Of a stretch of 64,000 nucleotides of DNA, positions 1-64,000 are shown in pieces. The position numbers were made by a program, and so were the translations under genes. Every line of letters begins with the position of its first letter. Position 1 is the first letter of the stretch. Source of the stretch: Cyclobacteriaceae bacterium (GTDB lineage: Bacteria > Bacteroidota > Bacteroidia > Cytophagales > Cyclobacteriaceae). The stretch lies in contig JAHBUD010000001.1 of NCBI GenBank assembly GCA_019638255.1, forward strand, positions 2,790,001-2,854,000, read 5' to 3'. The notes beneath the pieces were generated by a model. The model worked only from the letters and a program-made list of their open reading frames with translations, made no database searches and was not told the DNA's origin.

Positions 1-86
1 ATGGCTACAGGCTCACTCATAGTTTGATATCATGCAAAATGGAATTATGTTACTCCAATTGCAGCATTTAAACCATTAAAAAATTA

Positions 87-2051
<1,965 letters not shown>

Positions 2052-2061
2052 TTAAAACCTT

Positions 2062-2069
2062 CAAAATTA
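2062..2069 (-). promoter_or_regulatory. Probable -7 box of gyrB promoter
   Basis: On the minus strand the sequence reads TAATTTTG, a perfect match to the Bacteroidota -7 consensus TAnnTTTG, 19 bases before the gyrB ATG. No clear TTTG -33 element is seen at the expected distance, so this is moderate evidence. Confidence 0.45.
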
Positions 2070-2144
2070 AGCTTTTTTAGCCGGAATTCGTAGAAAATGA
2101 GGCCAATTAACGCGCAAAACTGTAACTTTATTTTCAGGGTTCGC

Positions 2145-2160
2145 TGTGACGTAAATCACC
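2145..2160. promoter_or_regulatory. Crp/Fnr-like palindrome in gyrB-LRR intergenic region
   Basis: TGTGA-N6-TCACC lies in the 152-base divergent gap, 35 bases before the LRR gene start. The arms TGTGA and TCAC match the half-sites of the Crp/Fnr family. Family and regulation are inferred; a single 16-base site can occur by chance. Confidence 0.3.
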
Positions 2161-2194
2161 TTATGGCATTACAGTGATTTTGACCTCCAAACGC

Positions 2195-3595
2195 ATGAAA
2201 AAAACACTAAATATTGTACTGGTTCTGGCATGTCTGAATACTGCCAACGCACAGATTACAACCCCGGTTTTCTCCAGTAAAAAGGACTCCACTGAATTTG
2301 CACAGGTGCAGCAAAGTATTCGGGAAATCTTTACCCAAAATCCTCAGGATCGTCAAGCTGAACTGGATAGCCTGATGAATCTATCCAACACGCTACGAAG
2401 CAAAATCATAGGCTACAGAACAATCTACAAACCACAAGAGGCCTTTACGAGCTACAGCGACCTGCTTAATAAAAGTGTCGAACCGACTTCAGTAACACAA
2501 CTTAGCATTTCCAATAACACCTCGAAAAAACTACCGGCAATAGTGTTCAGTTGTACAAACCTGAACGAATTGGAATTGGTGAATACGAAAGTAAAACTGC
2601 TTCCTAAAAAATTAAACAAACTAACGAATCTAAAGAGCATCTACGTTTACAACCACGTTTCCGATAAAAAACTAAAGCTTTCAAAAAACAAAACAGTGGA
2701 AAGACTTTTAGTCCGGGGAACGGAGTCCACGCAACTACCGAAAAACTATCAATCATTCACTGCCTTACGTGAACTTGACCTGACTGGGAACATTGGCTTA
2801 AACAGCTTTCCGGATATTTCGAAAAATACGCGATTAACGAAGTTGAATTTACTTAACAACCAGCTTACACTAACGGACCTCGATCGCGTCAGTCATCAGA
2901 CATTGGAAGAACTCAATCTACTCAACAACAAAGTCACAACAGTGCCGGCCAACATTGCCAACTTTCCCGGCTTAAAAAAACTTATTCTGAGTAACAATCC
3001 CCTCCACAGCATCGATCCATCCATTGGTCGGCTAAAGAACCTGGAAGAAATTGCTTTCTACAATTGCAAGCTAACTGACCTTACTCCGGGATTTGAAGAG
3101 CTTGAAAACCTTCGTCAGATTGATTTGTACCATAACCAACTCAAAACAGTCTCTATTGACTTGAGTAAATTACAAAAGTTGGAAATTCTTTACCTCTCAC
3201 ACAATGAACTTACCAGTTTAACCGAAAGTATTGGTCAGTTATCACAGCTTCGCGAACTATACTTGTCGCATAATAGACTTAATTACCTACCGAAAAGTAT
3301 GACTAAGTTAAGTCAACTAAGAGTACTCCGGATAAACAATAATTCATTGACATCCTTTCCATATGAAATTTTAACCCTCAAGAATCTTGAGAATCTTGAC
3401 ATCTCACGAACCAATCTGTACAGCATTCCTGAAGATATGAGCAGTTTTGAGCACCTGCAGATTTTTGCACTTACCGGAAACAAATGGGAAAAAGATGACG
3501 AGATTATCCGCATTGCCGAGGCCTTGCGTAAAAGGGGAACTATTGTACATCTTAATACGCTTGAAAAAGAAGTTGACCCTCCACGCGAAAACTAG
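2195..3595 (+). CDS. Secreted leucine-rich-repeat protein
   Basis: A 466-residue protein with a Sec signal peptide (MKKTLNIVLVLACLNTANA, then Q) and about a dozen leucine-rich repeats of the bacterial 23-residue type, e.g. LEILYLSHNELTSL and LRELYLSHNRLNYLP. LRRs form a curved solenoid for protein or ligand binding; no catalytic domain is present. The ATG at 2195 is chosen because it begins a classic signal peptide; a GTG at 2174 would put seven residues in front of it. The stop overlaps the stop of the convergent PPK2 gene by four bases (CTAG). No T9SS tail or lipobox is seen, so it is probably periplasmic. Function unknown. Confidence 0.85.
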   Translation: MKKTLNIVLVLACLNTANAQITTPVFSSKKDSTEFAQVQQSIREIFTQNPQDRQAELDSLMNLSNTLRSKIIGYRTIYKPQEAFTSYSDLLNKSVEPTSVTQLSISNNTSKKLPAIVFSCTNLNELELVNTKVKLLPKKLNKLTNLKSIYVYNHVSDKKLKLSKNKTVERLLVRGTESTQLPKNYQSFTALRELDLTGNIGLNSFPDISKNTRLTKLNLLNNQLTLTDLDRVSHQTLEELNLLNNKVTTVPANIANFPGLKKLILSNNPLHSIDPSIGRLKNLEEIAFYNCKLTDLTPGFEELENLRQIDLYHNQLKTVSIDLSKLQKLEILYLSHNELTSLTESIGQLSQLRELYLSHNRLNYLPKSMTKLSQLRVLRINNNSLTSFPYEILTLKNLENLDISRTNLYSIPEDMSSFEHLQIFALTGNKWEKDDEIIRIAEALRKRGTIVHLNTLEKEVDPPREN

Positions 3596-4545
3596 GTGCT
3601 AGTCGTAGCAACCTTTTTGCGCTGTTTAGTAGTGGTCTGCAAGCCATTTTTCTCCTCCATAAGTTGTAACCGGGCCTTCTGCAACTCTTTTCGCTGATTG
3701 TCGGTAACCTTTGGATAGCTCATCTTTAATTTGAGAAACTGCCTGTATACAGCTGCAGCAATAGCCAACCTCGCATACCATTTGTTATCGGCTGGAATGA
3801 TAAACCAAGGCGCGTGTTCCTTCGAGGTCTTGGTGATCGCCTCCTCATAAACCCGCTGGTAGTCATCCCAGTAACCACGCTCTCTAAGGTCAGCGAGTGA
3901 AAACTTCCAATTCTTGGTCGGATCATCAATGCGCTCAAGGAATCGCTTCTTCTGTTCCTTTTTTGAAAGGTGTAAAAAGAATTTCAGGATGATGGTTCCA
4001 TTGGCCGCTAGATTTTTTTCGTAACGAACAATCTGCTTATAGCGGCCTTCCCAAAACTTGTTGTTAATGTCACTCAATGATTCAATCCCCGGAATATTCT
4101 CATTCAGTATCCATTCGGGATGAACCTTCGTGACCAGAACATTTTCATAATGCGACCGGTTGTGTATCGCGATTTCACCACGGGCTGGCAACGCAAGGTT
4201 ATGCCGCCAAAAGAAATCATGATCCAGTTCGTGCGAATTAGGGGCTTTAAAACTATACACTTTTACACCTAACGGATTAAACCCCGACATGATGTGTTTA
4301 ACCGCACCATCCTTACCGGCAGCATCCATGGCCTGAAAAATGATAAGGATGCTGAATTGGTTGTGGGCATACAGCATATCCTGAATTTCGGCCAAGTGCT
4401 TTCTACCTATTTCGAGTAGCTTTTCAGCATCTTTTCTATTCAGCACTTCGCCAGTATACCGTGTATCAAAATCGCTTAGCTTAATTTTTGTGCCTGGCTT
4501 AGCATAGTATTTCTTCAGGTCAAGAAGTCGTTTTTCAGATAACAT
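3592..4545 (-). CDS. PPK2-family polyphosphate:nucleotide phosphotransferase
   Basis: Cytoplasmic enzyme expected to transfer phosphate between polyphosphate and nucleotides (AMP, ADP or GDP). In its 317 residues are a Walker A-like loop AMDAAGKDG (72-80), the lid/substrate motif HNRSHYENVL (about 128-137), and a Walker B-like region around FLHLSKKEQKKRFLERIDDP. The single PPK2 domain and the NRSHYE motif place it near the PPK2-related/class III group, able in some members to use AMP; substrate class cannot be decided here. It is monocistronic, convergent with the LRR gene, and has a Lys/Thr-rich tail. Confidence 0.88.
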   Translation of the reverse strand: MLSEKRLLDLKKYYAKPGTKIKLSDFDTRYTGEVLNRKDAEKLLEIGRKHLAEIQDMLYAHNQFSILIIFQAMDAAGKDGAVKHIMSGFNPLGVKVYSFKAPNSHELDHDFFWRHNLALPARGEIAIHNRSHYENVLVTKVHPEWILNENIPGIESLSDINNKFWEGRYKQIVRYEKNLAANGTIILKFFLHLSKKEQKKRFLERIDDPTKNWKFSLADLRERGYWDDYQRVYEEAITKTSKEHAPWFIIPADNKWYARLAIAAAVYRQFLKLKMSYPKVTDNQRKELQKARLQLMEEKNGLQTTTKQRKKVATTST

Positions 4546-4797
4546 AGCTTTTGGAATAAGTTGAATGAAGGTATGAATTTATTGATTACGTCAAACTGAT
4601 TTTGGTCAGTACTAAATATCGTTTTCCATTTGACTATTCCGTTGTATTCGCTAACTTTTACTCTCCCAACCAAGCCTTAAGAAAACCTGATTTAGCTTCT
4701 AATTTTCAAGTTCTGCAAAGTTTTTTGCTGTAGTTCAGGGAAACCCTTAATGCAAACAGGTTGCCCTGGTTTTATTATTAACCTTGACCCCACTACC

Positions 4798-5301
4798 ATG
4801 AAAACTTCAATCGCCTCCCTGGTACTCGTCTCAATTCTTATCACCAGCCTTATGGCGCAGGGCAAGAAGCCAAAAACAGATCAGGCTCCGGCCAATAACG
4901 AGGAAGCTGTTATAAAGAACATCATTGAGCAGGAAACCAAGGCCTTTTTTGAGATCGATCAAAAAACCTGGGAAAAACTCTGGGTGCACGAGCCCTATGC
5001 CTTCTGGTCGTTTGCGGATACCACCGATGTGAACTCATTTTCAGGATGGAATGACATTTCGAAGGGCTTCAATAATTATTTCAAGACTTCAAAGCCCTCC
5101 TCGGCTAACATTACACGTGACTGGCACCATATAAAAATTAGCGGAAACATGGCTTACATACGCTTTACCCAACACGTGAAGGATGAAACAAAGCGTCCAC
5201 CACAAGCAGAAGTTAGGGTTATGGAAAAAGTTAACGGCCAGTGGAAACTAGTTTGTGTTTCTGTAATCGCCATTCAAAAAGATAATGAGCCGGTTCGATG
5301 A
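4798..5301 (+). CDS. Secreted NTF2-like (SnoaL/DUF4440-type) protein
   Basis: A 167-residue protein with a signal peptide (MKTSIASLVLVSILITSLMAQG) followed by a single NTF2-like cone-fold domain: an N-terminal helix with INNIIEQETKAFFEID-like pattern, the WEKLWVHEPYAFW strand region and the closing MEKVNGQWKLVCVSVIAI strand. Such domains bind small hydrophobic ligands or act as accessory domains; the catalytic role, if any, is unknown. The ATG at 4798 is preferred to an in-frame ATG at 4750 because it starts the signal peptide. The 252 bases upstream (4546-4797) are AT-rich and hold no gene or clear signal that I can support. Confidence 0.75.
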   Translation: MKTSIASLVLVSILITSLMAQGKKPKTDQAPANNEEAVIKNIIEQETKAFFEIDQKTWEKLWVHEPYAFWSFADTTDVNSFSGWNDISKGFNNYFKTSKPSSANITRDWHHIKISGNMAYIRFTQHVKDETKRPPQAEVRVMEKVNGQWKLVCVSVIAIQKDNEPVR

Positions 5302-5308
5302 GTCCGCA

Positions 5309-5671
5309 CTAATACTGACCGGTTCGCAGCAACACCAAAGTACACGCTTCAATGGGTTCAATGTTGTTTGTGCGGAGTAGCTTTTCAAATTCCGGATTCT
5401 CTGTTCCCGGATTAAAAATAACACGCCTGGGTTTCAACCCCATCAGGTACTGATAGTATTCAGCCTGATGTTGCGAACCTATGTACAAGGTAATTGTATC
5501 GGTATTTTCAATTATCGGCTGCGCACGGATATTGAGTATCTCTTTTCCAAAAACCTCACCTTTCTTAATACCGATGGGTACAATTTCATGGCCGTACTCG
5601 GTGAGCATATCAGCGGCTATATAGGCATACCGTGTTTCGTTTGGCGTTGCTCCCACAATGACTGTCTTCAT
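5309..5671 (-). CDS. CoA-binding domain protein (YccU-like)
   Basis: A 120-residue single-domain Rossmann-fold protein of the CoA-binding type (MKTVIVGATPNETRYAYIAADML at the N-terminus, the nucleotide loop; later GEEI-like KEILNIRA and VIFNPGTENPEFE, the latter resembling the QPGxES loop of the family). It resembles the CoA-binding domain of succinyl-CoA synthetase alpha but lacks the catalytic His domain. Family members bind CoA in the cytoplasm; their role is not established. It is 12 bases downstream of the FAD oxidoreductase and probably cotranscribed with it. Confidence 0.75.
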   Translation of the reverse strand: MKTVIVGATPNETRYAYIAADMLTEYGHEIVPIGIKKGEVFGKEILNIRAQPIIENTDTITLYIGSQHQAEYYQYLMGLKPRRVIFNPGTENPEFEKLLRTNNIEPIEACTLVLLRTGQY

Positions 5672-5683
5672 GGCTAACGATAC

Positions 5684-7255
5684 TTATCTTTTAATTTTTC
5701 TGAAAATAGCTTCCGCGCAGCGCTCCCCATCCATGGCGGCCGATACAATTCCACCGGCATAACCTGCTCCTTCACCACAGGGAAACAATCCGTTTAGTTG
5801 TGGATGTTCCAAAGTGTCCTTATCACGCGGTATCCTTACCGGTGATGATGTGCGGCTCTCCACCCCTACCACCTGCGCATCGTTGGTCAGGTAGCCTTTC
5901 ATTTTCTTTCCAAAGTTTTGAAATCCCTGGCGCAACGCTTCAGCAATAAATCCTGGTAATACTTCCTTCAGGTCAACGGATGCAAGGCCGGGTTGATAGG
6001 AAGTTTCCAAAAGATTTCCGGAAACTTTTCCTGTTGTAAAATCCGTTAACCGTTGAGCCGGAGCTGTTTGATTTTTTCCTGCTACTTCGCAGGCTTTCTG
6101 TTCGATGGCCGCTTGAAAATGCATACCTGCAAGTGAACCGTATTTAGCATAAGGTTGAAAGTCCCTTTCGTTTACTGAAACAACAATGCCTGAATTGGCA
6201 AAACGTGAATCCCTTCGAGAAGGGCTCATGCCATTCACCACCACCTCACCGGGTGCTGTTGCAGCCGGAACAATAAAACCACCAGGACACATGCAAAAAG
6301 AAAAAACACCTCGTTGAATACCATCCACTTCTGCCTGATGCACCAAAGCATACGATGAAGCCGGTAAGAAAAGCCCGCGGTCTACCGGACAGTGATATTG
6401 TATCCGATCGATTAACTGCTGTGAATGTTCAACCCGTAAGCCTAGCGCAAAGGGCTTCGCTTCAATCAGGATGTTATGTGCATTTAATAATTCAAAAATA
6501 TCGCGCGCAGAATGTCCGGTGGCCAATAGTACAGCCTCTCCTTTCAAAAGATTACCATCTTGCGTCTTTACCCCTTTGATGCTTCCATCGTTAATATGGA
6601 AATCAACCACCTTTGTGTTGAAATGAATTTCACCGCCCGCATTTATAATGCTTTGGCGTATCGCTTCAATTATTTTTGGGAGTTTGTTGGTGCCGATGTG
6701 TGGATGTGCATCATAAAGAATTTCATCTTTCGCACCGTGCGCCACAAGAATTTCAAGGATCCGGTATACATCGCCACGCTTCTTTGAACGCGTATACAAC
6801 TTGCCGTCAGAATATGTGCCTGCGCCTCCTTCCCCAAAGCAATAGTTTGAATCAGGGTTAACATGATGCTGCTTGTTGATCGCAGCAATATCCCTGCGCC
6901 TGGCCTGCACATCTTTGCCGCGTTCCAACACAATCGGTTTTAAACCCAATTCAATCAGCCGTAAGGCTGCAAACAAACCTGCCGGGCCAGACCCAACAAT
7001 CACCACCGGTCTGAAGCGGGAAACATCGTTGTAATTTTTTTGAAAATGGCGGAGTGGACTTTGCTCAGCTGTACTGCTAATTTCACACAACACGCGAACC
7101 ACTACCCGCTTTCCCCTTGCATCGATTGATCTTTTGATTGGCCTTATCCAGACATCACCCCCCATGGGTAAACCCAGCTTCTGATACAATGACGGTATAA
7201 AAAGGGATTCTGAAAAGGCCTCTTCTGGTGAGAGGATTACTTCATTTGTTTGCAT
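5684..7255 (-). CDS. NAD(P)/FAD-dependent oxidoreductase (COG2509-type)
   Basis: A 523-residue flavoprotein with an N-terminal region of about 80 residues, then an FAD-binding Rossmann motif VGSGPAGLFAALRL starting near residue 87, the ERG acidic strand end, a FGEGGAGTYSDGKL segment typical of this uncharacterised dehydrogenase family, and a C-terminal GLFPCGEGAGYAGGIVSAAMDG motif closing the FAD site. The length and motif order match the whole family. The substrate is unknown; the family is distantly related to HI0933-like flavoproteins and geranylgeranyl reductases. It sits in a minus-strand run after the MORN gene (45-base gap) and before the CoA-binding gene. Confidence 0.85.
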   Translation of the reverse strand: MQTNEVILSPEEAFSESLFIPSLYQKLGLPMGGDVWIRPIKRSIDARGKRVVVRVLCEISSTAEQSPLRHFQKNYNDVSRFRPVVIVGSGPAGLFAALRLIELGLKPIVLERGKDVQARRRDIAAINKQHHVNPDSNYCFGEGGAGTYSDGKLYTRSKKRGDVYRILEILVAHGAKDEILYDAHPHIGTNKLPKIIEAIRQSIINAGGEIHFNTKVVDFHINDGSIKGVKTQDGNLLKGEAVLLATGHSARDIFELLNAHNILIEAKPFALGLRVEHSQQLIDRIQYHCPVDRGLFLPASSYALVHQAEVDGIQRGVFSFCMCPGGFIVPAATAPGEVVVNGMSPSRRDSRFANSGIVVSVNERDFQPYAKYGSLAGMHFQAAIEQKACEVAGKNQTAPAQRLTDFTTGKVSGNLLETSYQPGLASVDLKEVLPGFIAEALRQGFQNFGKKMKGYLTNDAQVVGVESRTSSPVRIPRDKDTLEHPQLNGLFPCGEGAGYAGGIVSAAMDGERCAEAIFRKIKR

Positions 7256-7300
7256 AAGGAAGGGAGTTAACCTTCAAATCAGGTGTACAAATATACCAGA

Positions 7301-9085
7301 CTAACGATATGAAAATACGTTACCGATATTAAGACCAAATGTAAAACCTGTAATCAGGTGCGATTGATTTACCTCCTGAAAATAATTTGCACTGGCAGGA
7401 TCAACAGTCACATTCCTGTATCCCACATTCGCGGAGCCATATAAATCGATGGTAAAACCGCTTACATTGTTCCGCTGTATAATCCGGTAACCCAACAACA
7501 CACCATACTCAATGCGCTGATCGGGTGCTGTAAAGGTGATGATAGTCTCCGGATTGGAGTTGTACATCACATTAGTAAAGTGGCCAATGTTGCTGAACCG
7601 AAGTTGATGCCCCAAATACCACATGCCTGCTTTAGTCGGGTTATACAATTTTTGTTTGATGGCAATGCTGTAGCCGCGTGTAAATAATTTTCCAGGCACC
7701 ACTTGATCGTCAGCCTCAAAGAAGGGTTCACGAATGCCGATAAATTCAAAGGAGTGTCCTAAGCGTTCTTGCGAATAAAACTCTACTGCCATCGGAAAAC
7801 GACCGGCAAACATCAGCACCGGATTACCCTCCACAATAACGCCTTTATACTCATTGGCGCGTGCAGTAAAATAACCGAAGCTTTTGGATGAACTGCGGGT
7901 GGCAGATTCCTTGCGAGCAGTCAGTTCCTGAATATCCTTTGCGGTTGACGGCTGGTAATACGGCCTATAGTATCCCGACAAGGTGCCATCACGTTCATAG
8001 AGTTCCCACGTTCCCACCTTCTTATCGCCATCAATTTCGCCACGGGTTTGAAGCGCTCCATCGCGGTAGTAACCATAATAGGTTCCCTTACCCCGATCGA
8101 ATTCACAATCACCCTCCTTTTTACCATCCTCATAATAAAATACCCATGGGCCTTGCCGGAAACCCTCAACAACCTTTCCACTAATCTTTAGCTTACCGCT
8201 CGGGTAATACTCTTTATAGCCTCCTGTACCCTGATCATAGTTTGCTTCACTGAGCAACTTACCGGTTGGTGTAAATGAACTCCAATAGCCTTGCTTGTAA
8301 CCTTCCAGGTATTCACCTGAAGAGCTCATGGTTCCATCTTCAAAGAAATACTCCCACTTGCCGACCGGATGATCATTTTCATATTTTCCATGGGCTGCAA
8401 TATTTCCAGACGGGAAGTACGTGATCCATTCACCGGTGCGTTTGCCGTTTTCGTAATCACCCTCCATCCACAGTGTGCCGCTAACTTCATCGTAAAAACG
8501 CCAATGCCCTACTTGGCGCGTACCGCTTTTTGGGCCTTCGGCTGCAATCATTCCGGAATGAAAGTATTCCGTATACCTGCCAAAGTCATCGGTGTATTCG
8601 ATCTCACCCTTTTTCAAGCCGTCTTCAAAAAAGCTTGTCCATAATCCTGTTCTTCGATTAGTAACATAGGAACCAACTTCTTTTACCTGGCCATTCTCGT
8701 AGTAGATTTTCCACTCACCTTCGCGGTTCTTGCCGTTGATGGTGCCCTCCATACTTTTCTGCCCGCTCTCATAAAAATATTCCCAGAGACCGTAGTTGGC
8801 ATTCTGCCGCAAGGCACCTCGCATTTTCAGGTTGCCCGATTCGTAGAAGAACTCCCAAATGCCGGTGGTTTCGTTGTTGGTGAAGAATCCCTTGGATTCT
8901 ATGTTTCCATTCAAGTAGTATGAAACATAGCGACCATTCAAAAAATTTTTGATGGTATCCTTTACCTGGAAAACTTCTTTGATATAATTTTTTTCAGGAT
9001 CGTGATAGGAGTACCGGGTAAAAACCTGGGCACTGATCTTTACTGATAAAAAAAGAATAACAGAGATTGATACGAACCTTCTCAC
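7301..9085 (-). CDS. MORN/YwqK-repeat surface protein with C-terminal beta-barrel-like domain
   Basis: A 594-residue exported protein (signal peptide MRRFVSISVILFLSVKISAQ). Residues about 45-370 are at least a dozen repeats of the MORN/YwqK kind, each reading like G-x-W-x-x-Y/F-x-x-x-G-x-x-x-x-x-G, e.g. GLWEYFYESGQKSMEG and GKWEYFFEDGTMSSSG. The last about 190 residues alternate hydrophobic and aromatic residues (GYFTARANEYKGV ... HLITGFTFGLNIGNVF), like an outer-membrane barrel of the DUF3575 sort. YwqK repeats are often labelled antitoxin in databases, but nothing here suggests a toxin-antitoxin role. It lies 36 bases after the tryptophan dioxygenase gene. Confidence 0.75.
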   Translation of the reverse strand: MRRFVSISVILFLSVKISAQVFTRYSYHDPEKNYIKEVFQVKDTIKNFLNGRYVSYYLNGNIESKGFFTNNETTGIWEFFYESGNLKMRGALRQNANYGLWEYFYESGQKSMEGTINGKNREGEWKIYYENGQVKEVGSYVTNRRTGLWTSFFEDGLKKGEIEYTDDFGRYTEYFHSGMIAAEGPKSGTRQVGHWRFYDEVSGTLWMEGDYENGKRTGEWITYFPSGNIAAHGKYENDHPVGKWEYFFEDGTMSSSGEYLEGYKQGYWSSFTPTGKLLSEANYDQGTGGYKEYYPSGKLKISGKVVEGFRQGPWVFYYEDGKKEGDCEFDRGKGTYYGYYRDGALQTRGEIDGDKKVGTWELYERDGTLSGYYRPYYQPSTAKDIQELTARKESATRSSSKSFGYFTARANEYKGVIVEGNPVLMFAGRFPMAVEFYSQERLGHSFEFIGIREPFFEADDQVVPGKLFTRGYSIAIKQKLYNPTKAGMWYLGHQLRFSNIGHFTNVMYNSNPETIITFTAPDQRIEYGVLLGYRIIQRNNVSGFTIDLYGSANVGYRNVTVDPASANYFQEVNQSHLITGFTFGLNIGNVFSYR

Positions 9086-9121
9086 CGCTGTGTAGCTGAT
9101 TTAAAGGTACGAAATTTAGCA

Positions 9122-10066
9122 CTAACTACGGATGAATGCGGCTTTGCCCCACTCTGCCTTCTCCTGCTCTGCCCATAACTCGGGATAGAAGATGATCCGT
9201 TGGAAACGTGGCGGCAAATACTTCTGCCAATTCGTTCCACCGGTTGCCTTGATGTCTTCAGGATCTTTCTCCAAATAATGCGCTGCTGATTTCATGTGCG
9301 CCAAGGGCCACAATACATTGGCTAATGTATCAAACTCGCGCAAACTGTTGATGATTGTTTGATTACCGAAAAAATACTTTTTATAAAGTTGATATAAATT
9401 TTTGCTTGATAAGGTTGTTGCGAGCTTGCGAAACTCATCCAGGTATTTCTTCTCAAACTGCTGCAGCGTCAATGTCTTTTTACCGGTGGCAAGCTCCGTT
9501 GCACCACTTCGCCAATACAAGCGTTGAAGCACTTGATCAACGTCTGCTTGATCGGATGTTGTTGACCGATCCTTCTCTGCCACCAAGTTGATATAATCCG
9601 TTGCATAAAATTCAATGATGCGGTATTGAGCCGATTGAAATCCACTGGCCGGCAACAACGACATGCGGAATTTCAGAAATTGCTCACGCTCCATACCCCT
9701 TACCATAATATCAAATGAATTCTCCAAGTGCCTGAAATATCGGTTAATGCGGCTCAGACGTTCGTTGAAAAATTTTTCTTCAGGGCTCTCTTTTGAAGTT
9801 ATCTGCTCGAGTTCCAGGATGATGAGCCGGAAATACAATTCAGTAATCTGATGATAAATGATAAAGATCTGCTCGTCCGGAAAACTTGTCTTAGGATTTT
9901 GCAGGCTAAGCAACGTATCCAAATGGATATAATCCCAATATGTCAGGTAATCCGAATAGAGTAAGCCGTCCAGGTAAGAGGACAAGTCCTGCCCCATAAC
10001 CGCATATTTCTCCTGAAGTTTTTTTAACTGATCCTGCAAATCGGGGTTAACCTTAGGCTGCTCCAT
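9122..10066 (-). CDS. Tryptophan 2,3-dioxygenase family protein
   Basis: Heme enzyme expected to open the indole ring of L-tryptophan to N-formylkynurenine, the first step of the kynurenine pathway. The 314-residue protein is nearly all helical with the family segments SYLDGLLYSDYLTYWDYIHLD, PDEQIFIIYHQITELYFRLI (substrate site His and Arg region) and a C-terminal ATGGTNWQKYLPP loop that corresponds to the GTGGSSG loop of classical TDO. The start at 10066 (MEQPKVN) is preferred over a longer reading from 10120 because the latter would overlap the neighbouring gene start. It is divergent from a glutaryl-CoA dehydrogenase, which supports a catabolic role. Confidence 0.85.
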   Translation of the reverse strand: MEQPKVNPDLQDQLKKLQEKYAVMGQDLSSYLDGLLYSDYLTYWDYIHLDTLLSLQNPKTSFPDEQIFIIYHQITELYFRLIILELEQITSKESPEEKFFNERLSRINRYFRHLENSFDIMVRGMEREQFLKFRMSLLPASGFQSAQYRIIEFYATDYINLVAEKDRSTTSDQADVDQVLQRLYWRSGATELATGKKTLTLQQFEKKYLDEFRKLATTLSSKNLYQLYKKYFFGNQTIINSLREFDTLANVLWPLAHMKSAAHYLEKDPEDIKATGGTNWQKYLPPRFQRIIFYPELWAEQEKAEWGKAAFIRS

Positions 10067-10089
10067 GGTGTTAAGGATAGTGATTTGTT

Positions 10090-10097
10090 TAAATTTG
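10090..10097 (+). promoter_or_regulatory. Probable -7 box of acyl-CoA dehydrogenase promoter
   Basis: TAAATTTG, a perfect TAnnTTTG match, lies 21 bases before the ATG at 10119 and inside the 52-base divergent gap. The -33 element is not convincing. Confidence 0.45.
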
Positions 10098-10118
10098 CCT
10101 GCAAGTAAACAAAATCCC

Positions 10119-11336
10119 ATGGCAAGCCCTACCCTTGATCAAAAGAGTGCAAAATCGATGAAACAAGATCTTTTCGACCATCCTGATTTTTATGCTGTTG
10201 ATGGCTTGTTAACAGAAGAGCATAAGCTTATCCGCAGTTCCATCAGGGACTTTGTTAAGCGACAGATCAGCCCCTACATTGAAGACTGGGCACAGCGGGC
10301 ATACTTCCCCTACGAAATCGTTAAGAAATTCGGTGATATCGGAGCCTTCGGGCCAACTGTTCCCACAGAATATGGTGGTGGCGGTCTCGATTATATTTCC
10401 TATGGGTTGATCATGCAAGAAGTTGAACGCGGGGATTCTGGCATGCGCTCAACTGCTTCGGTTCAAGGTTCGTTGGTTATGTATCCCATATACAAATTCG
10501 GGAACGAAGAACAGCGTAAAAAATACCTTCCGAAACTAGGCTCTGGCGAATGGCTCGGTTGTTTTGGATTGACAGAACCTGACCATGGATCCAACCCAGG
10601 CGGTATGGTTACCAACTTCAAAGACATGGGCGACCATTATTTATTGAATGGAGCCAAGATGTGGATATCAAACTCGCCCAAAGCCGATGTGGCCGTGGTG
10701 TGGGCTAAAAATGAAGAAGGAAGAATACACGGGTTAATTGTTGAGCGTGGTATGCCCGGATTTTCAACGCCAGAAACACACGGGAAGTGGTCGTTGCGGG
10801 CAAGCACTACCGGTGAGCTTGTATTCGACAATGTGAAAGTTCCAAAAGAAAATCTGTTGCCAGGCAAAAGCGGATTGGGTGCGCCTATGATGTGTCTTGA
10901 TTCTGCACGGTATGGAATAGCATGGGGTGCTATTGGTGCTGCCATGGATTGTTATGACTCAGCAAGAAGGTATTCACTGGAACGGATTCAGTTTGGAAAG
11001 CCTATCGGATCCTTTCAACTGATTCAGAAAAAACTTGCTGAAATGCTGACTGAAATTACAAAAGCACAATTGTTGAACTGGAGACTCGGCACATTGATGA
11101 ACGAAGGAAAAGCAACAACCGCACAGATATCACTGGCAAAACGAAATAACGTTGAAATAGCGCTGGAGATTGCCCGTGAAGCCCGCCAGATTCATGGTGG
11201 CATGGGCATTACTGGAGAGTACCCGATTATGCGTCACATGGCGAACCTGGAATCCGTGTTAACCTATGAAGGCACTCATGATATACACTTACTTATTCTA
11301 GGCAAAGAGATTACAGGAATACAGGCCTTTGTCTAG
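10119..11336 (+). CDS. Acyl-CoA dehydrogenase, probable glutaryl-CoA dehydrogenase
   Basis: FAD enzyme expected to oxidise and decarboxylate glutaryl-CoA to crotonyl-CoA, at the end of lysine and tryptophan breakdown. The 405-residue protein shows the acyl-CoA dehydrogenase domains in order: N-terminal helices, the FAD-binding segment GCFGLTEPDHGSNPGGM, and the C-terminal helices with the catalytic base Glu384 in YEGTHDIH. GCDH-like marks are MRSTASVQGSLVMYPI and the tail ILGKEITGIQAF. Start ATG at 10119 (MASPTLD) fits the -7 box. Neighbour: tryptophan dioxygenase on the other strand. Distinction from other acyl-CoA dehydrogenases is by overall motif resemblance. Confidence 0.85.
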   Translation: MASPTLDQKSAKSMKQDLFDHPDFYAVDGLLTEEHKLIRSSIRDFVKRQISPYIEDWAQRAYFPYEIVKKFGDIGAFGPTVPTEYGGGGLDYISYGLIMQEVERGDSGMRSTASVQGSLVMYPIYKFGNEEQRKKYLPKLGSGEWLGCFGLTEPDHGSNPGGMVTNFKDMGDHYLLNGAKMWISNSPKADVAVVWAKNEEGRIHGLIVERGMPGFSTPETHGKWSLRASTTGELVFDNVKVPKENLLPGKSGLGAPMMCLDSARYGIAWGAIGAAMDCYDSARRYSLERIQFGKPIGSFQLIQKKLAEMLTEITKAQLLNWRLGTLMNEGKATTAQISLAKRNNVEIALEIAREARQIHGGMGITGEYPIMRHMANLESVLTYEGTHDIHLLILGKEITGIQAFV

Positions 11337-11400
11337 TCCCTACTATAAAATTTCATTTCGGAAGTTCACCCTAAACTACAAATAGGAGTAGTGCGTTTTA

Positions 11401-11440
11401 CGCAAATGTTTGCATAGATAGGATTTCCGAAAACGTTTGC
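11401..11440. promoter_or_regulatory. Tandem quasi-palindromic operator-like repeats upstream of susC
   Basis: Two 13-base copies, CGCAAATGTTTGC (11401-11413) and CGAAAACGTTTGC (11428-11440), agree at 11 of 13 positions and start 27 bases apart. Each is nearly self-complementary; the second contains the perfect palindrome AAACGTTT, which resembles LacI-family operators. They lie about 240 bases before susC. Binding by a LacI-type protein or by the locus HTCS regulator is inference. Confidence 0.4.
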
Positions 11441-11534
11441 CCTCCTCTTTTGAGCGATTTACCCCTCTTCTAAATTGAGTTGATTCTCCACCTTTCAGAC
11501 AATAAAATGAAAAGTCTGGTTAAGGACGGGTGTT

Positions 11535-11654
11535 ATGCGAATCAAATTCAATAAGCTACTTCGAAATGAACGCTTTCTTATGCGTCTCGAAATAGGTGTT
11601 GGAATTTTCGCACTGCTCTTTATCCTTATCCTGCTCAGCATTTTTTTCTATTAA
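11535..11654 (+). CDS. Possible 39-residue membrane microprotein upstream of susC
   Basis: In the 343-base gap between the acyl-CoA dehydrogenase and susC an ATG at 11535 opens a 39-codon frame ending in TAA 25 bases before the susC ATG. It has a basic N-terminus (MRIKFNKLLRNERFLMRLE) and then one continuous hydrophobic stretch of about 20 residues (IGVGIFALLFILILLSIFFY), as in a single-pass tail-anchored microprotein. It resembles nothing I recognise. It may be chance; its composition and position are the only support. The rest of the gap holds the tandem operator-like repeats. Confidence 0.3.
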   Translation: MRIKFNKLLRNERFLMRLEIGVGIFALLFILILLSIFFY

Positions 11655-11679
11655 CCATGACCACCTAAACACACTACTT

Positions 11680-14600
11680 ATGAGAAAATTGTTTTTACTA
11701 AAAAACAAACTGCGAATGGCCTTCCTGTTGGTTTGGCTACTGTTTGCAGGATCACAGGCCGTGGCACAGACTGTTATTGTCACCGGAGTTGTGAAAGACC
11801 CCACAGGCACAGCAATTCCAGCTGTAAATGTCCTGGTTAAAGGTTCTTTAAAGGGCACCACCACCGATGTCTCAGGTAATTTTAGTATTGAGGCATCCCC
11901 ACAGGATATTTTGGTGTTCTCTTTTATTGGTTACACCTCTCAGGAATTTAAAGTGGGGAATCAAACTGTATTTAATGTTACCATGCAGGATGATATAACC
12001 GCACTTCAAGAGGTTGTAGTTATTGGCTATGGTACGCAGAGGAGAAGTGATCTCACAGGTGCAATTTCCTCCGTTTCAGGCGAGTCATTAAGGGGTTCTA
12101 TTACCACCAGTATGGATCAAGCTCTGCTAGGGCGCGCGGCCGGTGTTCAGGTGACACAAAACTCCGGACAACCCGGTGGTGCTGTTTCTATCAGAGTACG
12201 GGGAACCACTTCGCTAACCCAAAGCAGCGAACCGCTGTATGTTATTGACGGAATACAGGTAGGTGGAGACGCCCAGGGAATTGCAGGTTTTGACTGGCAA
12301 GGCGGTTCCGGTGGGCAACAGGCTGCTGCCAGTAACCCACTGGCGGCTATCAATCCATCCGATATCGAAAGCATAGAAATACTAAAGGACGCATCAGCAA
12401 CAGCAATTTATGGCTCAAGGGCGGCTAATGGTGTTATTATCGTTACGACCAAGCGAGGAAAAAAAGGTGAAGCAAAATTGAATTACAATAGCTTCTATGC
12501 AGTACAGGAAGTATACAGGGTATTCGACATGATGGACCTGCCCACCTACGCGGCATATAATAATGAGGTAGCACAAGAAGTATCAACCATTACAGCCAAT
12601 CCGAATTTTGCAGATCCAAGTCTGTTAGGGCCGGGCACAAACTGGCAGGATGCAATCTTTCAGGTTGCTCCCATGCAAAGCCACACAATTACTGCTACCG
12701 GTGGAAACGATGGTACGCAGTACATGATTTCTGGTGGTTATTTCGCCCAAGAAGGTATTGTTATTGGTTCCAAGTTCGATCGTTTCAACTTACGTGTTAA
12801 CCTGGATAGCCGGGTAAAAGAACGGGTTAAAATGGGTGTTAGCATGGCACTGTCAAGAAAAAATGAAACTATAACATTGCAAGATGGTGGCGATGGCGTT
12901 ATCTCACAAGCCGCTCAAATGGCACCCCATATACCGGTTCGTAATTTCGATGGAACTTTTGCAGGACCAAATCAACAAGAACTTTCTTCTCAAGTAAGTT
13001 ACAATCCCGTTGCATTAGCTCTACTAAGAAACAATACGGTTCTTAATAACAGACTTATGTCCAACATGTACGGTGACATTGAGATTATCAAAGGATTGAA
13101 TTTCAGATCAGAGTTTGCGGTAGACTATAGCACCACGCTCAATAAAGCATTCTTACCAACCTTTGAATGGGGCCGTGCAAGTAACCCCATCAGTCAGCTT
13201 GGGCAACGAGCCGATCAAAGTTTCTTTTGGCTATGGAAGAACTACGCAACCTATCAGAAAACCCTGGGCAAGCACGATTTAACAGGTATGGCCGGAATTG
13301 AAGCACAAAAAGGCCGTTGGGAAAATATGATTATCTACAAATTCAGATTACCAAACGACCTTCCTGTGGTTAGCCAGGGAGAAGTTAATGAGAATTTTCC
13401 TCCAACCGGTCAGATTGAGTGGAACAGTTTGTATTCCCAATTTGCACGGGTCAACTATAACTACGGTGATCGCTATTTAGTTACAGCTACAATACGCAGA
13501 GACGGGTCATCACGATTTGGGGCCAACAACCGTTGGGGGATTTTCCCTTCAGTTTCTGCAGCGTGGAAAGTCTCCAGTGAAAGTTTCTTTCCACAATCTG
13601 ATGTACTCAGCAACCTGAAAATCAGATTTGGATGGGGACAAACTGGTAATCAGGAAATTCAAAACTATGCCTTTGGTTCGATGCTTACCACAGTGCAATC
13701 ATTCTTTGGTCCTTCTGTTCGTAACAACGCATACTCAAACCCCGATGTGCAATGGGAAGCTACTTCCATGACAAACATTGGTATTGACACAGAATTATGG
13801 GCAGGTAAGGTTAATCTTTCACTTGAAGCTTACAACAAAGTTACCAACAACCTCCTATTACAGCTACCATTACCCGCAACATTTGGAACCCAGGTACAGG
13901 GCCCGCAAGCCAACGTTGGAAGCATGACAAATAAAGGTATCGAGGCTACGATGTCGTCAGTTAATATGAACAAGGGGAAATTCAAATGGACAACCGATGC
14001 CAATTTTTCGGTTAACCGAAACAGAGTAACCGATATGGGGGGAACAACTATTTTTAGAAACCTTTACTGGTATACCGGGTTTGAAACATCCACTATGACC
14101 GCGATTGGGCTTCCGGTTGGTCAGTTCTATGGTTACGTTATGGAAGGTATCTTTACTTCTAAAGAAGAGATACTCAACCACGCTGTTCAGATACAAGCCC
14201 CTAACAGCACTAATCCTGATAATCCTAATGGTGTAAATCTGATTGACCGAACAACAGGGTTGTGGTTAGGTGACGTTAAATGGAAGGACATTAACGGTGA
14301 TGGGGTAATTAACAGTTTGGATCAAACCGTTATTGGTGACCCTAACCCTGACTTTACTTTCGGATTTAATAACTCCTTCTACTACGGACGTTTTTCACTT
14401 GACGTATTCCTGATTGGATCAATTGGTGGCGATATCCTCAATTATTCCCGCGCCCGGAATGAACAAATGACCAGCAATTTCGACAACCAATCGATGACTG
14501 TTAAGGATCGGGCACAGACCCAACTTAGACCTGGCGGTACAAACATCAACAACATTGACGATGTTGAATTGATCAACCCAGGAACAAACATACCACGGTT

Positions 14601-14901
14601 CGATAACGGTTATGAAAACCATAACCATTATATGTCTACACGCTGGATTGAAGATGGAACCTATGTAAGGATACAAAATTTGAAGCTTGGTTATAATCTT
14701 CCTGAAATGATTGCCCGTAAAGTAAAACTGACAGGGGTTCAGGTTTACGCAAACATTCAAAACCTGGCAACCTTTACCAAATACAAAGGTCTTGATCCAC
14801 AAATTGGAGCTTTTAACCAAAGTGCCTTAATGCAAAATGTGGACATGGGTCGCTACCCCACTCCTCGTGTTTATACATTCGGTATTAATGTAGACTTCTA
14901 A
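11680..14901 (+). CDS. SusC/RagA-family TonB-linked outer-membrane transporter
   Basis: Outer-membrane TonB-dependent importer of oligosaccharides, working with the SusD lipoprotein encoded next. The 1073-residue protein has a signal peptide ending AVAQ, an N-terminal carboxypeptidase-like (CNA-B type) domain (VTGVVKDPTGTAIPAVNVLVKG), the TonB box-like region EVVVIGYGTQ, a plug domain with VRGTTSLTQSSEPLYVIDG and the family motif DASATAIYGSRAANGVIIVTTK, and a long 22-strand barrel ending in aromatic VYTFGINVDF. The start at 11680 begins the signal peptide; upstream in-frame ATG at 11596 would add 28 unlikely residues. One base separates its stop from the susD ATG. Confidence 0.96.
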   Translation: MRKLFLLKNKLRMAFLLVWLLFAGSQAVAQTVIVTGVVKDPTGTAIPAVNVLVKGSLKGTTTDVSGNFSIEASPQDILVFSFIGYTSQEFKVGNQTVFNVTMQDDITALQEVVVIGYGTQRRSDLTGAISSVSGESLRGSITTSMDQALLGRAAGVQVTQNSGQPGGAVSIRVRGTTSLTQSSEPLYVIDGIQVGGDAQGIAGFDWQGGSGGQQAAASNPLAAINPSDIESIEILKDASATAIYGSRAANGVIIVTTKRGKKGEAKLNYNSFYAVQEVYRVFDMMDLPTYAAYNNEVAQEVSTITANPNFADPSLLGPGTNWQDAIFQVAPMQSHTITATGGNDGTQYMISGGYFAQEGIVIGSKFDRFNLRVNLDSRVKERVKMGVSMALSRKNETITLQDGGDGVISQAAQMAPHIPVRNFDGTFAGPNQQELSSQVSYNPVALALLRNNTVLNNRLMSNMYGDIEIIKGLNFRSEFAVDYSTTLNKAFLPTFEWGRASNPISQLGQRADQSFFWLWKNYATYQKTLGKHDLTGMAGIEAQKGRWENMIIYKFRLPNDLPVVSQGEVNENFPPTGQIEWNSLYSQFARVNYNYGDRYLVTATIRRDGSSRFGANNRWGIFPSVSAAWKVSSESFFPQSDVLSNLKIRFGWGQTGNQEIQNYAFGSMLTTVQSFFGPSVRNNAYSNPDVQWEATSMTNIGIDTELWAGKVNLSLEAYNKVTNNLLLQLPLPATFGTQVQGPQANVGSMTNKGIEATMSSVNMNKGKFKWTTDANFSVNRNRVTDMGGTTIFRNLYWYTGFETSTMTAIGLPVGQFYGYVMEGIFTSKEEILNHAVQIQAPNSTNPDNPNGVNLIDRTTGLWLGDVKWKDINGDGVINSLDQTVIGDPNPDFTFGFNNSFYYGRFSLDVFLIGSIGGDILNYSRARNEQMTSNFDNQSMTVKDRAQTQLRPGGTNINNIDDVELINPGTNIPRFDNGYENHNHYMSTRWIEDGTYVRIQNLKLGYNLPEMIARKVKLTGVQVYANIQNLATFTKYKGLDPQIGAFNQSALMQNVDMGRYPTPRVYTFGINVDF

Positions 14902-14902
14902 A

Positions 14903-16624
14903 ATGAATACAACTATGAGAAAATACATAAAACACATATCGGCCACTATACTGATTGCGGTACTTAGTTCCTGCAGTCCAGACTTTTTGGAATATGTTCC
15001 GGAAGACCGGCCAACGGTAAATTCATGGTATCGTAATGAAAGTGAAATACGCCAGGCAACAGCATCATTATATGGACGGGTTTGGTGGAGTGTAAATGAC
15101 CAGTTTAGCTGGCTGACAGGTGATGTAATGGCCGGTGACATGCACCACAACTGGGATCAGGAAGGGCAATTCTTTTATATGTCATTCAATGAAACCAATC
15201 AATATATTGGACAAGGTTGGGTAGGTTTCTACGATGTAATATCATTTGCCAACCTTATTATTGACGATATGCCAACCATTGCTGCCGGCTATGGTGTAAG
15301 CCCTGAAATTATAAATGCGGGCCTTGGTGAAGCAAGATTTATGCGGGGCATTGCGTATTACATGCTGGTTGAATATTGGGGTGAAGCACCTATCATTGAA
15401 AGGCCCGCAGAAAAAGTTGCATCAGGAAACCTTTTGCTGCCAAGAAATACAACCGCTAACCTTTATGAGTTTGCAAGAAGAGATTTTGTATTCGCAGCCG
15501 AAAATCTTCCCGGTACAGATATTCCCGGCCGAGTTACATCATGGGCCGCAAAAGGTATGCTGGCTAAACTGCACCTCTCGTTAGCTCAACGAAGTGTTGG
15601 TGGCGGAGGTATTGGCACGGCAAATGATTTTACAATTGCAGCCAACTACGCAGCTGACGTAATCAATAACAGCGGCCGTGTATTGAACAGCAGCTACGAA
15701 GATTTGTTTAAAGTACAGAATGAGCATAATCCCGAAATACTTTTTGCTCCTCAATTAATCAATGGCGGATGGGGCTTTGGTAGTAGTCGTCAGGCACGCT
15801 TTGCCAGAAGTACACTCGTTACCGGAGATGCCACAGCGTGGGGATCAGGTAAATGCCCCACGGTTAGTCTTATAAATTCTGTTTTAGTCAATGCGGAGGG
15901 TCGTACAGACAAACGCAGAAGAGCAATCTTTATGCAGAGTGGTGATTTCTATGATTATATCGCAACTGAATTTGGTGGCTATACTTACAATATTGTTTAT
16001 CGCGATGCGGACGGTGTTGCCTTGGAAGGAGCTACCCCCACTATAACGAGCCTGAAAAAGCAGATAATCGGTAACGATAAAGACAATGGTGGCTATGCTA
16101 TTACCAATCAGGATTCTCCACTGGATATTTACTACTTGCGCCTTGCTGATGTATACTTACTGTATACCGAAGCATTGATGGGATCAAGCAATGTACTTTC
16201 CAGTGGTCCAGGACTTGCCACCCTTAATGCGGTAAGAGAAAGAGCAGGGCTTGATCCAAGAACATCGGTTACCTATGCACAACTGTTTAACGAACGCAGA
16301 ATTGAACTTGCTCTTGAAGCACAATCCTGGTTGGATGTTAAGCGTAGATACTATCGTAATGCACAAGATGCAATCGATTATCTTAATAGTCAGATGCGTA
16401 CCGATCGGTATTTCCGTATTGATGCCTCCGATGCATTGGAGAATGATCCGGCTGGTTATGAATTAGTGCCTGCAGGACAAACCAGCAGTAGCGGAGAAAC
16501 AAATAATGACCCTGTGGTGGTTTTCACTACCGAAAAAATGAGATTACCCATTCCAGCAAACCAAGTGGTTATAAATCCATTGCTGGGGTCTTCTCACGAA
16601 GCTGTAGAATATGAATTCAACTAA
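14903..16624 (+). CDS. SusD/RagB-family glycan-binding lipoprotein
   Basis: Surface lipoprotein that caps the SusC channel and binds oligosaccharides. The 573-residue protein carries a lipobox (AVLSSC, Cys near residue 24) and the SusD TPR-helix scaffold: NESEIRQATASLYGRV, EARFMRGIAYYMLVEYWGEAPII, AKGMLAKLHLSLA and the C-terminal segment TYAQLFNERRIELALEAQSWLDVKRRY, which is diagnostic. It ends in PIPANQVVINPLL as is usual. It starts one base after susC, so the two are cotranscribed and probably translationally coupled. Confidence 0.95.
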   Translation: MNTTMRKYIKHISATILIAVLSSCSPDFLEYVPEDRPTVNSWYRNESEIRQATASLYGRVWWSVNDQFSWLTGDVMAGDMHHNWDQEGQFFYMSFNETNQYIGQGWVGFYDVISFANLIIDDMPTIAAGYGVSPEIINAGLGEARFMRGIAYYMLVEYWGEAPIIERPAEKVASGNLLLPRNTTANLYEFARRDFVFAAENLPGTDIPGRVTSWAAKGMLAKLHLSLAQRSVGGGGIGTANDFTIAANYAADVINNSGRVLNSSYEDLFKVQNEHNPEILFAPQLINGGWGFGSSRQARFARSTLVTGDATAWGSGKCPTVSLINSVLVNAEGRTDKRRRAIFMQSGDFYDYIATEFGGYTYNIVYRDADGVALEGATPTITSLKKQIIGNDKDNGGYAITNQDSPLDIYYLRLADVYLLYTEALMGSSNVLSSGPGLATLNAVRERAGLDPRTSVTYAQLFNERRIELALEAQSWLDVKRRYYRNAQDAIDYLNSQMRTDRYFRIDASDALENDPAGYELVPAGQTSSSGETNNDPVVVFTTEKMRLPIPANQVVINPLLGSSHEAVEYEFN

Positions 16625-16631
16625 ACTTTGA

Positions 16632-17897
16632 ATGAAGATGAAACTAAGAAGATATTTAGCAAGTGTACTTATTCCATGTTTGTTGATAGGTGCACTCATA
16701 CTACCCATCTCCTGCGAAATGAATGGGGACGGAATGCATTTAGAAACTCCAAATGGTCCACCGATAGTTGACTTTATCCGGTTAGCTGATCCTGCAACTT
16801 CCGATTCGCTTATTGTAAGCGCAACACTTGGAACAGGAATTGTTTTAATGGGCAAAAACCTTGGGGGTACACGAGAGATTTGGTTTAACGATCAGAAGGC
16901 TATTGGCTTAAATCCTACCTGGGTTACCAACCGCACGGTATTTGTAAGTGTGCCCAGTAATGCCCCTGATGAAATCACAGACAAAATGTATGTGATCGAT
17001 GCAAATGGAAATACACTTGAATATCCATTTGTGGTTGCCATCCCTCCTCCGGTACTCAATAGCGCGAGAAACGAATGGCCCCAGGAAGGAGAAAACCTTG
17101 TTATCAATGGAAACTATTTCTTTGAACCGCTTACTGTAACCTTTACGGGTGGTGTTGTGGGTGAAATAGTATCAGTAAGTCAATCACGTGTTGAAGTAAC
17201 CGTTCCCGATGGGGCAACCGAAGGCCCGATAACACTTGAAACAAACTTTGGTGAAGCAGAATCTACCTTCCATATCTGGGATTCCAGAAACATCATCCTG
17301 AATTTTGATGACAAGGTTGCCAATGGATGGCGTATCGGCTTGCGGGAAGAAAGCGATGGCCCTATTGATGGTAAATACCTGGTGGTACGTGGAAATATTG
17401 CAGCCAATCAACGTGATGAAGGCCCCGGCTCGCCAGCAGAGTCTCCGCTCTGCATGCAGTATTGGGGTGGTCCGGATGGCCGTACAGAAAATTTCTTCCC
17501 GCTGTATCCTAATTCGTATCGGGAATATGTAGTGAAGTTTGAAGCCAAAATTAAAAAATGGTATGGGGGATATTTAAACCTCTGCCTTTCAACCCCAACA
17601 CACAGCGGTAACAACCAGGAGATATGGAGTAATAGCATAAATGCCCGTGGAATTTGGGGGCCTTGGGCTACTTCCAACACGGAAGTTACAACAAACGACC
17701 AGTGGATTACTGTGGTTATACCCCTCACAGAATTTCAATATTTTATGGGGGCTCCGAGCAATGTGGAGTACACACCTGGTCAGAGATTTGTAGAAACGGC
17801 AGCGGGATCCTTTAGCACGTGGCTCCTCGGCTCACCAGAAAACAACGGAAATGAAGTTGAGTTTTATATTGATAATATCCGATTTGTTACACTTTAA
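16632..17897 (+). CDS. Surface glycan-binding lipoprotein (SGBP-B-like, IPT/TIG domains)
   Basis: A 421-residue lipoprotein (lipobox LPISC, Cys near 28). Two IPT/TIG immunoglobulin-like domains (TGIVLMGKNLGGTREIWFN and QEGENLVINGNYFFEPLTVTFTGG) act as spacer arms and are followed by a C-terminal domain of about 200 residues starting at NIILNFDD, rich in Trp and Gly (KYLVVRGNI, MQYWGGPDGR, GIWGPWATSN). That order matches the glycan-binding surface proteins encoded after SusD in xyloglucan and other polysaccharide loci. It presumably holds polysaccharide at the cell surface for SusC/D and the enzymes. It starts 7 bases after susD. Confidence 0.88.
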   Translation: MKMKLRRYLASVLIPCLLIGALILPISCEMNGDGMHLETPNGPPIVDFIRLADPATSDSLIVSATLGTGIVLMGKNLGGTREIWFNDQKAIGLNPTWVTNRTVFVSVPSNAPDEITDKMYVIDANGNTLEYPFVVAIPPPVLNSARNEWPQEGENLVINGNYFFEPLTVTFTGGVVGEIVSVSQSRVEVTVPDGATEGPITLETNFGEAESTFHIWDSRNIILNFDDKVANGWRIGLREESDGPIDGKYLVVRGNIAANQRDEGPGSPAESPLCMQYWGGPDGRTENFFPLYPNSYREYVVKFEAKIKKWYGGYLNLCLSTPTHSGNNQEIWSNSINARGIWGPWATSNTEVTTNDQWITVVIPLTEFQYFMGAPSNVEYTPGQRFVETAAGSFSTWLLGSPENNGNEVEFYIDNIRFVTL

Positions 17898-17909
17898 CGA
17901 ACAACTCAA

Positions 17910-19952
17910 ATGAAAACTATAATTAAGTATAAAATACACTTCATCATCTTCTTACTCACGTTGGGAAGTCTCACATACTTTTCATCATGTCAGGAAGAAG
18001 AGAAACCAAGCCAGATTGTGCTTTTAAGTTTCGGACCCTCTGGTGTAAATCATGGCGATGAAATTACCTTCTTCGGGCAAAATCTTGACAAGGTAACTTC
18101 CATTGTTCTTAGGCCCAACGTTGAAGTGCCTAAGAGTTCATTTAAATCGGTAAGCGCTGAACGGATAAATATTGTTGTACCCGAAGCTGCCGAAGCCGGA
18201 ACAGTAATATTAAAAACACCGCAAGGCGATATCGAAAGCAAAACCATACTGAACTTTAATGTGCCGGTTGTTATAGAAAGTATAACCGCTGAAGCTAAGC
18301 CGGGAACCAACATTACCATTACCGGTGAAAAGATAAACTGGATTGAAGAAATTACATTTCCAAGCGATCTGACCATCTCAAAAGATGACTTTGTTAGTCG
18401 ATCACTTACCGAAGTAGTAGTTACCGTACCCATGGAAGCACAATCAGGATTTCTGATATTCAGATTGGGTGGCACCACGCCACTTACATTTGGTTCGGAG
18501 GAACAATTGATCGTTACGTTGCCAACGGTAACCAGTGTAGACCCTCAATCAATTCGTCATACAGGTACACTTACTATTTCAGGTACCAATCTTGACTTGA
18601 TAACGACCGTTAGATTCGAAGGCGGAACTGAAGTTGGAAAAGCAAACTTTACAAGTCATTCTGAAACTGAAATTAAGCTGGCAGTTCCGGCAACAGCCAA
18701 GACTGGAGCTTTAACATTAAAGCAAGCATCACCGGTAGAATTAACTACACCCACCCTTACGATTATTTTACCGGCTGGTACTGCATTGTCCCCAACACCG
18801 GCAAAACCCGGAATAGATGAGATTACCATTACAGGTACTGACTTAGACCTGGTTGCCAAGTTAGTTTTACCAGGCGCAGGCGATGTATTTGCAGCTTCAT
18901 TTATTTCTCAAACTGCTACAGAAATTAAACTGGCGGTTCCTGCATCAGCCACACAAGGAGCCATCGATTATGTAACTGTTCACGGCTACGCAGGCCCGTT
19001 GGGTGTTGTCTTGCGGTTACCGCCTACCGGAAGTTTTCCAACCCTTGACTACTATATTTATAGAGATGGGCTACAAAGTGGTTGGTCTGCATGGGGTGGA
19101 TGGGGCCATGTAAGCCAAGATTTTAATAACACAGAAAACCCTGCAAATGGAACGATGGCTATTAAATCGGTATTCAACGATGCTTATGGAGCAATCCAAA
19201 TTCACAATGGCGGATCGCCCGGTATTTTTAGTGGTTACAATTACCTTGTGTTTTATGTACTTGTTGTTGGACAAGATTCGGAGATTATTGTTCAGATCGA
19301 CAACAACGCTGACTTCTATCCTCCTGCGTTTACAAAAGACAAGTACCACCAGATTGTTGTGCCCTTGGCTAGCTTAGCTGGTGCCAACAATGTTACCGAG
19401 CTTCGTATTAAAAACAATAATACCAATGCGCCCACGAACAACACCATTGTATTTATTGATGAAATAGGACTTACCATCGATGAACCTCAAGGGCTCTTGC
19501 CTGACCTGGCCGTTGCGATTTATGATGACCAAATAAACGACACTCATTTTGGTTTTGGCGGTGGATGGGGTGGAACAACCACTGTACCTGATAGCGATGA
19601 GAATCAACGAGGCGGAGAGGTTTCAATCAAAGCAACCTTCGCTGGCGGCTGGGGTGGTGCTGCTCAATTTGGAAGTTGGGGTAAAACCCCGCTCTCAACT
19701 GCTGGCATGCAGTATCTTTCATTCTCAATTTTTGGAGGTACCGGAACGGACGGCAGAAATATACAACTTAGCATTAAGCCAACTACTGATGGGGCAACAT
19801 CAAATGTTCAGGTAACCATACGGGCTGGTAAGTGGACTGATTATGCAATTCCATTATCAGAACTTGGAAACCCGTCTTCTATTGGTGAACTGTTCTTCCA
19901 GGATACTGATTGGTCTGGTACGGTGTTTATCGATCATATAGGACTTCAATAG
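17910..19952 (+). CDS. IPT/TIG-repeat lipoprotein with two tandem beta-sandwich modules
   Basis: A 680-residue lipoprotein (FSSC, Cys at about 27). Four IPT/TIG-like repeats follow, each with the pattern GxxITIxGxNLDxVxxxxxxG and ending in EIKLAVPATA-like turns. The last about 310 residues form two related modules: one begins YYIYRDGLQSGWSAWGGWG, the other AIYDDQINDTHFGFGGGWGG, and both end in FIDEIGL/FIDHIGL. The Trp/Gly-rich starts and the closing strand are typical of jelly-roll carbohydrate-binding modules. I do not recognise a CBM family. It is the last gene before an intrinsic terminator, so it belongs to the surface-binding half of the operon. Confidence 0.82.
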   Translation: MKTIIKYKIHFIIFLLTLGSLTYFSSCQEEEKPSQIVLLSFGPSGVNHGDEITFFGQNLDKVTSIVLRPNVEVPKSSFKSVSAERINIVVPEAAEAGTVILKTPQGDIESKTILNFNVPVVIESITAEAKPGTNITITGEKINWIEEITFPSDLTISKDDFVSRSLTEVVVTVPMEAQSGFLIFRLGGTTPLTFGSEEQLIVTLPTVTSVDPQSIRHTGTLTISGTNLDLITTVRFEGGTEVGKANFTSHSETEIKLAVPATAKTGALTLKQASPVELTTPTLTIILPAGTALSPTPAKPGIDEITITGTDLDLVAKLVLPGAGDVFAASFISQTATEIKLAVPASATQGAIDYVTVHGYAGPLGVVLRLPPTGSFPTLDYYIYRDGLQSGWSAWGGWGHVSQDFNNTENPANGTMAIKSVFNDAYGAIQIHNGGSPGIFSGYNYLVFYVLVVGQDSEIIVQIDNNADFYPPAFTKDKYHQIVVPLASLAGANNVTELRIKNNNTNAPTNNTIVFIDEIGLTIDEPQGLLPDLAVAIYDDQINDTHFGFGGGWGGTTTVPDSDENQRGGEVSIKATFAGGWGGAAQFGSWGKTPLSTAGMQYLSFSIFGGTGTDGRNIQLSIKPTTDGATSNVQVTIRAGKWTDYAIPLSELGNPSSIGELFFQDTDWSGTVFIDHIGLQ

Positions 19953-19972
19953 GGTTAGTACATAGTTAGTGT

Positions 19973-20008
19973 GGAAGGCTTCCTGCATTGGCAGCCTTCC
20001 TATTTTTA
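19973..20008 (+). terminator. Intrinsic terminator within the polysaccharide locus
   Basis: A perfect 8-base stem GGAAGGCT (19973-19980) and AGCCTTCC (19993-20000) closes a 12-base loop and is followed by TATTTTTAATTTTTTT. It lies between the binding-protein genes and the GH30 gene and would lower transcription into the enzyme genes. Confidence 0.8.
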
Positions 20009-20030
20009 ATTTTTTTAAATATTTTTCAGC

Positions 20031-21440
20031 ATGAAGTTTATCAAATTAAGCGTGATCTGTGTAGTCTGTATGATTATACTTCTTTCCTGCAACCGAGACG
20101 AATCCGGAACTGAAATAACCCCACCAATTGTCCCATCGGACAGTGTTACCATAACTGTCAAGATGGCCAATAAAAAGCAGGAAATGATAGGCTTTGGAGG
20201 TGCGCTTACATGGTACAGCAATTGGCTGACCACCAATAATAAGGTAAATGAAATTGCTGATCTGATGTTTAACGATCTGGGCATTGATATTATCCGATTT
20301 AAGACGTGGTATTATCCTGATAACTACCCCACCAACAAAGAAGTAAGTAACATGTCCAACAACGGGGACAATGATTATGCAAAAGGCCACTGGGATGCCA
20401 CGAACCAGTTGTACACGCTGGCAAAAGAAAGAGACCCTAACATAAAAATTTTATTGTCATCGTGGGGGCCTCCTATATCATTAAAAGATAATAACAAATT
20501 AAGGGAAGGCACACTTAAGAAAAATGAGAGTGGATTTATGTACGATGAGTTTGCAGAATACTGGAATGATCTGCTGGACTATACTCCCTTCAAACCTGAC
20601 TACCTCAGCATTCAGAATGAGCCCACGTATACCAACTCAAATTGGACCACTTGCCGATGGTCTATTACAGAAACTTCCTTGTTACCAGGATATAATACTG
20701 CTTTCAACAAGGTCTATGACAAAATAAAAACTCGTGCACATGTACCGTTAATGGTTGGGCCAGAGTCTCAGGATATACCCACTTTTAGTCCGTTTGCAAA
20801 TGTGTTGAAGGATAACCCCAATTGCTCGGTGCTTGGATGGCATCCTTATAATATTAATTCCACAACAGCACCATCAGCCATCACCTCATCCTTAAACAAC
20901 ATTGCTACCTTTTCAACAAAGCCAAATATGATGACTGAGTTTTCGGACAACCTGTCGTGGTATAATACAGCATTGTTTATACAGGAGTCGCTGATACACG
21001 CAAACACATCAGCTTATATTTATTGGAAACTCATGTGGGCTACACCCACCTCAGGTGAAGATGCCGCCATGATCAGTACCGGCTCCGGCTCAACAACACC
21101 TTATCAGGTTACACCCTACTATTATCTTATCAAGCATTTTTCTAAAAACATCGATGCGGGTTATCATCGGGTGGAAACCACTACAGCAACAACACCAGCT
21201 TCAAGCCTGGTTACCTCAGCATTTGTTAGCCCTGATAACACAAAGGTTACCATTATCGTAATCAACAATGGCACAGTATCGTCTAAAGTACACTTTGTTC
21301 CTGAAGGAAAGACTGCCAAAAATATAAGTGTTGTGCAGAGTAAGGAAGGAAGTTATTATACTACGGTATCAACTACTAACCCTACAAAATCATTAAGTCT
21401 TCCGGCTAAAACAATAACAACGGTTGTTCTTTATCTCTAG
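20031..21440 (+). CDS. GH30-family glycoside hydrolase, lipoprotein
   Basis: A 469-residue surface or periplasmic lipoprotein (lipobox ILLSC, Cys near 20). A (beta/alpha)8 barrel begins with MIGFGGALTWY, the family GFGG motif, has the acid/base Glu197 in IQNEPTY and the nucleophile Glu303 in MTEFSD, and ends with a small C-terminal beta-domain (VTIIVINNGTVSSK ... TITTVVLYL) packed against the barrel, as in GH30. GH30 includes beta-glucosidase, beta-1,6-glucanase and xylanase activities; the subfamily cannot be assigned by eye. It is the first enzyme gene after the terminator; the GH26 gene follows almost without gap. Confidence 0.85.
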   Translation: MKFIKLSVICVVCMIILLSCNRDESGTEITPPIVPSDSVTITVKMANKKQEMIGFGGALTWYSNWLTTNNKVNEIADLMFNDLGIDIIRFKTWYYPDNYPTNKEVSNMSNNGDNDYAKGHWDATNQLYTLAKERDPNIKILLSSWGPPISLKDNNKLREGTLKKNESGFMYDEFAEYWNDLLDYTPFKPDYLSIQNEPTYTNSNWTTCRWSITETSLLPGYNTAFNKVYDKIKTRAHVPLMVGPESQDIPTFSPFANVLKDNPNCSVLGWHPYNINSTTAPSAITSSLNNIATFSTKPNMMTEFSDNLSWYNTALFIQESLIHANTSAYIYWKLMWATPTSGEDAAMISTGSGSTTPYQVTPYYYLIKHFSKNIDAGYHRVETTTATTPASSLVTSAFVSPDNTKVTIIVINNGTVSSKVHFVPEGKTAKNISVVQSKEGSYYTTVSTTNPTKSLSLPAKTITTVVLYL

Positions 21441-21449
21441 TTGGGAATA

Positions 21450-22835
21450 ATGAGGAGGCTCCACTTACTTGCAGGTTATTGTATTGCGTTGACGAGTGCA
21501 TTTGCGCAAGTCGATGACAATGCTTCAGTAAAGACAGTTATACTGTACGATAATCTTAAAATCATACAGAACAGCAATTACTTTCTTTTCGGCCAGGAAT
21601 TTTTTAACAGTTTTAAGTATAGCTCAGGAAGCGCTCATGGCGATAAAGCCTATGCCGACAGCCATGAAGTAACAGGAGCCTACCCGGTTGTGTTGGGCAC
21701 AGACTTTCATTACTATCTTGACAAAAGCAATACCGAAAGAGGATACCACACAGAAGCCGTAAAGTGGGCATACCAGCAAGGGTTTGTAATTACGTTTGAT
21801 TGGCACATTAGCGCGCGCAATACATCATCCTATACCTGCACTGGATCACCCGCTAACCTGGCTAAAAATATTGCCAATGGAAATATAAATGGTGATCGGG
21901 ACTGGTACCTGGGCGAACTGGACAAAGTGATTACCATTATTAATGACGATCTTATTGTGGATGGCGAGAATATTCCCATTGTGTTCAGGCCCTTGCACGA
22001 AATGAATGGCAATTGGTTTTGGTGGGGAGCTTCCTGCTCAGGATTTTCTCCGGCTGATTACAAAGCATTGTACCAATTAACCGTTGACTACATAAAAGAA
22101 CGAACCAACAGTATTCTGTTTTGCTGGTCGCCCAATAGCCCGGTTAACAGTACTGTGATGGCTAACTATTATCCGGGTGATGCTTACGTAGATATCTTGG
22201 GATTGGATATGTATGAAATTACTGCCGATCCCTTTCGCCAGTATATGGGTGCCTTGGTTGATTATGCCGACACCCATAACAAAGTAGCTGTGTTAAGCGA
22301 AACCGGCTATCGAAATGATACAGGAAATGGAGATGCCGCAGCTAAATACTGGAATGATACGGTACTGCCTGCTATTCTGAATGATCCATCAAAAAAAGCG
22401 CTTAAAATTGCCTGGGTTCTCACGTGGATCAATTCCAGTTGGTCTCATCCCTATGTTCCGCATGCAGCCAGTACATCAGGGGCTAAGCAAAGTTTTATCA
22501 ATTTCAAAAACTCTCAGCACGTTGTGTTCAGCGATGAGATTGAAAGCATGTATGAGCCTGTGCTGGTTCTGTCAGCCGCAGAAAATCTAAAAACAGATGA
22601 TGTAAAAATTCAGATCATTCACGATCAACAGCAGATTATAGTTGAGTTCACCAAATTCCTATCACCAACGTTGGTAACCATCTATGATATGTCTGGAAGA
22701 AAGATCGCTGAAGACAAAACAAGTGAGTATGAAGTATCTTTTTCGATAGAAAAACTAATGATAAAACCAGGACTATATATTGTGAAGGTAACAGACGGTG
22801 TAAGAACGTTTACACAAAAGATTTCTGTGTTGTAG
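21450..22835 (+). CDS. GH26 beta-mannanase with T9SS sorting domain
   Basis: Secreted endo-beta-1,4-mannanase-like enzyme. Its 461 residues hold a signal peptide (MRRLHLLAGYCIALTSAFAQ), the GH26 barrel with TDFHYYL, FRPLHEMNGNWFWWG containing acid/base Glu184, and LSETGYRND containing nucleophile Glu284, then a short linker and a C-terminal T9SS type A sorting domain (YDMSGRKIAEDK ... KPGLYIVKVTDG ... KISVL) that targets it to the cell surface or outside. The ATG at 21450 is preferred to a TTG at 21441. GH26 also contains a few xylanases and lichenases, but the HEMNG and WFWWG motifs are mannanase-like. Confidence 0.9.
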   Translation: MRRLHLLAGYCIALTSAFAQVDDNASVKTVILYDNLKIIQNSNYFLFGQEFFNSFKYSSGSAHGDKAYADSHEVTGAYPVVLGTDFHYYLDKSNTERGYHTEAVKWAYQQGFVITFDWHISARNTSSYTCTGSPANLAKNIANGNINGDRDWYLGELDKVITIINDDLIVDGENIPIVFRPLHEMNGNWFWWGASCSGFSPADYKALYQLTVDYIKERTNSILFCWSPNSPVNSTVMANYYPGDAYVDILGLDMYEITADPFRQYMGALVDYADTHNKVAVLSETGYRNDTGNGDAAAKYWNDTVLPAILNDPSKKALKIAWVLTWINSSWSHPYVPHAASTSGAKQSFINFKNSQHVVFSDEIESMYEPVLVLSAAENLKTDDVKIQIIHDQQQIIVEFTKFLSPTLVTIYDMSGRKIAEDKTSEYEVSFSIEKLMIKPGLYIVKVTDGVRTFTQKISVL

Positions 22836-22855
22836 GAGACTCCTAAAATACCAGA

Positions 22856-22886
22856 TTTGTTTTAACACAATAAAATTGTAGATTTT
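22856..22886 (+). promoter_or_regulatory. Promoter of the HTCS regulator gene with internal palindrome
   Basis: TTTG (22856-22859), a 19-base spacer and TAGATTTT (22879-22886) match the Bacteroidota TTTG-N19-TAnnTTTG layout with one mismatch. The spacer holds the palindrome ACAAT-AAA-ATTGT (22867-22879), a possible operator. The ATG is only 4 bases after the -7 box, so the mRNA may be nearly leaderless. Confidence 0.5.
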
Positions 22887-22890
22887 ATTC

Positions 22891-25800
22891 ATGAAAAACC
22901 TTACAGCAGCAATTAAACAATCGCATACCGACTTGCTGTGGGTAATCCTTCTGTTTGTGTTGCTTCTCCCCCACAATGGGCAAGCTCAACCTGAAAAATT
23001 ACACAAGAAAAAACTTGTGTTTGACCAACTGAATGAAGAGCAAAGTTTATCACAAAGTTCCATCAATTGTATACTGCAGGATAGCGAAGGATACCTTTGG
23101 ATAGGAACCTGGTCTGGGCTGATTCGCTACGATGGATACACAACTACAGTATTCCACTCTGAGAATCAACCCGGAAAATTACAGAGCAACAAAATACTCA
23201 CACTTTACGAAGATCAGTCAGGGTTTCTTTGGATAGGAACCCACATGGGTGGTCTTTTCCGGTACAATAAAAACAACAACACTTTTGAGAAGTTTGTCCA
23301 TGATGAGCAGGATCCGACCAGCCTGAGCAATAATAATATACGCGCTATACAGGAAGATGCAAGCGGAAACCTATGGATTGGAACAGAGAAAGGAATAAAC
23401 ATTTTAAAAAAAGGCAGTACCGGCTTTTTACATATTACAACCAAAACAGCTCCTACCCTTACACACGATTTTATAACTGCCATTCATCGATCAGCCAATA
23501 ATGAAATATGGGTTGGTACAGAATACGGCCTCAACAAATTGGAGGGCAATGCACCCTACGTGTTTAAAAGTTATTTGTACGATAAGGATACAGTAAACTT
23601 TGCTTTACATAATCACATCTACGGTATAACAAGCTTGCCGACAGAAAACGGAACAGGTATTTGGCTAACCACTAAAGAGGGCCTTAAAGCGTTAATAAAT
23701 GGAGCCTTAACCAATTACAGGGTTCCCAATAAACCACAAAGTTACAGTCTGTTCAGTAGCCTCCTGGTAGTACCTGGCGATACACCCTACCTGATCGCAG
23801 GTTCTGAGTCTGGCGTTTCCTTCTTCGATGTGGTTGCTATGCAATTTGATGAACGTATTCCCACTGGGTCTGATAAGATGAATTTGAGCCATGGTTCAGT
23901 CACCTCAGTGTATATGGATCGTGGGGGTGTATTATGGGTCGGAACAAAGAAGGGCATCAATAAATTTGATTCATACACAAAAGAATTCGAATCATTTACT
24001 GTTTCGCAATTCGATAAAACGAAAAGTATTATTACAGGCGTACAGTTATCAGCAACCGAAGGATATTGGATTTCTACCATTGGTGGAGGTCTTTATAAGT
24101 TTGATGGCAAAAGTTCCTTTACGAAGTATACGTTTGTAACAAAGGAAGAAAATACATTTACTGAATTTGTTCAAACAATCTACTCGGATGGTAAAGGAAG
24201 CGTTTGGGTGGGTACCGCTGGCGCAGGTGTGTATCACTTTAACGAACATCAGCTCACCACACACGAAATTACATCCTACAATCATTATTCAACACAAACC
24301 AATCCAGTATTACGCGACAATTATATCATGTCTATCACAAGCGATGGGCGTGATAATGTATTAATAGGAACCTGGAGTGGCGGACTATATAAAATCCTGC
24401 AACATGGCTATGTAATCAACTATGAAGATCCACGATTGTCAAGTGCGCCTATTGTGGTTCTGTATGTAGACCGATCAGGCACAACGTGGATGGGGACACG
24501 GGGCAATGGTTTCTACAGCATTAAAGAAGATGGCAAAGAACTGATAGTTGAACACTATAAACGATCTGAGACTAATAGTATTAACGATAATTTTATAAAC
24601 TGTTTATACGAAGATCATGCCGGTATTTTTTGGCTTGCAACAGATGGCGGATTAAGCTCTTTCGACAGAAGGCGAAATATTTTTGAAAACTACAACATCG
24701 ATGGTGGTCCGAGTAATAATGTGATTGTGAGCATTCTCGAAGATAACGATGGAAAGCTTTGGCTCGCGCACTGGACCGGTCTAACGGTAATAGATCCGTC
24801 TGATCAAAGCTGGATGAGAAACTATGACCGTAACGACCACATCATGGGTGGTTTCTATTACAACAATGTTTGTGTTAAAAGCAATGAAGGACAATTACTA
24901 TTTGCAGGGTCAGAAGGATTTAATCGTATTGAATCAAGAAAGATTATTCAACGCCCGGAAGATTTTCCATTAGTAATTACCCAATTTGATTTATTTGGCA
25001 AAGATGTTACTCATGGGGAAATGGTAAACGACCGGGTATTACTTACGCAGCCACTTCGTAATAACTCTGAAATTCAATTAAAACATTTCGAAAACTCAAT
25101 TGCCTTTGAGTTTGCTTCGCTCGATTTTGCAGCGCCACTAAAAATCCGGTATGCTTACATGTTGGAAGGATTTAATGAAACGTGGAGCTACACAAACAGC
25201 GAAAGACGGTTTGCTAATTACACAAACCTAAACCCAGGCACGTATGTATTTAAAGTGAAGGCATCGGGTATAGATGGCATTTGGCAGGAAAAGTACCTGC
25301 AACTTACGGTAGTAATACACCCACCGTGGTGGAAAACCTACTGGGCTACAGTTTTATACGTATTGCTTGGATTTGCCTTACTGTATGTATTCAGGAAATT
25401 CGTTCTTCTGCGTGCCAACCTGTTGCATGATATCAAAGTAGAGCGGCTCCAGCGGGAAAACCTTGAGAAATTAAATAAGGCCAAACTCGATTTCTTCACC
25501 AACATATCGCATGAGTTCCGTACACCACTCACGCTAATTTTGGGTCCGGCACAATCCCTTCTTGAATCCGGTGAGCTGAATAAACAAGCTAGAAATGATA
25601 TAACCCGAATAAGCGACAACTCACAACGTTTGCTTAGGCTTGTTAACCAGTTACTCGATTTTCGAAAAGCTGAATCGGGAAACCTTAACCTAAAAGTATC
25701 GGAAGGTAACATTGTTCGGTTTATACGTGAAATCAAACTCGCTTTTGATGCGCTTGCGGAACAAATGCATATCCATTTTATCATGGAAACTACCCATGAG

Positions 25801-27060
25801 AATATAAAAGTATGGTTTGACCGCGATCAGTTTGAAAAAATTATGCTCAACCTGCTGTCAAATGCCTTTAAGCACACACCCCAAGGCGGAACAATTGTTC
25901 TCGAAGTAAATGATAAGGGCAACACAGTTGAACTCCTTGTCAAAGATTCTGGCAAGGGCATTCATCAGGAACACTTTGAACATATTTTTCAAACTTTCTT
26001 CAGCTACGATGAAGACCGGCAGCACAGTGGAACCGGCATTGGTCTCGCACTCTCAAAAAGCCTGGTGGATATGCATCACGGAAACATTGACGTAGAAAGT
26101 AAAGAAGGAGAATATACATGGTTCAAGATTACGCTCAAAAAAGGAAAGAGCCATTTTAGCAAGGAGGAAATTCAATCCTGGTCAGACGACCTGGAGTCCA
26201 TGGATCACTATCCTTCATTAATTGATGCAGAGTGGGATTCAATCATTCAGGAAGAACCAACTGAAAAAACAGGCAGAAGTAAGTCATCATTGCCTAAAAT
26301 GCTAATTGTTGAAGACGTTAGTGGAGTACGGGCCTACATAAAATCCATCTTTAACAACAATTATACAATTATAGAGGCTTCGCAAGGTGAAGAAGGCTGG
26401 GATAAAGCTGTTACCAATATCCCTGATATTATCATTAGCGATGTAATGATGCCAATAATGGACGGCATAACACTATGCCGAAAATTAAAGCACGACAAAC
26501 GAACCTCGCACATACCACTGATATTACTTACGGCACGCACATCCTTAATTTATAAATTAGAGGGACTCGAAACAGGAGCCGATGAATACCTGACTAAACC
26601 GTTTAACCCGAGAGTACTGGAATTAAAAGTGCGTAACCTGTTGCAACTGCGCTCACGGATGCACGAAGCCTTCAAGAATAGTCTTATACTAAATATTGAA
26701 CCCAAGAAGGTAACCCTTAATTCTGCCGATGAGCTGTTTGTCCAGCAAATAATGGAGAGTATCGAACTTAACATGGCTAATGCAGAATTTACGATTGAAC
26801 ATCTTTGTCGCGATATAGCCATGAGCCGCATGCAGCTATACAGAAAACTAAAAGCACTCACGGGCTTCTCTGCCAACGAGTTTATACGCTGCATGCGATT
26901 AAAGAGAGCAGCACAATTGCTGGAGCAACAACAACTCACTGTTGCAGAAGTTACCTACGAAGTTGGCTTTACCGACCTGCCCTACTTCCGTGAATGCTTT
27001 AAGAAAATGTTTGGTGTTACGCCATCCGAATACGTGCAACGAAACAATATTGAAAGTTAG
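22891..27060 (+). CDS. Hybrid two-component system sensor/response regulator (HTCS)
   Basis: Inner-membrane one-polypeptide two-component regulator that senses a periplasmic oligosaccharide and controls its polysaccharide locus. The 1389 residues hold: signal peptide (to about 32); two seven-bladed propellers of Reg_prop repeats (e.g. DSEGYLWIGTWSGLIRYD); a Y_Y_Y domain (about 725-800); one transmembrane helix (about 815-835); HisKA with His873 in FFTNISHEFRTPL; HATPase_c with N-box NLLSNAFKHTP and GTGIGLAL; a REC domain with phospho-acceptor Asp1184 in IIISDVMMPIMDG; and a C-terminal AraC-type HTH (about 1285-1385). All catalytic motifs look intact. It lies between the GH26 and acetylesterase genes with its own promoter. 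Confidence 0.96.
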   Translation: MKNLTAAIKQSHTDLLWVILLFVLLLPHNGQAQPEKLHKKKLVFDQLNEEQSLSQSSINCILQDSEGYLWIGTWSGLIRYDGYTTTVFHSENQPGKLQSNKILTLYEDQSGFLWIGTHMGGLFRYNKNNNTFEKFVHDEQDPTSLSNNNIRAIQEDASGNLWIGTEKGINILKKGSTGFLHITTKTAPTLTHDFITAIHRSANNEIWVGTEYGLNKLEGNAPYVFKSYLYDKDTVNFALHNHIYGITSLPTENGTGIWLTTKEGLKALINGALTNYRVPNKPQSYSLFSSLLVVPGDTPYLIAGSESGVSFFDVVAMQFDERIPTGSDKMNLSHGSVTSVYMDRGGVLWVGTKKGINKFDSYTKEFESFTVSQFDKTKSIITGVQLSATEGYWISTIGGGLYKFDGKSSFTKYTFVTKEENTFTEFVQTIYSDGKGSVWVGTAGAGVYHFNEHQLTTHEITSYNHYSTQTNPVLRDNYIMSITSDGRDNVLIGTWSGGLYKILQHGYVINYEDPRLSSAPIVVLYVDRSGTTWMGTRGNGFYSIKEDGKELIVEHYKRSETNSINDNFINCLYEDHAGIFWLATDGGLSSFDRRRNIFENYNIDGGPSNNVIVSILEDNDGKLWLAHWTGLTVIDPSDQSWMRNYDRNDHIMGGFYYNNVCVKSNEGQLLFAGSEGFNRIESRKIIQRPEDFPLVITQFDLFGKDVTHGEMVNDRVLLTQPLRNNSEIQLKHFENSIAFEFASLDFAAPLKIRYAYMLEGFNETWSYTNSERRFANYTNLNPGTYVFKVKASGIDGIWQEKYLQLTVVIHPPWWKTYWATVLYVLLGFALLYVFRKFVLLRANLLHDIKVERLQRENLEKLNKAKLDFFTNISHEFRTPLTLILGPAQSLLESGELNKQARNDITRISDNSQRLLRLVNQLLDFRKAESGNLNLKVSEGNIVRFIREIKLAFDALAEQMHIHFIMETTHENIKVWFDRDQFEKIMLNLLSNAFKHTPQGGTIVLEVNDKGNTVELLVKDSGKGIHQEHFEHIFQTFFSYDEDRQHSGTGIGLALSKSLVDMHHGNIDVESKEGEYTWFKITLKKGKSHFSKEEIQSWSDDLESMDHYPSLIDAEWDSIIQEEPTEKTGRSKSSLPKMLIVEDVSGVRAYIKSIFNNNYTIIEASQGEEGWDKAVTNIPDIIISDVMMPIMDGITLCRKLKHDKRTSHIPLILLTARTSLIYKLEGLETGADEYLTKPFNPRVLELKVRNLLQLRSRMHEAFKNSLILNIEPKKVTLNSADELFVQQIMESIELNMANAEFTIEHLCRDIAMSRMQLYRKLKALTGFSANEFIRCMRLKRAAQLLEQQQLTVAEVTYEVGFTDLPYFRECFKKMFGVTPSEYVQRNNIES

Positions 27061-27073
27061 CCGCTTCACTGAA

Positions 27074-28471
27074 ATGCAAATCAAAATAAAGTCGCTCCTA
27101 TCCATTACACTATTATCCTTTGTCACATTAGTAAAAGCGAATGTAATACTACCATCCATCTTCAGCGATCACATGGTCCTGCAACAAAAGACAACAGTCT
27201 CAATTTGGGGATGGGCCAAGGCGCTTGAAGAAGTAAAAATTACAGTAAGCTGGGATCCTCATAAGGAGTATAAGAAAGTTACTGATATTACATCAGCCTG
27301 GAGTTTTGATATTGAAACCCCGGCAGCCGGAGGTCCTTACCAAATAACCGTACAAGGTTATAATACCATCGTCATCAACGATGTATTGATCGGTGAGGTC
27401 TGGCTGGGTAGCGGACAGTCAAATATGGAATGGACACCGGCTATGACAATAGATCATGGAGAAGAAGAAAAGCTAAAAGCCAATTATCCACAGATTAGAT
27501 TTTTTACTGTATTACCTTGGGCTAACCCTACCCCACAGAAACATTTAACCGGACAATGGGTTGTATGTACACCCGAAAGCATGTACTACTTCAGTGCTTT
27601 GATGTATTTCTTCGGCAGGGATATTCATGAAAAGTTAAACGTGCCTGTTGGGCTAATCAGTTCATCGTGGGGTGGTTCGCCTGCTGAAGTATGGATACCA
27701 GAAGACTCCATTGAAAACAATGACTTACTAAAGCAAAGTGCAACTACATTGACTCCCGTTCGCTGGAGCCCGATTGAGCCAGCCCAACTATACAACACCA
27801 TGATTTATCCATTAATACCCTACAAAGTAAAAGGAGTATTATGGTACCAGGGCGAATCAAACACACGAAACGCTGATAATTACAAACTTACTTTATCAAC
27901 TCTTATTCATAGTTGGCGTAGTGCCTGGGGCTACGACTTTCCTTTTTACATTGTACAGATTGCCCCATGGTCCGGCTATGGAAATGATAATGTTTCAGGC
28001 GCTGTTGTAAGAGACCAACAACGACAGATCCCGGAGGCTGTGTCAAACACCGGACTTGTTGTGGTATCGGACATTGGCAACCTAGAAGATATACATCCAC
28101 GAAACAAAATTGATGTAGGGAAGCGACTGGCCGCATGGGCGCTTCATAATGATTATGGATTTAACATCGCCTTCTCAGGTCCTCTATATCAATCATACGA
28201 AATAAAAAAGGACAAAGTCATTATTTACTTCAAACACAGTGATGGTGGATTAGTAACAAAGGATGGCGAATTGACAGAGTTTGAGATTTACAACGGAAAC
28301 CAGTGGCTTCCAGCACCCGCAAAAATTAAGGGTGCCACCGTAGAGATAACGATAAAATCAGTGGGCACACTAAAAGGAATTCGCTTTGGGTATAAAAACG
28401 ATTCAAATCCGAACTTATTTAACAAGGCACTGCTACCCGCTTCATGCTTTGAAGTGCTTATCGATAGATAA
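27074..28471 (+). CDS. SGNH-type carbohydrate acetylesterase (SASA / sialate O-acetylesterase-like)
   Basis: Exported 465-residue esterase expected to remove O-acetyl groups from polysaccharide. After the signal peptide (MQIKIKSLLSITLLSFVTLVKA) an Ig-like segment (IFSDHMVLQQKTTVSIWGWA) is followed by the SGNH domain: block I GSGQSNMEW with Ser116, block II SSSWGGSPAEVW, block III WYQGESN, and block V DIHPRNK with the Asp-His pair. Family names refer to sialic acid, but in a locus with GH26 and GH5 enzymes acetylated mannan is the likelier substrate. The ATG at 27074 lies 13 bases after the regulator stop; an earlier in-frame start would overlap that gene. Confidence 0.87.
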   Translation: MQIKIKSLLSITLLSFVTLVKANVILPSIFSDHMVLQQKTTVSIWGWAKALEEVKITVSWDPHKEYKKVTDITSAWSFDIETPAAGGPYQITVQGYNTIVINDVLIGEVWLGSGQSNMEWTPAMTIDHGEEEKLKANYPQIRFFTVLPWANPTPQKHLTGQWVVCTPESMYYFSALMYFFGRDIHEKLNVPVGLISSSWGGSPAEVWIPEDSIENNDLLKQSATTLTPVRWSPIEPAQLYNTMIYPLIPYKVKGVLWYQGESNTRNADNYKLTLSTLIHSWRSAWGYDFPFYIVQIAPWSGYGNDNVSGAVVRDQQRQIPEAVSNTGLVVVSDIGNLEDIHPRNKIDVGKRLAAWALHNDYGFNIAFSGPLYQSYEIKKDKVIIYFKHSDGGLVTKDGELTEFEIYNGNQWLPAPAKIKGATVEITIKSVGTLKGIRFGYKNDSNPNLFNKALLPASCFEVLIDR

Positions 28472-28498
28472 TAATTTTCATTCAATACCAAACCCTCC

Positions 28499-29494
28499 AT
28501 GAAAGTCATAACCCTGATCATATTTGGTTATTTGTATAGCCTGAGCCCGTTACCTGCACAGGTAAAACCTTTACCTCAAATAAAAGTAGACGGCAATACC
28601 CTTGTTGACTCCAATGGTAAACCCATTGTGTTCCGCGGGCTTAACACCAGCGATCCGTATAAGCTTAAAAATGACAATCAATGGAACAAACGGTATTTTC
28701 AAGAAATAAAAAACTGGGGTTCCAACATTGTACGCTTTCCTGTGCACCCCGACAATTGGCGCACCTTGGGGCAAGATGCCTATTTGAAATTGCTGGATGA
28801 CGGCATTGAATGGGCAACTGAACTACAGTTGTACGTAATCATAGACTGGCACAGCATCGGAAACCTCAAGACCGAAAAATTTTTCCGGCCGTCCTACGTA
28901 ACCACAAAAAAAGAAACTCAGGAATTTTGGCAAATTATGGCGAAGCACTACGGAAAAAATACAACCGTAGCCTTTTTCGAATTATTCAATGAACCGGTTA
29001 ATAATGGTGAGTTTGGCAGTTGTACCTGGGCAGAATGGAAAGCAATCCTGGAAGAAATAATCGCCATTATCCGTTCCGAAGAAGCTACCAACATTCCATT
29101 GGTTGGAGGTTTTAACTGGGGGTACGACCTCATCGAAGCAGGTAAAAACCCTATTACTACCGAAGGGATAGCGTATACCTCCCACCCTTACCCAATGAAA
29201 CACGAAAAACCCTGGGAAGAAAAGTGGACGCAAGATTGGGGATTTATGGCACGGAAATATCCGGTTATGCTTACGGAAATTGGTTTTTGTGGTGAGGATG
29301 AAAAAGGAGCTCACATACCAGTAATCAGCGATGAATCCTATGGCGATGCCATTACAACTTACTGCAAGAAAAATGGGATATCGTATGTTGCCTGGTGCTT
29401 TGATCCTGACTGGAGCCCGATGTTGATAAGTGATTGGGACTTTAATGTAACACGTCAGGGAAAGTATTTTAAAAATGCACTTAGCGAAAAGTAA
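28499..29494 (+). CDS. GH5-family glycoside hydrolase (cellulase/mannanase-like)
   Basis: A 331-residue exported enzyme (signal peptide MKVITLIIFGYLYSLSPLPAQ). It is a single GH5 (beta/alpha)8 barrel: FRGLNTSDPY at strand 1, NIVRFPVHP, VIIDWHS at strand 3, FELFNEPVNN with acid/base Glu165, YTSHPYP, and LTEIGFC with nucleophile Glu260. It has no CBM and no T9SS tail, so it probably remains periplasmic or is carried by another route. Subfamily, and thus choice between beta-mannan and beta-glucan, cannot be set by eye. It begins 28 bases after the esterase and ends 2 bases before the next GH5. Confidence 0.9.
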   Translation: MKVITLIIFGYLYSLSPLPAQVKPLPQIKVDGNTLVDSNGKPIVFRGLNTSDPYKLKNDNQWNKRYFQEIKNWGSNIVRFPVHPDNWRTLGQDAYLKLLDDGIEWATELQLYVIIDWHSIGNLKTEKFFRPSYVTTKKETQEFWQIMAKHYGKNTTVAFFELFNEPVNNGEFGSCTWAEWKAILEEIIAIIRSEEATNIPLVGGFNWGYDLIEAGKNPITTEGIAYTSHPYPMKHEKPWEEKWTQDWGFMARKYPVMLTEIGFCGEDEKGAHIPVISDESYGDAITTYCKKNGISYVAWCFDPDWSPMLISDWDFNVTRQGKYFKNALSEK

Positions 29495-29496
29495 TC

Positions 29497-31443
29497 ATGA
29501 CATCCTATAGAGTAACACTACTGATTATTCTATTTTCATTTACTAAATTCGCCTATGCGCAAAATTTTAACCGGGGCGTAAATGTTACCGGTTGGTTTCA
29601 GGCTGGCAGTGCACGCGAAATACACTTCACCATGTTTACAAAAAAAGATTTTGAACAAATAAAATCTTTAGGATGTGATGTGGTTCGGCTGCCGATAAAT
29701 CTTCATTATATGACTAATGGCGCGCCTGATTATACACTCGATCCGCTTTTCTTAACTATGCTCGATCAGGTTGTTGATTGGGCTGAGGAACTACAAATCC
29801 ATTTAATCCTTGACAATCATACATTCGACCCTGACGTTGATACCTCTCCAGATGTAATCCACCCTTTAAAGAAAACCTGGGTGCAAATGGCAGAGCACTT
29901 TAAAGACCGCTCTGACCTCATCTATTATGAGATACTGAACGAACCACATGGAATAGATGATGAACTTTGGGCACAAATTCAACAAGAAGTAATTGATACC
30001 ATTCGCGAATACGACACGCAACACTATATCATTGTTGGTGGTGCTGGTTGGAACGGGTATTATAATCTTTCAGAACTGCCCGTCTATGATGATGATAAAC
30101 TCATTTATACTTTTCATTTCTACGATCCGTTCATTTTCACACATCAAGGCGCTACCTGGGGGAGCCCATCTATGGCATCTCTGGCCGGAGTGCCTTTTCC
30201 GTACAATGCAGCCTCCATGCCTCCTACACCCGACAACTTAAAGGGTACCTGGGTGGAGAGTGCTATTAACAATTATGCCATTGATGGCACGATCAATCGG
30301 GTTCGGCAGCTTATCGATATTGCAGTAGCATTTAAAGAGCAGCGAAATGTTCCCGTATTTTGCGGAGAGTTTGGAGTTTACATTCCTAACAGCAACAACG
30401 TGGATCGCATACGGTGGTACGAAGTAGTTGTTAACTATTTGAACCAAAAGGGAATTTCATGGACAGTGTGGGACTATAAAGGCGGCTTTGGTTTGTTCGA
30501 GAAAAACTCAGGCGAAATGTTCGACTATGATTTGAATATTTCCTTGCTGGAAAAAATGAATTTCAACATACCGCCTCAACAGGAATATATAAAGAAACCC
30601 GAAATGAAGAGCCTGGTACTGTACGATGACTATCCGGGATCAAGAGTACACAACGCCAGTTACCGCAGTAGCGGAACACTAGACTTCTACGCAGCTGATG
30701 CGGCCACTGGAAATTACTGCCTATGCTGGAGCAATGTGGGTCAATACGATGCTATTGCACTTGACTTTCGGCCAGATATTGATTTGAGCAAGTTGAAAGA
30801 CCATGACTTTGAATTGACCTTTAAAGTGAAATCCAGTTCACCAACAGCAAAGTTTGACGTTAGGTTCATAGATACCAAAACAGGCCCCTCAGACCGACCA
30901 TGGCGTATGGGCAAAACAATTGATAATACAATAGCTCCGTTTAACGGCCAATGGCAAGAGGTTCGTATCCCATTAAAAACTTTAACAGAGAAAGGAGCAT
31001 GGGATGAAGCCTGGTATAATCCTCAAGGACTGTTTGATTGGACCGACATCGATCGGTTTGAGATCGTGCCTGAGCATCAACCACTTACCGGCATTACATT
31101 TTGTTATGATGATATTAAAATTGAAGGTGAAGATATTATTGAAGAGGTCATTATCAGCGTAGAGAAACTGTCACTTTCAGGCCTGAATGTTTACCCAAAC
31201 CCATTTGTCGAAAGAATCACCATCCAATACAAACCTTCAGCACTGCATAACAATGAAATAGTCGTTGTTAATCAGCTTGGTATCCCGGTAAAGAGAATTA
31301 CTGAAATTACAAAAACGGATGAGCATCTGAATGCAGTGTGGGACAGGAAGAATGAAACCGGGCATCGTGTGCCACCCGGAATTTACTTCATCAGTATAAA
31401 ATCAGGTAGCACAGCCAAGGTTGTTAAAATTTTTGCACAATAA
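29497..31443 (+). CDS. GH5 glycoside hydrolase with CBM-like domain and T9SS sorting domain
   Basis: A 648-residue secreted enzyme. The signal peptide ends at AYAQ; a GH5 barrel follows (FNRGVNVTGWF, VVRLPINLHYM, LILDNHT, YEILNEPHG with Glu149, TFHFYDPF, FCGEFGVY with Glu291, WTVWDYKGGFG). Residues about 370-550 form a beta-sandwich of CBM11/CIA30 appearance (LVLYDDYPG ... FCYDDIKIEG). The C-terminus (LNVYPNPFVERITI ... GIYFISIKSGSTAKVVKIFAQ) is a T9SS type A sorting domain. It presumably acts outside on the polymer while the shorter GH5 works on fragments. It ends 2 bases from the convergent DUF1573 gene. Confidence 0.92.
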   Translation: MTSYRVTLLIILFSFTKFAYAQNFNRGVNVTGWFQAGSAREIHFTMFTKKDFEQIKSLGCDVVRLPINLHYMTNGAPDYTLDPLFLTMLDQVVDWAEELQIHLILDNHTFDPDVDTSPDVIHPLKKTWVQMAEHFKDRSDLIYYEILNEPHGIDDELWAQIQQEVIDTIREYDTQHYIIVGGAGWNGYYNLSELPVYDDDKLIYTFHFYDPFIFTHQGATWGSPSMASLAGVPFPYNAASMPPTPDNLKGTWVESAINNYAIDGTINRVRQLIDIAVAFKEQRNVPVFCGEFGVYIPNSNNVDRIRWYEVVVNYLNQKGISWTVWDYKGGFGLFEKNSGEMFDYDLNISLLEKMNFNIPPQQEYIKKPEMKSLVLYDDYPGSRVHNASYRSSGTLDFYAADAATGNYCLCWSNVGQYDAIALDFRPDIDLSKLKDHDFELTFKVKSSSPTAKFDVRFIDTKTGPSDRPWRMGKTIDNTIAPFNGQWQEVRIPLKTLTEKGAWDEAWYNPQGLFDWTDIDRFEIVPEHQPLTGITFCYDDIKIEGEDIIEEVIISVEKLSLSGLNVYPNPFVERITIQYKPSALHNNEIVVVNQLGIPVKRITEITKTDEHLNAVWDRKNETGHRVPPGIYFISIKSGSTAKVVKIFAQ

Positions 31444-31445
31444 AA

Positions 31446-32525
31446 TTAATCCACCACACCAGTTAATGTAATACGCTGAACAGGAGCCATAGGATCATTT
31501 GAATACACGGTAACCGATTTGGTTTGTGTTCCTTTGCGATCCTGCGGGTTGAAACTAATTTTTATCGCTGCACTTTCTCCCGGCTTTACCTTGGCTTTAT
31601 TCACTTCTGTGTGGATGCATGTGCAATTACCCTGAATAGAACGGATCTCCAATGTAGACTTACCTGTATTGGTAAACGAAACTTCCCGAGTTGCAGCCTG
31701 GTTTTGTTTCATTGATCCATACTCCAGCGTTAAGCTTGAGAATTTTAACTGTGGTGCCTTCGCTAGTTCTTCTGGTGTAAGTTCCGGAAAATAGTCTTCC
31801 AGTGTGGCGTAAACATTAAATCCCTTCACAGGCTGAAGCTCGTCATCGGTATGAATGATTACATGATCGGATTGAAAACCATACAGCGCCTTTAGTTTAG
31901 CGTTATAGCTTAACTTGATCGTGCCCTTCTTACCTGGTTCAATTACAGAAGGCTCTACGGTAACCCGAATATGTTCAGGCGCTTCTGATTTACCTGCATA
32001 GGTAACGGGTTTGGTGCCGGCATTGTAAAATTCGTAGTCACGCACAATAAACTCATCCTTAATGAAAACTTTATTCAGATTGAACGACAGGCTTCTTAAC
32101 CGGAGGTTCCCGTTTACTGCCTGAAACTCCACGGTGGAATACCCATTTTTAGAAGTAACCGTTCCTTTAATTTGCAAAACAATCGGTTGACCGTTAGCAT
32201 CGGTGGTAACCGTTAACGATTTATTGAAATACCCGGGGCGACCCTTAGGGTCATATTGAGCCTTTATTATTCCTGTTTTACCCGGCAAAATGGGCTCCTT
32301 TGACCAGCCCGGTGTTGTGCACCCGCAGGAAGGCTGTACGGCCAGAATCTGAAGAGGCTTGCTGCCCAAGTTGGTGAATGTAAATTCATGTGAAACCGGG
32401 CCATCTTCCTCAACCACATTTCCAAAATCAAAAACCTCCTCCTTAAACTGGATGGGTTTGGCCAACTGCCCAAAACTCGCAGCTGCCAGTACTATCAACA
32501 ATCCTACAGTTGTACTCCGTAACAT
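31446..32525 (-). CDS. DUF1573-domain secreted protein
   Basis: A 359-residue exported protein with a signal peptide (MLRSTTVGLLIVLAAASFGQ) and three Ig-like repeats; the first and third are typical DUF1573 (FDFGNVVEEDGPVSHEFTFTNLGSKPLQI then SCGCT; LEYGSMKQNQAATREVSFTNTG then NCTC). Each pairs a tip containing Cys-x-Cys with a proline- and glycine-rich edge strand (PGKTGIIKAQYDPKGR). DUF1573 is abundant in Bacteroidota, role unknown. The ATG at 32525 is chosen because a perfect -7 box (32546-32553, minus) overlaps the alternative GTG at 32546, which therefore cannot be in the transcript. It is divergent from trpS. Confidence 0.8.
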   Translation of the reverse strand: MLRSTTVGLLIVLAAASFGQLAKPIQFKEEVFDFGNVVEEDGPVSHEFTFTNLGSKPLQILAVQPSCGCTTPGWSKEPILPGKTGIIKAQYDPKGRPGYFNKSLTVTTDANGQPIVLQIKGTVTSKNGYSTVEFQAVNGNLRLRSLSFNLNKVFIKDEFIVRDYEFYNAGTKPVTYAGKSEAPEHIRVTVEPSVIEPGKKGTIKLSYNAKLKALYGFQSDHVIIHTDDELQPVKGFNVYATLEDYFPELTPEELAKAPQLKFSSLTLEYGSMKQNQAATREVSFTNTGKSTLEIRSIQGNCTCIHTEVNKAKVKPGESAAIKISFNPQDRKGTQTKSVTVYSNDPMAPVQRITLTGVVD

Positions 32526-32545
32526 GGCTATCTTATTTGCTTCCA

Positions 32546-32553
32546 CAAAAGTA
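32546..32553 (-). promoter_or_regulatory. -7 box for the DUF1573 gene
   Basis: Minus-strand TACTTTTG is a perfect TAnnTTTG match 20 bases before the ATG at 32525, and it decides the start codon. No clear -33 box. Confidence 0.45.
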
Positions 32554-32593
32554 AAACATTAATCGGTTCAGGTTATTTTATTTTCTTTGCGGC

Positions 32594-33565
32594 ATGACAC
32601 GCGTACTAACCGGTATTCAAAGCAGCGGTAAACCGCACCTGGGCAACTTGCTGGGTGCTATTATCCCCGCCATCAACCTTGCCAAAAAGCCTGAAAACGA
32701 ATCATTCTTCTTTATTGCTGACTTGCATTCACTCACTTCTATTAAAGAGGCTCAGCAACGTATAGAAAACACACGGGCAGTGGCTGCTGCATGGTTGGCT
32801 TTCGGATTCGATGTAGAGAAAAATTACCTCTACCGTCAGTCACGCATCCCTGAGGTTTGTGAACTTACCTGGTATCTTAACTGCTTTACCCCTTTCCCAA
32901 TGCTGGCCAATGCACACTCGTTTAAGGATAAGGCCGACCGGTTATCGGATGTTAATGCTGGGTTATTTACCTATCCGGTGCTGATGACTGCCGATATCAT
33001 TTTATACGATGCCAATGTTGTTCCGGTAGGAAAAGATCAAAAACAACACCTGGAAATGGCGCGGGATATTGCTTCCTCATTTAACAATACGTACGGAGAA
33101 ACCTTTGTGGTGCCTGAAGCCAAAATTGAAGAGCAGGTAATGACCGTGCCTGGAACGGACGGACAAAAAATGAGCAAATCCTACGGCAACATTATTGACA
33201 TATTCTTGCCTGAAAAAGAGCTGCTCAAGCAAATCAAATCCATTGTTTCAGACAGCACACCTTTAGAGGCCCCAAAAAATCCTGAAACAGACAACACCTT
33301 CGCCCTCTACAGTTTGTTGGCCACCCCGGAACAAACCGAGGCCATGCGCAAAAATTACCTGGCTGGAAATTACGGTTATGGTCATGCGAAGAAAGAATTG
33401 CATGAGCTTATCCTGAAAAAATTTGCCGCTGAACGCGAGGCCTTTAATTTCTATTACGGCAATCCTGAAGAACTGGAACAGAAACTACAACAAGGCGAAG
33501 AAAAAGCCCGTCACATTGCACTTGAAGTACTTGAGCGCGTGCGTAAAAAATTAGGTTTTCGTTAA
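32594..33565 (+). CDS. trpS: Tryptophanyl-tRNA synthetase
   Basis: Cytoplasmic class I aminoacyl-tRNA synthetase that charges tRNA-Trp. The 323-residue length is typical. The HIGH-like signature is SSGKPHLGNLLGA (residues about 10-22) and the KMSKS loop is DGQKMSKSYGN near residue 192; the tryptophan pocket segment LMTADIILYDANVVPVGKDQKQH is also present. It has a weakly matching -7 box (TTTCTTTG) just before the ATG. It is followed by a palindromic repeat and then a convergent gene. Confidence 0.97.
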   Translation: MTRVLTGIQSSGKPHLGNLLGAIIPAINLAKKPENESFFFIADLHSLTSIKEAQQRIENTRAVAAAWLAFGFDVEKNYLYRQSRIPEVCELTWYLNCFTPFPMLANAHSFKDKADRLSDVNAGLFTYPVLMTADIILYDANVVPVGKDQKQHLEMARDIASSFNNTYGETFVVPEAKIEEQVMTVPGTDGQKMSKSYGNIIDIFLPEKELLKQIKSIVSDSTPLEAPKNPETDNTFALYSLLATPEQTEAMRKNYLAGNYGYGHAKKELHELILKKFAAEREAFNFYYGNPEELEQKLQQGEEKARHIALEVLERVRKKLGFR

Positions 33566-33576
33566 GAAACTAGAAA

Positions 33577-33699
33577 GCTATCTCAAAATAACTGTTGTCA
33601 TCGCGGGCAATGACCCGCGATCTCTTTAAATGGTTGAATTACGAGATTCCGGCACAAGGCCGGATTGACGTATGTATATGAAAGGATATTTGAGATGGC
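33577..33699. repeat. MITE-like palindromic repeat after trpS
   Basis: About 123 bases bounded by imperfect terminal inverted repeats: GCTATCTCAAAATA (33577-33590) and TATTTGAGATGGC (33687-33699), which pair with one mismatch and one gap. Inside are two perfect hairpins, TCGCGGG/CCCGCGA (33601-33607 with 33614-33620) and TCCGGC/GCCGGA (33648-33653 with 33659-33664). The GTCATCGCGGG...GATCTC and GAGATTCCGG...ATTGACG wording resembles palindromic repeats scattered in many Bacteroidota genomes. It carries no gene. Copy number in the genome is unknown. Confidence 0.55.
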
Positions 33700-33707
33700 A
33701 TCTTAGT

Positions 33708-34064
33708 CTATTCGGCTTTCCAAACAATTTCTTGCTTATCACGTACAGCTAGCGCAATACTGGTTGGATTGCTGTTTAAAACAAGCCGCACCTCCTTGCC
33801 GGGATATTTTTCAAGATCTACCAATACACCCTTGCCGATGTAAGCTGTTGGAGACAGTACATCTGTATTCGGGCAGAATTTATCATGCACTTCCTGAAGC
33901 TTTTCCTCCAGGTAATCTCCGTATTCTTCTACAAAGCTATCTTCGAGATCATGCAGTGCATCCTCCACCTCATCGTAGCGTGGATCGTTGTAATCAATGG
34001 TTTCTAATTCCTGCTTCTTCTTGATAATTTCTGAGAGCACACTATTTAACGCCTTACTGTCCAT
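33708..34064 (-). CDS. Conserved hypothetical protein, acidic
   Basis: A 118-residue protein with no signal peptide. The N-terminal about 65 residues look like an amphipathic, acidic helical hairpin (VLSEIIKKKQELE ... VEDALHDLEDSFVEEYGDYLEEKLQEVHD), while the last 50 residues form a compact beta-rich end (YIGKGVLVDLEKYPGKEVRLVLNSNPTSIALAVRD). It is probably cytoplasmic. I do not recognise a named domain and infer no function. It lies alone, convergent with trpS across the palindromic repeat, whose edge is only 9 bases from its stop. Confidence 0.7.
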   Translation of the reverse strand: MDSKALNSVLSEIIKKKQELETIDYNDPRYDEVEDALHDLEDSFVEEYGDYLEEKLQEVHDKFCPNTDVLSPTAYIGKGVLVDLEKYPGKEVRLVLNSNPTSIALAVRDKQEIVWKAE

Positions 34065-34148
34065 TTGAAGATTGTTTGCGCAAAGATTGCATAATTCATT
34101 GGAAATAGAAAGCCAACTTTTTTGGCATCAAACATTCACAGAATCGCC

Positions 34149-34156
34149 TAAATTTG
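34149..34156 (+). promoter_or_regulatory. -7 box for the LysM/transglycosylase-like operon
   Basis: TAAATTTG is a perfect TAnnTTTG match 25 bases before the TTG start at 34181. It overlaps a more upstream in-frame TTG (34154), which rules that start out if the box is used. A TTTG lies at 34121-34124, five bases farther away than the usual spacing. Confidence 0.45.
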
Positions 34157-34180
34157 TCACTACATTCTAACCACATTTTT

Positions 34181-35575
34181 TTGAAGGCACTATTTTTTAA
34201 GCTTGTTTATCACACACTAATTACATCCAGCCTCATCGTTGTGCTGATGGTCAGCCATAACACGCTCCACGCCCAGTTTAAACGTGACACGGTTTTTATC
34301 CTGGCACAACAGGCAACCGCTGGAAAAACTTTTAGAATGACCAATACCACTGGAAACAACTTCCTGCGTGACAGCTTTTCGATCGCTCAGACTAAACGAT
34401 GGGCTGCACGAAGGAATGTCAACAATACTAATGTTGCATCTGCTTTGGCGCTTGGAAATAATTACTTCCCTAAAATCGAAACACTTTTGGCTAATCACAA
34501 TTTGCCTCCCGAGTGGAAATGGATACCGGTGAGTCTTTCAGGTATGGTCTATAACTTTTATGGACCGGATAGCCGTGCAGGATTGTGGCAACTCCCCCAC
34601 CTGGTTGGGATACGTTATGGACTTATTCTCAAACCTGGCTATGATCAACGGATTGACCCTGAAAAAAATTCAACGGTGGCCATTCAATATCTTAATGATC
34701 TGACACTGAAGTTTGGTGATTTGAATATTGCCCTGATGGCTTTCTTTAATGGTGAAGGCGTAGTGAGCAAAATCGTACCCGAGTTGCAAACCTTAAGGTT
34801 CAGAAGCGAAGCAAGCCGGCAACAATACATTTATCATCAATTACCTTCCGCAACCCGTGACGAAATTTATTTGTGGAATTACCTGACTGGTGTTTTTGCA
34901 AATCATAAAGTTCCTGTAACTGAAACCTATCCGGATAAACTAACCCTGACGAAAAAAGACAGCACCGTTATACAACGCCCTGTCACACTCGAAGAATTGT
35001 CGGTACTGATGAAGGCTCCGAAAGAAGAAATCGGATCATCAAACCCGGCTATTGTTGGCCAACGTATTCCAGCAGGTGTTCCCCTTTATTTATCGACAGC
35101 GAAGAAAGACAGTCTTATAGCAAACCTAGCTACGTATGCAGTAAAGCAAGACTCTATTCAATCCATCGCTGCGAAACCAACCGTTAAAGCAGTTAAGCCC
35201 CCCGAGAGCAGTTTTAATACGATGCATACCGTAAAGCAAGGCGATAATCTTGGGAGGATTGCCATGCAGTATGGCGTTGGTGTGCAACAACTAAAGGAAT
35301 GGAACAACTTGAAAAGTGATCGTATCAATGTGGGGCAACAATTGATTGTTTATACCAAAGCCCCTGTGGGCAAGAAGGCTGACGAAAAAATCAGTACCCC
35401 TGCACAAACCGTGTTGCAACCCGGTACTTACACGGAATACATAGTAAAGCAAGGCGACTCACTGTGGTCCATCGCAAGGCAATTTCCGGGTATTACCGTT
35501 GAAGATATTATGCGCTGGAATAACATCGGAGAGCGAATCGATATAGGCCAGGTATTAAAAATCAAAAAGCCATGA
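34181..35575 (+). CDS. LysM protein with degenerate lytic-transglycosylase domain
   Basis: A 464-residue exported protein. From the TTG at 34181 it has a signal peptide-like start (MKALFFKLVYH then a hydrophobic run ending LHAQ). Residues about 95-215 form an SLT/MltD-type domain (PPEWKWIPVSLSG ... RAGLWQLPHLVGIRYGL ... ALMAFFNGEG). Against the usual VESA...GLWQF motif the alignment is gapless but the catalytic Glu is Leu119. Two LysM domains follow (about 355-400 MHTVKQGDNLGRIAMQYG and 418-462 YIVKQGDSLWSIARQFP), which bind peptidoglycan or chitin-like glycans. It is therefore probably a peptidoglycan-binding, non-cleaving protein. Its stop overlaps the next ATG (ATGA), showing an operon. 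Confidence 0.8.
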   Translation: MKALFFKLVYHTLITSSLIVVLMVSHNTLHAQFKRDTVFILAQQATAGKTFRMTNTTGNNFLRDSFSIAQTKRWAARRNVNNTNVASALALGNNYFPKIETLLANHNLPPEWKWIPVSLSGMVYNFYGPDSRAGLWQLPHLVGIRYGLILKPGYDQRIDPEKNSTVAIQYLNDLTLKFGDLNIALMAFFNGEGVVSKIVPELQTLRFRSEASRQQYIYHQLPSATRDEIYLWNYLTGVFANHKVPVTETYPDKLTLTKKDSTVIQRPVTLEELSVLMKAPKEEIGSSNPAIVGQRIPAGVPLYLSTAKKDSLIANLATYAVKQDSIQSIAAKPTVKAVKPPESSFNTMHTVKQGDNLGRIAMQYGVGVQQLKEWNNLKSDRINVGQQLIVYTKAPVGKKADEKISTPAQTVLQPGTYTEYIVKQGDSLWSIARQFPGITVEDIMRWNNIGERIDIGQVLKIKKP

Positions 35576-37074
35576 AGCTTAGTCGGATTGCTGGATTTGG
35601 TGCGATCATTTTTCTGGCAGGTCTGGTTATTCAACTGATTCATCCTGCTGACGGCATTATTGTTACCGAGAAATTCAGGTTATACTTTCCTGCTACTAGC
35701 CAGGTGTTCACAACACAAAATCGGGCTGAGCGCGAACGCCTCCGAGCCATTCTGGAAGAAGAATCCGATCGCCTGTCAAAACTTGCCAACGAAAAAGCGG
35801 ATTCTATTCGCTCCATTTTTGTTCGCGATTCAATTCGCAAAGCTCAGCTCAGCATTCATTACCCAAATAACGACAGAAGTATCCTAAATGGATTTTTTAA
35901 AACGCTGGACAACATCCGCGTAAGCAAGCAACCCATTCACATCGTTCACTATGGTGACAGCCAGATTGAAGGCGACCGCATTACCGCCTACATTCGCCAA
36001 AAGTTGCAGGAACAATTTGGAGGAAAGGGACCGGGATGGCTTCCGGTTAAACCACTGGCCTATCCGCGCAGCCTTACCATTCAACATTCCGATAACTGGA
36101 GATCGTTTCATTTCTACAACCGTGGCGATAGCAGTCTTAATCACCGGCTTTACGGACACATGGGTATCTTTTCACGGTTCACACCTTATCCGGATAGCAC
36201 TACAGAAGTGGACACCCAACACCATGCATGGATTAGCTACAAACCTTCGGCTCGCTCCCATCCAACCATCCGCAAGTTTAAAGATGTTCGAATTTTCTAT
36301 GGAAATATTACCAGTCCGGTAAGCATGGAGCTACTAAATGACGAAACGGTAGTTTTTACAGCAGTCTTACAGGAAACCGAAACGCCACAGGTTGTCCGTT
36401 ATACTGCTCCATTTTATATGGACGAAATCACGCTACGCTTTACAAGCAGCGATAGTCCTGATATCTATGGTGTTTCATTGGATGATACACAAGGCATTAT
36501 GGTTGATAATGTTGCCATGCGTGGCGATTCAGGAGCAAGTTTTACCAGTCTGGAAGATGCATCTTTTCGCACAACCTTCAATCAATTCAATGTACCCCTG
36601 TTCATTCTTCAATTTGGTGGAAATGCCGTACCCTACGCAAAAACCGATGAACGCATTGACGGATACGCCCGTAACTTCAAACGCAACCTTCAGTACCTGA
36701 AAAGATTGAAGCCTGATGCTGCTATTATTGTAATTGGTCCGTCTGATATGAGTGTGCTGGAAGGAACAAAATGGATTACCTATCGCCAACTTGAACAAGT
36801 ACGCGATGCATTAAAATCGGCCACGCATGAAGCGGGCGCTGCCTACTGGGATTTGTACGAAGCCATGGGCGGAAAGGGTTCTATGGTTGAGTGGGTTAAT
36901 GCCGATCCACCTCTTGCCATAAAGGACTACACGCATTTCACCGACAAAGGTGCTTTGAAAGCCGGACAATGGTTTACTGAAGCCTTGTTAAGGGATTATC
37001 AGTTTTACAAACAACAAAAAGAAAATGTTAGTGTGTTACCCGAAGAAGATAAGTCAGATGAGCATTCGAATTAA
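35572..37074 (+). CDS. SGNH/GDSL-family hydrolase, membrane-anchored
   Basis: A 500-residue protein with an N-terminal membrane anchor or signal (IAGFGAIIFLAGLVIQLI), a basic-acidic linker with coiled-coil character (about 45-85), then an SGNH domain: block I HYGDSQIEGDR with Ser130, block III LQFGGNAVPY, and block V KDYTHFTDKG with Asp452 and His455. A long insertion between blocks I and III looks like a beta-sandwich. Together with the downstream MBOAT gene it resembles the AlgJ/AlgX or PatB partners that move acetyl groups onto a glycan in the periplasm. Overlaps upstream by 4 bases and downstream by 17. Confidence 0.82.
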   Translation: MKLSRIAGFGAIIFLAGLVIQLIHPADGIIVTEKFRLYFPATSQVFTTQNRAERERLRAILEEESDRLSKLANEKADSIRSIFVRDSIRKAQLSIHYPNNDRSILNGFFKTLDNIRVSKQPIHIVHYGDSQIEGDRITAYIRQKLQEQFGGKGPGWLPVKPLAYPRSLTIQHSDNWRSFHFYNRGDSSLNHRLYGHMGIFSRFTPYPDSTTEVDTQHHAWISYKPSARSHPTIRKFKDVRIFYGNITSPVSMELLNDETVVFTAVLQETETPQVVRYTAPFYMDEITLRFTSSDSPDIYGVSLDDTQGIMVDNVAMRGDSGASFTSLEDASFRTTFNQFNVPLFILQFGGNAVPYAKTDERIDGYARNFKRNLQYLKRLKPDAAIIVIGPSDMSVLEGTKWITYRQLEQVRDALKSATHEAGAAYWDLYEAMGGKGSMVEWVNADPPLAIKDYTHFTDKGALKAGQWFTEALLRDYQFYKQQKENVSVLPEEDKSDEHSN

Positions 37075-38308
37075 CCTAATCTATTTACTCTTTACCGGAA
37101 TGCTGCTGGATGCCTACACGCTTCAAGCGCAGCGCTATATCCACGATTACCCGTATTATAACTTCATTCAATATGATAAGAATCAACTACAATATTCTGG
37201 AAACGCTGAGCCCATGCGTGGCTTTTATGAAAAACTTGACCGGTTGATCTTCAACGGTGAAGGACAATTGAATATCCTGCATGTTGGAGCATCGCACATC
37301 CAGGCCGGGGTATGGTCAGGAACAGTACGCGAAACCCTTCACTCACTTCAATCAGGGCTTGTTGCCGGAAGAGGTCTTGTGTTCCCCTATAGCGCTGCAA
37401 AAACCAACACACCTTACGATTATACGGTTGAACACAGTGGACATTGGGATGGCTGTCGCAATGTGGAGAAAAATAAAGATTGTGAACTGGGTGTAATGGG
37501 CATTTCCGTAACGACCAAGCATCAGGGTGCCTGGCTCAAAATCGGGCTAAGGAAAAACCCATACCTCAACTACGATTTTACACAAGCCATTGTGTACCAT
37601 ACTGCCGATGCACAATCGTACGGCTTTGAGTTTCCGAATGACCCGGGGGCTATCATTCAAACCTTTGCCGATCGGGGATATTCTAAAATTACTTTCACGC
37701 GTGCGTTGGATACACTTCACCTGAGGCTTAAACAAACTGACTCACTACAACACTATTTCACCTGCTTCGGGTTTAAACTAGAAAATGACAGGACGGGAAT
37801 TTATTATCATGCCGTTGGTATCAATGGTGCCGATGTGCCAGCTTACTTACGAAGCCCGAATTTTGCGCGTGACCTGAGGCTTGCACCGCCCGATCTAGTG
37901 ATTCTTTCTGTTGGAATAAACGATGCGCTCTATCCAAATTTTTCACCCGAGGCTTACAAAGCAAACTATCGTGAGCTGATCAGAAGAATAAAAACAGTAT
38001 CACCTAATGTTGCCATTGTATTTACCACCAACAGCGATAGTTACTTCAAAAAACGTTATGTCAATCCCAATGGAGAAAAAGTTAGAAAAGCCATGCATGA
38101 ATTATCCGCTGAATTAAATACGGGTGTTTGGGATCTGTACGGCATCATGGGCGGATATGGCAGTATCGATACCTGGATCAACGCGAAGTTGGCAAAAACA
38201 GATAAAATTCATTTTACCAATGAGGGCTATCGCATACTTGGCTATTTATTGGCCAGCGCCATCGTTCAGGATTATGAAAAGCATATGCTGGCCAATGTTA
38301 AACGCTGA
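37058..38308 (+). CDS. Second SGNH/GDSL-family hydrolase
   Basis: A 416-residue exported protein (signal peptide MSIRINLIYLLFTGMLLDAYTLQAQ). The SGNH blocks are HVGASHIQAG with Ser79 (Ala replaces the usual Asp of GDS), LSVGINDALYP for block III with its Asn, and DKIHFTNEGY with Asp382 and His385, so a catalytic triad is possible. It is related in layout to the preceding gene, including the insert between blocks I and III. The ATG at 37058 begins the signal peptide; the gene overlaps its predecessor by 17 bases and the MBOAT start by one base (TGATGG). Role: probable O-acetyltransferase or esterase of the same pathway. Confidence 0.82.
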   Translation: MSIRINLIYLLFTGMLLDAYTLQAQRYIHDYPYYNFIQYDKNQLQYSGNAEPMRGFYEKLDRLIFNGEGQLNILHVGASHIQAGVWSGTVRETLHSLQSGLVAGRGLVFPYSAAKTNTPYDYTVEHSGHWDGCRNVEKNKDCELGVMGISVTTKHQGAWLKIGLRKNPYLNYDFTQAIVYHTADAQSYGFEFPNDPGAIIQTFADRGYSKITFTRALDTLHLRLKQTDSLQHYFTCFGFKLENDRTGIYYHAVGINGADVPAYLRSPNFARDLRLAPPDLVILSVGINDALYPNFSPEAYKANYRELIRRIKTVSPNVAIVFTTNSDSYFKKRYVNPNGEKVRKAMHELSAELNTGVWDLYGIMGGYGSIDTWINAKLAKTDKIHFTNEGYRILGYLLASAIVQDYEKHMLANVKR

Positions 38309-40170
38309 TGGTTGAGTGGCTGGAGTCTATATTCTTTTTCTGGGAGGATCCTCCCGGCTCCGGCATGTCCGATGGGTTCTTCTTTACTAAAATATACTTC
38401 TGGTTTTTTCTTCTATTCGTTTTAGGCATCCAATCCCTTATTGAAGAAGGCAGCAAATGGCACACTACCATGTTGTTCAGCACAACGGCTGCGGTGCTAG
38501 GGCTCTTGTTCTTCACGTATAATGAATTGGGTCCGGTTTTCATCTGCTGGTCAGTTTTTGCGTTTTTTATTATCTACTATTCCATGCGCGATAACCGAAC
38601 TACATCGCGCAATGCTTTTCTGTTTGCCGCCAGTTTATTCTTTTACTACAAAACCAGTGGATTCTTCTTTTTGATCCTCGTGTTCTCCACTTTGATCAAT
38701 TATGCCAGCGGATTGGGCATAAGTCGCACAACGAAACCAGGCTATCGAAAATCGATTCTCGCACTCGGTATTATTATTAACCTGTTGGTGCTGTTCTACT
38801 TCAAGTACGCCTACTTCTTCACCGATTCGTACAATTTGTTTGTTGATTCATTCAACCAATTCTGGAATACCAATATTGGTCAGTACCTGCAGGTAAAAAA
38901 TGTACTTGCCGCATGGGCTAACCATCAGTTTGGTGGAACCTTTCAGGTAGATAAAATTTTGCTTCCGGTAGGCATATCGTTCTACACCTTTCAATCCATC
39001 AGCTATATCGTGGATGTTTACCGAAAAGAAATGAAGCCGGTGTATAATATTCTGAACTTCGGTTTTTATGTTTCCTTTTTTCCGCAACTGGTAGCCGGTC
39101 CGATTGTAAGGGCGAAAGATTTTATCCCACAACTCAACAACACCCATACCTTATCGCGTCATGACTTTGGTATCGGGCTATTTTGGATTTTAAATGGTCT
39201 ACTCAAAAAAGCATTCCTTGCCGACTTTCTGGCTAACGGGTTTATCGATGGTGTCTTTGAAGATCCTCTTCGTTTCACCGGCTTTGAAAACCTGATGGCC
39301 ATTTTCGGATATACTATGCAGGTCTATGCCGATTTTTCAGGATACACCGATATCGCGATCGGCATTGCTTTACTGATGGGATTCCGGCTGAACATCAATT
39401 TCAATTCGCCTTACAAGGCGCAACATGTTGGTGAATTCTGGCAGCGTTGGCACATATCCCTAAGTACATGGCTGAAAGATTTTTTGTACATACCCTTGGG
39501 GGGAAATAAGGCGGGCACATGGGCTACTTACCTTTGCATTAGCGGCATCATGCTGATTATGGTTGCGCTAAGCGGAAAATTCTGGATTCAGGTTGGGTTG
39601 GTGTTCATGCTATTATCATTGCTGATTGTTATCGTTGCTCAATTTTCAAAACTTTTTAAAAGTTGGATTAATACTAATGTAAACATCATGATAACCATGC
39701 TGCTAGGTGGTTTATGGCATGGCGCCAGTTGGAATTTTGTTATTTGGGGAGGCCTCAACGGATTGGGGGTTGTGTTCTACAAACTCTGGAGAAAAATCAG
39801 TCCATGGGAAAAGTCAGATCACCGAGTCGCCAGAATCTGGAAAATCACACTGACCCTTTCATTCATCACCTTCACCAGGATTTTCTTCCGTGCTGCCGAC
39901 ATGGATACCGCCATCCATATGATGAAACAAATCGGCACCCAATTCTATGCTTCGGTTATCCCCCAAGCCATCCACGCGTATGATATTTATTACGCGGTTT
40001 TACTGCTCGGTTTTATCATTCATTGGCTGAGCCAAAAGTTAAAGCATAGTTATCGGCAGTTTTTTGCAAATCTTCATTGGAGCGTCCAGGCCGTTATTGC
40101 CGTACTGGCAATTTACCTGGCCCACCAAAGCCTTCAGGCCTCTCAGCCGTTTATTTATTTTCAATTCTAA
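38308..40170 (+). CDS. MBOAT-family membrane O-acyltransferase (AlgI/PatA-like)
   Basis: A 620-residue polytopic inner-membrane protein with about 12 hydrophobic segments. The MBOAT/AlgI signatures are present: FYTFQSISYIVDVYRKE, FFPQLVAGPIVRA, QVYADFSGYTDIAIGIALLMGF, FWQRWHISLSTWLKDFLYIPLGG, and LLGGLWHGASWNFVIWGGLNG with the catalytic His471. Such proteins pass acyl groups, usually acetyl, across the membrane for O-acetylation of alginate, peptidoglycan or other glycans. With two SGNH proteins and a LysM protein before it, a cell-wall or exopolysaccharide O-acetylation machine is likely. Stop and HPPD start are 68 bases apart. Confidence 0.93.
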   Translation: MVEWLESIFFFWEDPPGSGMSDGFFFTKIYFWFFLLFVLGIQSLIEEGSKWHTTMLFSTTAAVLGLLFFTYNELGPVFICWSVFAFFIIYYSMRDNRTTSRNAFLFAASLFFYYKTSGFFFLILVFSTLINYASGLGISRTTKPGYRKSILALGIIINLLVLFYFKYAYFFTDSYNLFVDSFNQFWNTNIGQYLQVKNVLAAWANHQFGGTFQVDKILLPVGISFYTFQSISYIVDVYRKEMKPVYNILNFGFYVSFFPQLVAGPIVRAKDFIPQLNNTHTLSRHDFGIGLFWILNGLLKKAFLADFLANGFIDGVFEDPLRFTGFENLMAIFGYTMQVYADFSGYTDIAIGIALLMGFRLNINFNSPYKAQHVGEFWQRWHISLSTWLKDFLYIPLGGNKAGTWATYLCISGIMLIMVALSGKFWIQVGLVFMLLSLLIVIVAQFSKLFKSWINTNVNIMITMLLGGLWHGASWNFVIWGGLNGLGVVFYKLWRKISPWEKSDHRVARIWKITLTLSFITFTRIFFRAADMDTAIHMMKQIGTQFYASVIPQAIHAYDIYYAVLLLGFIIHWLSQKLKHSYRQFFANLHWSVQAVIAVLAIYLAHQSLQASQPFIYFQF

Positions 40171-40218
40171 TCGGCAACGGAATTTGCTCATTTCCACAAA
40201 ACATTACCCCTTTCGGAT

Positions 40219-40226
40219 TAACTTTG
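40219..40226 (+). promoter_or_regulatory. -7 box of the HPPD promoter
   Basis: TAACTTTG, a perfect TAnnTTTG match, ends 12 bases before the ATG at 40239. A TTTG lies at 40183 but is too far upstream to be a good -33 element. Confidence 0.45.
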
Positions 40227-40238
40227 CCGGACTAAATC

Positions 40239-41342
40239 ATGAAGCACATGGCACAGGATTTCCTACCCATTAATGGCACCGACCACATCGAGTTTTATGT
40301 GGGCAACGCCAAGCAATCGGCTTTGTTTTATCAATATGCATTTGGCTTTGAGTTAGTTGCATATGCCGGTCCTGAAACAGGGGTGCGCGACCGCGCTTCC
40401 TACGTGTTAAGACAAAACAAAATCACCTTAGTGTTAACAACATCCCTTCAGCCGGATTCTGAAATTTCGGAGCATGTAAAAAAACATGGCGATGGTGTTA
40501 AAGTATTGGCATTATGGGTAGATGATGCCACAAAATCATTTCAGGAAACCATACTGCGGGGTGCAGAACCCGCCTTCGAACCTAAAATACTGAAAGATGA
40601 GTTTGGTGAAGTGGTTGTTTCCGCCATCCGAACATACGGTGAAACCATCCACAAGTTTGTAGAGCGTTCCCGGTATAAAGGTCCCTTCCTGCCCGGGTAC
40701 AAACCACGCAGTAATAGTGTAAAGGTTGATCCAATCGGCCTGAAATATGTTGACCATTGTGTGGGTAATGTTGAACTCGGCAAAATGAACCATTGGGTCG
40801 AGTTTTATGAAAAAGTAATGGGCTTTAGCTTGTTGATTACTTTCGATGATAAAGACATTTCTACTGAATACAGTGCATTAATGTCGAAAGTGGTTTCTAA
40901 TGGCAACGGGTATATCAAGTTTCCGATCAATGAACCTGCTTCCGGAAAAAAGAAATCACAAATAGAAGAATACCTTGACTTTTACAGAGGTGCCGGGGTA
41001 CAGCATATTGCCATTGCAACCGATGATATCATTCACACAGTTGGCGAGTTAAGAAAACGCGGAATAGAATTTTTATACGTTCCCGAAACGTATTACGAAG
41101 ATGTAATGGACCGTGTGGGCACGATCAATGAGGACCTGGAAGAATTAAAAAAACTCAACATCCTGATCGACCGGGATGAAGAAGGCTACTTGTTACAAAT
41201 CTTCACCAAACCCATTCAAGACAGGCCCACGGTATTCTTTGAAATCATTGAACGCAATGGCGCCAAATCCTTTGGCAAAGGAAACTTCAAGGCTTTGTTT
41301 GAGTCGATTGAACGTGAACAGGAACTTCGAGGTAATTTGTAA
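40239..41342 (+). CDS. hppD: 4-Hydroxyphenylpyruvate dioxygenase
   Basis: Cytoplasmic non-heme iron enzyme that converts 4-hydroxyphenylpyruvate to homogentisate in tyrosine breakdown. The 367 residues show two vicinal-oxygen-chelate halves. The Fe(II) ligands are His173 (YVDHCVGNVE), His256 (VQHIAIATDD) and Glu335 (VFFEIIER), and FERSRYKGPFLPGY-like linker (FVERSRYKGPFLPGY) sits between the halves. The start at 40239 has a second possible ATG at 40248; both are consistent with the -7 box. No other homogentisate-pathway gene is in the window, and the phosphomutase that follows is unrelated in pathway. Confidence 0.95.
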   Translation: MKHMAQDFLPINGTDHIEFYVGNAKQSALFYQYAFGFELVAYAGPETGVRDRASYVLRQNKITLVLTTSLQPDSEISEHVKKHGDGVKVLALWVDDATKSFQETILRGAEPAFEPKILKDEFGEVVVSAIRTYGETIHKFVERSRYKGPFLPGYKPRSNSVKVDPIGLKYVDHCVGNVELGKMNHWVEFYEKVMGFSLLITFDDKDISTEYSALMSKVVSNGNGYIKFPINEPASGKKKSQIEEYLDFYRGAGVQHIAIATDDIIHTVGELRKRGIEFLYVPETYYEDVMDRVGTINEDLEELKKLNILIDRDEEGYLLQIFTKPIQDRPTVFFEIIERNGAKSFGKGNFKALFESIEREQELRGNL

Positions 41343-41362
41343 ATTCAAGCTAACAACTTAAC

Positions 41363-43093
41363 ATGTCCGATCTTCTTTCTACCGTAAAATCTAAAGCGCA
41401 GCAATGGCTTACCAGTTCAGTTATTGATAGTGATACCAAAAAGGAAGTGCAAGGGTTGCTCGACAATCCCGATTCCAAGGCGCTGATCGATAACTTTTAT
41501 AAAGATCTTGAATTTGGTACCGGTGGCCTTCGCGGTATTATGGGGGCTGGATCCAATTGCATGAACAAATACACCGTGGGTGTAGCCACCCAGGGGCTAA
41601 GCAACTATTTACTCAAAGCTTTTCCAAATAAAACCATCAATGTTGCCGTAGCTTACGACTGCCGGAATAACAGCGATTACTTCTCACAAATCATTGCCGA
41701 TGTTTTATCAGCCAATGGTATTGACGTGCATGTATTTTCTGCGTTGCGCCCCACTCCACTTCTTTCCTACGCTATCCGGTACTTAAAGTGCGACTCTGGA
41801 ATTGTTGTCACCGCATCCCATAATCCTAAAGAATACAACGGCTATAAAGCCTATTGGAACGATGGTGCGCAGGTAGTTCCTCCGCACGATAAAAACATTA
41901 TACAAGAAGTAAATGCGATCACCTCTTTTGAACAAGTAAAGTTCAAAGGCGATCCTTCCCGCATCCATACGATCTCATCAGCCGTAGAAGAGGCGTACTA
42001 TGAAGAAGTGCTTCGTGTAATTCCAGGCAAGGAAATTATTGAACGGCACAAAAGCATTCCAATAGCATTTTCAGGACTGCACGGCACCGGCTCCACCATG
42101 GTGCCCGAATGCTTACGTAGAATCGGTTTCACCAATATTCACGTTGTGCCCGAACAAGCCGAAGCGGATGGAAATTTCCCAACGGTGAAGTCGCCTAATC
42201 CGGAAGAACGCTCGGCCATGGAGATGGTAATCGAAAAAGGCAAAGCCGTAGGTGCAACTATGGTCATGGCAACTGATCCTGATGCTGACCGTGTCGGCAT
42301 TGGCGTACGCAATCCTGAAGGAAACTTTGTATTGCTCAATGGAAACCAGGCCTTCAGCCTGATGATGTGGTTTATTCTCAAAAATTTGAAAGATAAAACC
42401 AACGCATACATCGCCAAGACCATTGTAACCAGTGAACTGGTCGATGCGATCGCCCGGAATTACGGTATTGATTGTTACAATACCTTAACGGGATTCAAGT
42501 ACATCGCTCAGCTGATGGGCGAACGCGAAAGCAAACAAAAGTTCATAGCTGCCGGTGAGGAAAGTTATGGCTATATGGTAGGCGACTTCATCCGCGACAA
42601 GGATGCTGTTTCGGCTTGCGCCTTTTTTGCTGTGATGACCGCGACAGCTGCCGATGAAGGAAAATCGTTATACGATTGGCTGATTGATATGTATGCGGAA
42701 CATGGCTTCTATAAAGAAGGCCTGATCAACGTAGTTAAAAAAGGTCAGCAAGGCGAACAGGAGATCAAGGCCATGATGGAGAAGTTTCGTAATAACCCAC
42801 CGGCCGAAATTGCCGGATCGAAAGTTACCCGAGTACTTGATTATAAATCATTGAAAGAGACTGAACTGGCAACGGAAAAAAGTAAGCCACTTAATTTTCC
42901 GAATTCAGATGTGTTGCAATTCTACCTGGAAGATGGGAGCAAGATTTCCGTTCGACCATCAGGCACTGAGCCAAAAATCAAATTCTATATCAGTGTGAAC
43001 ACTACCTTAAAGTCAATAAGTAATTTCAATAACACAAATACCGAGCTTGATACACGCATCGGGCAAATTGAAGAATATTTAATGAAACTTTGA
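41363..43093 (+). CDS. Phosphohexomutase (phosphoglucomutase/phosphomannomutase family)
   Basis: Cytoplasmic enzyme that interconverts hexose 1- and 6-phosphates, feeding nucleotide-sugar synthesis. The 576 residues contain the active phosphoserine loop TASHNPKEYNG with Ser152, the Mg2+ loop DPDADRVGIG, the sugar-specificity loop AGEESYGYMVGD, and the C-terminal phosphate-binding RPSGTEPKIKFY. Length and GEESYG fit the long alpha-phosphoglucomutase type of Bacteroidota. The stop shares one base with the DinB start (TGATGG), so the genes are cotranscribed. Confidence 0.93.
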   Translation: MSDLLSTVKSKAQQWLTSSVIDSDTKKEVQGLLDNPDSKALIDNFYKDLEFGTGGLRGIMGAGSNCMNKYTVGVATQGLSNYLLKAFPNKTINVAVAYDCRNNSDYFSQIIADVLSANGIDVHVFSALRPTPLLSYAIRYLKCDSGIVVTASHNPKEYNGYKAYWNDGAQVVPPHDKNIIQEVNAITSFEQVKFKGDPSRIHTISSAVEEAYYEEVLRVIPGKEIIERHKSIPIAFSGLHGTGSTMVPECLRRIGFTNIHVVPEQAEADGNFPTVKSPNPEERSAMEMVIEKGKAVGATMVMATDPDADRVGIGVRNPEGNFVLLNGNQAFSLMMWFILKNLKDKTNAYIAKTIVTSELVDAIARNYGIDCYNTLTGFKYIAQLMGERESKQKFIAAGEESYGYMVGDFIRDKDAVSACAFFAVMTATAADEGKSLYDWLIDMYAEHGFYKEGLINVVKKGQQGEQEIKAMMEKFRNNPPAEIAGSKVTRVLDYKSLKETELATEKSKPLNFPNSDVLQFYLEDGSKISVRPSGTEPKIKFYISVNTTLKSISNFNNTNTELDTRIGQIEEYLMKL

Positions 43094-43566
43094 TGGAAGA
43101 AGACTTCCTCACCTCACTGGTTACCGTATTCAACCGCGATCTTTCAAAACTGGAGGAGGAAATCAACTTATATCCAACGGAAGAATCGCTTTGGTCTTTA
43201 CACGGTACCATTAAAAATTCAGGTGGAACACTTTGCCTGCATCTTTGCGGTAACCTGCAACATTATATTGGCGCAGTGTTGGGAAATAGTAGCTATCAAC
43301 GAAACCGGGATGAGGAATTTGCTGCCCGCAATGTGCCCCGACATCATTTACTCGATGAAATCAGAAGAACAAAAGAAGTTGTTACGCAAACACTTCTTAA
43401 CTTTGATCATGAGCAGCTATCAACCGAATATCCCATTCAACTTTGGGGCTATCCCATGTCAACCACGTTCTTTCTTATTCATCTCACCGGTCATTTAAAT
43501 TATCATCTCGGTCAGCTTAATTATCACCGCAGGCTACTAGCCGATCAGCAGCAATCCATTTTTTGA
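43093..43566 (+). CDS. DinB-family (DUF1572-like) metal-binding protein
   Basis: A 157-residue four-helix-bundle protein. The His-rich pattern, FFLIHLTGHLNYHLGQLNYHRR at the end and LHGTIKNSGGTLCLHLCGNLQHYIG in the first third, is that of the DinB/DUF1572 superfamily, in which three His bind a metal. Some relatives are bacillithiol or mycothiol S-transferases; here no substrate can be given. It follows the phosphomutase with a one-base overlap. Confidence 0.75.
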   Translation: MEEDFLTSLVTVFNRDLSKLEEEINLYPTEESLWSLHGTIKNSGGTLCLHLCGNLQHYIGAVLGNSSYQRNRDEEFAARNVPRHHLLDEIRRTKEVVTQTLLNFDHEQLSTEYPIQLWGYPMSTTFFLIHLTGHLNYHLGQLNYHRRLLADQQQSIF

Positions 43567-43592
43567 ACAGGCCTTTAAGGATGCTATCTTTG
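43562..43592 (+). promoter_or_regulatory. Promoter of mtaB
   Basis: TTTG (43562-43565), 19-base spacer and TATCTTTG (43585-43592) form a textbook Bacteroidota promoter. It overlaps the end of the DinB gene and lies 10 bases before the mtaB ATG. Confidence 0.65.
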
Positions 43593-43602
43593 CAGCTTGA
43601 AC

Positions 43603-44931
43603 ATGAAAAAAGTAGCCTTTTATACCCTGGGCTGTAAGCTCAATTACTCCGAAACCTCAACGATCTCCAGGATGTTTGAGCAAAAGGGTTACAAAAAGGT
43701 TGATTTTACCGATACCCCCGACATCTTCATCATCAATACGTGTTCAGTAACAGAAAATGCCGATAAAAAATGCCACAAGATTGTGCGTGAAGCCCGATCC
43801 GTTGCCCCAGAAGCCCATGTGGCCATCATCGGATGCTATGCTCAACTTAAACCAACGGAAATTGCTACTATACCGGGTGTTGATGCCGTGCTTGGCGCTG
43901 CCGAAAAATTCAGGTTGGTAGAGTTGTTGGATGGTTTTGTCAGAAAGCCCCAGCCGGAAGTATATGCTTCGGAAGTACAGGCTGCAACCGCTTTCAATAC
44001 CTCCTACTCAATGCACGACCGTACCCGAACATTTCTTAAAGTTCAGGATGGTTGCGACTACTCCTGTTCATTCTGCACCATCCCATTGGCGCGCGGAGCC
44101 AGTCGCAGTGATTCGGTATCGAATATCCTGAAGTCGGCACGAGAAATTGCACAAACGGAGGTAAAGGAAATTGTATTAACCGGTGTGAATACAGGCGACT
44201 TCGGAATACTAGATGGAAAACGAGTTGAGCACTTTATTGACCTCATCCGCGAACTTGATAAGGTTGAAGGCATTGACCGATTCAGGATATCATCCATTGA
44301 GCCTAATCTTCTTTCGGATGAAATCATAGACTTTGTTGCCAACTCCAAGAGGTTTGTTCCCCATTTTCACATTCCGTTACAATCGGGCTCAAACAAAGTG
44401 CTTAAACTCATGCGCAGGCGATATCAACGCGAGCTTTACAGCAAGCGGGTGGAGAAGATTAAATCCGCCATGCCGTACTGCTGCATTGGGGTAGATGTAA
44501 TTGTGGGATTTCCAGGAGAAACCAAGGAAGATTTCCTTGAAACCTACCAATTCCTAAATGAACTGGACATTGCTTACCTGCATGTATTTACCTATTCTGA
44601 ACGCGACAATACATTGGCTGCCGATCTTCCCGGCAAGGTGAATCCAAAGGAAAGAGCAGAACGCTCAAAAATGCTGCACATCCTGTCAGATAAGAAGCGT
44701 AGAAACTTCTACCAGCAGAACATTGGAAGAACGGCAACGGTATTGTTCGAGAATGACGTTGAAAACGGCCTGATGCATGGGTTCACCGAAAACTACATCC
44801 GCGTAGCTGCTAAATACGACCCACTCCTGATCAACGAACTAAAAACCGTAAACCTGACAGGCATCAATGAAATAGGCCTCATGGAAGCAGAAGAACCCTC
44901 TATTGAGGTTATGGTTCATCCTCAAGGGTGA
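43603..44931 (+). CDS. mtaB: tRNA-t6A37 methylthiotransferase MtaB
   Basis: Radical-SAM enzyme that adds a methylthio group to t6A at position 37 of ANN-decoding tRNAs. The 442-residue protein has the N-terminal UPF0004 domain with three [4Fe-4S] cysteines (TLGCKLNYSE, INTCSVTEN, IGCYAQL), the radical-SAM motif CDYSCSFCTIP, the downstream HIPLQSGSNKVLKLMRRRY, and a C-terminal TRAM-like domain. KLNYSE and the short length favour MtaB over MiaB or RimO. The ATG at 43603 is preferred to the TTG at 43597 because of the promoter. Confidence 0.93.
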   Translation: MKKVAFYTLGCKLNYSETSTISRMFEQKGYKKVDFTDTPDIFIINTCSVTENADKKCHKIVREARSVAPEAHVAIIGCYAQLKPTEIATIPGVDAVLGAAEKFRLVELLDGFVRKPQPEVYASEVQAATAFNTSYSMHDRTRTFLKVQDGCDYSCSFCTIPLARGASRSDSVSNILKSAREIAQTEVKEIVLTGVNTGDFGILDGKRVEHFIDLIRELDKVEGIDRFRISSIEPNLLSDEIIDFVANSKRFVPHFHIPLQSGSNKVLKLMRRRYQRELYSKRVEKIKSAMPYCCIGVDVIVGFPGETKEDFLETYQFLNELDIAYLHVFTYSERDNTLAADLPGKVNPKERAERSKMLHILSDKKRRNFYQQNIGRTATVLFENDVENGLMHGFTENYIRVAAKYDPLLINELKTVNLTGINEIGLMEAEEPSIEVMVHPQG

Positions 44932-45318
44932 TCCAACCATGTGAACTTCCGGTACAATTTGTTAAAATTCTGCTCAATTCAGCTCTTTTTGTTAACCAAG
45001 TGTTAAGACGCCCTCCTTGTAAGAATATGGGCATTTAATAGATCAATAATATATTTTGATAATCCCATATAATTAACTGTTTATCAGATACTTATTATAC
45101 TAATAAAAAAGTTAAAGATAAATCTCTTTAGCCCGGTTTTAATAACACAATGCTGTAAGGGCAGAGCGGCTTTTAGATAAAATATTCGTTCAAAGTGTCC
45201 TTTAATGCAAACTAAGCCCCCACCCTTACATGAATCAGAAGGTCACGGACATCACCAAACGCAAGGTGAGCAACCAACATACTTTTGCTTCATGAAATCA
45301 ACCAAAAGTAATTCAAAC
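44932..45318. other. Non-coding gap after mtaB
   Basis: Some 387 AT-rich bases with no convincing gene, tRNA cloverleaf or hairpin terminator. An in-frame upstream extension of the small lipoprotein gene begins at 45205 but lacks protein-like composition. I see no signal here that I can support beyond general promoter space. Confidence 0.4.
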
Positions 45319-45474
45319 ATGAAGCGTTTAATTGTCTTAACTGGCGTAATCACTTGCCTGGTGCTATCATCCTGCAGTTTCGAGACTTCACATTGTCCTG
45401 CTTACTCAAGTCACAATAAAATTACCAAGCACGGGGAAAAGGCTCAGGATAAATACATCCGCAAAAAGATCTGA
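45319..45474 (+). CDS. Small lipoprotein
   Basis: A 51-residue peptide with a lipoprotein signal (MKRLIVLTGVITCLVLSSC, Cys19) and a basic, hydrophilic 32-residue mature part rich in His, Lys and Ser and with one more Cys (SFETSHCPAYSSHN). It is unlike anything I recognise. The ATG at 45319 begins the signal; earlier ATGs at 45205 and 45292 add polar residues ahead of it. It abuts the stop of the convergent ABC ATPase gene with no gap. Confidence 0.6.
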   Translation: MKRLIVLTGVITCLVLSSCSFETSHCPAYSSHNKITKHGEKAQDKYIRKKI

Positions 45475-46149
45475 TCATTTCCCATCAGAGACCACAATGC
45501 CATCGCGGATTTCGATTGTGCGATCGGCCATGCGCGCAAACTCCTGGTTGTGCGTAACGATGATAAAGGTCTGATTCAACTTTCCGCGAAGGTCAAAAAA
45601 CAATTGATGCAAATCGCGGGCATTATTGGAATCCAGGTTTCCGCTGGGTTCATCGGCTAATACCAATACCGGATCATTAATCAAAGCGCGTGCAACCGCA
45701 GTACGCTGTTGCTCCCCTCCCGAAAGTTCCGATGGCTTGTGATGCATGCGTGGGCCAAGCCCAAGCATCTGAAGCAATTCTTCAGCTTTTTTCGTCACTT
45801 CATCCTTGCTTCTTCCGGCAATCCAACCGGGAATAATCACATTCTCAAGAGCTGAAAATTCAGGCAACAGGTTATGAAATTGAAAAACAAAACCTATCGA
45901 CTTATTTCTGAAGGCAGCCAGTTGTTTTGTGGTGTAGCGGAATACATCGGCTCCATTCAAAATCATTGATCCGGAATCGGGCGTATCCAGCGTTCCGATG
46001 ATATGCAGCAATGTGCTCTTACCGGCACCCGAAGCACCTACAATCGCTACGATTTCTCCGGCATGAACCTCAACGTTAATACCCTTAAGAACCTTCAACG
46101 ATCCGTACGATTTTTCAATCTGAGCAGCTTTTACCAATGGGGGATTCAC
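45475..46149 (-). CDS. ABC transporter ATP-binding protein (LolD/MacB type)
   Basis: A 224-residue ATPase subunit. Walker [11 protein letters not shown]-loop [10 protein letters not shown], signature LSGGEQQR, Walker B VLADEPS and H-loop VTHN are all intact. The SGSM...[18 protein letters not shown] and NLDS features are those of the LolD/MacB group, whose members work with FtsX-like permeases in lipoprotein release or in export and cell-division signalling. No permease gene is adjacent, which is common for LolD in Bacteroidota. It is divergent from sucC. Confidence 0.85.
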
Positions 46150-46207
46150 ACCGATTTCTTTGAATTAAAAGGTTAAATAAAGTAGTTTAGCCTCAAAATA
46201 AAAATTC

Positions 46208-47419
46208 ATGAACATTCACGAATATCAGGGAAAGGAAATACTCAGGAAGTATGGTGTAGCCATTCAGCGGGGCATTGTTGCCGATAATCCAGAGGCAGCA
46301 CTGCAGGCTGCCAAAGAACTTCAGGCCGAGACCGGAACCCAATGGTTTGTTATAAAATCCCAAATCCATGCGGGTGGGCGCGGAAAAGGAGTGGTTAAAG
46401 AAACCGGCTCAAAAGGCGTTGTGCTGGCCAAAAGCCTTGCAGAAGTACCCGAAAAGGTAAAAGGCATATTGGGTGGCACACTGGTCACGCATCAAACCGG
46501 CCCCGAAGGTAAGGTCGTGAACAAGGTGTTGATAGCCGAGGATGTTTATTATCCTGGCGAATCAGAACCCAAAGAATATTATATGAGCATTCTACTGGAT
46601 CGTTCTACCAGTATTCCGGTCATCATGGCTTCAACCGAAGGTGGCGTTAACATTGAAGAAGTGGCTGAAACTCACCCTGAAAAGATTGTCAAAGAATGGA
46701 TTGATCCGGCTATCGGTCTGCAGGGCTTTCAGGCACGCAAAGTTGCTTTTGCTATGGGTTGGGAAGGCAACGCCTTTAAAGAAGGCGTTAAGTTCATTCA
46801 ATCGCTTTATAATGCCTACATTGGATTGGATGCCTCCATGTTTGAAATCAATCCGCTTCTCAAAACATCGGACAACAAAATTCTGGCAGTTGACTCCAAG
46901 GTAAACCTGGACGATAACGCCCTATATCGCCATAAAGACTTAGCTGAATTGCGCGACCTGACGGAAGAAGATCCGTTGGAAGTTGAAGCTGGAAAAGCAG
47001 GCCTCAATTACGTAAAGTTGGACGGGAATGTAGGTTGTATGGTAAACGGGGCTGGACTAGCCATGGCTACCATGGACATCATCAAACTTTCGGGTGGTGA
47101 GCCTGCCAACTTTCTCGATGTGGGGGGTGGAGCCAATGCTGAAACTGTAGAAGCAGGTTTCAGAATCATATTGAAAGATCCTAATGTGAAAGCCATACTG
47201 ATTAACATCTTTGGCGGAATTGTCCGTTGCGATCGTGTTGCAAACGGGGTGGTGGAAGCCTATAAAAAGATCGGTAATATCCATGTTCCGATAATTGTAA
47301 GACTTCAAGGCACCAATGCCGAAGAAGGAGCAAAAATTATTGAACAATCAGGCCTTAAAGTCTATTCTGCCATCCTGTTAAAGGATGCAGCCCAGAAAGT
47401 AAAGGAGGTTTTAGCCTGA
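46208..47419 (+). CDS. sucC: Succinate-CoA ligase subunit beta
   Basis: Beta subunit of the TCA-cycle enzyme that makes ATP or GTP from succinyl-CoA. The 403 residues hold the ATP-grasp domain ([16 protein letters not shown] at the N-terminus, [23 protein letters not shown]) and the C-terminal ligase domain ([37 protein letters not shown]). The alpha subunit gene sucD is not adjacent, so it must lie elsewhere. A 14-base sequence including its stop codon recurs 45 bases downstream. Confidence 0.95.
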
Positions 47420-47467
47420 TAAGTCAATTTTTTTAACAGGGGTAAAATCCCTATTTTAGCCTGATAA
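47409..47467. repeat. 14-base direct repeat around the sucC stop
   Basis: TTTTAGCCTGATAA occurs at 47409-47422 (containing the sucC TGA) and exactly again at 47454-47467, just before the DUF6089 gene. Between them is AGGG-N7-CCCT, a weak hairpin. The second copy overlaps TATTTTAG, an imperfect -7-like sequence. Chance duplication cannot be excluded. Confidence 0.4.
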
Positions 47468-47479
47468 AATCCTTTCGCT

Positions 47480-48343
47480 ATGAAGATTTTACGTCTACTG
47501 TTGGTGATTATACTGTTTTTGCCGGAATGGGCTGATGCTCAAAGCTTTTACGCGGTAAGAAGGGAGCGCTCGATTATTGGCTCTGTAGGTATTGGTACAG
47601 CCACTTATTTCGGTGAATTGGCCAATCCGGGTAATTACCTGGATGCCAAACCTTCAGTAAATATTGGCATGCAATACTTCTTGACTAATCGGGTAAGTAT
47701 ACGGTCAGATTTAACCTGGTTTCAGATTGAAGGCGATGATGCAAAAGCCGATGATGCCAGCAGGGTAAGAAGAAACTTATCATTTAAATCCAATAATCTA
47801 GAACTAAATGCCATGGGATCGATTAATCTGGCACCCCATGGTGATCGTTACTACCAGCGACCAAGGCTCAATTTTTACGCGCTTGCCGGTGTAGGATTAC
47901 TTTATTCTAATCCTAAAACAGAATACTTGGGACAGGTTTATGCACTTCAACCATTGCAAACGGAAGGCGTTAAATACAGTAAATTTCAGTTTGTTATCCC
48001 CTATGGATTGGGTACGCGAATTATGTTAAGTCCTTTTGCTAACCTGGCGATTGAAGGTATTTACCGGATGACGTTCACAGATTATCTGGACGATGTAAGT
48101 GCAGTTCATCTTGGGTCAGCTGCTTTCTCAGATCCGATTGCAGGAGCTCTCTCTGACCGGAGGCCAGAGCTAGGACTTCCTGAGGCAACACCAGGCACAA
48201 GACGAGGCAACCCCGAAGCTAATGACGGGTATATGCTGTTGCAAGCCAAGTTGGAATTCTACATCCCGGATGATGTGTTCTGGAACTCCAACAGCAAATT
48301 ATATCGCTCCAAGCGTAAAGCTTACTACAAGAAAAGGCGTTGA
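47480..48343 (+). CDS. DUF6089-family outer-membrane beta-barrel protein
   Basis: A 287-residue exported protein (signal peptide MKILRLLLVIILFLPEWADAQ). The remaining sequence alternates hydrophobic and polar residues (SVGIGTATYFGELANP, NIGMQYFLTNRVSIRSDLTWF, LNFYALAGVGLLYSNPKT, GIYRMTFTDYLDDV), as in 8-strand barrels, and matches the DUF6089/PorG-like family. PorG members take part in T9SS; this one has no specific mark for it, so function is unassigned. It has a basic C-terminus (RSKRKAYYKKRR). Convergent with the dehydratase gene 18 bases away. Confidence 0.75.
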   Translation: MKILRLLLVIILFLPEWADAQSFYAVRRERSIIGSVGIGTATYFGELANPGNYLDAKPSVNIGMQYFLTNRVSIRSDLTWFQIEGDDAKADDASRVRRNLSFKSNNLELNAMGSINLAPHGDRYYQRPRLNFYALAGVGLLYSNPKTEYLGQVYALQPLQTEGVKYSKFQFVIPYGLGTRIMLSPFANLAIEGIYRMTFTDYLDDVSAVHLGSAAFSDPIAGALSDRRPELGLPEATPGTRRGNPEANDGYMLLQAKLEFYIPDDVFWNSNSKLYRSKRKAYYKKRR

Positions 48344-48361
48344 TTTGAGTTCTTTGCTTCG

Positions 48362-50266
48362 CTACTTCTGGCGATCCAAAACTTCGTAACGTGAATAATT
48401 GCTTTTAAATTCCGGAACCAGTTCTTTCATCAGGGCAACCATTTTTAGTTCATTCCGATCGTTTAACAAATCCCAGAATAACTCAATGTAATTGTTGATG
48501 TCCGTGTATGCATACTCTAAAACACGGGCTTTCATTATTTTGGGATGATGTGTCGGGAGTGTATTCTCCTTATCTCCCAACAATTCTTCATACAATTTCT
48601 CCCCCTCCCTAAGCCCGGTGAATACAATTTCAATGTCTTTGCCCGGCTCCAATCCGGAAAGCTGAATCATTTTATTCGCCAGATCAAGAATTTTAACGGA
48701 ATCACCCATGTCGAAAATAAAAATCTCACCTCCCTTACCCATTGCACCTGCCTCCAAAACCAGCTGACAAGCCTCAGCAATCGTCATAAAGTAACGGGTG
48801 ATTTCCGGGTGCGTGACTGTAACCGGTCCACCGTCACGTATTTGCTTTTTGAATAAGGGGATAACCGATCCATTCGATCCCAAAACATTTCCAAAACGGG
48901 TTGTCACAAACAAGGTGTGGCGGTTGCCTGCCTTTTGTAAATGGTTGTTCAGGGATTGAACGTAAATTTCAGCAATCCGCTTCGAGCAGCCCATTACATT
49001 GGTGGGATTTACCGCTTTATCGGTGGAGACCATCACAAATTTCTCCACTTTCAATTTCACGGCAATGTCTGCCAGGCATTTCGTGCCGAGTATGTTGCAT
49101 AAAACAGCTTCCGATGGATTACCTTCCATCATGGGCACATGCTTGTAAGCAGCAGCATGAAAAACAATCTGAGGTTTGTGCTCCGTGAAAATAGAGTCGA
49201 TGCGTTCCTGATTGGTAATGTCGGCCAGGTAAGGGAATACAGCAACTCCGAGTGCTGCCGAATTAAGTTCACGCTCCAACTCATAAAGCTCCGATTCGGC
49301 CTGATCAATCAAAACTACTTTTACCGGACGGTAATTGATAATCTGCAAAACCATTTCACGACCGATTGAACCGGCAGCACCGGTAACGCAAATTACTTTA
49401 CCCGATAACTCCCGGCTGATGTGCTCATTGGATAACCGGATAGCATCTCTACCTAAAAGATCCTCAATATTGATTTCCTTGATTTGATTCAGACTCAATT
49501 CTCCCCTAACCCATCGTTCAATGGGTGGAATCGTACGGACCTTTACCTGATGACGTAAACACACATCAACAATTTCCGACTTCCTATCGAAAGGTAAATC
49601 TTTAGCTGTGATCACCAGTTCATCGACATTCAGTGAAATCAATAAATCTTCAATGTTGGATTTTGATCGATTAAAATAAATCGCTGAGCCGGCCAATGCC
49701 TTTCCTGCTTTGTTTGTATCGTCTTCCAAAAAGCCAACTACACGCATGTTGGAAGAAGCTTCGATAACCTGCTTGGTGATCATACCCGATTGCCCGGCAC
49801 CATAGATCAATACATTACTCCGCTTTGTGATGGCATTCCGGTAGTACGAAAAAAAGTATTTCACCAGCAACCTGTAATTAAACAAGAACAAAAAGGAAGA
49901 AAGGAAACCAATAAAAATTACAGAGTAAGGTATGAGGTTTGTGTTTGTATTGTAGTGGTATACGAGGTTGGTGAAACAAACCAAAGCCACATTGATCAGC
50001 AACATGTAAAATATCCTTACCCCGTCCTGAATGCCTGTATACCGGATGATGCCCCGATAACTGCCTGTAATAAAAATCGCCAATGCTCCGCTGACGGTAT
50101 ACACCAGTACACCTACTTCAAAATCATTACGGATTAATTCGGAGGATGAAAAATTAAAACGTAGCAGGTAGGCCAGTAAGGTTGAGAAAGCCAGTGTTAC
50201 AAGGTCAAGCGTAACAATGACCCAACGCGGTAATATCTTGATCTTATGAATTACGTTGGAAAACAC
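48362..50266 (-). CDS. Membrane nucleotide-sugar 4,6-dehydratase (PglF/WbpM/CapD-type)
   Basis: A 634-residue inner-membrane enzyme expected to convert UDP-GlcNAc to a 4-keto-6-deoxy sugar, the first step to bacillosamine-type sugars. Four or five N-terminal helices (1-130) precede a CoA/NAD-binding-like domain (GAGQSGMITKQVIEA near 155) and a second Rossmann domain (VTGAAGSIGREM near 294). The SDR active-site Tyr is Met in NVMGCSKR, with STDKAVNPT just before it, as is characteristic of this group. It is 9 bases downstream of the small sorting-signal gene, and lies in the glycan cluster with PglD- and PglE-like genes. Confidence 0.92.
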   Translation of the reverse strand: MFSNVIHKIKILPRWVIVTLDLVTLAFSTLLAYLLRFNFSSSELIRNDFEVGVLVYTVSGALAIFITGSYRGIIRYTGIQDGVRIFYMLLINVALVCFTNLVYHYNTNTNLIPYSVIFIGFLSSFLFLFNYRLLVKYFFSYYRNAITKRSNVLIYGAGQSGMITKQVIEASSNMRVVGFLEDDTNKAGKALAGSAIYFNRSKSNIEDLLISLNVDELVITAKDLPFDRKSEIVDVCLRHQVKVRTIPPIERWVRGELSLNQIKEINIEDLLGRDAIRLSNEHISRELSGKVICVTGAAGSIGREMVLQIINYRPVKVVLIDQAESELYELERELNSAALGVAVFPYLADITNQERIDSIFTEHKPQIVFHAAAYKHVPMMEGNPSEAVLCNILGTKCLADIAVKLKVEKFVMVSTDKAVNPTNVMGCSKRIAEIYVQSLNNHLQKAGNRHTLFVTTRFGNVLGSNGSVIPLFKKQIRDGGPVTVTHPEITRYFMTIAEACQLVLEAGAMGKGGEIFIFDMGDSVKILDLANKMIQLSGLEPGKDIEIVFTGLREGEKLYEELLGDKENTLPTHHPKIMKARVLEYAYTDINNYIELFWDLLNDRNELKMVALMKELVPEFKSNYSRYEVLDRQK

Positions 50267-50275
50267 CGTATTGAT

Positions 50276-50470
50276 TTAATCCTTTGATCTCCTGCCCATG
50301 AATCGTTTAATCCCTAAGGCAGCACCAGCCGCCAGTAACCATTCGATTCCGGATATCGGTACATCAGGGTCACAAGGAGGTCCTCCGGGGCATGGATCTC
50401 CAGGCTGCGCCCATGTTGATGCTGACAACAAAAGAACTAAGGATATAGTGATTAAAGCGCGGGTCTTCAT
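50276..50470 (-). CDS. 64-residue protein with exosortase-type (PID-CTERM-like) sorting signal
   Basis: A signal peptide (1-21), only about 16 mature residues (QPGDPCPGGPPCDPDV), then a C-terminal tripartite signal: PISG (38-41), a hydrophobic helix of about 12 residues (EWLLAAGAALGI) and a basic tail (KRFMGRRSKD). The LLAAGxxxGxK/R pattern closely resembles the PID-CTERM signals of Bacteroidota, though the usual D of PID is S here. Its ATG overlaps the stop of the giant T9SS gene by 4 bases, so it is translated coupled. An exosortase is encoded 10 kb upstream in the same strand, and that is its likely processing enzyme. Confidence 0.75.
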   Translation of the reverse strand: MKTRALITISLVLLLSASTWAQPGDPCPGGPPCDPDVPISGIEWLLAAGAALGIKRFMGRRSKD

Positions 50471-53400
50471 TTGCTGGTCTTAATAATTTTTACTTGTTGA
50501 ACTTGTTCACCTTTCTGTATGTGCAGGATGTATAGGCCGTCAGCATTCGAGGTTAAGTCAAGTTCACCGGATGCTATGCCTTCAGTAACAACTAATACAG
50601 TAGCAATTTGCTCTTTTCCAGTTACATCCAACACTTTTACCGCTACCGGTACTGATGATGCTATTTCAATATAGAGCTTACCAACCGTTGGGTTAGGATA
50701 CACTCGGATTAATTTATCCGGATTTTCCTCCAGGCTTGTAAATACAAACTGAATCTCATCCGTTGTTACACAGCCGCCTGCTGCGGTTACCCGTAGCGTA
50801 TACTCCCCCGACTCAACCGCCTGTAACTGTTGGCCATTTTCACCGGGAATTAATGTTCCGTTAAACATCCATTCATTACCCGTCTCAAAATTCGAAATAA
50901 GCGCATTTCCTTCATTACTGATGGAGGCCAAAGGATATTGATAAACAACAGCCTCAACGGGCACACGGATACCCTCACACCCTAAACTGTTTGATACGGC
51001 TGTATAAAAGATCGCTGTCGCACTCAACTCAGGCGTTTGAAACACGGATCCGGTTGCCAATGGTGTAACGTCATCAATAGCATTATACCACTTAGTATCA
51101 CCAGTTGTATTAGCCACCGTCAGTTCTACACTTCCGGTAAGGCAACGCTCGGCTCCCTGTGCATTTATAACTTCGTAAACCTCAGCTACATTAACGGTCA
51201 CTCCCTTTTGAACGGCACATCCCGGCAATGAGCCTTGCACCTTGAGATTAGACTCACCGGCCAACAGATCATCTGTAGAAACCACGAGCTGTATTGTTTC
51301 GCCATTTCCTAGAACTGTCTGCGAAACAATCGCTTCGTTATGGTAAACCATGTAAGCTACATTGGGTTGTGAATTACTGATTTCTACCAGCATATCATTT
51401 CCGCTACAGATTTCTTCATTGGAAACAACAAGGAAATCACTTCTCACCTCAACCCCATTGAATCGTAGGGCAAATCGGGCACTACCAAAACTCAATGGAT
51501 CGGTTGATACCTGAAACGTGTATTCATCTTGGGTACGTAAATCAATTTCCTGATTTAAAAATTTATCAACCAAGACTAAACCAAAATAAGACTCAAAAGA
51601 ATCTACCATCGAAAATTCAAGTTGATAATTTCCGGGTGTTACGCCTGACACATCCAGGGGAACAACTTTCTCGCAATTGAAATCCCCCAAGGCATTGATG
51701 GCTAAATTACCAACACCCTCAACACGGCTAGATAAATTAAAGGTAGCGTTCGGAAGCTTCCATGCGTCTGCATGGGCATCAAATCCATCAGTTGCGTCAT
51801 CCCTGAAATGGATGATAGCTTCATCGCGAAGTGTGCCATTCGACAAAGCAAACCTTAAGATATTTTGCTCTGATCTTTCCCTGAAAAAAGTGGTCTGAGT
51901 ACCGGCCGATTTTACTTGTTCATTGGTCTCCAGGCTGGGAGCGATCCCTGTAGCCTGAACCCAAAAACCTTGTCCCATGGCGATATATCGTGACCCACCA
52001 TTAAGTCCGCCTGAACCTGATGTATACACAGCATATTGTCCGGTGGCGTTGTTACGGGTATAAATAGTACCACCAATGTTAGCACGTGTCCACCCTGTAG
52101 CAGCATCCCAGTCAATAGTAGACGGATACGGATTACCTACAAGATTCCAGCCATCGTTTGCCGGCACACCACTGGAAGTAAATGTTACACCGTAATTCAA
52201 GTTATCACGATTTACCGGTCCGCGAACACTCCATAAAGCTGAACCAGCAGACAAGAAAGGCTCAATGTTACCGCGAACGAAAATGGCATAACCACTGCCG
52301 GGTGTAAGCGTCTCTGCATTGGTTAAAACCGGAAATGCAAGGTATCCATCATCGATACCTCCTGAAATATCAGACTCATCGTACCTGAACATAGAAGGAC
52401 TTGTTGTACATCCCGTACAAACACTGGATCCTGTAAACGCGCCGGTAACTGGTATTTCATTTTGTATGTCGGCCACCGTAGCATTTTGAATGGGGCTGGA
52501 TATGTATCTATAAATCCGACTATTAGGCCCCTCCAGCGACATAAAACGTTGCACGGTTACATTACCCTGAACCTGAGCTCCCGCATTTGGAAATGGTGCG
52601 ATCGCAGCATCCAGGGTTGGATCATCATTGGATGAAATCAACGTGAATATCTGATCATTACCCACACCGTCAGCATCGAAGGTGGCATCTTCCTCTAAGG
52701 TAAGTACTCCAAGGAGGTTAACTCCGGCAGTTTGATCCAGTCGAACATCGGGGTTCGCAGGACCTTCTGCAATGTTAAGATTATTGAATGTCGTTACAGA
52801 GGAACCTTGTATATTCTGAGTTGATCCACCGGAGAAGATTATTCTTCCATTGCTGTGATTAAATGTTCCATCATTAATCCAATGTCCACCAATCGTATGA
52901 TCAAAGGAACCTGCTGTAAACGATGTTCCTGATCCGATGTTTACATCACCGCCTATCGTCAAACCGATTACACCCGTGGTGGATGCCGTACCACTTAATG
53001 TCAAATCTCCAGTGATTGATGTGGTACCTGCCTGCAAGGTCTTAACCCCACTACCCGACAACCCCAGATTTTCATAATTCACATTCTTAACTGTCTGGGC
53101 TGCTCCTGTATAGTTCACAGTGTTCCCCGTGGCCGTGGCTGTCATATTAGTGATGCCACTCGTACCCCCAATGTTCAAAGTCGCTCCGGAGCCTTGCGTG
53201 ATACGGCCAGTACCACTTAAAGCTGTACCCACGGTTAGCGTATTCGTATTGGTCAGCACTACAGCCGCACCGGTTACTGTAACGCTCGGTATGGAAAACG
53301 TCCCCGTCAGGGTTTGTGAGTTCGTGTTAAAAGTATGTACACCTGTACCTGCTGTGAATGTACCATTGTTGGTAATACCACCCTGAAAGGTTACTGCCTC

Positions 53401-56400
53401 CGTTGTATTGGTCCAAGTAGCTCCGTTGCTGATCGTAACCAGACCCGTAAATGTTTTGGTTCCTGTAGCGGAAGTGATTGACAACGCACCGCTGGTTCCG
53501 CCACCCACTGTTGTTGTGCCGGTTACAACAGTGGTGAACGCCCCGATGGTAAAGGTTACTCCATCTCCAATTACCAAATTACCGCCTACTGTAGTATTCG
53601 CTGCCAGCGTCTTCGTACCACTGCCCGATAAGGTCAGGTTGTTATACCCCAGTGCCTGAACCGTTTGAGCAACTCCTGTGTACTCTACCGTACTGCCCGC
53701 CACAGAATTCAATGTACCGTTAGCAGAACTGAAAATTAATCCACCTACCTGAAGCAGACCGGCTCCCGTAAATTGTATCGTGCTGCTTGCGCCTATTCCC
53801 GTTATATTTTCAACAACTGTAACTGTTCCCGTTGAAATAGTTATCCTATGACCGGCTCCACTTACTGATGCGGTAAAATCAATGTCATCTGAAGTAAGCG
53901 TGGCGGCACCTACATCCAATATATTCAAACCTGATGTTACTGTCTGCGGAATGGTTATTGTGCCTAAAACCGTCAAGCTGCCTGAGCTGATGGTTAAGGT
54001 ATTGGTAACATTGGTGCCTGCATCAAAAAACAGACCCTTACAAGTCTCTGCTCCAGCTATTGTCACAGAAAATCCGTCACCGATGTAAACAAAGTCGTCA
54101 GGTCCTGGTGTACCGGTGGCAGCGGGACCTCCAAATCCTGTGTTAGACCATGTCGTATTCAAGTCCCATGTAGAACTGGCTATCGAATAGAAGGTGTTAC
54201 CACCAATAGCTATTGTGATCTCACCTGAACTAGTGCTTAGGAAGTATGTATCATTTGTTGTCGCTGCAGCCGAGCCAGAACTTCCCCAAGTACCAGTTGT
54301 AGATTGTAGCAAACCACCCAGGATAAGTGTATTTGCTGTATGGGTGGTGAATACACCTAAGTCTGCGACAACTCCTGTGGTAATTGAAAGTCCTCCAGTT
54401 ATAGCAATAGAAACTCCAAAAACCTTTGTGCCGGAACCAGACAACATCAAGTCATTGAATGTTGTGGAGCCTCCTGTAATATTCTGACCTACACCATTGA
54501 AATTTATTGCACCACTTACTGTGCCAATAAATGTTCCATCGTTGGTCCAGTCTCCAGCCACATTGTGCGTGAATGCACCAGAGGTAAACGTAGCGCCTGC
54601 ACCGATGTTAACATTGCCTCCTATTGTGAGGCCGATCACCCCTGTGGTGGAAACAGTTCCACTTAAAGTCAAATCTCCGGTAATGGCAGTCGTGCCCTCT
54701 TGTAATGTCTTTATCCCACTGCCCGACAACCCCAGATTTTCATAATTCACATTCTTAACTGTCTGGGCTGCTCCTGTATAGTTCACCGTGTTACCTGCGG
54801 CAGTAGCTGTCATATTGGTGATAACACTCGTGCCTCCAATGTTCAAGATTGCGCCAGTTCCCTGTGTGATGCGGCCACCACCGCTCAAGGCAACGTCTAC
54901 TGTAAGTGTATTGGTGTTGGTCAGCACTACTGCAGCACCCGCCACAGTAACGCTCGGGATTATAAAGTTTCCAGTCAGTACCTGCGAGTTTGTATTGAAT
55001 GTATGAACTGCAGTGCCTGCGGTGAACGTACCGTTGTTGGTGATACCGCCCTGGAAAGTTACTGCCTCATTCACTGCTTCATTCCAAACGCCTCCCGGGT
55101 TTATCGTGACCAAACCCCTAAATGTCTTTGTGCCCGCTGTACCCGTTATCGACAAGGTACCGCTGGTACCCGCACCAATCGTGGTCGTGCCGTCAACCAC
55201 GGTTGTAACTCCCCCGATTACGTACGTCACACCGTCACCGATTACCAGATTGCCCCCAACGGTTGTGGTTGCTGCCAAGGTCTTCGTACCGCTGCCCGAC
55301 AAGGTCAGGTTATTGTAATCCAACGCCTGCACGGTCTGGTTGCCTCCTGTATATGCTACCGTGCTCCCGGCAAAAGATGCTAATGTTCCGTTTGAAGAAC
55401 TGAAAATGGATCCGCCTACTTGAAGCAAACCCGCTCCAGTAAATTGTATCGTGCTGCTGGGGCCTATGCCGGTTATATTTCCAGCTACTGTAACTGTACC
55501 GGTCGAAATGGTTAGTTGATGGCCTGAACCTCCAATAGAGGCTGTAAAATCAACATTATCCGCGGTAAGCGTTCCTGCGCCAACACTTAAAATGTTTGAA
55601 CCCGAGGTAACTGTCTGGGGAATGGTTACTGTACCTGAAACTGTTAAACTACCCGAACTTATTGTTAGGGTGTTCGTAACATCCGTGCCGGCATCAAATA
55701 ACAAAGCGCTACAGGTTTCATCACCTGATATTGTTACTGAAAAACCATCGCCAATGAAAACAAAATCGTCAGGGCCGGGAGTACCAGCAGCCGCTGCACC
55801 TCCAAAGCCTGTGTTGGACCAGGTAGTGTTTACATTCCAGGCTGTGCTGGCAATGGAGTAGAAGGTATTGGCACCTGTGATAACTGTCAAAAATCCATTA
55901 CCACTGAAGAAAGTATCATTTTGGTTTTCGGCTGCGGAACTGGTACTACCCCACGTGCCCGATGGACGAATTGCTCCGCCCAATACCAGTGTATTGACTG
56001 TGTGGGTATTCGCGTTACTCAGACTGGCGACAGCTCCGTTGTTAACCGTAAGCGTACCCGCTATCGCTAACGTGGGGCTAACCCCTAAAGTCTTGGTTCC
56101 CGATCCCGATAAGATTAAATTATTAAAAGTGGTAGAGCCTCCAGTAATGCTCTGGGCTGCTCCAGTGAAAACTAATGTACTTCCTGTTCCAATAAATGTT
56201 CCATCGTTGGTCCAGTTTCCAACCACATTGTGCGTGAATGCACCCGAGGTAAACGTAGTACCCGCCCCGATGTTTACATCACCACCGATCGTCAAACCGA
56301 TCACACCGGTGGTAGAAACAGTTCCGCTTAAAATCAAATCTCCTGCAATTGAAGTCGTACCCGCTTGTAAGGTCTTTACCCCAGTACCCGATAAGCCTAA

Positions 56401-58899
56401 GTTTTCATAATTTACATTCTTGACCGTTTGGTCTGCCCCGGTATAGTTCACCGTGTTCCCTGCGGCCGTGGCTGTCATATTTGTGATCGCACTCGCGCCT
56501 CCGATATTTAAAATCGCTCCAGGGCCTTGCGTGATACGGCCACCACCACTTAAAGCATTGCTAACCGTAAGGGTATTCGTATTGGTCAACACTACCGCTC
56601 CACCCGCCACCGTAACGCTCGGAATGACAAAGTCGCCCGTCAATACCTGAGAGTTTGTGTTAAAGGTATGGGCCGCTGTTCCTGCTGTAAACGTACCATT
56701 GTTGGTAATGCCGCCCTGAAAGGTTATTGCTTCATTCACTGCTTCATTCCAAACGCCTCCCGGGTTTATTGTAACCAAACCCGTAAATGTCTTTGTGCCT
56801 GCTGTGCCGGTTATTGACAATGTACCGCTGGTACCTGTACCTATGGTTGTCGTGCCGGTAACAACTGTTGTAAACCCTCCAATTACGAACGTCACTCCAT
56901 CACCAATTACTAAATTACCGCCTATGGTAGTGTTCGCTGCCAGAGTCTTCGTGCCACTGCCTGACAAAGTCAGGTTATTGTAAGCAAGGGCCTGAACTGT
57001 CTGGTTTCCTCCAGTATACGCTACCGTACTACCTGCAACAGAACTCAATGTTCCATTCGTAGAACTAAAAATGGATCCGTCCAACTGAAGCAAACCCGCT
57101 CCGGTAAATTGTATCGTGCTGCTGGGGCCTATGCCCGTTATATTTCCAGCTACTGTAACTGTACCGGTCGAAATGGTCAGTTGATGGCCTGCACCACTCG
57201 CTGAGGCTGTGAAATCAATATCAGGAGCGATAAGCGTACCACCGCCAACGTTTAATATGTTCGAACCCGAGGTAACTGTTTGGGGAATGGTTACTGTTCC
57301 TGAAACCGTCAAACTGCCAGAGCTAATCGTTAACGTATTGGTTACACTAGTGCCTGCATCAAATAACAGGACTTCGCAAACTTCATTTCCTGTAACAGTT
57401 ACAGTTTGACCATCGCCAATGATTACGTAATCACCAACTCCCGGTGCACTTAAAGCAGCAGGGCCTCCAAAGCCGATTGTGGACCAGGTGCTGGGTGCGC
57501 TCCAATCTGCACTCGCAATAGAATAATAGGTAAACCCACCGGTAGATACGGTGATCAACCCATTGCCGCTGAAGAAGGTGTCGTTCTGGTTGGCTGCTGC
57601 CGGGGAAGATGAAGTACTCCCCCAAGTGCCTGCCCCCTGTAAGGCACCGCCCAGGATCAATGTATTGGACGAATAGGTATTGGTATTACTCAAATTGGCA
57701 ATCGTCCCGTTATCAATTGATAGTTCATTGTTAATCGTGGCGTTACCATTAAATGTTTTAGTACCGCTGCCACTTAGTTGAAGATCGTCAAACGAAGTGG
57801 TGCCACCAGTTATGTTCTGAGTGCCACCGTTCAAAACAATTTTACTGCCTATGCCTGTAAAACTTCCATTATTAACCCAGTCGCCACCCACATGGTGCGT
57901 GAATGCACCCGAGGTAAATGAAGTGCCCGCCCCAATGTTAACATCGCCACCAATTGTCAAACCGACTACCCCGGTGGCGGAAACAGTTCCACTTAAAATC
58001 AAATCTCCTGCAATTGAAGTCGTACCCGCTTGTAAGGTCTTTACCCCACTGCCCGATAAGCCTAAGTTCTCATAATTTACATTCTTGACCGTTTGGTCTG
58101 CTCCTGTATAGTTCACCGTGTTCCCCGCGGCTGTGGCTGTCATATTGGTGATGTTGGAGGTACCACCTATGTTCAAGGTCGCCCCGGACCCTTGCACCAA
58201 ACGACCACCACCATTTAGGGCGGTGCTTACCGTTAAGGAATTGGTATTAGTTAGCTCATTGGCTCCGCCTGTTACGGTTATAGTCGGTATTAAAAAATTA
58301 CCCGTTAAGGTCTGTGAATTTGTATTAAAATTGTGATTGCCAGTATTTGCTGTAAAGGTGCCATTATTGGTAATACCGCCTTGGAAAACGATTATTTCAT
58401 TTACAGTTTCATTCCAAACTGCTCCTGGATTTATTGTAACTAAACCCGCAAATGTCTTTGTCCCTGCAGTGCCCGTTATCAACAACGAACCGCTTGTACC
58501 TCCGCCTACTGTCGTAGTGCCATTTACCACTAACGTGATACCACCAACGATAAAGAGAGCACCGTCTCCAATAGCCAGGTTTGTGGTAATGGTCAAATTT
58601 GCATTAACTGAAATTGTCGAGCCGTTTCCGCCAGTAAGTGAATTACAGGTTCGAGGGTCATCCACCGTTAAGGTAAATCCATCGCCTACAATAATGTCGT
58701 CTGTAGGATCTGGTATAATACCACCCGGCCACGGAGCATTGGGTACGGTTGAACTCCAACTGCCGTTCCCGGTGGTAACAATGGTAGCGGCTTCCAGAGT
58801 GCCTGTTAGAAGTAAGAAGGCCAGAAATAACCATAATCGGTTACTCAAACTAAAAACAAAAACCGGGAGAATAAATTTTAGCTCAACTATTCTTTTCAT
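50467..58899 (-). CDS. Giant T9SS-secreted beta-strand repeat protein
   Basis: A 2810-residue surface or secreted protein. From MKRIVELK it has a signal peptide-like hydrophobic stretch (LWLFLAFLLLTGTLEA), then about 2000 residues of Gly/Thr/Asn-rich beta-strand repeats. A partial first copy is followed by three copies of a module of about 555 residues (period 1665-1671 bases), beginning YYSIAS-x-x-W and containing NVNYENLGLSG and GNTVNYTGA. A non-repeat region with a GDKFYIYRYISSP-like stretch, an Ig-like region and a T9SS type A domain (RVYPNPTVGKLYIEI ... QQVKIIKTSK) complete it. Probably an adhesin or coat protein; function inferred only from shape. The start at 58899 is a judgement; an upstream start at 58944 is possible. 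Confidence 0.85.
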   Translation of the reverse strand: MKRIVELKFILPVFVFSLSNRLWLFLAFLLLTGTLEAATIVTTGNGSWSSTVPNAPWPGGIIPDPTDDIIVGDGFTLTVDDPRTCNSLTGGNGSTISVNANLTITTNLAIGDGALFIVGGITLVVNGTTTVGGGTSGSLLITGTAGTKTFAGLVTINPGAVWNETVNEIIVFQGGITNNGTFTANTGNHNFNTNSQTLTGNFLIPTITVTGGANELTNTNSLTVSTALNGGGRLVQGSGATLNIGGTSNITNMTATAAGNTVNYTGADQTVKNVNYENLGLSGSGVKTLQAGTTSIAGDLILSGTVSATGVVGLTIGGDVNIGAGTSFTSGAFTHHVGGDWVNNGSFTGIGSKIVLNGGTQNITGGTTSFDDLQLSGSGTKTFNGNATINNELSIDNGTIANLSNTNTYSSNTLILGGALQGAGTWGSTSSSPAAANQNDTFFSGNGLITVSTGGFTYYSIASADWSAPSTWSTIGFGGPAALSAPGVGDYVIIGDGQTVTVTGNEVCEVLLFDAGTSVTNTLTISSGSLTVSGTVTIPQTVTSGSNILNVGGGTLIAPDIDFTASASGAGHQLTISTGTVTVAGNITGIGPSSTIQFTGAGLLQLDGSIFSSTNGTLSSVAGSTVAYTGGNQTVQALAYNNLTLSGSGTKTLAANTTIGGNLVIGDGVTFVIGGFTTVVTGTTTIGTGTSGTLSITGTAGTKTFTGLVTINPGGVWNEAVNEAITFQGGITNNGTFTAGTAAHTFNTNSQVLTGDFVIPSVTVAGGAVVLTNTNTLTVSNALSGGGRITQGPGAILNIGGASAITNMTATAAGNTVNYTGADQTVKNVNYENLGLSGTGVKTLQAGTTSIAGDLILSGTVSTTGVIGLTIGGDVNIGAGTTFTSGAFTHNVVGNWTNDGTFIGTGSTLVFTGAAQSITGGSTTFNNLILSGSGTKTLGVSPTLAIAGTLTVNNGAVASLSNANTHTVNTLVLGGAIRPSGTWGSTSSAAENQNDTFFSGNGFLTVITGANTFYSIASTAWNVNTTWSNTGFGGAAAAGTPGPDDFVFIGDGFSVTISGDETCSALLFDAGTDVTNTLTISSGSLTVSGTVTIPQTVTSGSNILSVGAGTLTADNVDFTASIGGSGHQLTISTGTVTVAGNITGIGPSSTIQFTGAGLLQVGGSIFSSSNGTLASFAGSTVAYTGGNQTVQALDYNNLTLSGSGTKTLAATTTVGGNLVIGDGVTYVIGGVTTVVDGTTTIGAGTSGTLSITGTAGTKTFRGLVTINPGGVWNEAVNEAVTFQGGITNNGTFTAGTAVHTFNTNSQVLTGNFIIPSVTVAGAAVVLTNTNTLTVDVALSGGGRITQGTGAILNIGGTSVITNMTATAAGNTVNYTGAAQTVKNVNYENLGLSGSGIKTLQEGTTAITGDLTLSGTVSTTGVIGLTIGGNVNIGAGATFTSGAFTHNVAGDWTNDGTFIGTVSGAINFNGVGQNITGGSTTFNDLMLSGSGTKVFGVSIAITGGLSITTGVVADLGVFTTHTANTLILGGLLQSTTGTWGSSGSAAATTNDTYFLSTSSGEITIAIGGNTFYSIASSTWDLNTTWSNTGFGGPAATGTPGPDDFVYIGDGFSVTIAGAETCKGLFFDAGTNVTNTLTISSGSLTVLGTITIPQTVTSGLNILDVGAATLTSDDIDFTASVSGAGHRITISTGTVTVVENITGIGASSTIQFTGAGLLQVGGLIFSSANGTLNSVAGSTVEYTGVAQTVQALGYNNLTLSGSGTKTLAANTTVGGNLVIGDGVTFTIGAFTTVVTGTTTVGGGTSGALSITSATGTKTFTGLVTISNGATWTNTTEAVTFQGGITNNGTFTAGTGVHTFNTNSQTLTGTFSIPSVTVTGAAVVLTNTNTLTVGTALSGTGRITQGSGATLNIGGTSGITNMTATATGNTVNYTGAAQTVKNVNYENLGLSGSGVKTLQAGTTSITGDLTLSGTASTTGVIGLTIGGDVNIGSGTSFTAGSFDHTIGGHWINDGTFNHSNGRIIFSGGSTQNIQGSSVTTFNNLNIAEGPANPDVRLDQTAGVNLLGVLTLEEDATFDADGVGNDQIFTLISSNDDPTLDAAIAPFPNAGAQVQGNVTVQRFMSLEGPNSRIYRYISSPIQNATVADIQNEIPVTGAFTGSSVCTGCTTSPSMFRYDESDISGGIDDGYLAFPVLTNAETLTPGSGYAIFVRGNIEPFLSAGSALWSVRGPVNRDNLNYGVTFTSSGVPANDGWNLVGNPYPSTIDWDAATGWTRANIGGTIYTRNNATGQYAVYTSGSGGLNGGSRYIAMGQGFWVQATGIAPSLETNEQVKSAGTQTTFFRERSEQNILRFALSNGTLRDEAIIHFRDDATDGFDAHADAWKLPNATFNLSSRVEGVGNLAINALGDFNCEKVVPLDVSGVTPGNYQLEFSMVDSFESYFGLVLVDKFLNQEIDLRTQDEYTFQVSTDPLSFGSARFALRFNGVEVRSDFLVVSNEEICSGNDMLVEISNSQPNVAYMVYHNEAIVSQTVLGNGETIQLVVSTDDLLAGESNLKVQGSLPGCAVQKGVTVNVAEVYEVINAQGAERCLTGSVELTVANTTGDTKWYNAIDDVTPLATGSVFQTPELSATAIFYTAVSNSLGCEGIRVPVEAVVYQYPLASISNEGNALISNFETGNEWMFNGTLIPGENGQQLQAVESGEYTLRVTAAGGCVTTDEIQFVFTSLEENPDKLIRVYPNPTVGKLYIEIASSVPVAVKVLDVTGKEQIATVLVVTEGIASGELDLTSNADGLYILHIQKGEQVQQVKIIKTSK
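52800..57531. repeat. Tandem about 1665-bp repeats inside the giant gene
   Basis: Landmark spacing: the NVNYENLG codons lie at about 58069, 56404, 54739 and 53071 (steps 1665, 1665, 1668) and YYSIAS codons at about 57515, 55850 and 54179 (steps 1665, 1671). Stretches of identity are long: 53054-53118 equals 54722-54786 for 65 bases. Such near-identical in-frame repeats can recombine and may collapse in assemblies. Confidence 0.85.
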
Positions 58900-59067
58900 A
58901 GGACAGGTAGACTGGTGTAAAAAGGCGAGGAATGCACTCCACAATTCGATACAGCGAGACGATTCCTATTCCCATTGATTTTACGTAATTAGAGAAAACT
59001 TCAATCCGGAAAGTCAGTAAAACAAAATCGCTGTTTAAGACCCCTAACATCAGTTTCCACATTTCAA

Positions 59068-59075
59068 CAAAAATA
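59068..59075 (-). promoter_or_regulatory. Candidate -7 box of the giant repeat gene
   Basis: Minus-strand TATTTTTG matches TAnnTTTG and lies about 170 bases before the ATG at 58899, in the 218-base gap after the aminotransferase gene. It would give a long 5' leader. No clear -33 element. Confidence 0.4.
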
Positions 59076-59117
59076 TGTAAAATAATCAACTTAATCCCTC
59101 TAAATGTCGCCTGATCG

Positions 59118-60230
59118 TCATTTGTAACCCAAACTATGCCTCAAAGCAATAATGATGTTTTCCTGCTCGCTTTGTGTTAGATTCTGTCCGGAAGGTAGGC
59201 AAAAAACCTCTTTGAAAAGTGCTTCTGCGGTTCCGTTAAGAAATGTTGGATAACCCGATAAATGCTTCATCCGGTGTAGTGGATTCCAGCCAATTCTGAC
59301 TTCAATTCTTTGATTATCAGATAGTTTAACAAATTCCTTTACTTTGGTTCGCTTTGGGAAGCGAAATGCTGACAGCCATCTGCTGGCGATATGACCATCC
59401 AATGCCATGGCTGAAGTAAGTCCTTCAATAGGCAGTAATTGCTTACAGTATTGCCCAAACACCTGCTGACGGCTGCTTACGTATTCCTTATCACGCTGGA
59501 TTTGGGATAATCCATAGGCTGCTGTCAGTGGGCTTATCCGGTAGTTGTAGCCCACCTCATTGAAGACATAGTAGGATTTCGGCAAACGGGCTTGAGCTGC
59601 AAGTAGCCGTATCCTTTTCTCCCACTTTGAATTTGAAGTGGTTATCAAACCACCACCAAATGCAGTGATTGTTTTATTGTTGTTAAAAGAGAAAACACCA
59701 ATATCCCCAAGCGTACCGCAAGGTTCATTTTGTATTGAAGCTCCCCAGGCTTCCGCTGCATCTTCAATTATTGGAACCCCGTATTGCTTGGCAACCTCTT
59801 GGATTCGCGCCATGTCTGCAGGTACGCCATAGTTATGCACCACGATAATGGCTTTGATGCGCTTTGTTCGTGCATTAAATTTTCGAAGGGCTTGCTCCAG
59901 TAGCACAGGACAAAGATTCCATGTGGTTGGTTCACTGTCTACCCAAACTGGTTTTGCGCCTGTATACAACACCGGGTTTACAGAAGCAACATAGGAGAAG
60001 GTCGGCACAACAACCCAATCACCAGAACCAATACCCAATGCCATTAAGGCAAGGTGTACTGCTGCCGTGCCCGATGATAATGCCACCACTGGTTTATTAA
60101 GCAGCCTGGACGATGCCAGTTTTTCCAGATCCAGTACGAGTTCTTCATGGTTAAGATTCTGGTATTTCAGCAATACCTCGTATAATGCCTTTGCATCGAT
60201 TTCATTATAGGATAAAGGAATTTTAAACAC
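59118..60230 (-). CDS. DegT/DnrJ/EryC1/StrS-family aminotransferase
   Basis: Cytoplasmic PLP enzyme of 370 residues, probably a nucleotide-sugar aminotransferase (PglE/WbpE-like) that places an amino group on the 4-keto sugar made by the dehydratase. The Schiff-base lysine is Lys186 in SFNNNKTITAFGGG; the cofactor site also shows SSGTAAVHLALMAL and EDAAEAWGA. The gene overlaps its upstream neighbour by 8 bases (ATG at 60230, stop of the exosortase-associated gene at 60223), so it is in one transcript with the sorting genes. Confidence 0.92.
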   Translation of the reverse strand: MFKIPLSYNEIDAKALYEVLLKYQNLNHEELVLDLEKLASSRLLNKPVVALSSGTAAVHLALMALGIGSGDWVVVPTFSYVASVNPVLYTGAKPVWVDSEPTTWNLCPVLLEQALRKFNARTKRIKAIIVVHNYGVPADMARIQEVAKQYGVPIIEDAAEAWGASIQNEPCGTLGDIGVFSFNNNKTITAFGGGLITTSNSKWEKRIRLLAAQARLPKSYYVFNEVGYNYRISPLTAAYGLSQIQRDKEYVSSRQQVFGQYCKQLLPIEGLTSAMALDGHIASRWLSAFRFPKRTKVKEFVKLSDNQRIEVRIGWNPLHRMKHLSGYPTFLNGTAEALFKEVFCLPSGQNLTQSEQENIIIALRHSLGYK

Positions 60231-60651
60231 GCTTATTCACGATTACTTTTTGATAAAAAAATGCAATAATCAAGATAAACATCAGGAGTGGATTTACAAT
60301 CAGGCGATGAACTTGAGAAAGTAGCGGAGAAGAGATTTCTGAATCGCCCTCGAGGGAAATTTTGATAAAAAAGTAAACCGGAAGAAGAATGAACAACTCG
60401 ACCATGAATAAATAAAATGAAATCGTCAGGTATTTTCTTTCTTTGAACCAGGCAAAAATCAATACCATACAGGCCGAATCATTGATAACAAGCCGCACTG
60501 TTTTGTTGATGATAAACTTTGTGTTGGAATCCAGTAGTTGAAAATTCGATGGCAGCATGGAATTGAGAAATTCAGCATAGCTGAAACGCTGAAAGACAAA
60601 GACCAGCACAAGTACCAATAAAGCAACACCGATCAGCAAAAACCGTTTCAC
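60223..60651 (-). CDS. Exosortase F-associated membrane protein
   Basis: A 142-residue protein with four hydrophobic helices (about 5-18, 55-68, 76-98, 118-136), in the inner membrane. The layout and the ending QVHRLIVNPLLMFILIIAFFYQK match the family always found next to XrtF-type exosortases. Its role is not known; it is thought to be a partner of the exosortase. The ATG overlaps the exosortase stop by 4 bases (ATGA), typical of a fixed pair. Confidence 0.75.
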   Translation of the reverse strand: MKRFLLIGVALLVLVLVFVFQRFSYAEFLNSMLPSNFQLLDSNTKFIINKTVRLVINDSACMVLIFAWFKERKYLTISFYLFMVELFILLPVYFFIKISLEGDSEISSPLLSQVHRLIVNPLLMFILIIAFFYQKVIVNKRV

Positions 60652-61196
60652 GATTTACCAGATGAGATTACCTGACGCACCGAAATCTTATTGATCTTTT
60701 CAATCCATATCCACCACAACAAGAAAACCATCACATAAATGGATGCAGTAAAGGCATACTTATGTATGTAGTAGAAGTACTGCTGAAAATATTCTGCAAC
60801 CAGAAATAATCCGCTTACACGAAACAGGTTAGCCACATGAATAAGCGCAAGCCCTAACGGAATAAACCACAACATTTTTTTCCGATCCCCACCAAAGGCC
60901 GCCATGAACGCAACAAAAACAATGGCTACGTTAATACCATTGCACCCTTCAAAGACATTGACCACAATTCGAGAGCCCTTGTAAATAGAAATGGTTCGGG
61001 TATTCAACTTGGGTTTAGTATAAGTGTCTTCACCAAAAACATTCAACAGAACTGCTGATTGATTCGTGACGAAAACCGTAGCCGGATCAGCGCGATCGTA
61101 CTGTTCAATCCACCAGCCGTACAAAAGATTCAGCGCCAGGTAAAGTCCAACGAATATTCCTAAGAACCGAAGCGCAGGTTTAAATTCATTAATCAT
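60648..61196 (-). CDS. Exosortase family protein (XrtF-like)
   Basis: A 182-residue polytopic inner-membrane transpeptidase/protease expected to cut C-terminal sorting signals. The three catalytic residues are in place: Cys85 in VFEGCNGINVAIVF, Arg126 in NLFRVSGLF and His145 in IHKYAFTASIY. Size and its associated protein indicate the Bacteroidota XrtF group. The ATG at 61196 (MINEFK) overlaps the acetyltransferase stop by 8 bases. The likely substrate is the 64-residue PISG-tailed protein downstream. Genes upstream and downstream make a sugar-nucleotide, a common exosortase setting linked to extracellular glycans. Confidence 0.85.
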   Translation of the reverse strand: MINEFKPALRFLGIFVGLYLALNLLYGWWIEQYDRADPATVFVTNQSAVLLNVFGEDTYTKPKLNTRTISIYKGSRIVVNVFEGCNGINVAIVFVAFMAAFGGDRKKMLWFIPLGLALIHVANLFRVSGLFLVAEYFQQYFYYIHKYAFTASIYVMVFLLWWIWIEKINKISVRQVISSGKS

Positions 61197-61839
61197 TTTT
61201 CCGGATGGATCGTGCCGGCACACCGGCTACAGTTCTGTTTGCTTCCACGGAGCGGTTTACTACGGCACTGGCTCCCACAACAGCTTGTTTCCCAATACTG
61301 ACATGTTGAAGTACCGATGCACCCGTGCCAATCAACACCTCCTCACCCACGTTTACATAGCCGGAGATATGAACACCCGGCATAATAGATGAGTAAGACC
61401 CAATGGATACATCGTGGCCAACCGTAGTGTTAAGGTTAAGCATCACAAAATCACCCAACGTTATATCGACTGTTAGCCGACAACCTGCTGTAATAAGACA
61501 ACCTGCTCCGGCTTTTATGTTTTCACCAATGGTGGCAACCGGATGGATGATGGTGGGGTAATAAATTCGGGTATTCTTTATACGCTCAACCAGTTTTCGT
61601 TTTAGACGTGGATCACCAACAGCGATAACAACAGCTATCTCCTCTTCAATTGCATTCAGTTGATCAACACCGCCAAGCACGCTACTTCCTGAAACCGTTG
61701 ATCCCCTCCTCATGCCGTCATCAAAAAATCCAATTACCGCCCATTGCATACGGATACTATTAACCTGATTGATCATCACCAGGGTTTCCTTGCCAAATCC
61801 CCCGGCACCGACAATGGCTATTTTAGCTAGTTCACTCAC
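61189..61839 (-). CDS. Sugar O/N-acyltransferase, NeuD/PglD family
   Basis: A 216-residue cytoplasmic enzyme with an N-terminal Rossmann-like domain (AIVGAGGFGKETLVMI) and a C-terminal left-handed beta-helix of hexapeptide repeats (IGENIKAGAGCLITAG, VGHDVSIGSYSSIMPGVHISGYVNVGEEVLIGTGASV). His in TTVGHDVSIG corresponds to the acid/base His of PglD. It probably acetylates an amino sugar in a bacillosamine-like pathway; NeuD would act on sialic acid, for which there is no other gene here. It overlaps neighbours on both sides by 8 bases. Confidence 0.9.
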   Translation of the reverse strand: MSELAKIAIVGAGGFGKETLVMINQVNSIRMQWAVIGFFDDGMRRGSTVSGSSVLGGVDQLNAIEEEIAVVIAVGDPRLKRKLVERIKNTRIYYPTIIHPVATIGENIKAGAGCLITAGCRLTVDITLGDFVMLNLNTTVGHDVSIGSYSSIMPGVHISGYVNVGEEVLIGTGASVLQHVSIGKQAVVGASAVVNRSVEANRTVAGVPARSIRKND

Positions 61840-62410
61840 CGGTAAATTGGTTTTCTTCCAACGAAACGTCTCTCTTCATGGATAGTATCAATACGAATGT
61901 TTTAAAAAGTATTTTCAGATCAAGCAAAAATGACAATTCACGAACGTAGTTCAAATCATATTCAAACTTCTTATTCCACGGCAGATTGTTTTTACCGTTT
62001 ACCTGGGCTAGTCCGGTAATGCCCGGTAAAACTTCATGTCGTTGCTTTTGCCTTTCAGAAAGAAGTGGTTGGTACAACACTGGTAACGGCCGTGGTCCTA
62101 CCAGCGACATCTCCCCTTTCAGCACATTCCACAATTGCGGAAGTTCATCCAGGTTGGTAGCGCGAAGAAATTTCCCTAACCAGAATTGTCTGTCCTTCAA
62201 GGGAAGCTGTTCATCGGTTTTTAATGTGCGCAATTTTAACATCGAAAATGGAATGCCCGATTTACCGATTCGGTTAGATTTATAGAAAACAGGAAACTGA
62301 AAAGTAAACAGATACATCAAAAGAATAAGGACTGTCAACCAACTCGTTACAACAATAAGCAGAACACTCATTACTTTATCAAAAATGATTTTACCAGCCT
62401 GTTTATACAT
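61832..62410 (-). CDS. Bacterial sugar transferase (phosphoglycosyl transferase), second copy
   Basis: A 192-residue monotopic membrane enzyme that moves a sugar 1-phosphate from UDP-sugar to undecaprenyl phosphate, starting a glycan. After one membrane-entering helix (VMSVLLIVVTSWLTVLILL), it has KLRTLK, the catalytic TNLDELPQLWNVLKGEMSLVGPRP, and PGITGLAQVNGKNNLPW. The loop usually reading QxRxG is SNRIGKSG here. The ATG at 62410 is chosen over a TTG at 62419 that overlaps the preceding stop. The adjacent gene is a paralogous transferase. Confidence 0.9.
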   Translation of the reverse strand: MYKQAGKIIFDKVMSVLLIVVTSWLTVLILLMYLFTFQFPVFYKSNRIGKSGIPFSMLKLRTLKTDEQLPLKDRQFWLGKFLRATNLDELPQLWNVLKGEMSLVGPRPLPVLYQPLLSERQKQRHEVLPGITGLAQVNGKNNLPWNKKFEYDLNYVRELSFLLDLKILFKTFVLILSMKRDVSLEENQFTGE

Positions 62411-62415
62411 CCCCG

Positions 62416-63009
62416 TCAACCTTTGAAAATTGAAAAGACCGTCTGAAAAATAATTCTAATGTCCAACCAAAAAGACTGATGCTCAATGTACTTCAGGTTG
62501 AGATCAAGTTTAACGGGCATGATCTCCCGGATGTAATAGTCGATCGGATCATTTTTACCTTCAAGCAATTTATTTTCATTCCGGAATTGAATGGATGCAT
62601 AATCCGTAATGCCAGGCTTTACGGTGATCACTTGTAATTGTTGGGGAGAATATAAATCCACAAACTTTTTCAACTCCGGCCGCGGACCTACCAGACTCAT
62701 CTCACCTTTACACACGTTGATCAGTTGGGGCAATTCATCCAGTTTGAATTTACGAAGCCAAAATCCAACCGGTGTAATGCGTGAATCGCGCGCGCCAATG
62801 GTTATGGCCGCAGCTTTGTCTGAACCGACACGCATAGTTCTGAACTTGAAAAGTTTAAAAAGTACATTATCCCTTCCAACACGTTCCTGTAAATAAAATA
62901 CCGACCCGGTGGAATCAATCTTGATCAGTAAAGCAATCAGTATAAAAAAAGGAGAAAGAATCAGTAGTCCGATGGATGATGCTAAAAAATCAAATAAGCG
63001 CTTTAGCAT
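62416..63009 (-). CDS. Bacterial sugar transferase (phosphoglycosyl transferase), first copy
   Basis: A 197-residue monotopic PglC-like enzyme: N-terminal re-entrant helix (LFDFLASSIGLLILSPFFILIALLI), LQERVG, FKFRTMRVG, the catalytic LDELPQLINVCKGEMSLVGPRPE and PGITDYASIQFRNE. Its length corresponds to the minimal class and it is preceded by the palindromic repeat of the GxxExxY element. The next gene begins 5 bases after its stop. The two adjacent transferases may start different glycans, or one may act later. Confidence 0.9.
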   Translation of the reverse strand: MLKRLFDFLASSIGLLILSPFFILIALLIKIDSTGSVFYLQERVGRDNVLFKLFKFRTMRVGSDKAAAITIGARDSRITPVGFWLRKFKLDELPQLINVCKGEMSLVGPRPELKKFVDLYSPQQLQVITVKPGITDYASIQFRNENKLLEGKNDPIDYYIREIMPVKLDLNLKYIEHQSFWLDIRIIFQTVFSIFKG

Positions 63010-63049
63010 ACTAAGTGTCTTGCGTAAAAGCTATTCCACAAAGTTTCAC

Positions 63050-63115
63050 AGAGAAGCACAAAGAACACAAAGATCTTAGTGAAACTATGCGCATCCTTTG
63101 TGTACTTTGTGCAAT
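63050..63115. repeat. CACAAAG inverted repeat, downstream side of GxxExxY gene
   Basis: GCACAAAGAACACAAAG (63056-63072) pairs with CTTTGTGTACTTTGTGC (63096-63112) with one mismatch around a 23-base loop. It lies 12 bases outside the stop of the GxxExxY gene and has a counterpart on the other side. Confidence 0.7.
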
Positions 63116-63123
63116 AGTTGACT

Positions 63124-63495
63124 TTAGTTAATTATTCGCTTTATACCTTCCGTCAGCAACCCGGTGTGGAAATTAATCAACAGACCCAATTTATAATTCC
63201 CGAGACGTAAGTAGGTCAACACCTGAGCCGTATGAACGGCTGTAAAGAATTCAACGGTCTTAAGCTCAAGTACCAGTTTATTTTCAACCAATAAGTCGAT
63301 TCGGTAGCCATGGTCTAGCTTAACATCCTTATAAACAATCGGCATAGGTTTTTCTTTCTCTACGTACAAGCCACTTTGTACTAAATCATAGTATAAGCAT
63401 TCGCGGTATGCAGACTCAAGCAGGCCTGGACCAAGGCTCCGATGCACTTCAATGGCATGACCTATGACAATATTGGATAATTCGTTCTCTGTCAC
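63124..63495 (-). CDS. GxxExxY protein
   Basis: A 123-residue protein of the GxxExxY family, named for the motif seen here as GLLESAYRECLYY. Further family segments are IVIGHAIEVHRSLGPG, MPIVYKDVKLDHGYRIDLLVENKLVLELKTVE and TAQVLTYLRLGNYKLGLLINF. The D-x-D/E-x-K-like elements (DLLVENKLVLELKTVE) recall PD-(D/E)xK nucleases, so a nucleic-acid role is possible but unproven. The start is a GTG at 63495. It is flanked by CACAAAG palindromes and interrupts an otherwise coherent glycan operon, which suggests insertion. Confidence 0.85.
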   Translation of the reverse strand: MTENELSNIVIGHAIEVHRSLGPGLLESAYRECLYYDLVQSGLYVEKEKPMPIVYKDVKLDHGYRIDLLVENKLVLELKTVEFFTAVHTAQVLTYLRLGNYKLGLLINFHTGLLTEGIKRIIN

Positions 63496-63510
63496 TATTC
63501 AAGTGTTATT

Positions 63511-63590
63511 TCACAAAGCTGCACGAAGAATCACTAAGAACACAAAGCGCTTTGTGGGCCTTCGTGTATGCTTTGAGTTCTTTGTGCAAC
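63511..63590. repeat. CACAAAG palindromes, upstream side of GxxExxY gene
   Basis: Contains the perfect 16-base palindrome CACAAAGCGCTTTGTG (63541-63556), outer pairs CACGAAG (63522-63528) with CTTCGTG (63560-63566), and CACAAAG (63512-63518) with CTTTGTG (63580-63586). It resembles the repeat on the other side of the gene, as if both were ends of one element. Confidence 0.7.
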
Positions 63591-63593
63591 AGC

Positions 63594-64000
63594 TTATAAT
63601 GACTCATACGCACGAACAACAGCATTAATAATATAATCAATCTTGTCCTGATCAAGTTGCGGATAGATTGGGAGAGATATCTCCGTAGCATAACAGGAAA
63701 ATGCCACAGGATAATCCACTATCCGATAACCACGTTCCCGAAAAACAGTCAGCATAGGCAACGGCTGAAAATGAACATTAACAGAGACACCTGCTTCTGT
63801 AATGCGTTCGATCATCGTATCACGTTGAGCTTCTGAGATATCTTTAATACGCAAAGGATAAACATGGTATGAAGATTCCCGGAGATCATCGCTGGTTGGG
63901 GGTAACAATGCCCAGGAATAATTTCCAAAACCGTTAGCGTAAGCCTGTGCCACGCGTTTGCGTTCAGGCAACATCAGTATTGGATATTTGCGTAGTTGGG
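63594..64000 (-). CDS. DegT/DnrJ/EryC1/StrS aminotransferase, C-terminal part
   Basis: The reading frame stays open to the right edge of the window (upstream residues read QLRKYPILMLPERKR), so only the last about 135 residues of a PLP-dependent nucleotide-sugar aminotransferase are present and the active-site Lys is outside. Recognisable are SSYHVYPLRI, NVHFQPLPML, FPVA-like YPVAFSCYATEISLPIYPQLDQDKIDYII. It is a second member of the DegT family in this cluster, and is expected to work on another amino sugar. Confidence 0.85.
   Translation of the reverse strand, partial: QLRKYPILMLPERKRVAQAYANGFGNYSWALLPPTSDDLRESSYHVYPLRIKDISEAQRDTMIERITEAGVSVNVHFQPLPMLTVFRERGYRIVDYPVAFSCYATEISLPIYPQLDQDKIDYIINAVVRAYESL

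Follow-up and report, generated by a model that had tools for sequence, protein, structure and literature searches.

A probable O-acetylpeptidoglycan operon with a transglycosylase-like protein lacking its catalytic glutamate in a Cyclobacteriaceae genome

The window analyzed here is a 64,000-nucleotide stretch of the genome of a Cyclobacteriaceae bacterium (GenBank assembly GCA_019638255.1, contig JAHBUD010000001.1). Based on its list of open reading frames, an operon of four genes, here called A, B, C, and D, occupies positions 34154-40170 of the plus strand in the order LysM/SLT, SGNH, SGNH, MBOAT:

A, 34154..35575, plus strand: predicted secreted MltD-like protein with an SLT fold and two C-terminal LysM domains (Pfam SLT 9e-10, LysM 1e-32)
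B, 35572..37074, plus strand: predicted Ape1-type SGNH protein with a GDSQ block I and a hydrophobic N-terminus (profile match to 4k3u, 2.4e-36)
C, 37058..38308, plus strand: predicted Ape1-type SGNH protein with a GASH block I (profile matches to 4k3u, 9.8e-39, and 8gkd, 1.5e-31)
D, 38308..40170, plus strand: predicted PatA/DltB-like MBOAT protein (match to DltB, 6bug, 6e-24)

The original prediction described four genes overlapping by 4, 17, and 1 bases, and we found all of these reading frames and overlaps: A ends at 35575 and B starts at 35572; B ends at 37074 and the ATG of C lies at 37058; and the TGA of C (38306-38308) shares one base with the ATG of D (38308-38310). Gene A has two candidate start codons, TTG at 34154 and TTG at 34181. 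Searches with Pfam and NCBIfam identified two LysM domains (1e-32) and an SLT domain (9e-10) in A, Lipase_GDSL_2 in both B (3.5e-9) and C (7.9e-18), and MBOAT in D (2.1e-22). The direct neighbors of the operon are trpS, a 118-aa gene, a gene for an HPPD-like dioxygenase, and a gene for phosphoglucomutase. Consensus promoter-like sites were rarer than in shuffled sequences and terminator-like sites were barely above shuffles; we claim neither a promoter nor a terminator. Elsewhere in the window, the minus strand carries an ORF of 2825 aa (50467-58944).

D, which resembles DltB, is the sole MBOAT gene found in the 4.2-Mb genome. The MBOAT histidine corresponds to His471, located within the motif LWHGAS, and is invariant in nine orthologs. 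The C-terminus reads FIYFQF and includes Tyr617; all nine orthologs have either FIYFQF or FIYFAF, with one residue varying. Both hallmarks of PatA, an invariant MBOAT His and a C-terminal FXYXXF with its tyrosine, are therefore present in D. In PatA, the FXYXXF tail is auto-acetylated on its tyrosine, a reaction that requires both the MBOAT His and the tail Tyr, and the acetylated tail peptide donates its acetyl group to PatB (PMC12148441).

The SGNH protein encoded by B contains GDSQ in block I (Ser130) along with Asn351, Asp452, and His455, and that encoded by C contains GASH (Ser79, counted from the 37058 start) along with Asn288, Asp382, and His385. In alignments, neither the B family nor the C family shows any variation in the catalytic Ser, Asn, Asp, and His. 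The original prediction had named one SGNH protein with GDSQ and another with GASH, and B and C do carry these motifs. Within the alignment, GASH is confined to the window; at this site, congeners carry GGSH and more remote homologs GGSH or GDSH. We ruled out GASH as the mark of a dead SGNH protein because the altered residue lies outside the Ser-His-Asp triad, which is intact, and because homologs vary at the same position (GGSH or GDSH).

We compared profiles of 22 B proteins and 13 C proteins against solved structures. Ape1 of Neisseria meningitidis (4k3u) was matched by the C profile at 9.8e-39 and by the B profile at 2.4e-36, and both profiles matched Ape1 of Campylobacter jejuni (8gkd/8gld) over almost its full length, with the insert that lies between block I and block II also covered. 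C is colinear with Ape1, with 8gkd aligned over profile positions 63-401. For both profiles, the Ape1 structures ranked far above any other SGNH structure, and PatB chains were absent from the matches of the B profile to solved structures. Single-sequence searches of solved structures also placed B and C closest to Ape1. The alignments used for folding were shallow, comprising the window and related loci, and the resulting AlphaFold model of B (pLDDT 37.7) was unusable and was left out of the Foldseek search. The model of C was poor (pLDDT 56); Foldseek analysis of this low-confidence model returned Ape1 first (~1e-11 to 1e-12), whereas PatB (7trr) scored 3e-2 and no other fold did better than 1e-3, a result that we take only as agreeing with the profiles. 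Judged by sequence, B and C fall within the SGNH branch typified by the peptidoglycan O-acetylesterase Ape1. B departs from PatB in conserving RGxSG and in having ~190 residues between Ser130 and block II. The N-termini, as read from the translations, are hydrophobic and membrane-anchor-like in B, ahead of the SGNH domain, where PatB has a membrane segment, and signal-peptide-like in C.

A has the architecture of MltD, with an SLT domain followed by two LysM domains; however, the window protein reads IPVSLSGM at the position where MltD has ..ESG., and the catalytic Glu is replaced in all eight aligned A proteins (Leu in six, Gln in one, and Ile in one). This Glu is kept in all 28 MltD-like/SLT homologs, of which 24 come from relatives and 4 from the window's own genome. 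Because the catalytic Glu of the ES motif is missing, we ruled out A as an active MltD-type lytic transglycosylase, and the alignment thus bears out the "pseudo" in the LysM "pseudo-transglycosylase" of the original prediction. Among 60 related genomes, A-type copies are limited to the seven that have an A-B-C-D operon; the other congeners, which are without the operon, have a normal MltD alone and no A-type copy. A dedicated dead transglycosylase beside B-C-D looks like a new part of the system, and it is this addition that appears restricted in the present sample.

The distribution of the genes was surveyed in two sets of genomes. Among the 60 related genomes, D-type MBOAT proteins (E at or below 1e-70 to D) and B/C-type SGNH proteins occur in exactly the same 17, in eight of which D is unlinked; the naive hypergeometric probability of this co-occurrence is 2.6e-15, uncorrected for relatedness. 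Across 247 Bacteroidota genomes, B/C proteins were detected in all 36 genomes with a D-type MBOAT (E at or below 1e-65). Every D-type MBOAT observed was accompanied by B. C was missing from 11 of the 36 genomes, all members of the family that we label f34, and from one further genome, G050, all of which have B and D; f34 genomes often have a short SGNH gene upstream of B, which calls for caution in treating C as optional. Several families have contiguous B-C-D loci, and others have B-D with C adjoining D.

The full A-B-C-D order, which the original prediction proposed to look for across Cytophagales, is present in 7 of the 60 related genomes, the window's included. Apart from the window's genome, it occurs in three congeners and in members of three further genera of the family, with differing neighborhoods; L075, from a genome in a different family of the class, shows it too. 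Because the same order recurs in other genera within different neighborhoods, the arrangement is not due to chance. In nine operon-less congeners, only a small gene lies between trpS and the gene for the HPPD-like dioxygenase, exactly at the carriers' operon site; the four genes thus come and go as one block. A small tree of trpS and the dioxygenase did not group the carriers into one well-supported clade. In one congener, ~5.8 kb lie between D and the dioxygenase gene (L164, G010:C2:76000-86000, ~1732-7659); a 96-bp direct repeat (91% identical) of the D 3' end lies on either side of this segment, which contains an IS110-like transposase ORF along with further small ORFs.

In several lineages, Pfam identified C-type SGNH proteins with LysM domains inserted or appended:

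L051, 6707-8164: LysM-bearing C-type SGNH gene
L082, 8455-9876: LysM-bearing C-type SGNH gene
L050, 6871-8730: LysM-bearing C-type SGNH gene
L078, 8742-10925: LysM-bearing C-type SGNH gene

LysM domains bind GlcNAc-containing glycans, so these separate links to LysM, through gene A and through fusions in C, point to peptidoglycan as the target.

Other features vary among the relatives. In the f34 family, a gene of ~570 aa resembling fatty acyl-AMP/CoA ligases lies between B and the D-type MBOAT, as at the following positions and at similar f34 loci:

L139, 4751-6511: ligase-like gene
L102, 9066-10787: ligase-like gene

Given this position of the ligase-like gene, the acyl group may differ in some relatives. 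In two genera, a gene for a rhomboid/rhombosortase-like membrane protease directly follows D (L039 10884-11510 and L040 9773-10429). At L140, L148, L149, and L150, a second, shorter B-type SGNH gene lies beside conserved genes of ~425, 1030, 472, and 160 aa without an MBOAT gene, which suggests that SGNH proteins of this type serve another purpose as well.

O-acetylation of peptidoglycan governs autolysins as well as resistance to lysozyme; our literature search found no paper on this modification in Cytophagales. We consider it probable that B-C-D, together with A, is an O-acetylpeptidoglycan (OAP) operon for O-acetylation and de-O-acetylation of the cell wall, in which the dead transglycosylase A would serve as a wall-targeting scaffold. 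The assignment of B-C-D to OAP clusters follows from the predicted Ape1-type identity of B and C and from the MBOAT His and FXYXXF tail of D. The original prediction had left the target as either peptidoglycan or a surface glycan; it is the peptidoglycan part that gains good support, from the Ape1-type SGNH proteins, the FXYXXF tail, the LysM partners and fusions, and the co-occurrence of the genes. Several points count against an OAP operon: B is Ape1-like rather than PatB-like, with a large insert and the block II Gly kept; C has an insert, although the Ape1c protein of known clusters is described as having none; confidence in the structure models is low; an acyl/AMP ligase-like gene separates B and D in f34 genomes; A is missing from most B-C-D clusters outside Cyclobacteriaceae; and A is the fastest-evolving of the four genes.

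By analogy with characterized systems, the best-supported reading is that an acetyl group would pass from acetyl-CoA to Tyr617 of D, then to Ser130 of B, and then to MurNAc, with C removing it. D would take the acetyl group from cytoplasmic acetyl-CoA and load it onto the tyrosine of its own periplasmic FIYFQF tail, from which B, probably membrane-anchored, would receive it on its catalytic serine before transferring it to peptidoglycan at the MurNAc C-6 hydroxyl. Secreted C would act as the Ape1 esterase. A, without its catalytic Glu, may bind glycan strands uncut through its retained fold and two LysM domains, and it may keep the SGNH enzymes at the wall or stimulate them there, in the way that Neisseria LtgA assists Ape1.

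The division of labor between the SGNH proteins is suggested by their distribution: throughout the survey, D is accompanied by B, whereas C can be missing, which suggests that B is the acetyltransferase partner of the MBOAT and C is the O-acetyl esterase. The roles might instead be reversed or shared, with C receiving acetyl from D and B acting as the esterase, or with both acting as transferases at different sites. Neither protein is PatB-like by these comparisons, both profiles match Ape1, and C directly precedes D in the window, all of which would fit such an exchange; however, the presence of B with every D-type MBOAT, the absence of C from 11 of 36 phylum genomes and from G050, and the apparent N-terminal membrane segment of B, like that of PatB, make it rather unlikely. 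The survey further points to an Ape1-type protein, rather than PatB, as the partner of the MBOAT in Bacteroidota. Acylation of an exopolysaccharide or surface glycan, as by AlgI/AlgJ/AlgX or WssH/WssI, with the LysM protein as only a general wall anchor, appears improbable. The same MBOAT-tyrosine-SGNH chemistry operates in alginate and cellulose systems (PMC12148441), and relatives carry other MBOAT proteins with a similar tail region, but we set exopolysaccharide acetylation aside as a first choice because both SGNH proteins are of the Ape1 type, LysM is repeatedly joined to the system, and no genes for polysaccharide synthesis or export occur among the direct neighbors or among ten flanking genes at five other loci.

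Whether A belongs to the system is a separate matter. We tentatively propose that A is a pseudoenzyme subunit of peptidoglycan O-acetylation, recruited in Cyclobacteriaceae and at least one other lineage, that recognizes the strand which a transglycosylase would cleave and directs acetylation or de-acetylation to it; on present evidence, this proposal is about as likely to fail as to hold, if not slightly more so. A could also be a passenger, a decaying MltD paralog that has no role in acetylation and shares the operon by chance. Its rapid evolution and its absence from most B-C-D clusters outside Cyclobacteriaceae would agree with a passenger; however, A is intact in eight genomes and constrained (pN/pS 0.23-0.42, with synonymous sites near saturation), it overlaps the start codon of B, it is gained or lost together with B-C-D, and the LysM fusions in C offer a parallel elsewhere, so we regard a passenger as unlikely. 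If A is instead a subunit, a dead transglycosylase would help to place the very modification by which transglycosylases are blocked, and the fusion of LysM into the esterase of other lineages would represent a parallel solution. An operon-encoded dead lytic transglycosylase would then give a genetic handle on the placement of acetyl groups on particular strands.

Within the phylum, the OAP clusters of Bacteroides thetaiotaomicron, Bacteroides fragilis, and Porphyromonas gingivalis have the order ape1b-ape1c-pat, and 27% and 69% of peptidoglycan is O-acetylated in the two Bacteroides species (Weadge et al. 2005, PMC1199599). B-C-D resembles these clusters in its SGNH-SGNH-MBOAT order, with the MBOAT gene preceded by a pair of Ape1-type SGNH genes. 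The original prediction had called an MBOAT with two SGNH partners an unusual set; given the known clusters, two such partners are expected and are instead a hallmark of OAP clusters in Bacteroides and Porphyromonas. The operon described here differs in including A, as no lytic-transglycosylase-like gene was reported in those clusters, and in the insert kept by C, as Ape1c was described as being without it (PMC1199599). Nor is the machinery as such specific to Bacteroidota, a possibility raised in the original prediction, since O-acetylation systems are also found in Neisseria, Campylobacter, and others. The PatA/PatB/Ape1 system of Neisseria gonorrhoeae and Campylobacter jejuni shares with the operon an MBOAT with the conserved His and FXYXXF tail and two SGNH proteins, one of which is Ape1 (PMC12148441); however, PatB has no large insert and has Ser or Asn in place of the block II Gly, no protein here is PatB-like, and the gene order differs. 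DltB/DltD/DltX, which function in teichoic acid D-alanylation, likewise combine an MBOAT, an SGNH protein, and an FXYXXF tyrosine shuttle, whereas here the tail belongs to the MBOAT itself and the operon has no DltA/DltC-like genes. Among proteins studied experimentally, A comes closest to LtgA of N. meningitidis, in which a lytic transglycosylase fold cooperates with an Ape1-type esterase: LtgA enhances Ape1 activity, and defective LtgA results in hyper-acetylated peptidoglycan (PMC7083599). LtgA is a lipoprotein of the outer membrane and has enzymatic activity, whereas A is operon-encoded and of the MltD type without the catalytic Glu; we hypothesize that A has an LtgA-like role in which only the binding and partner functions are left.
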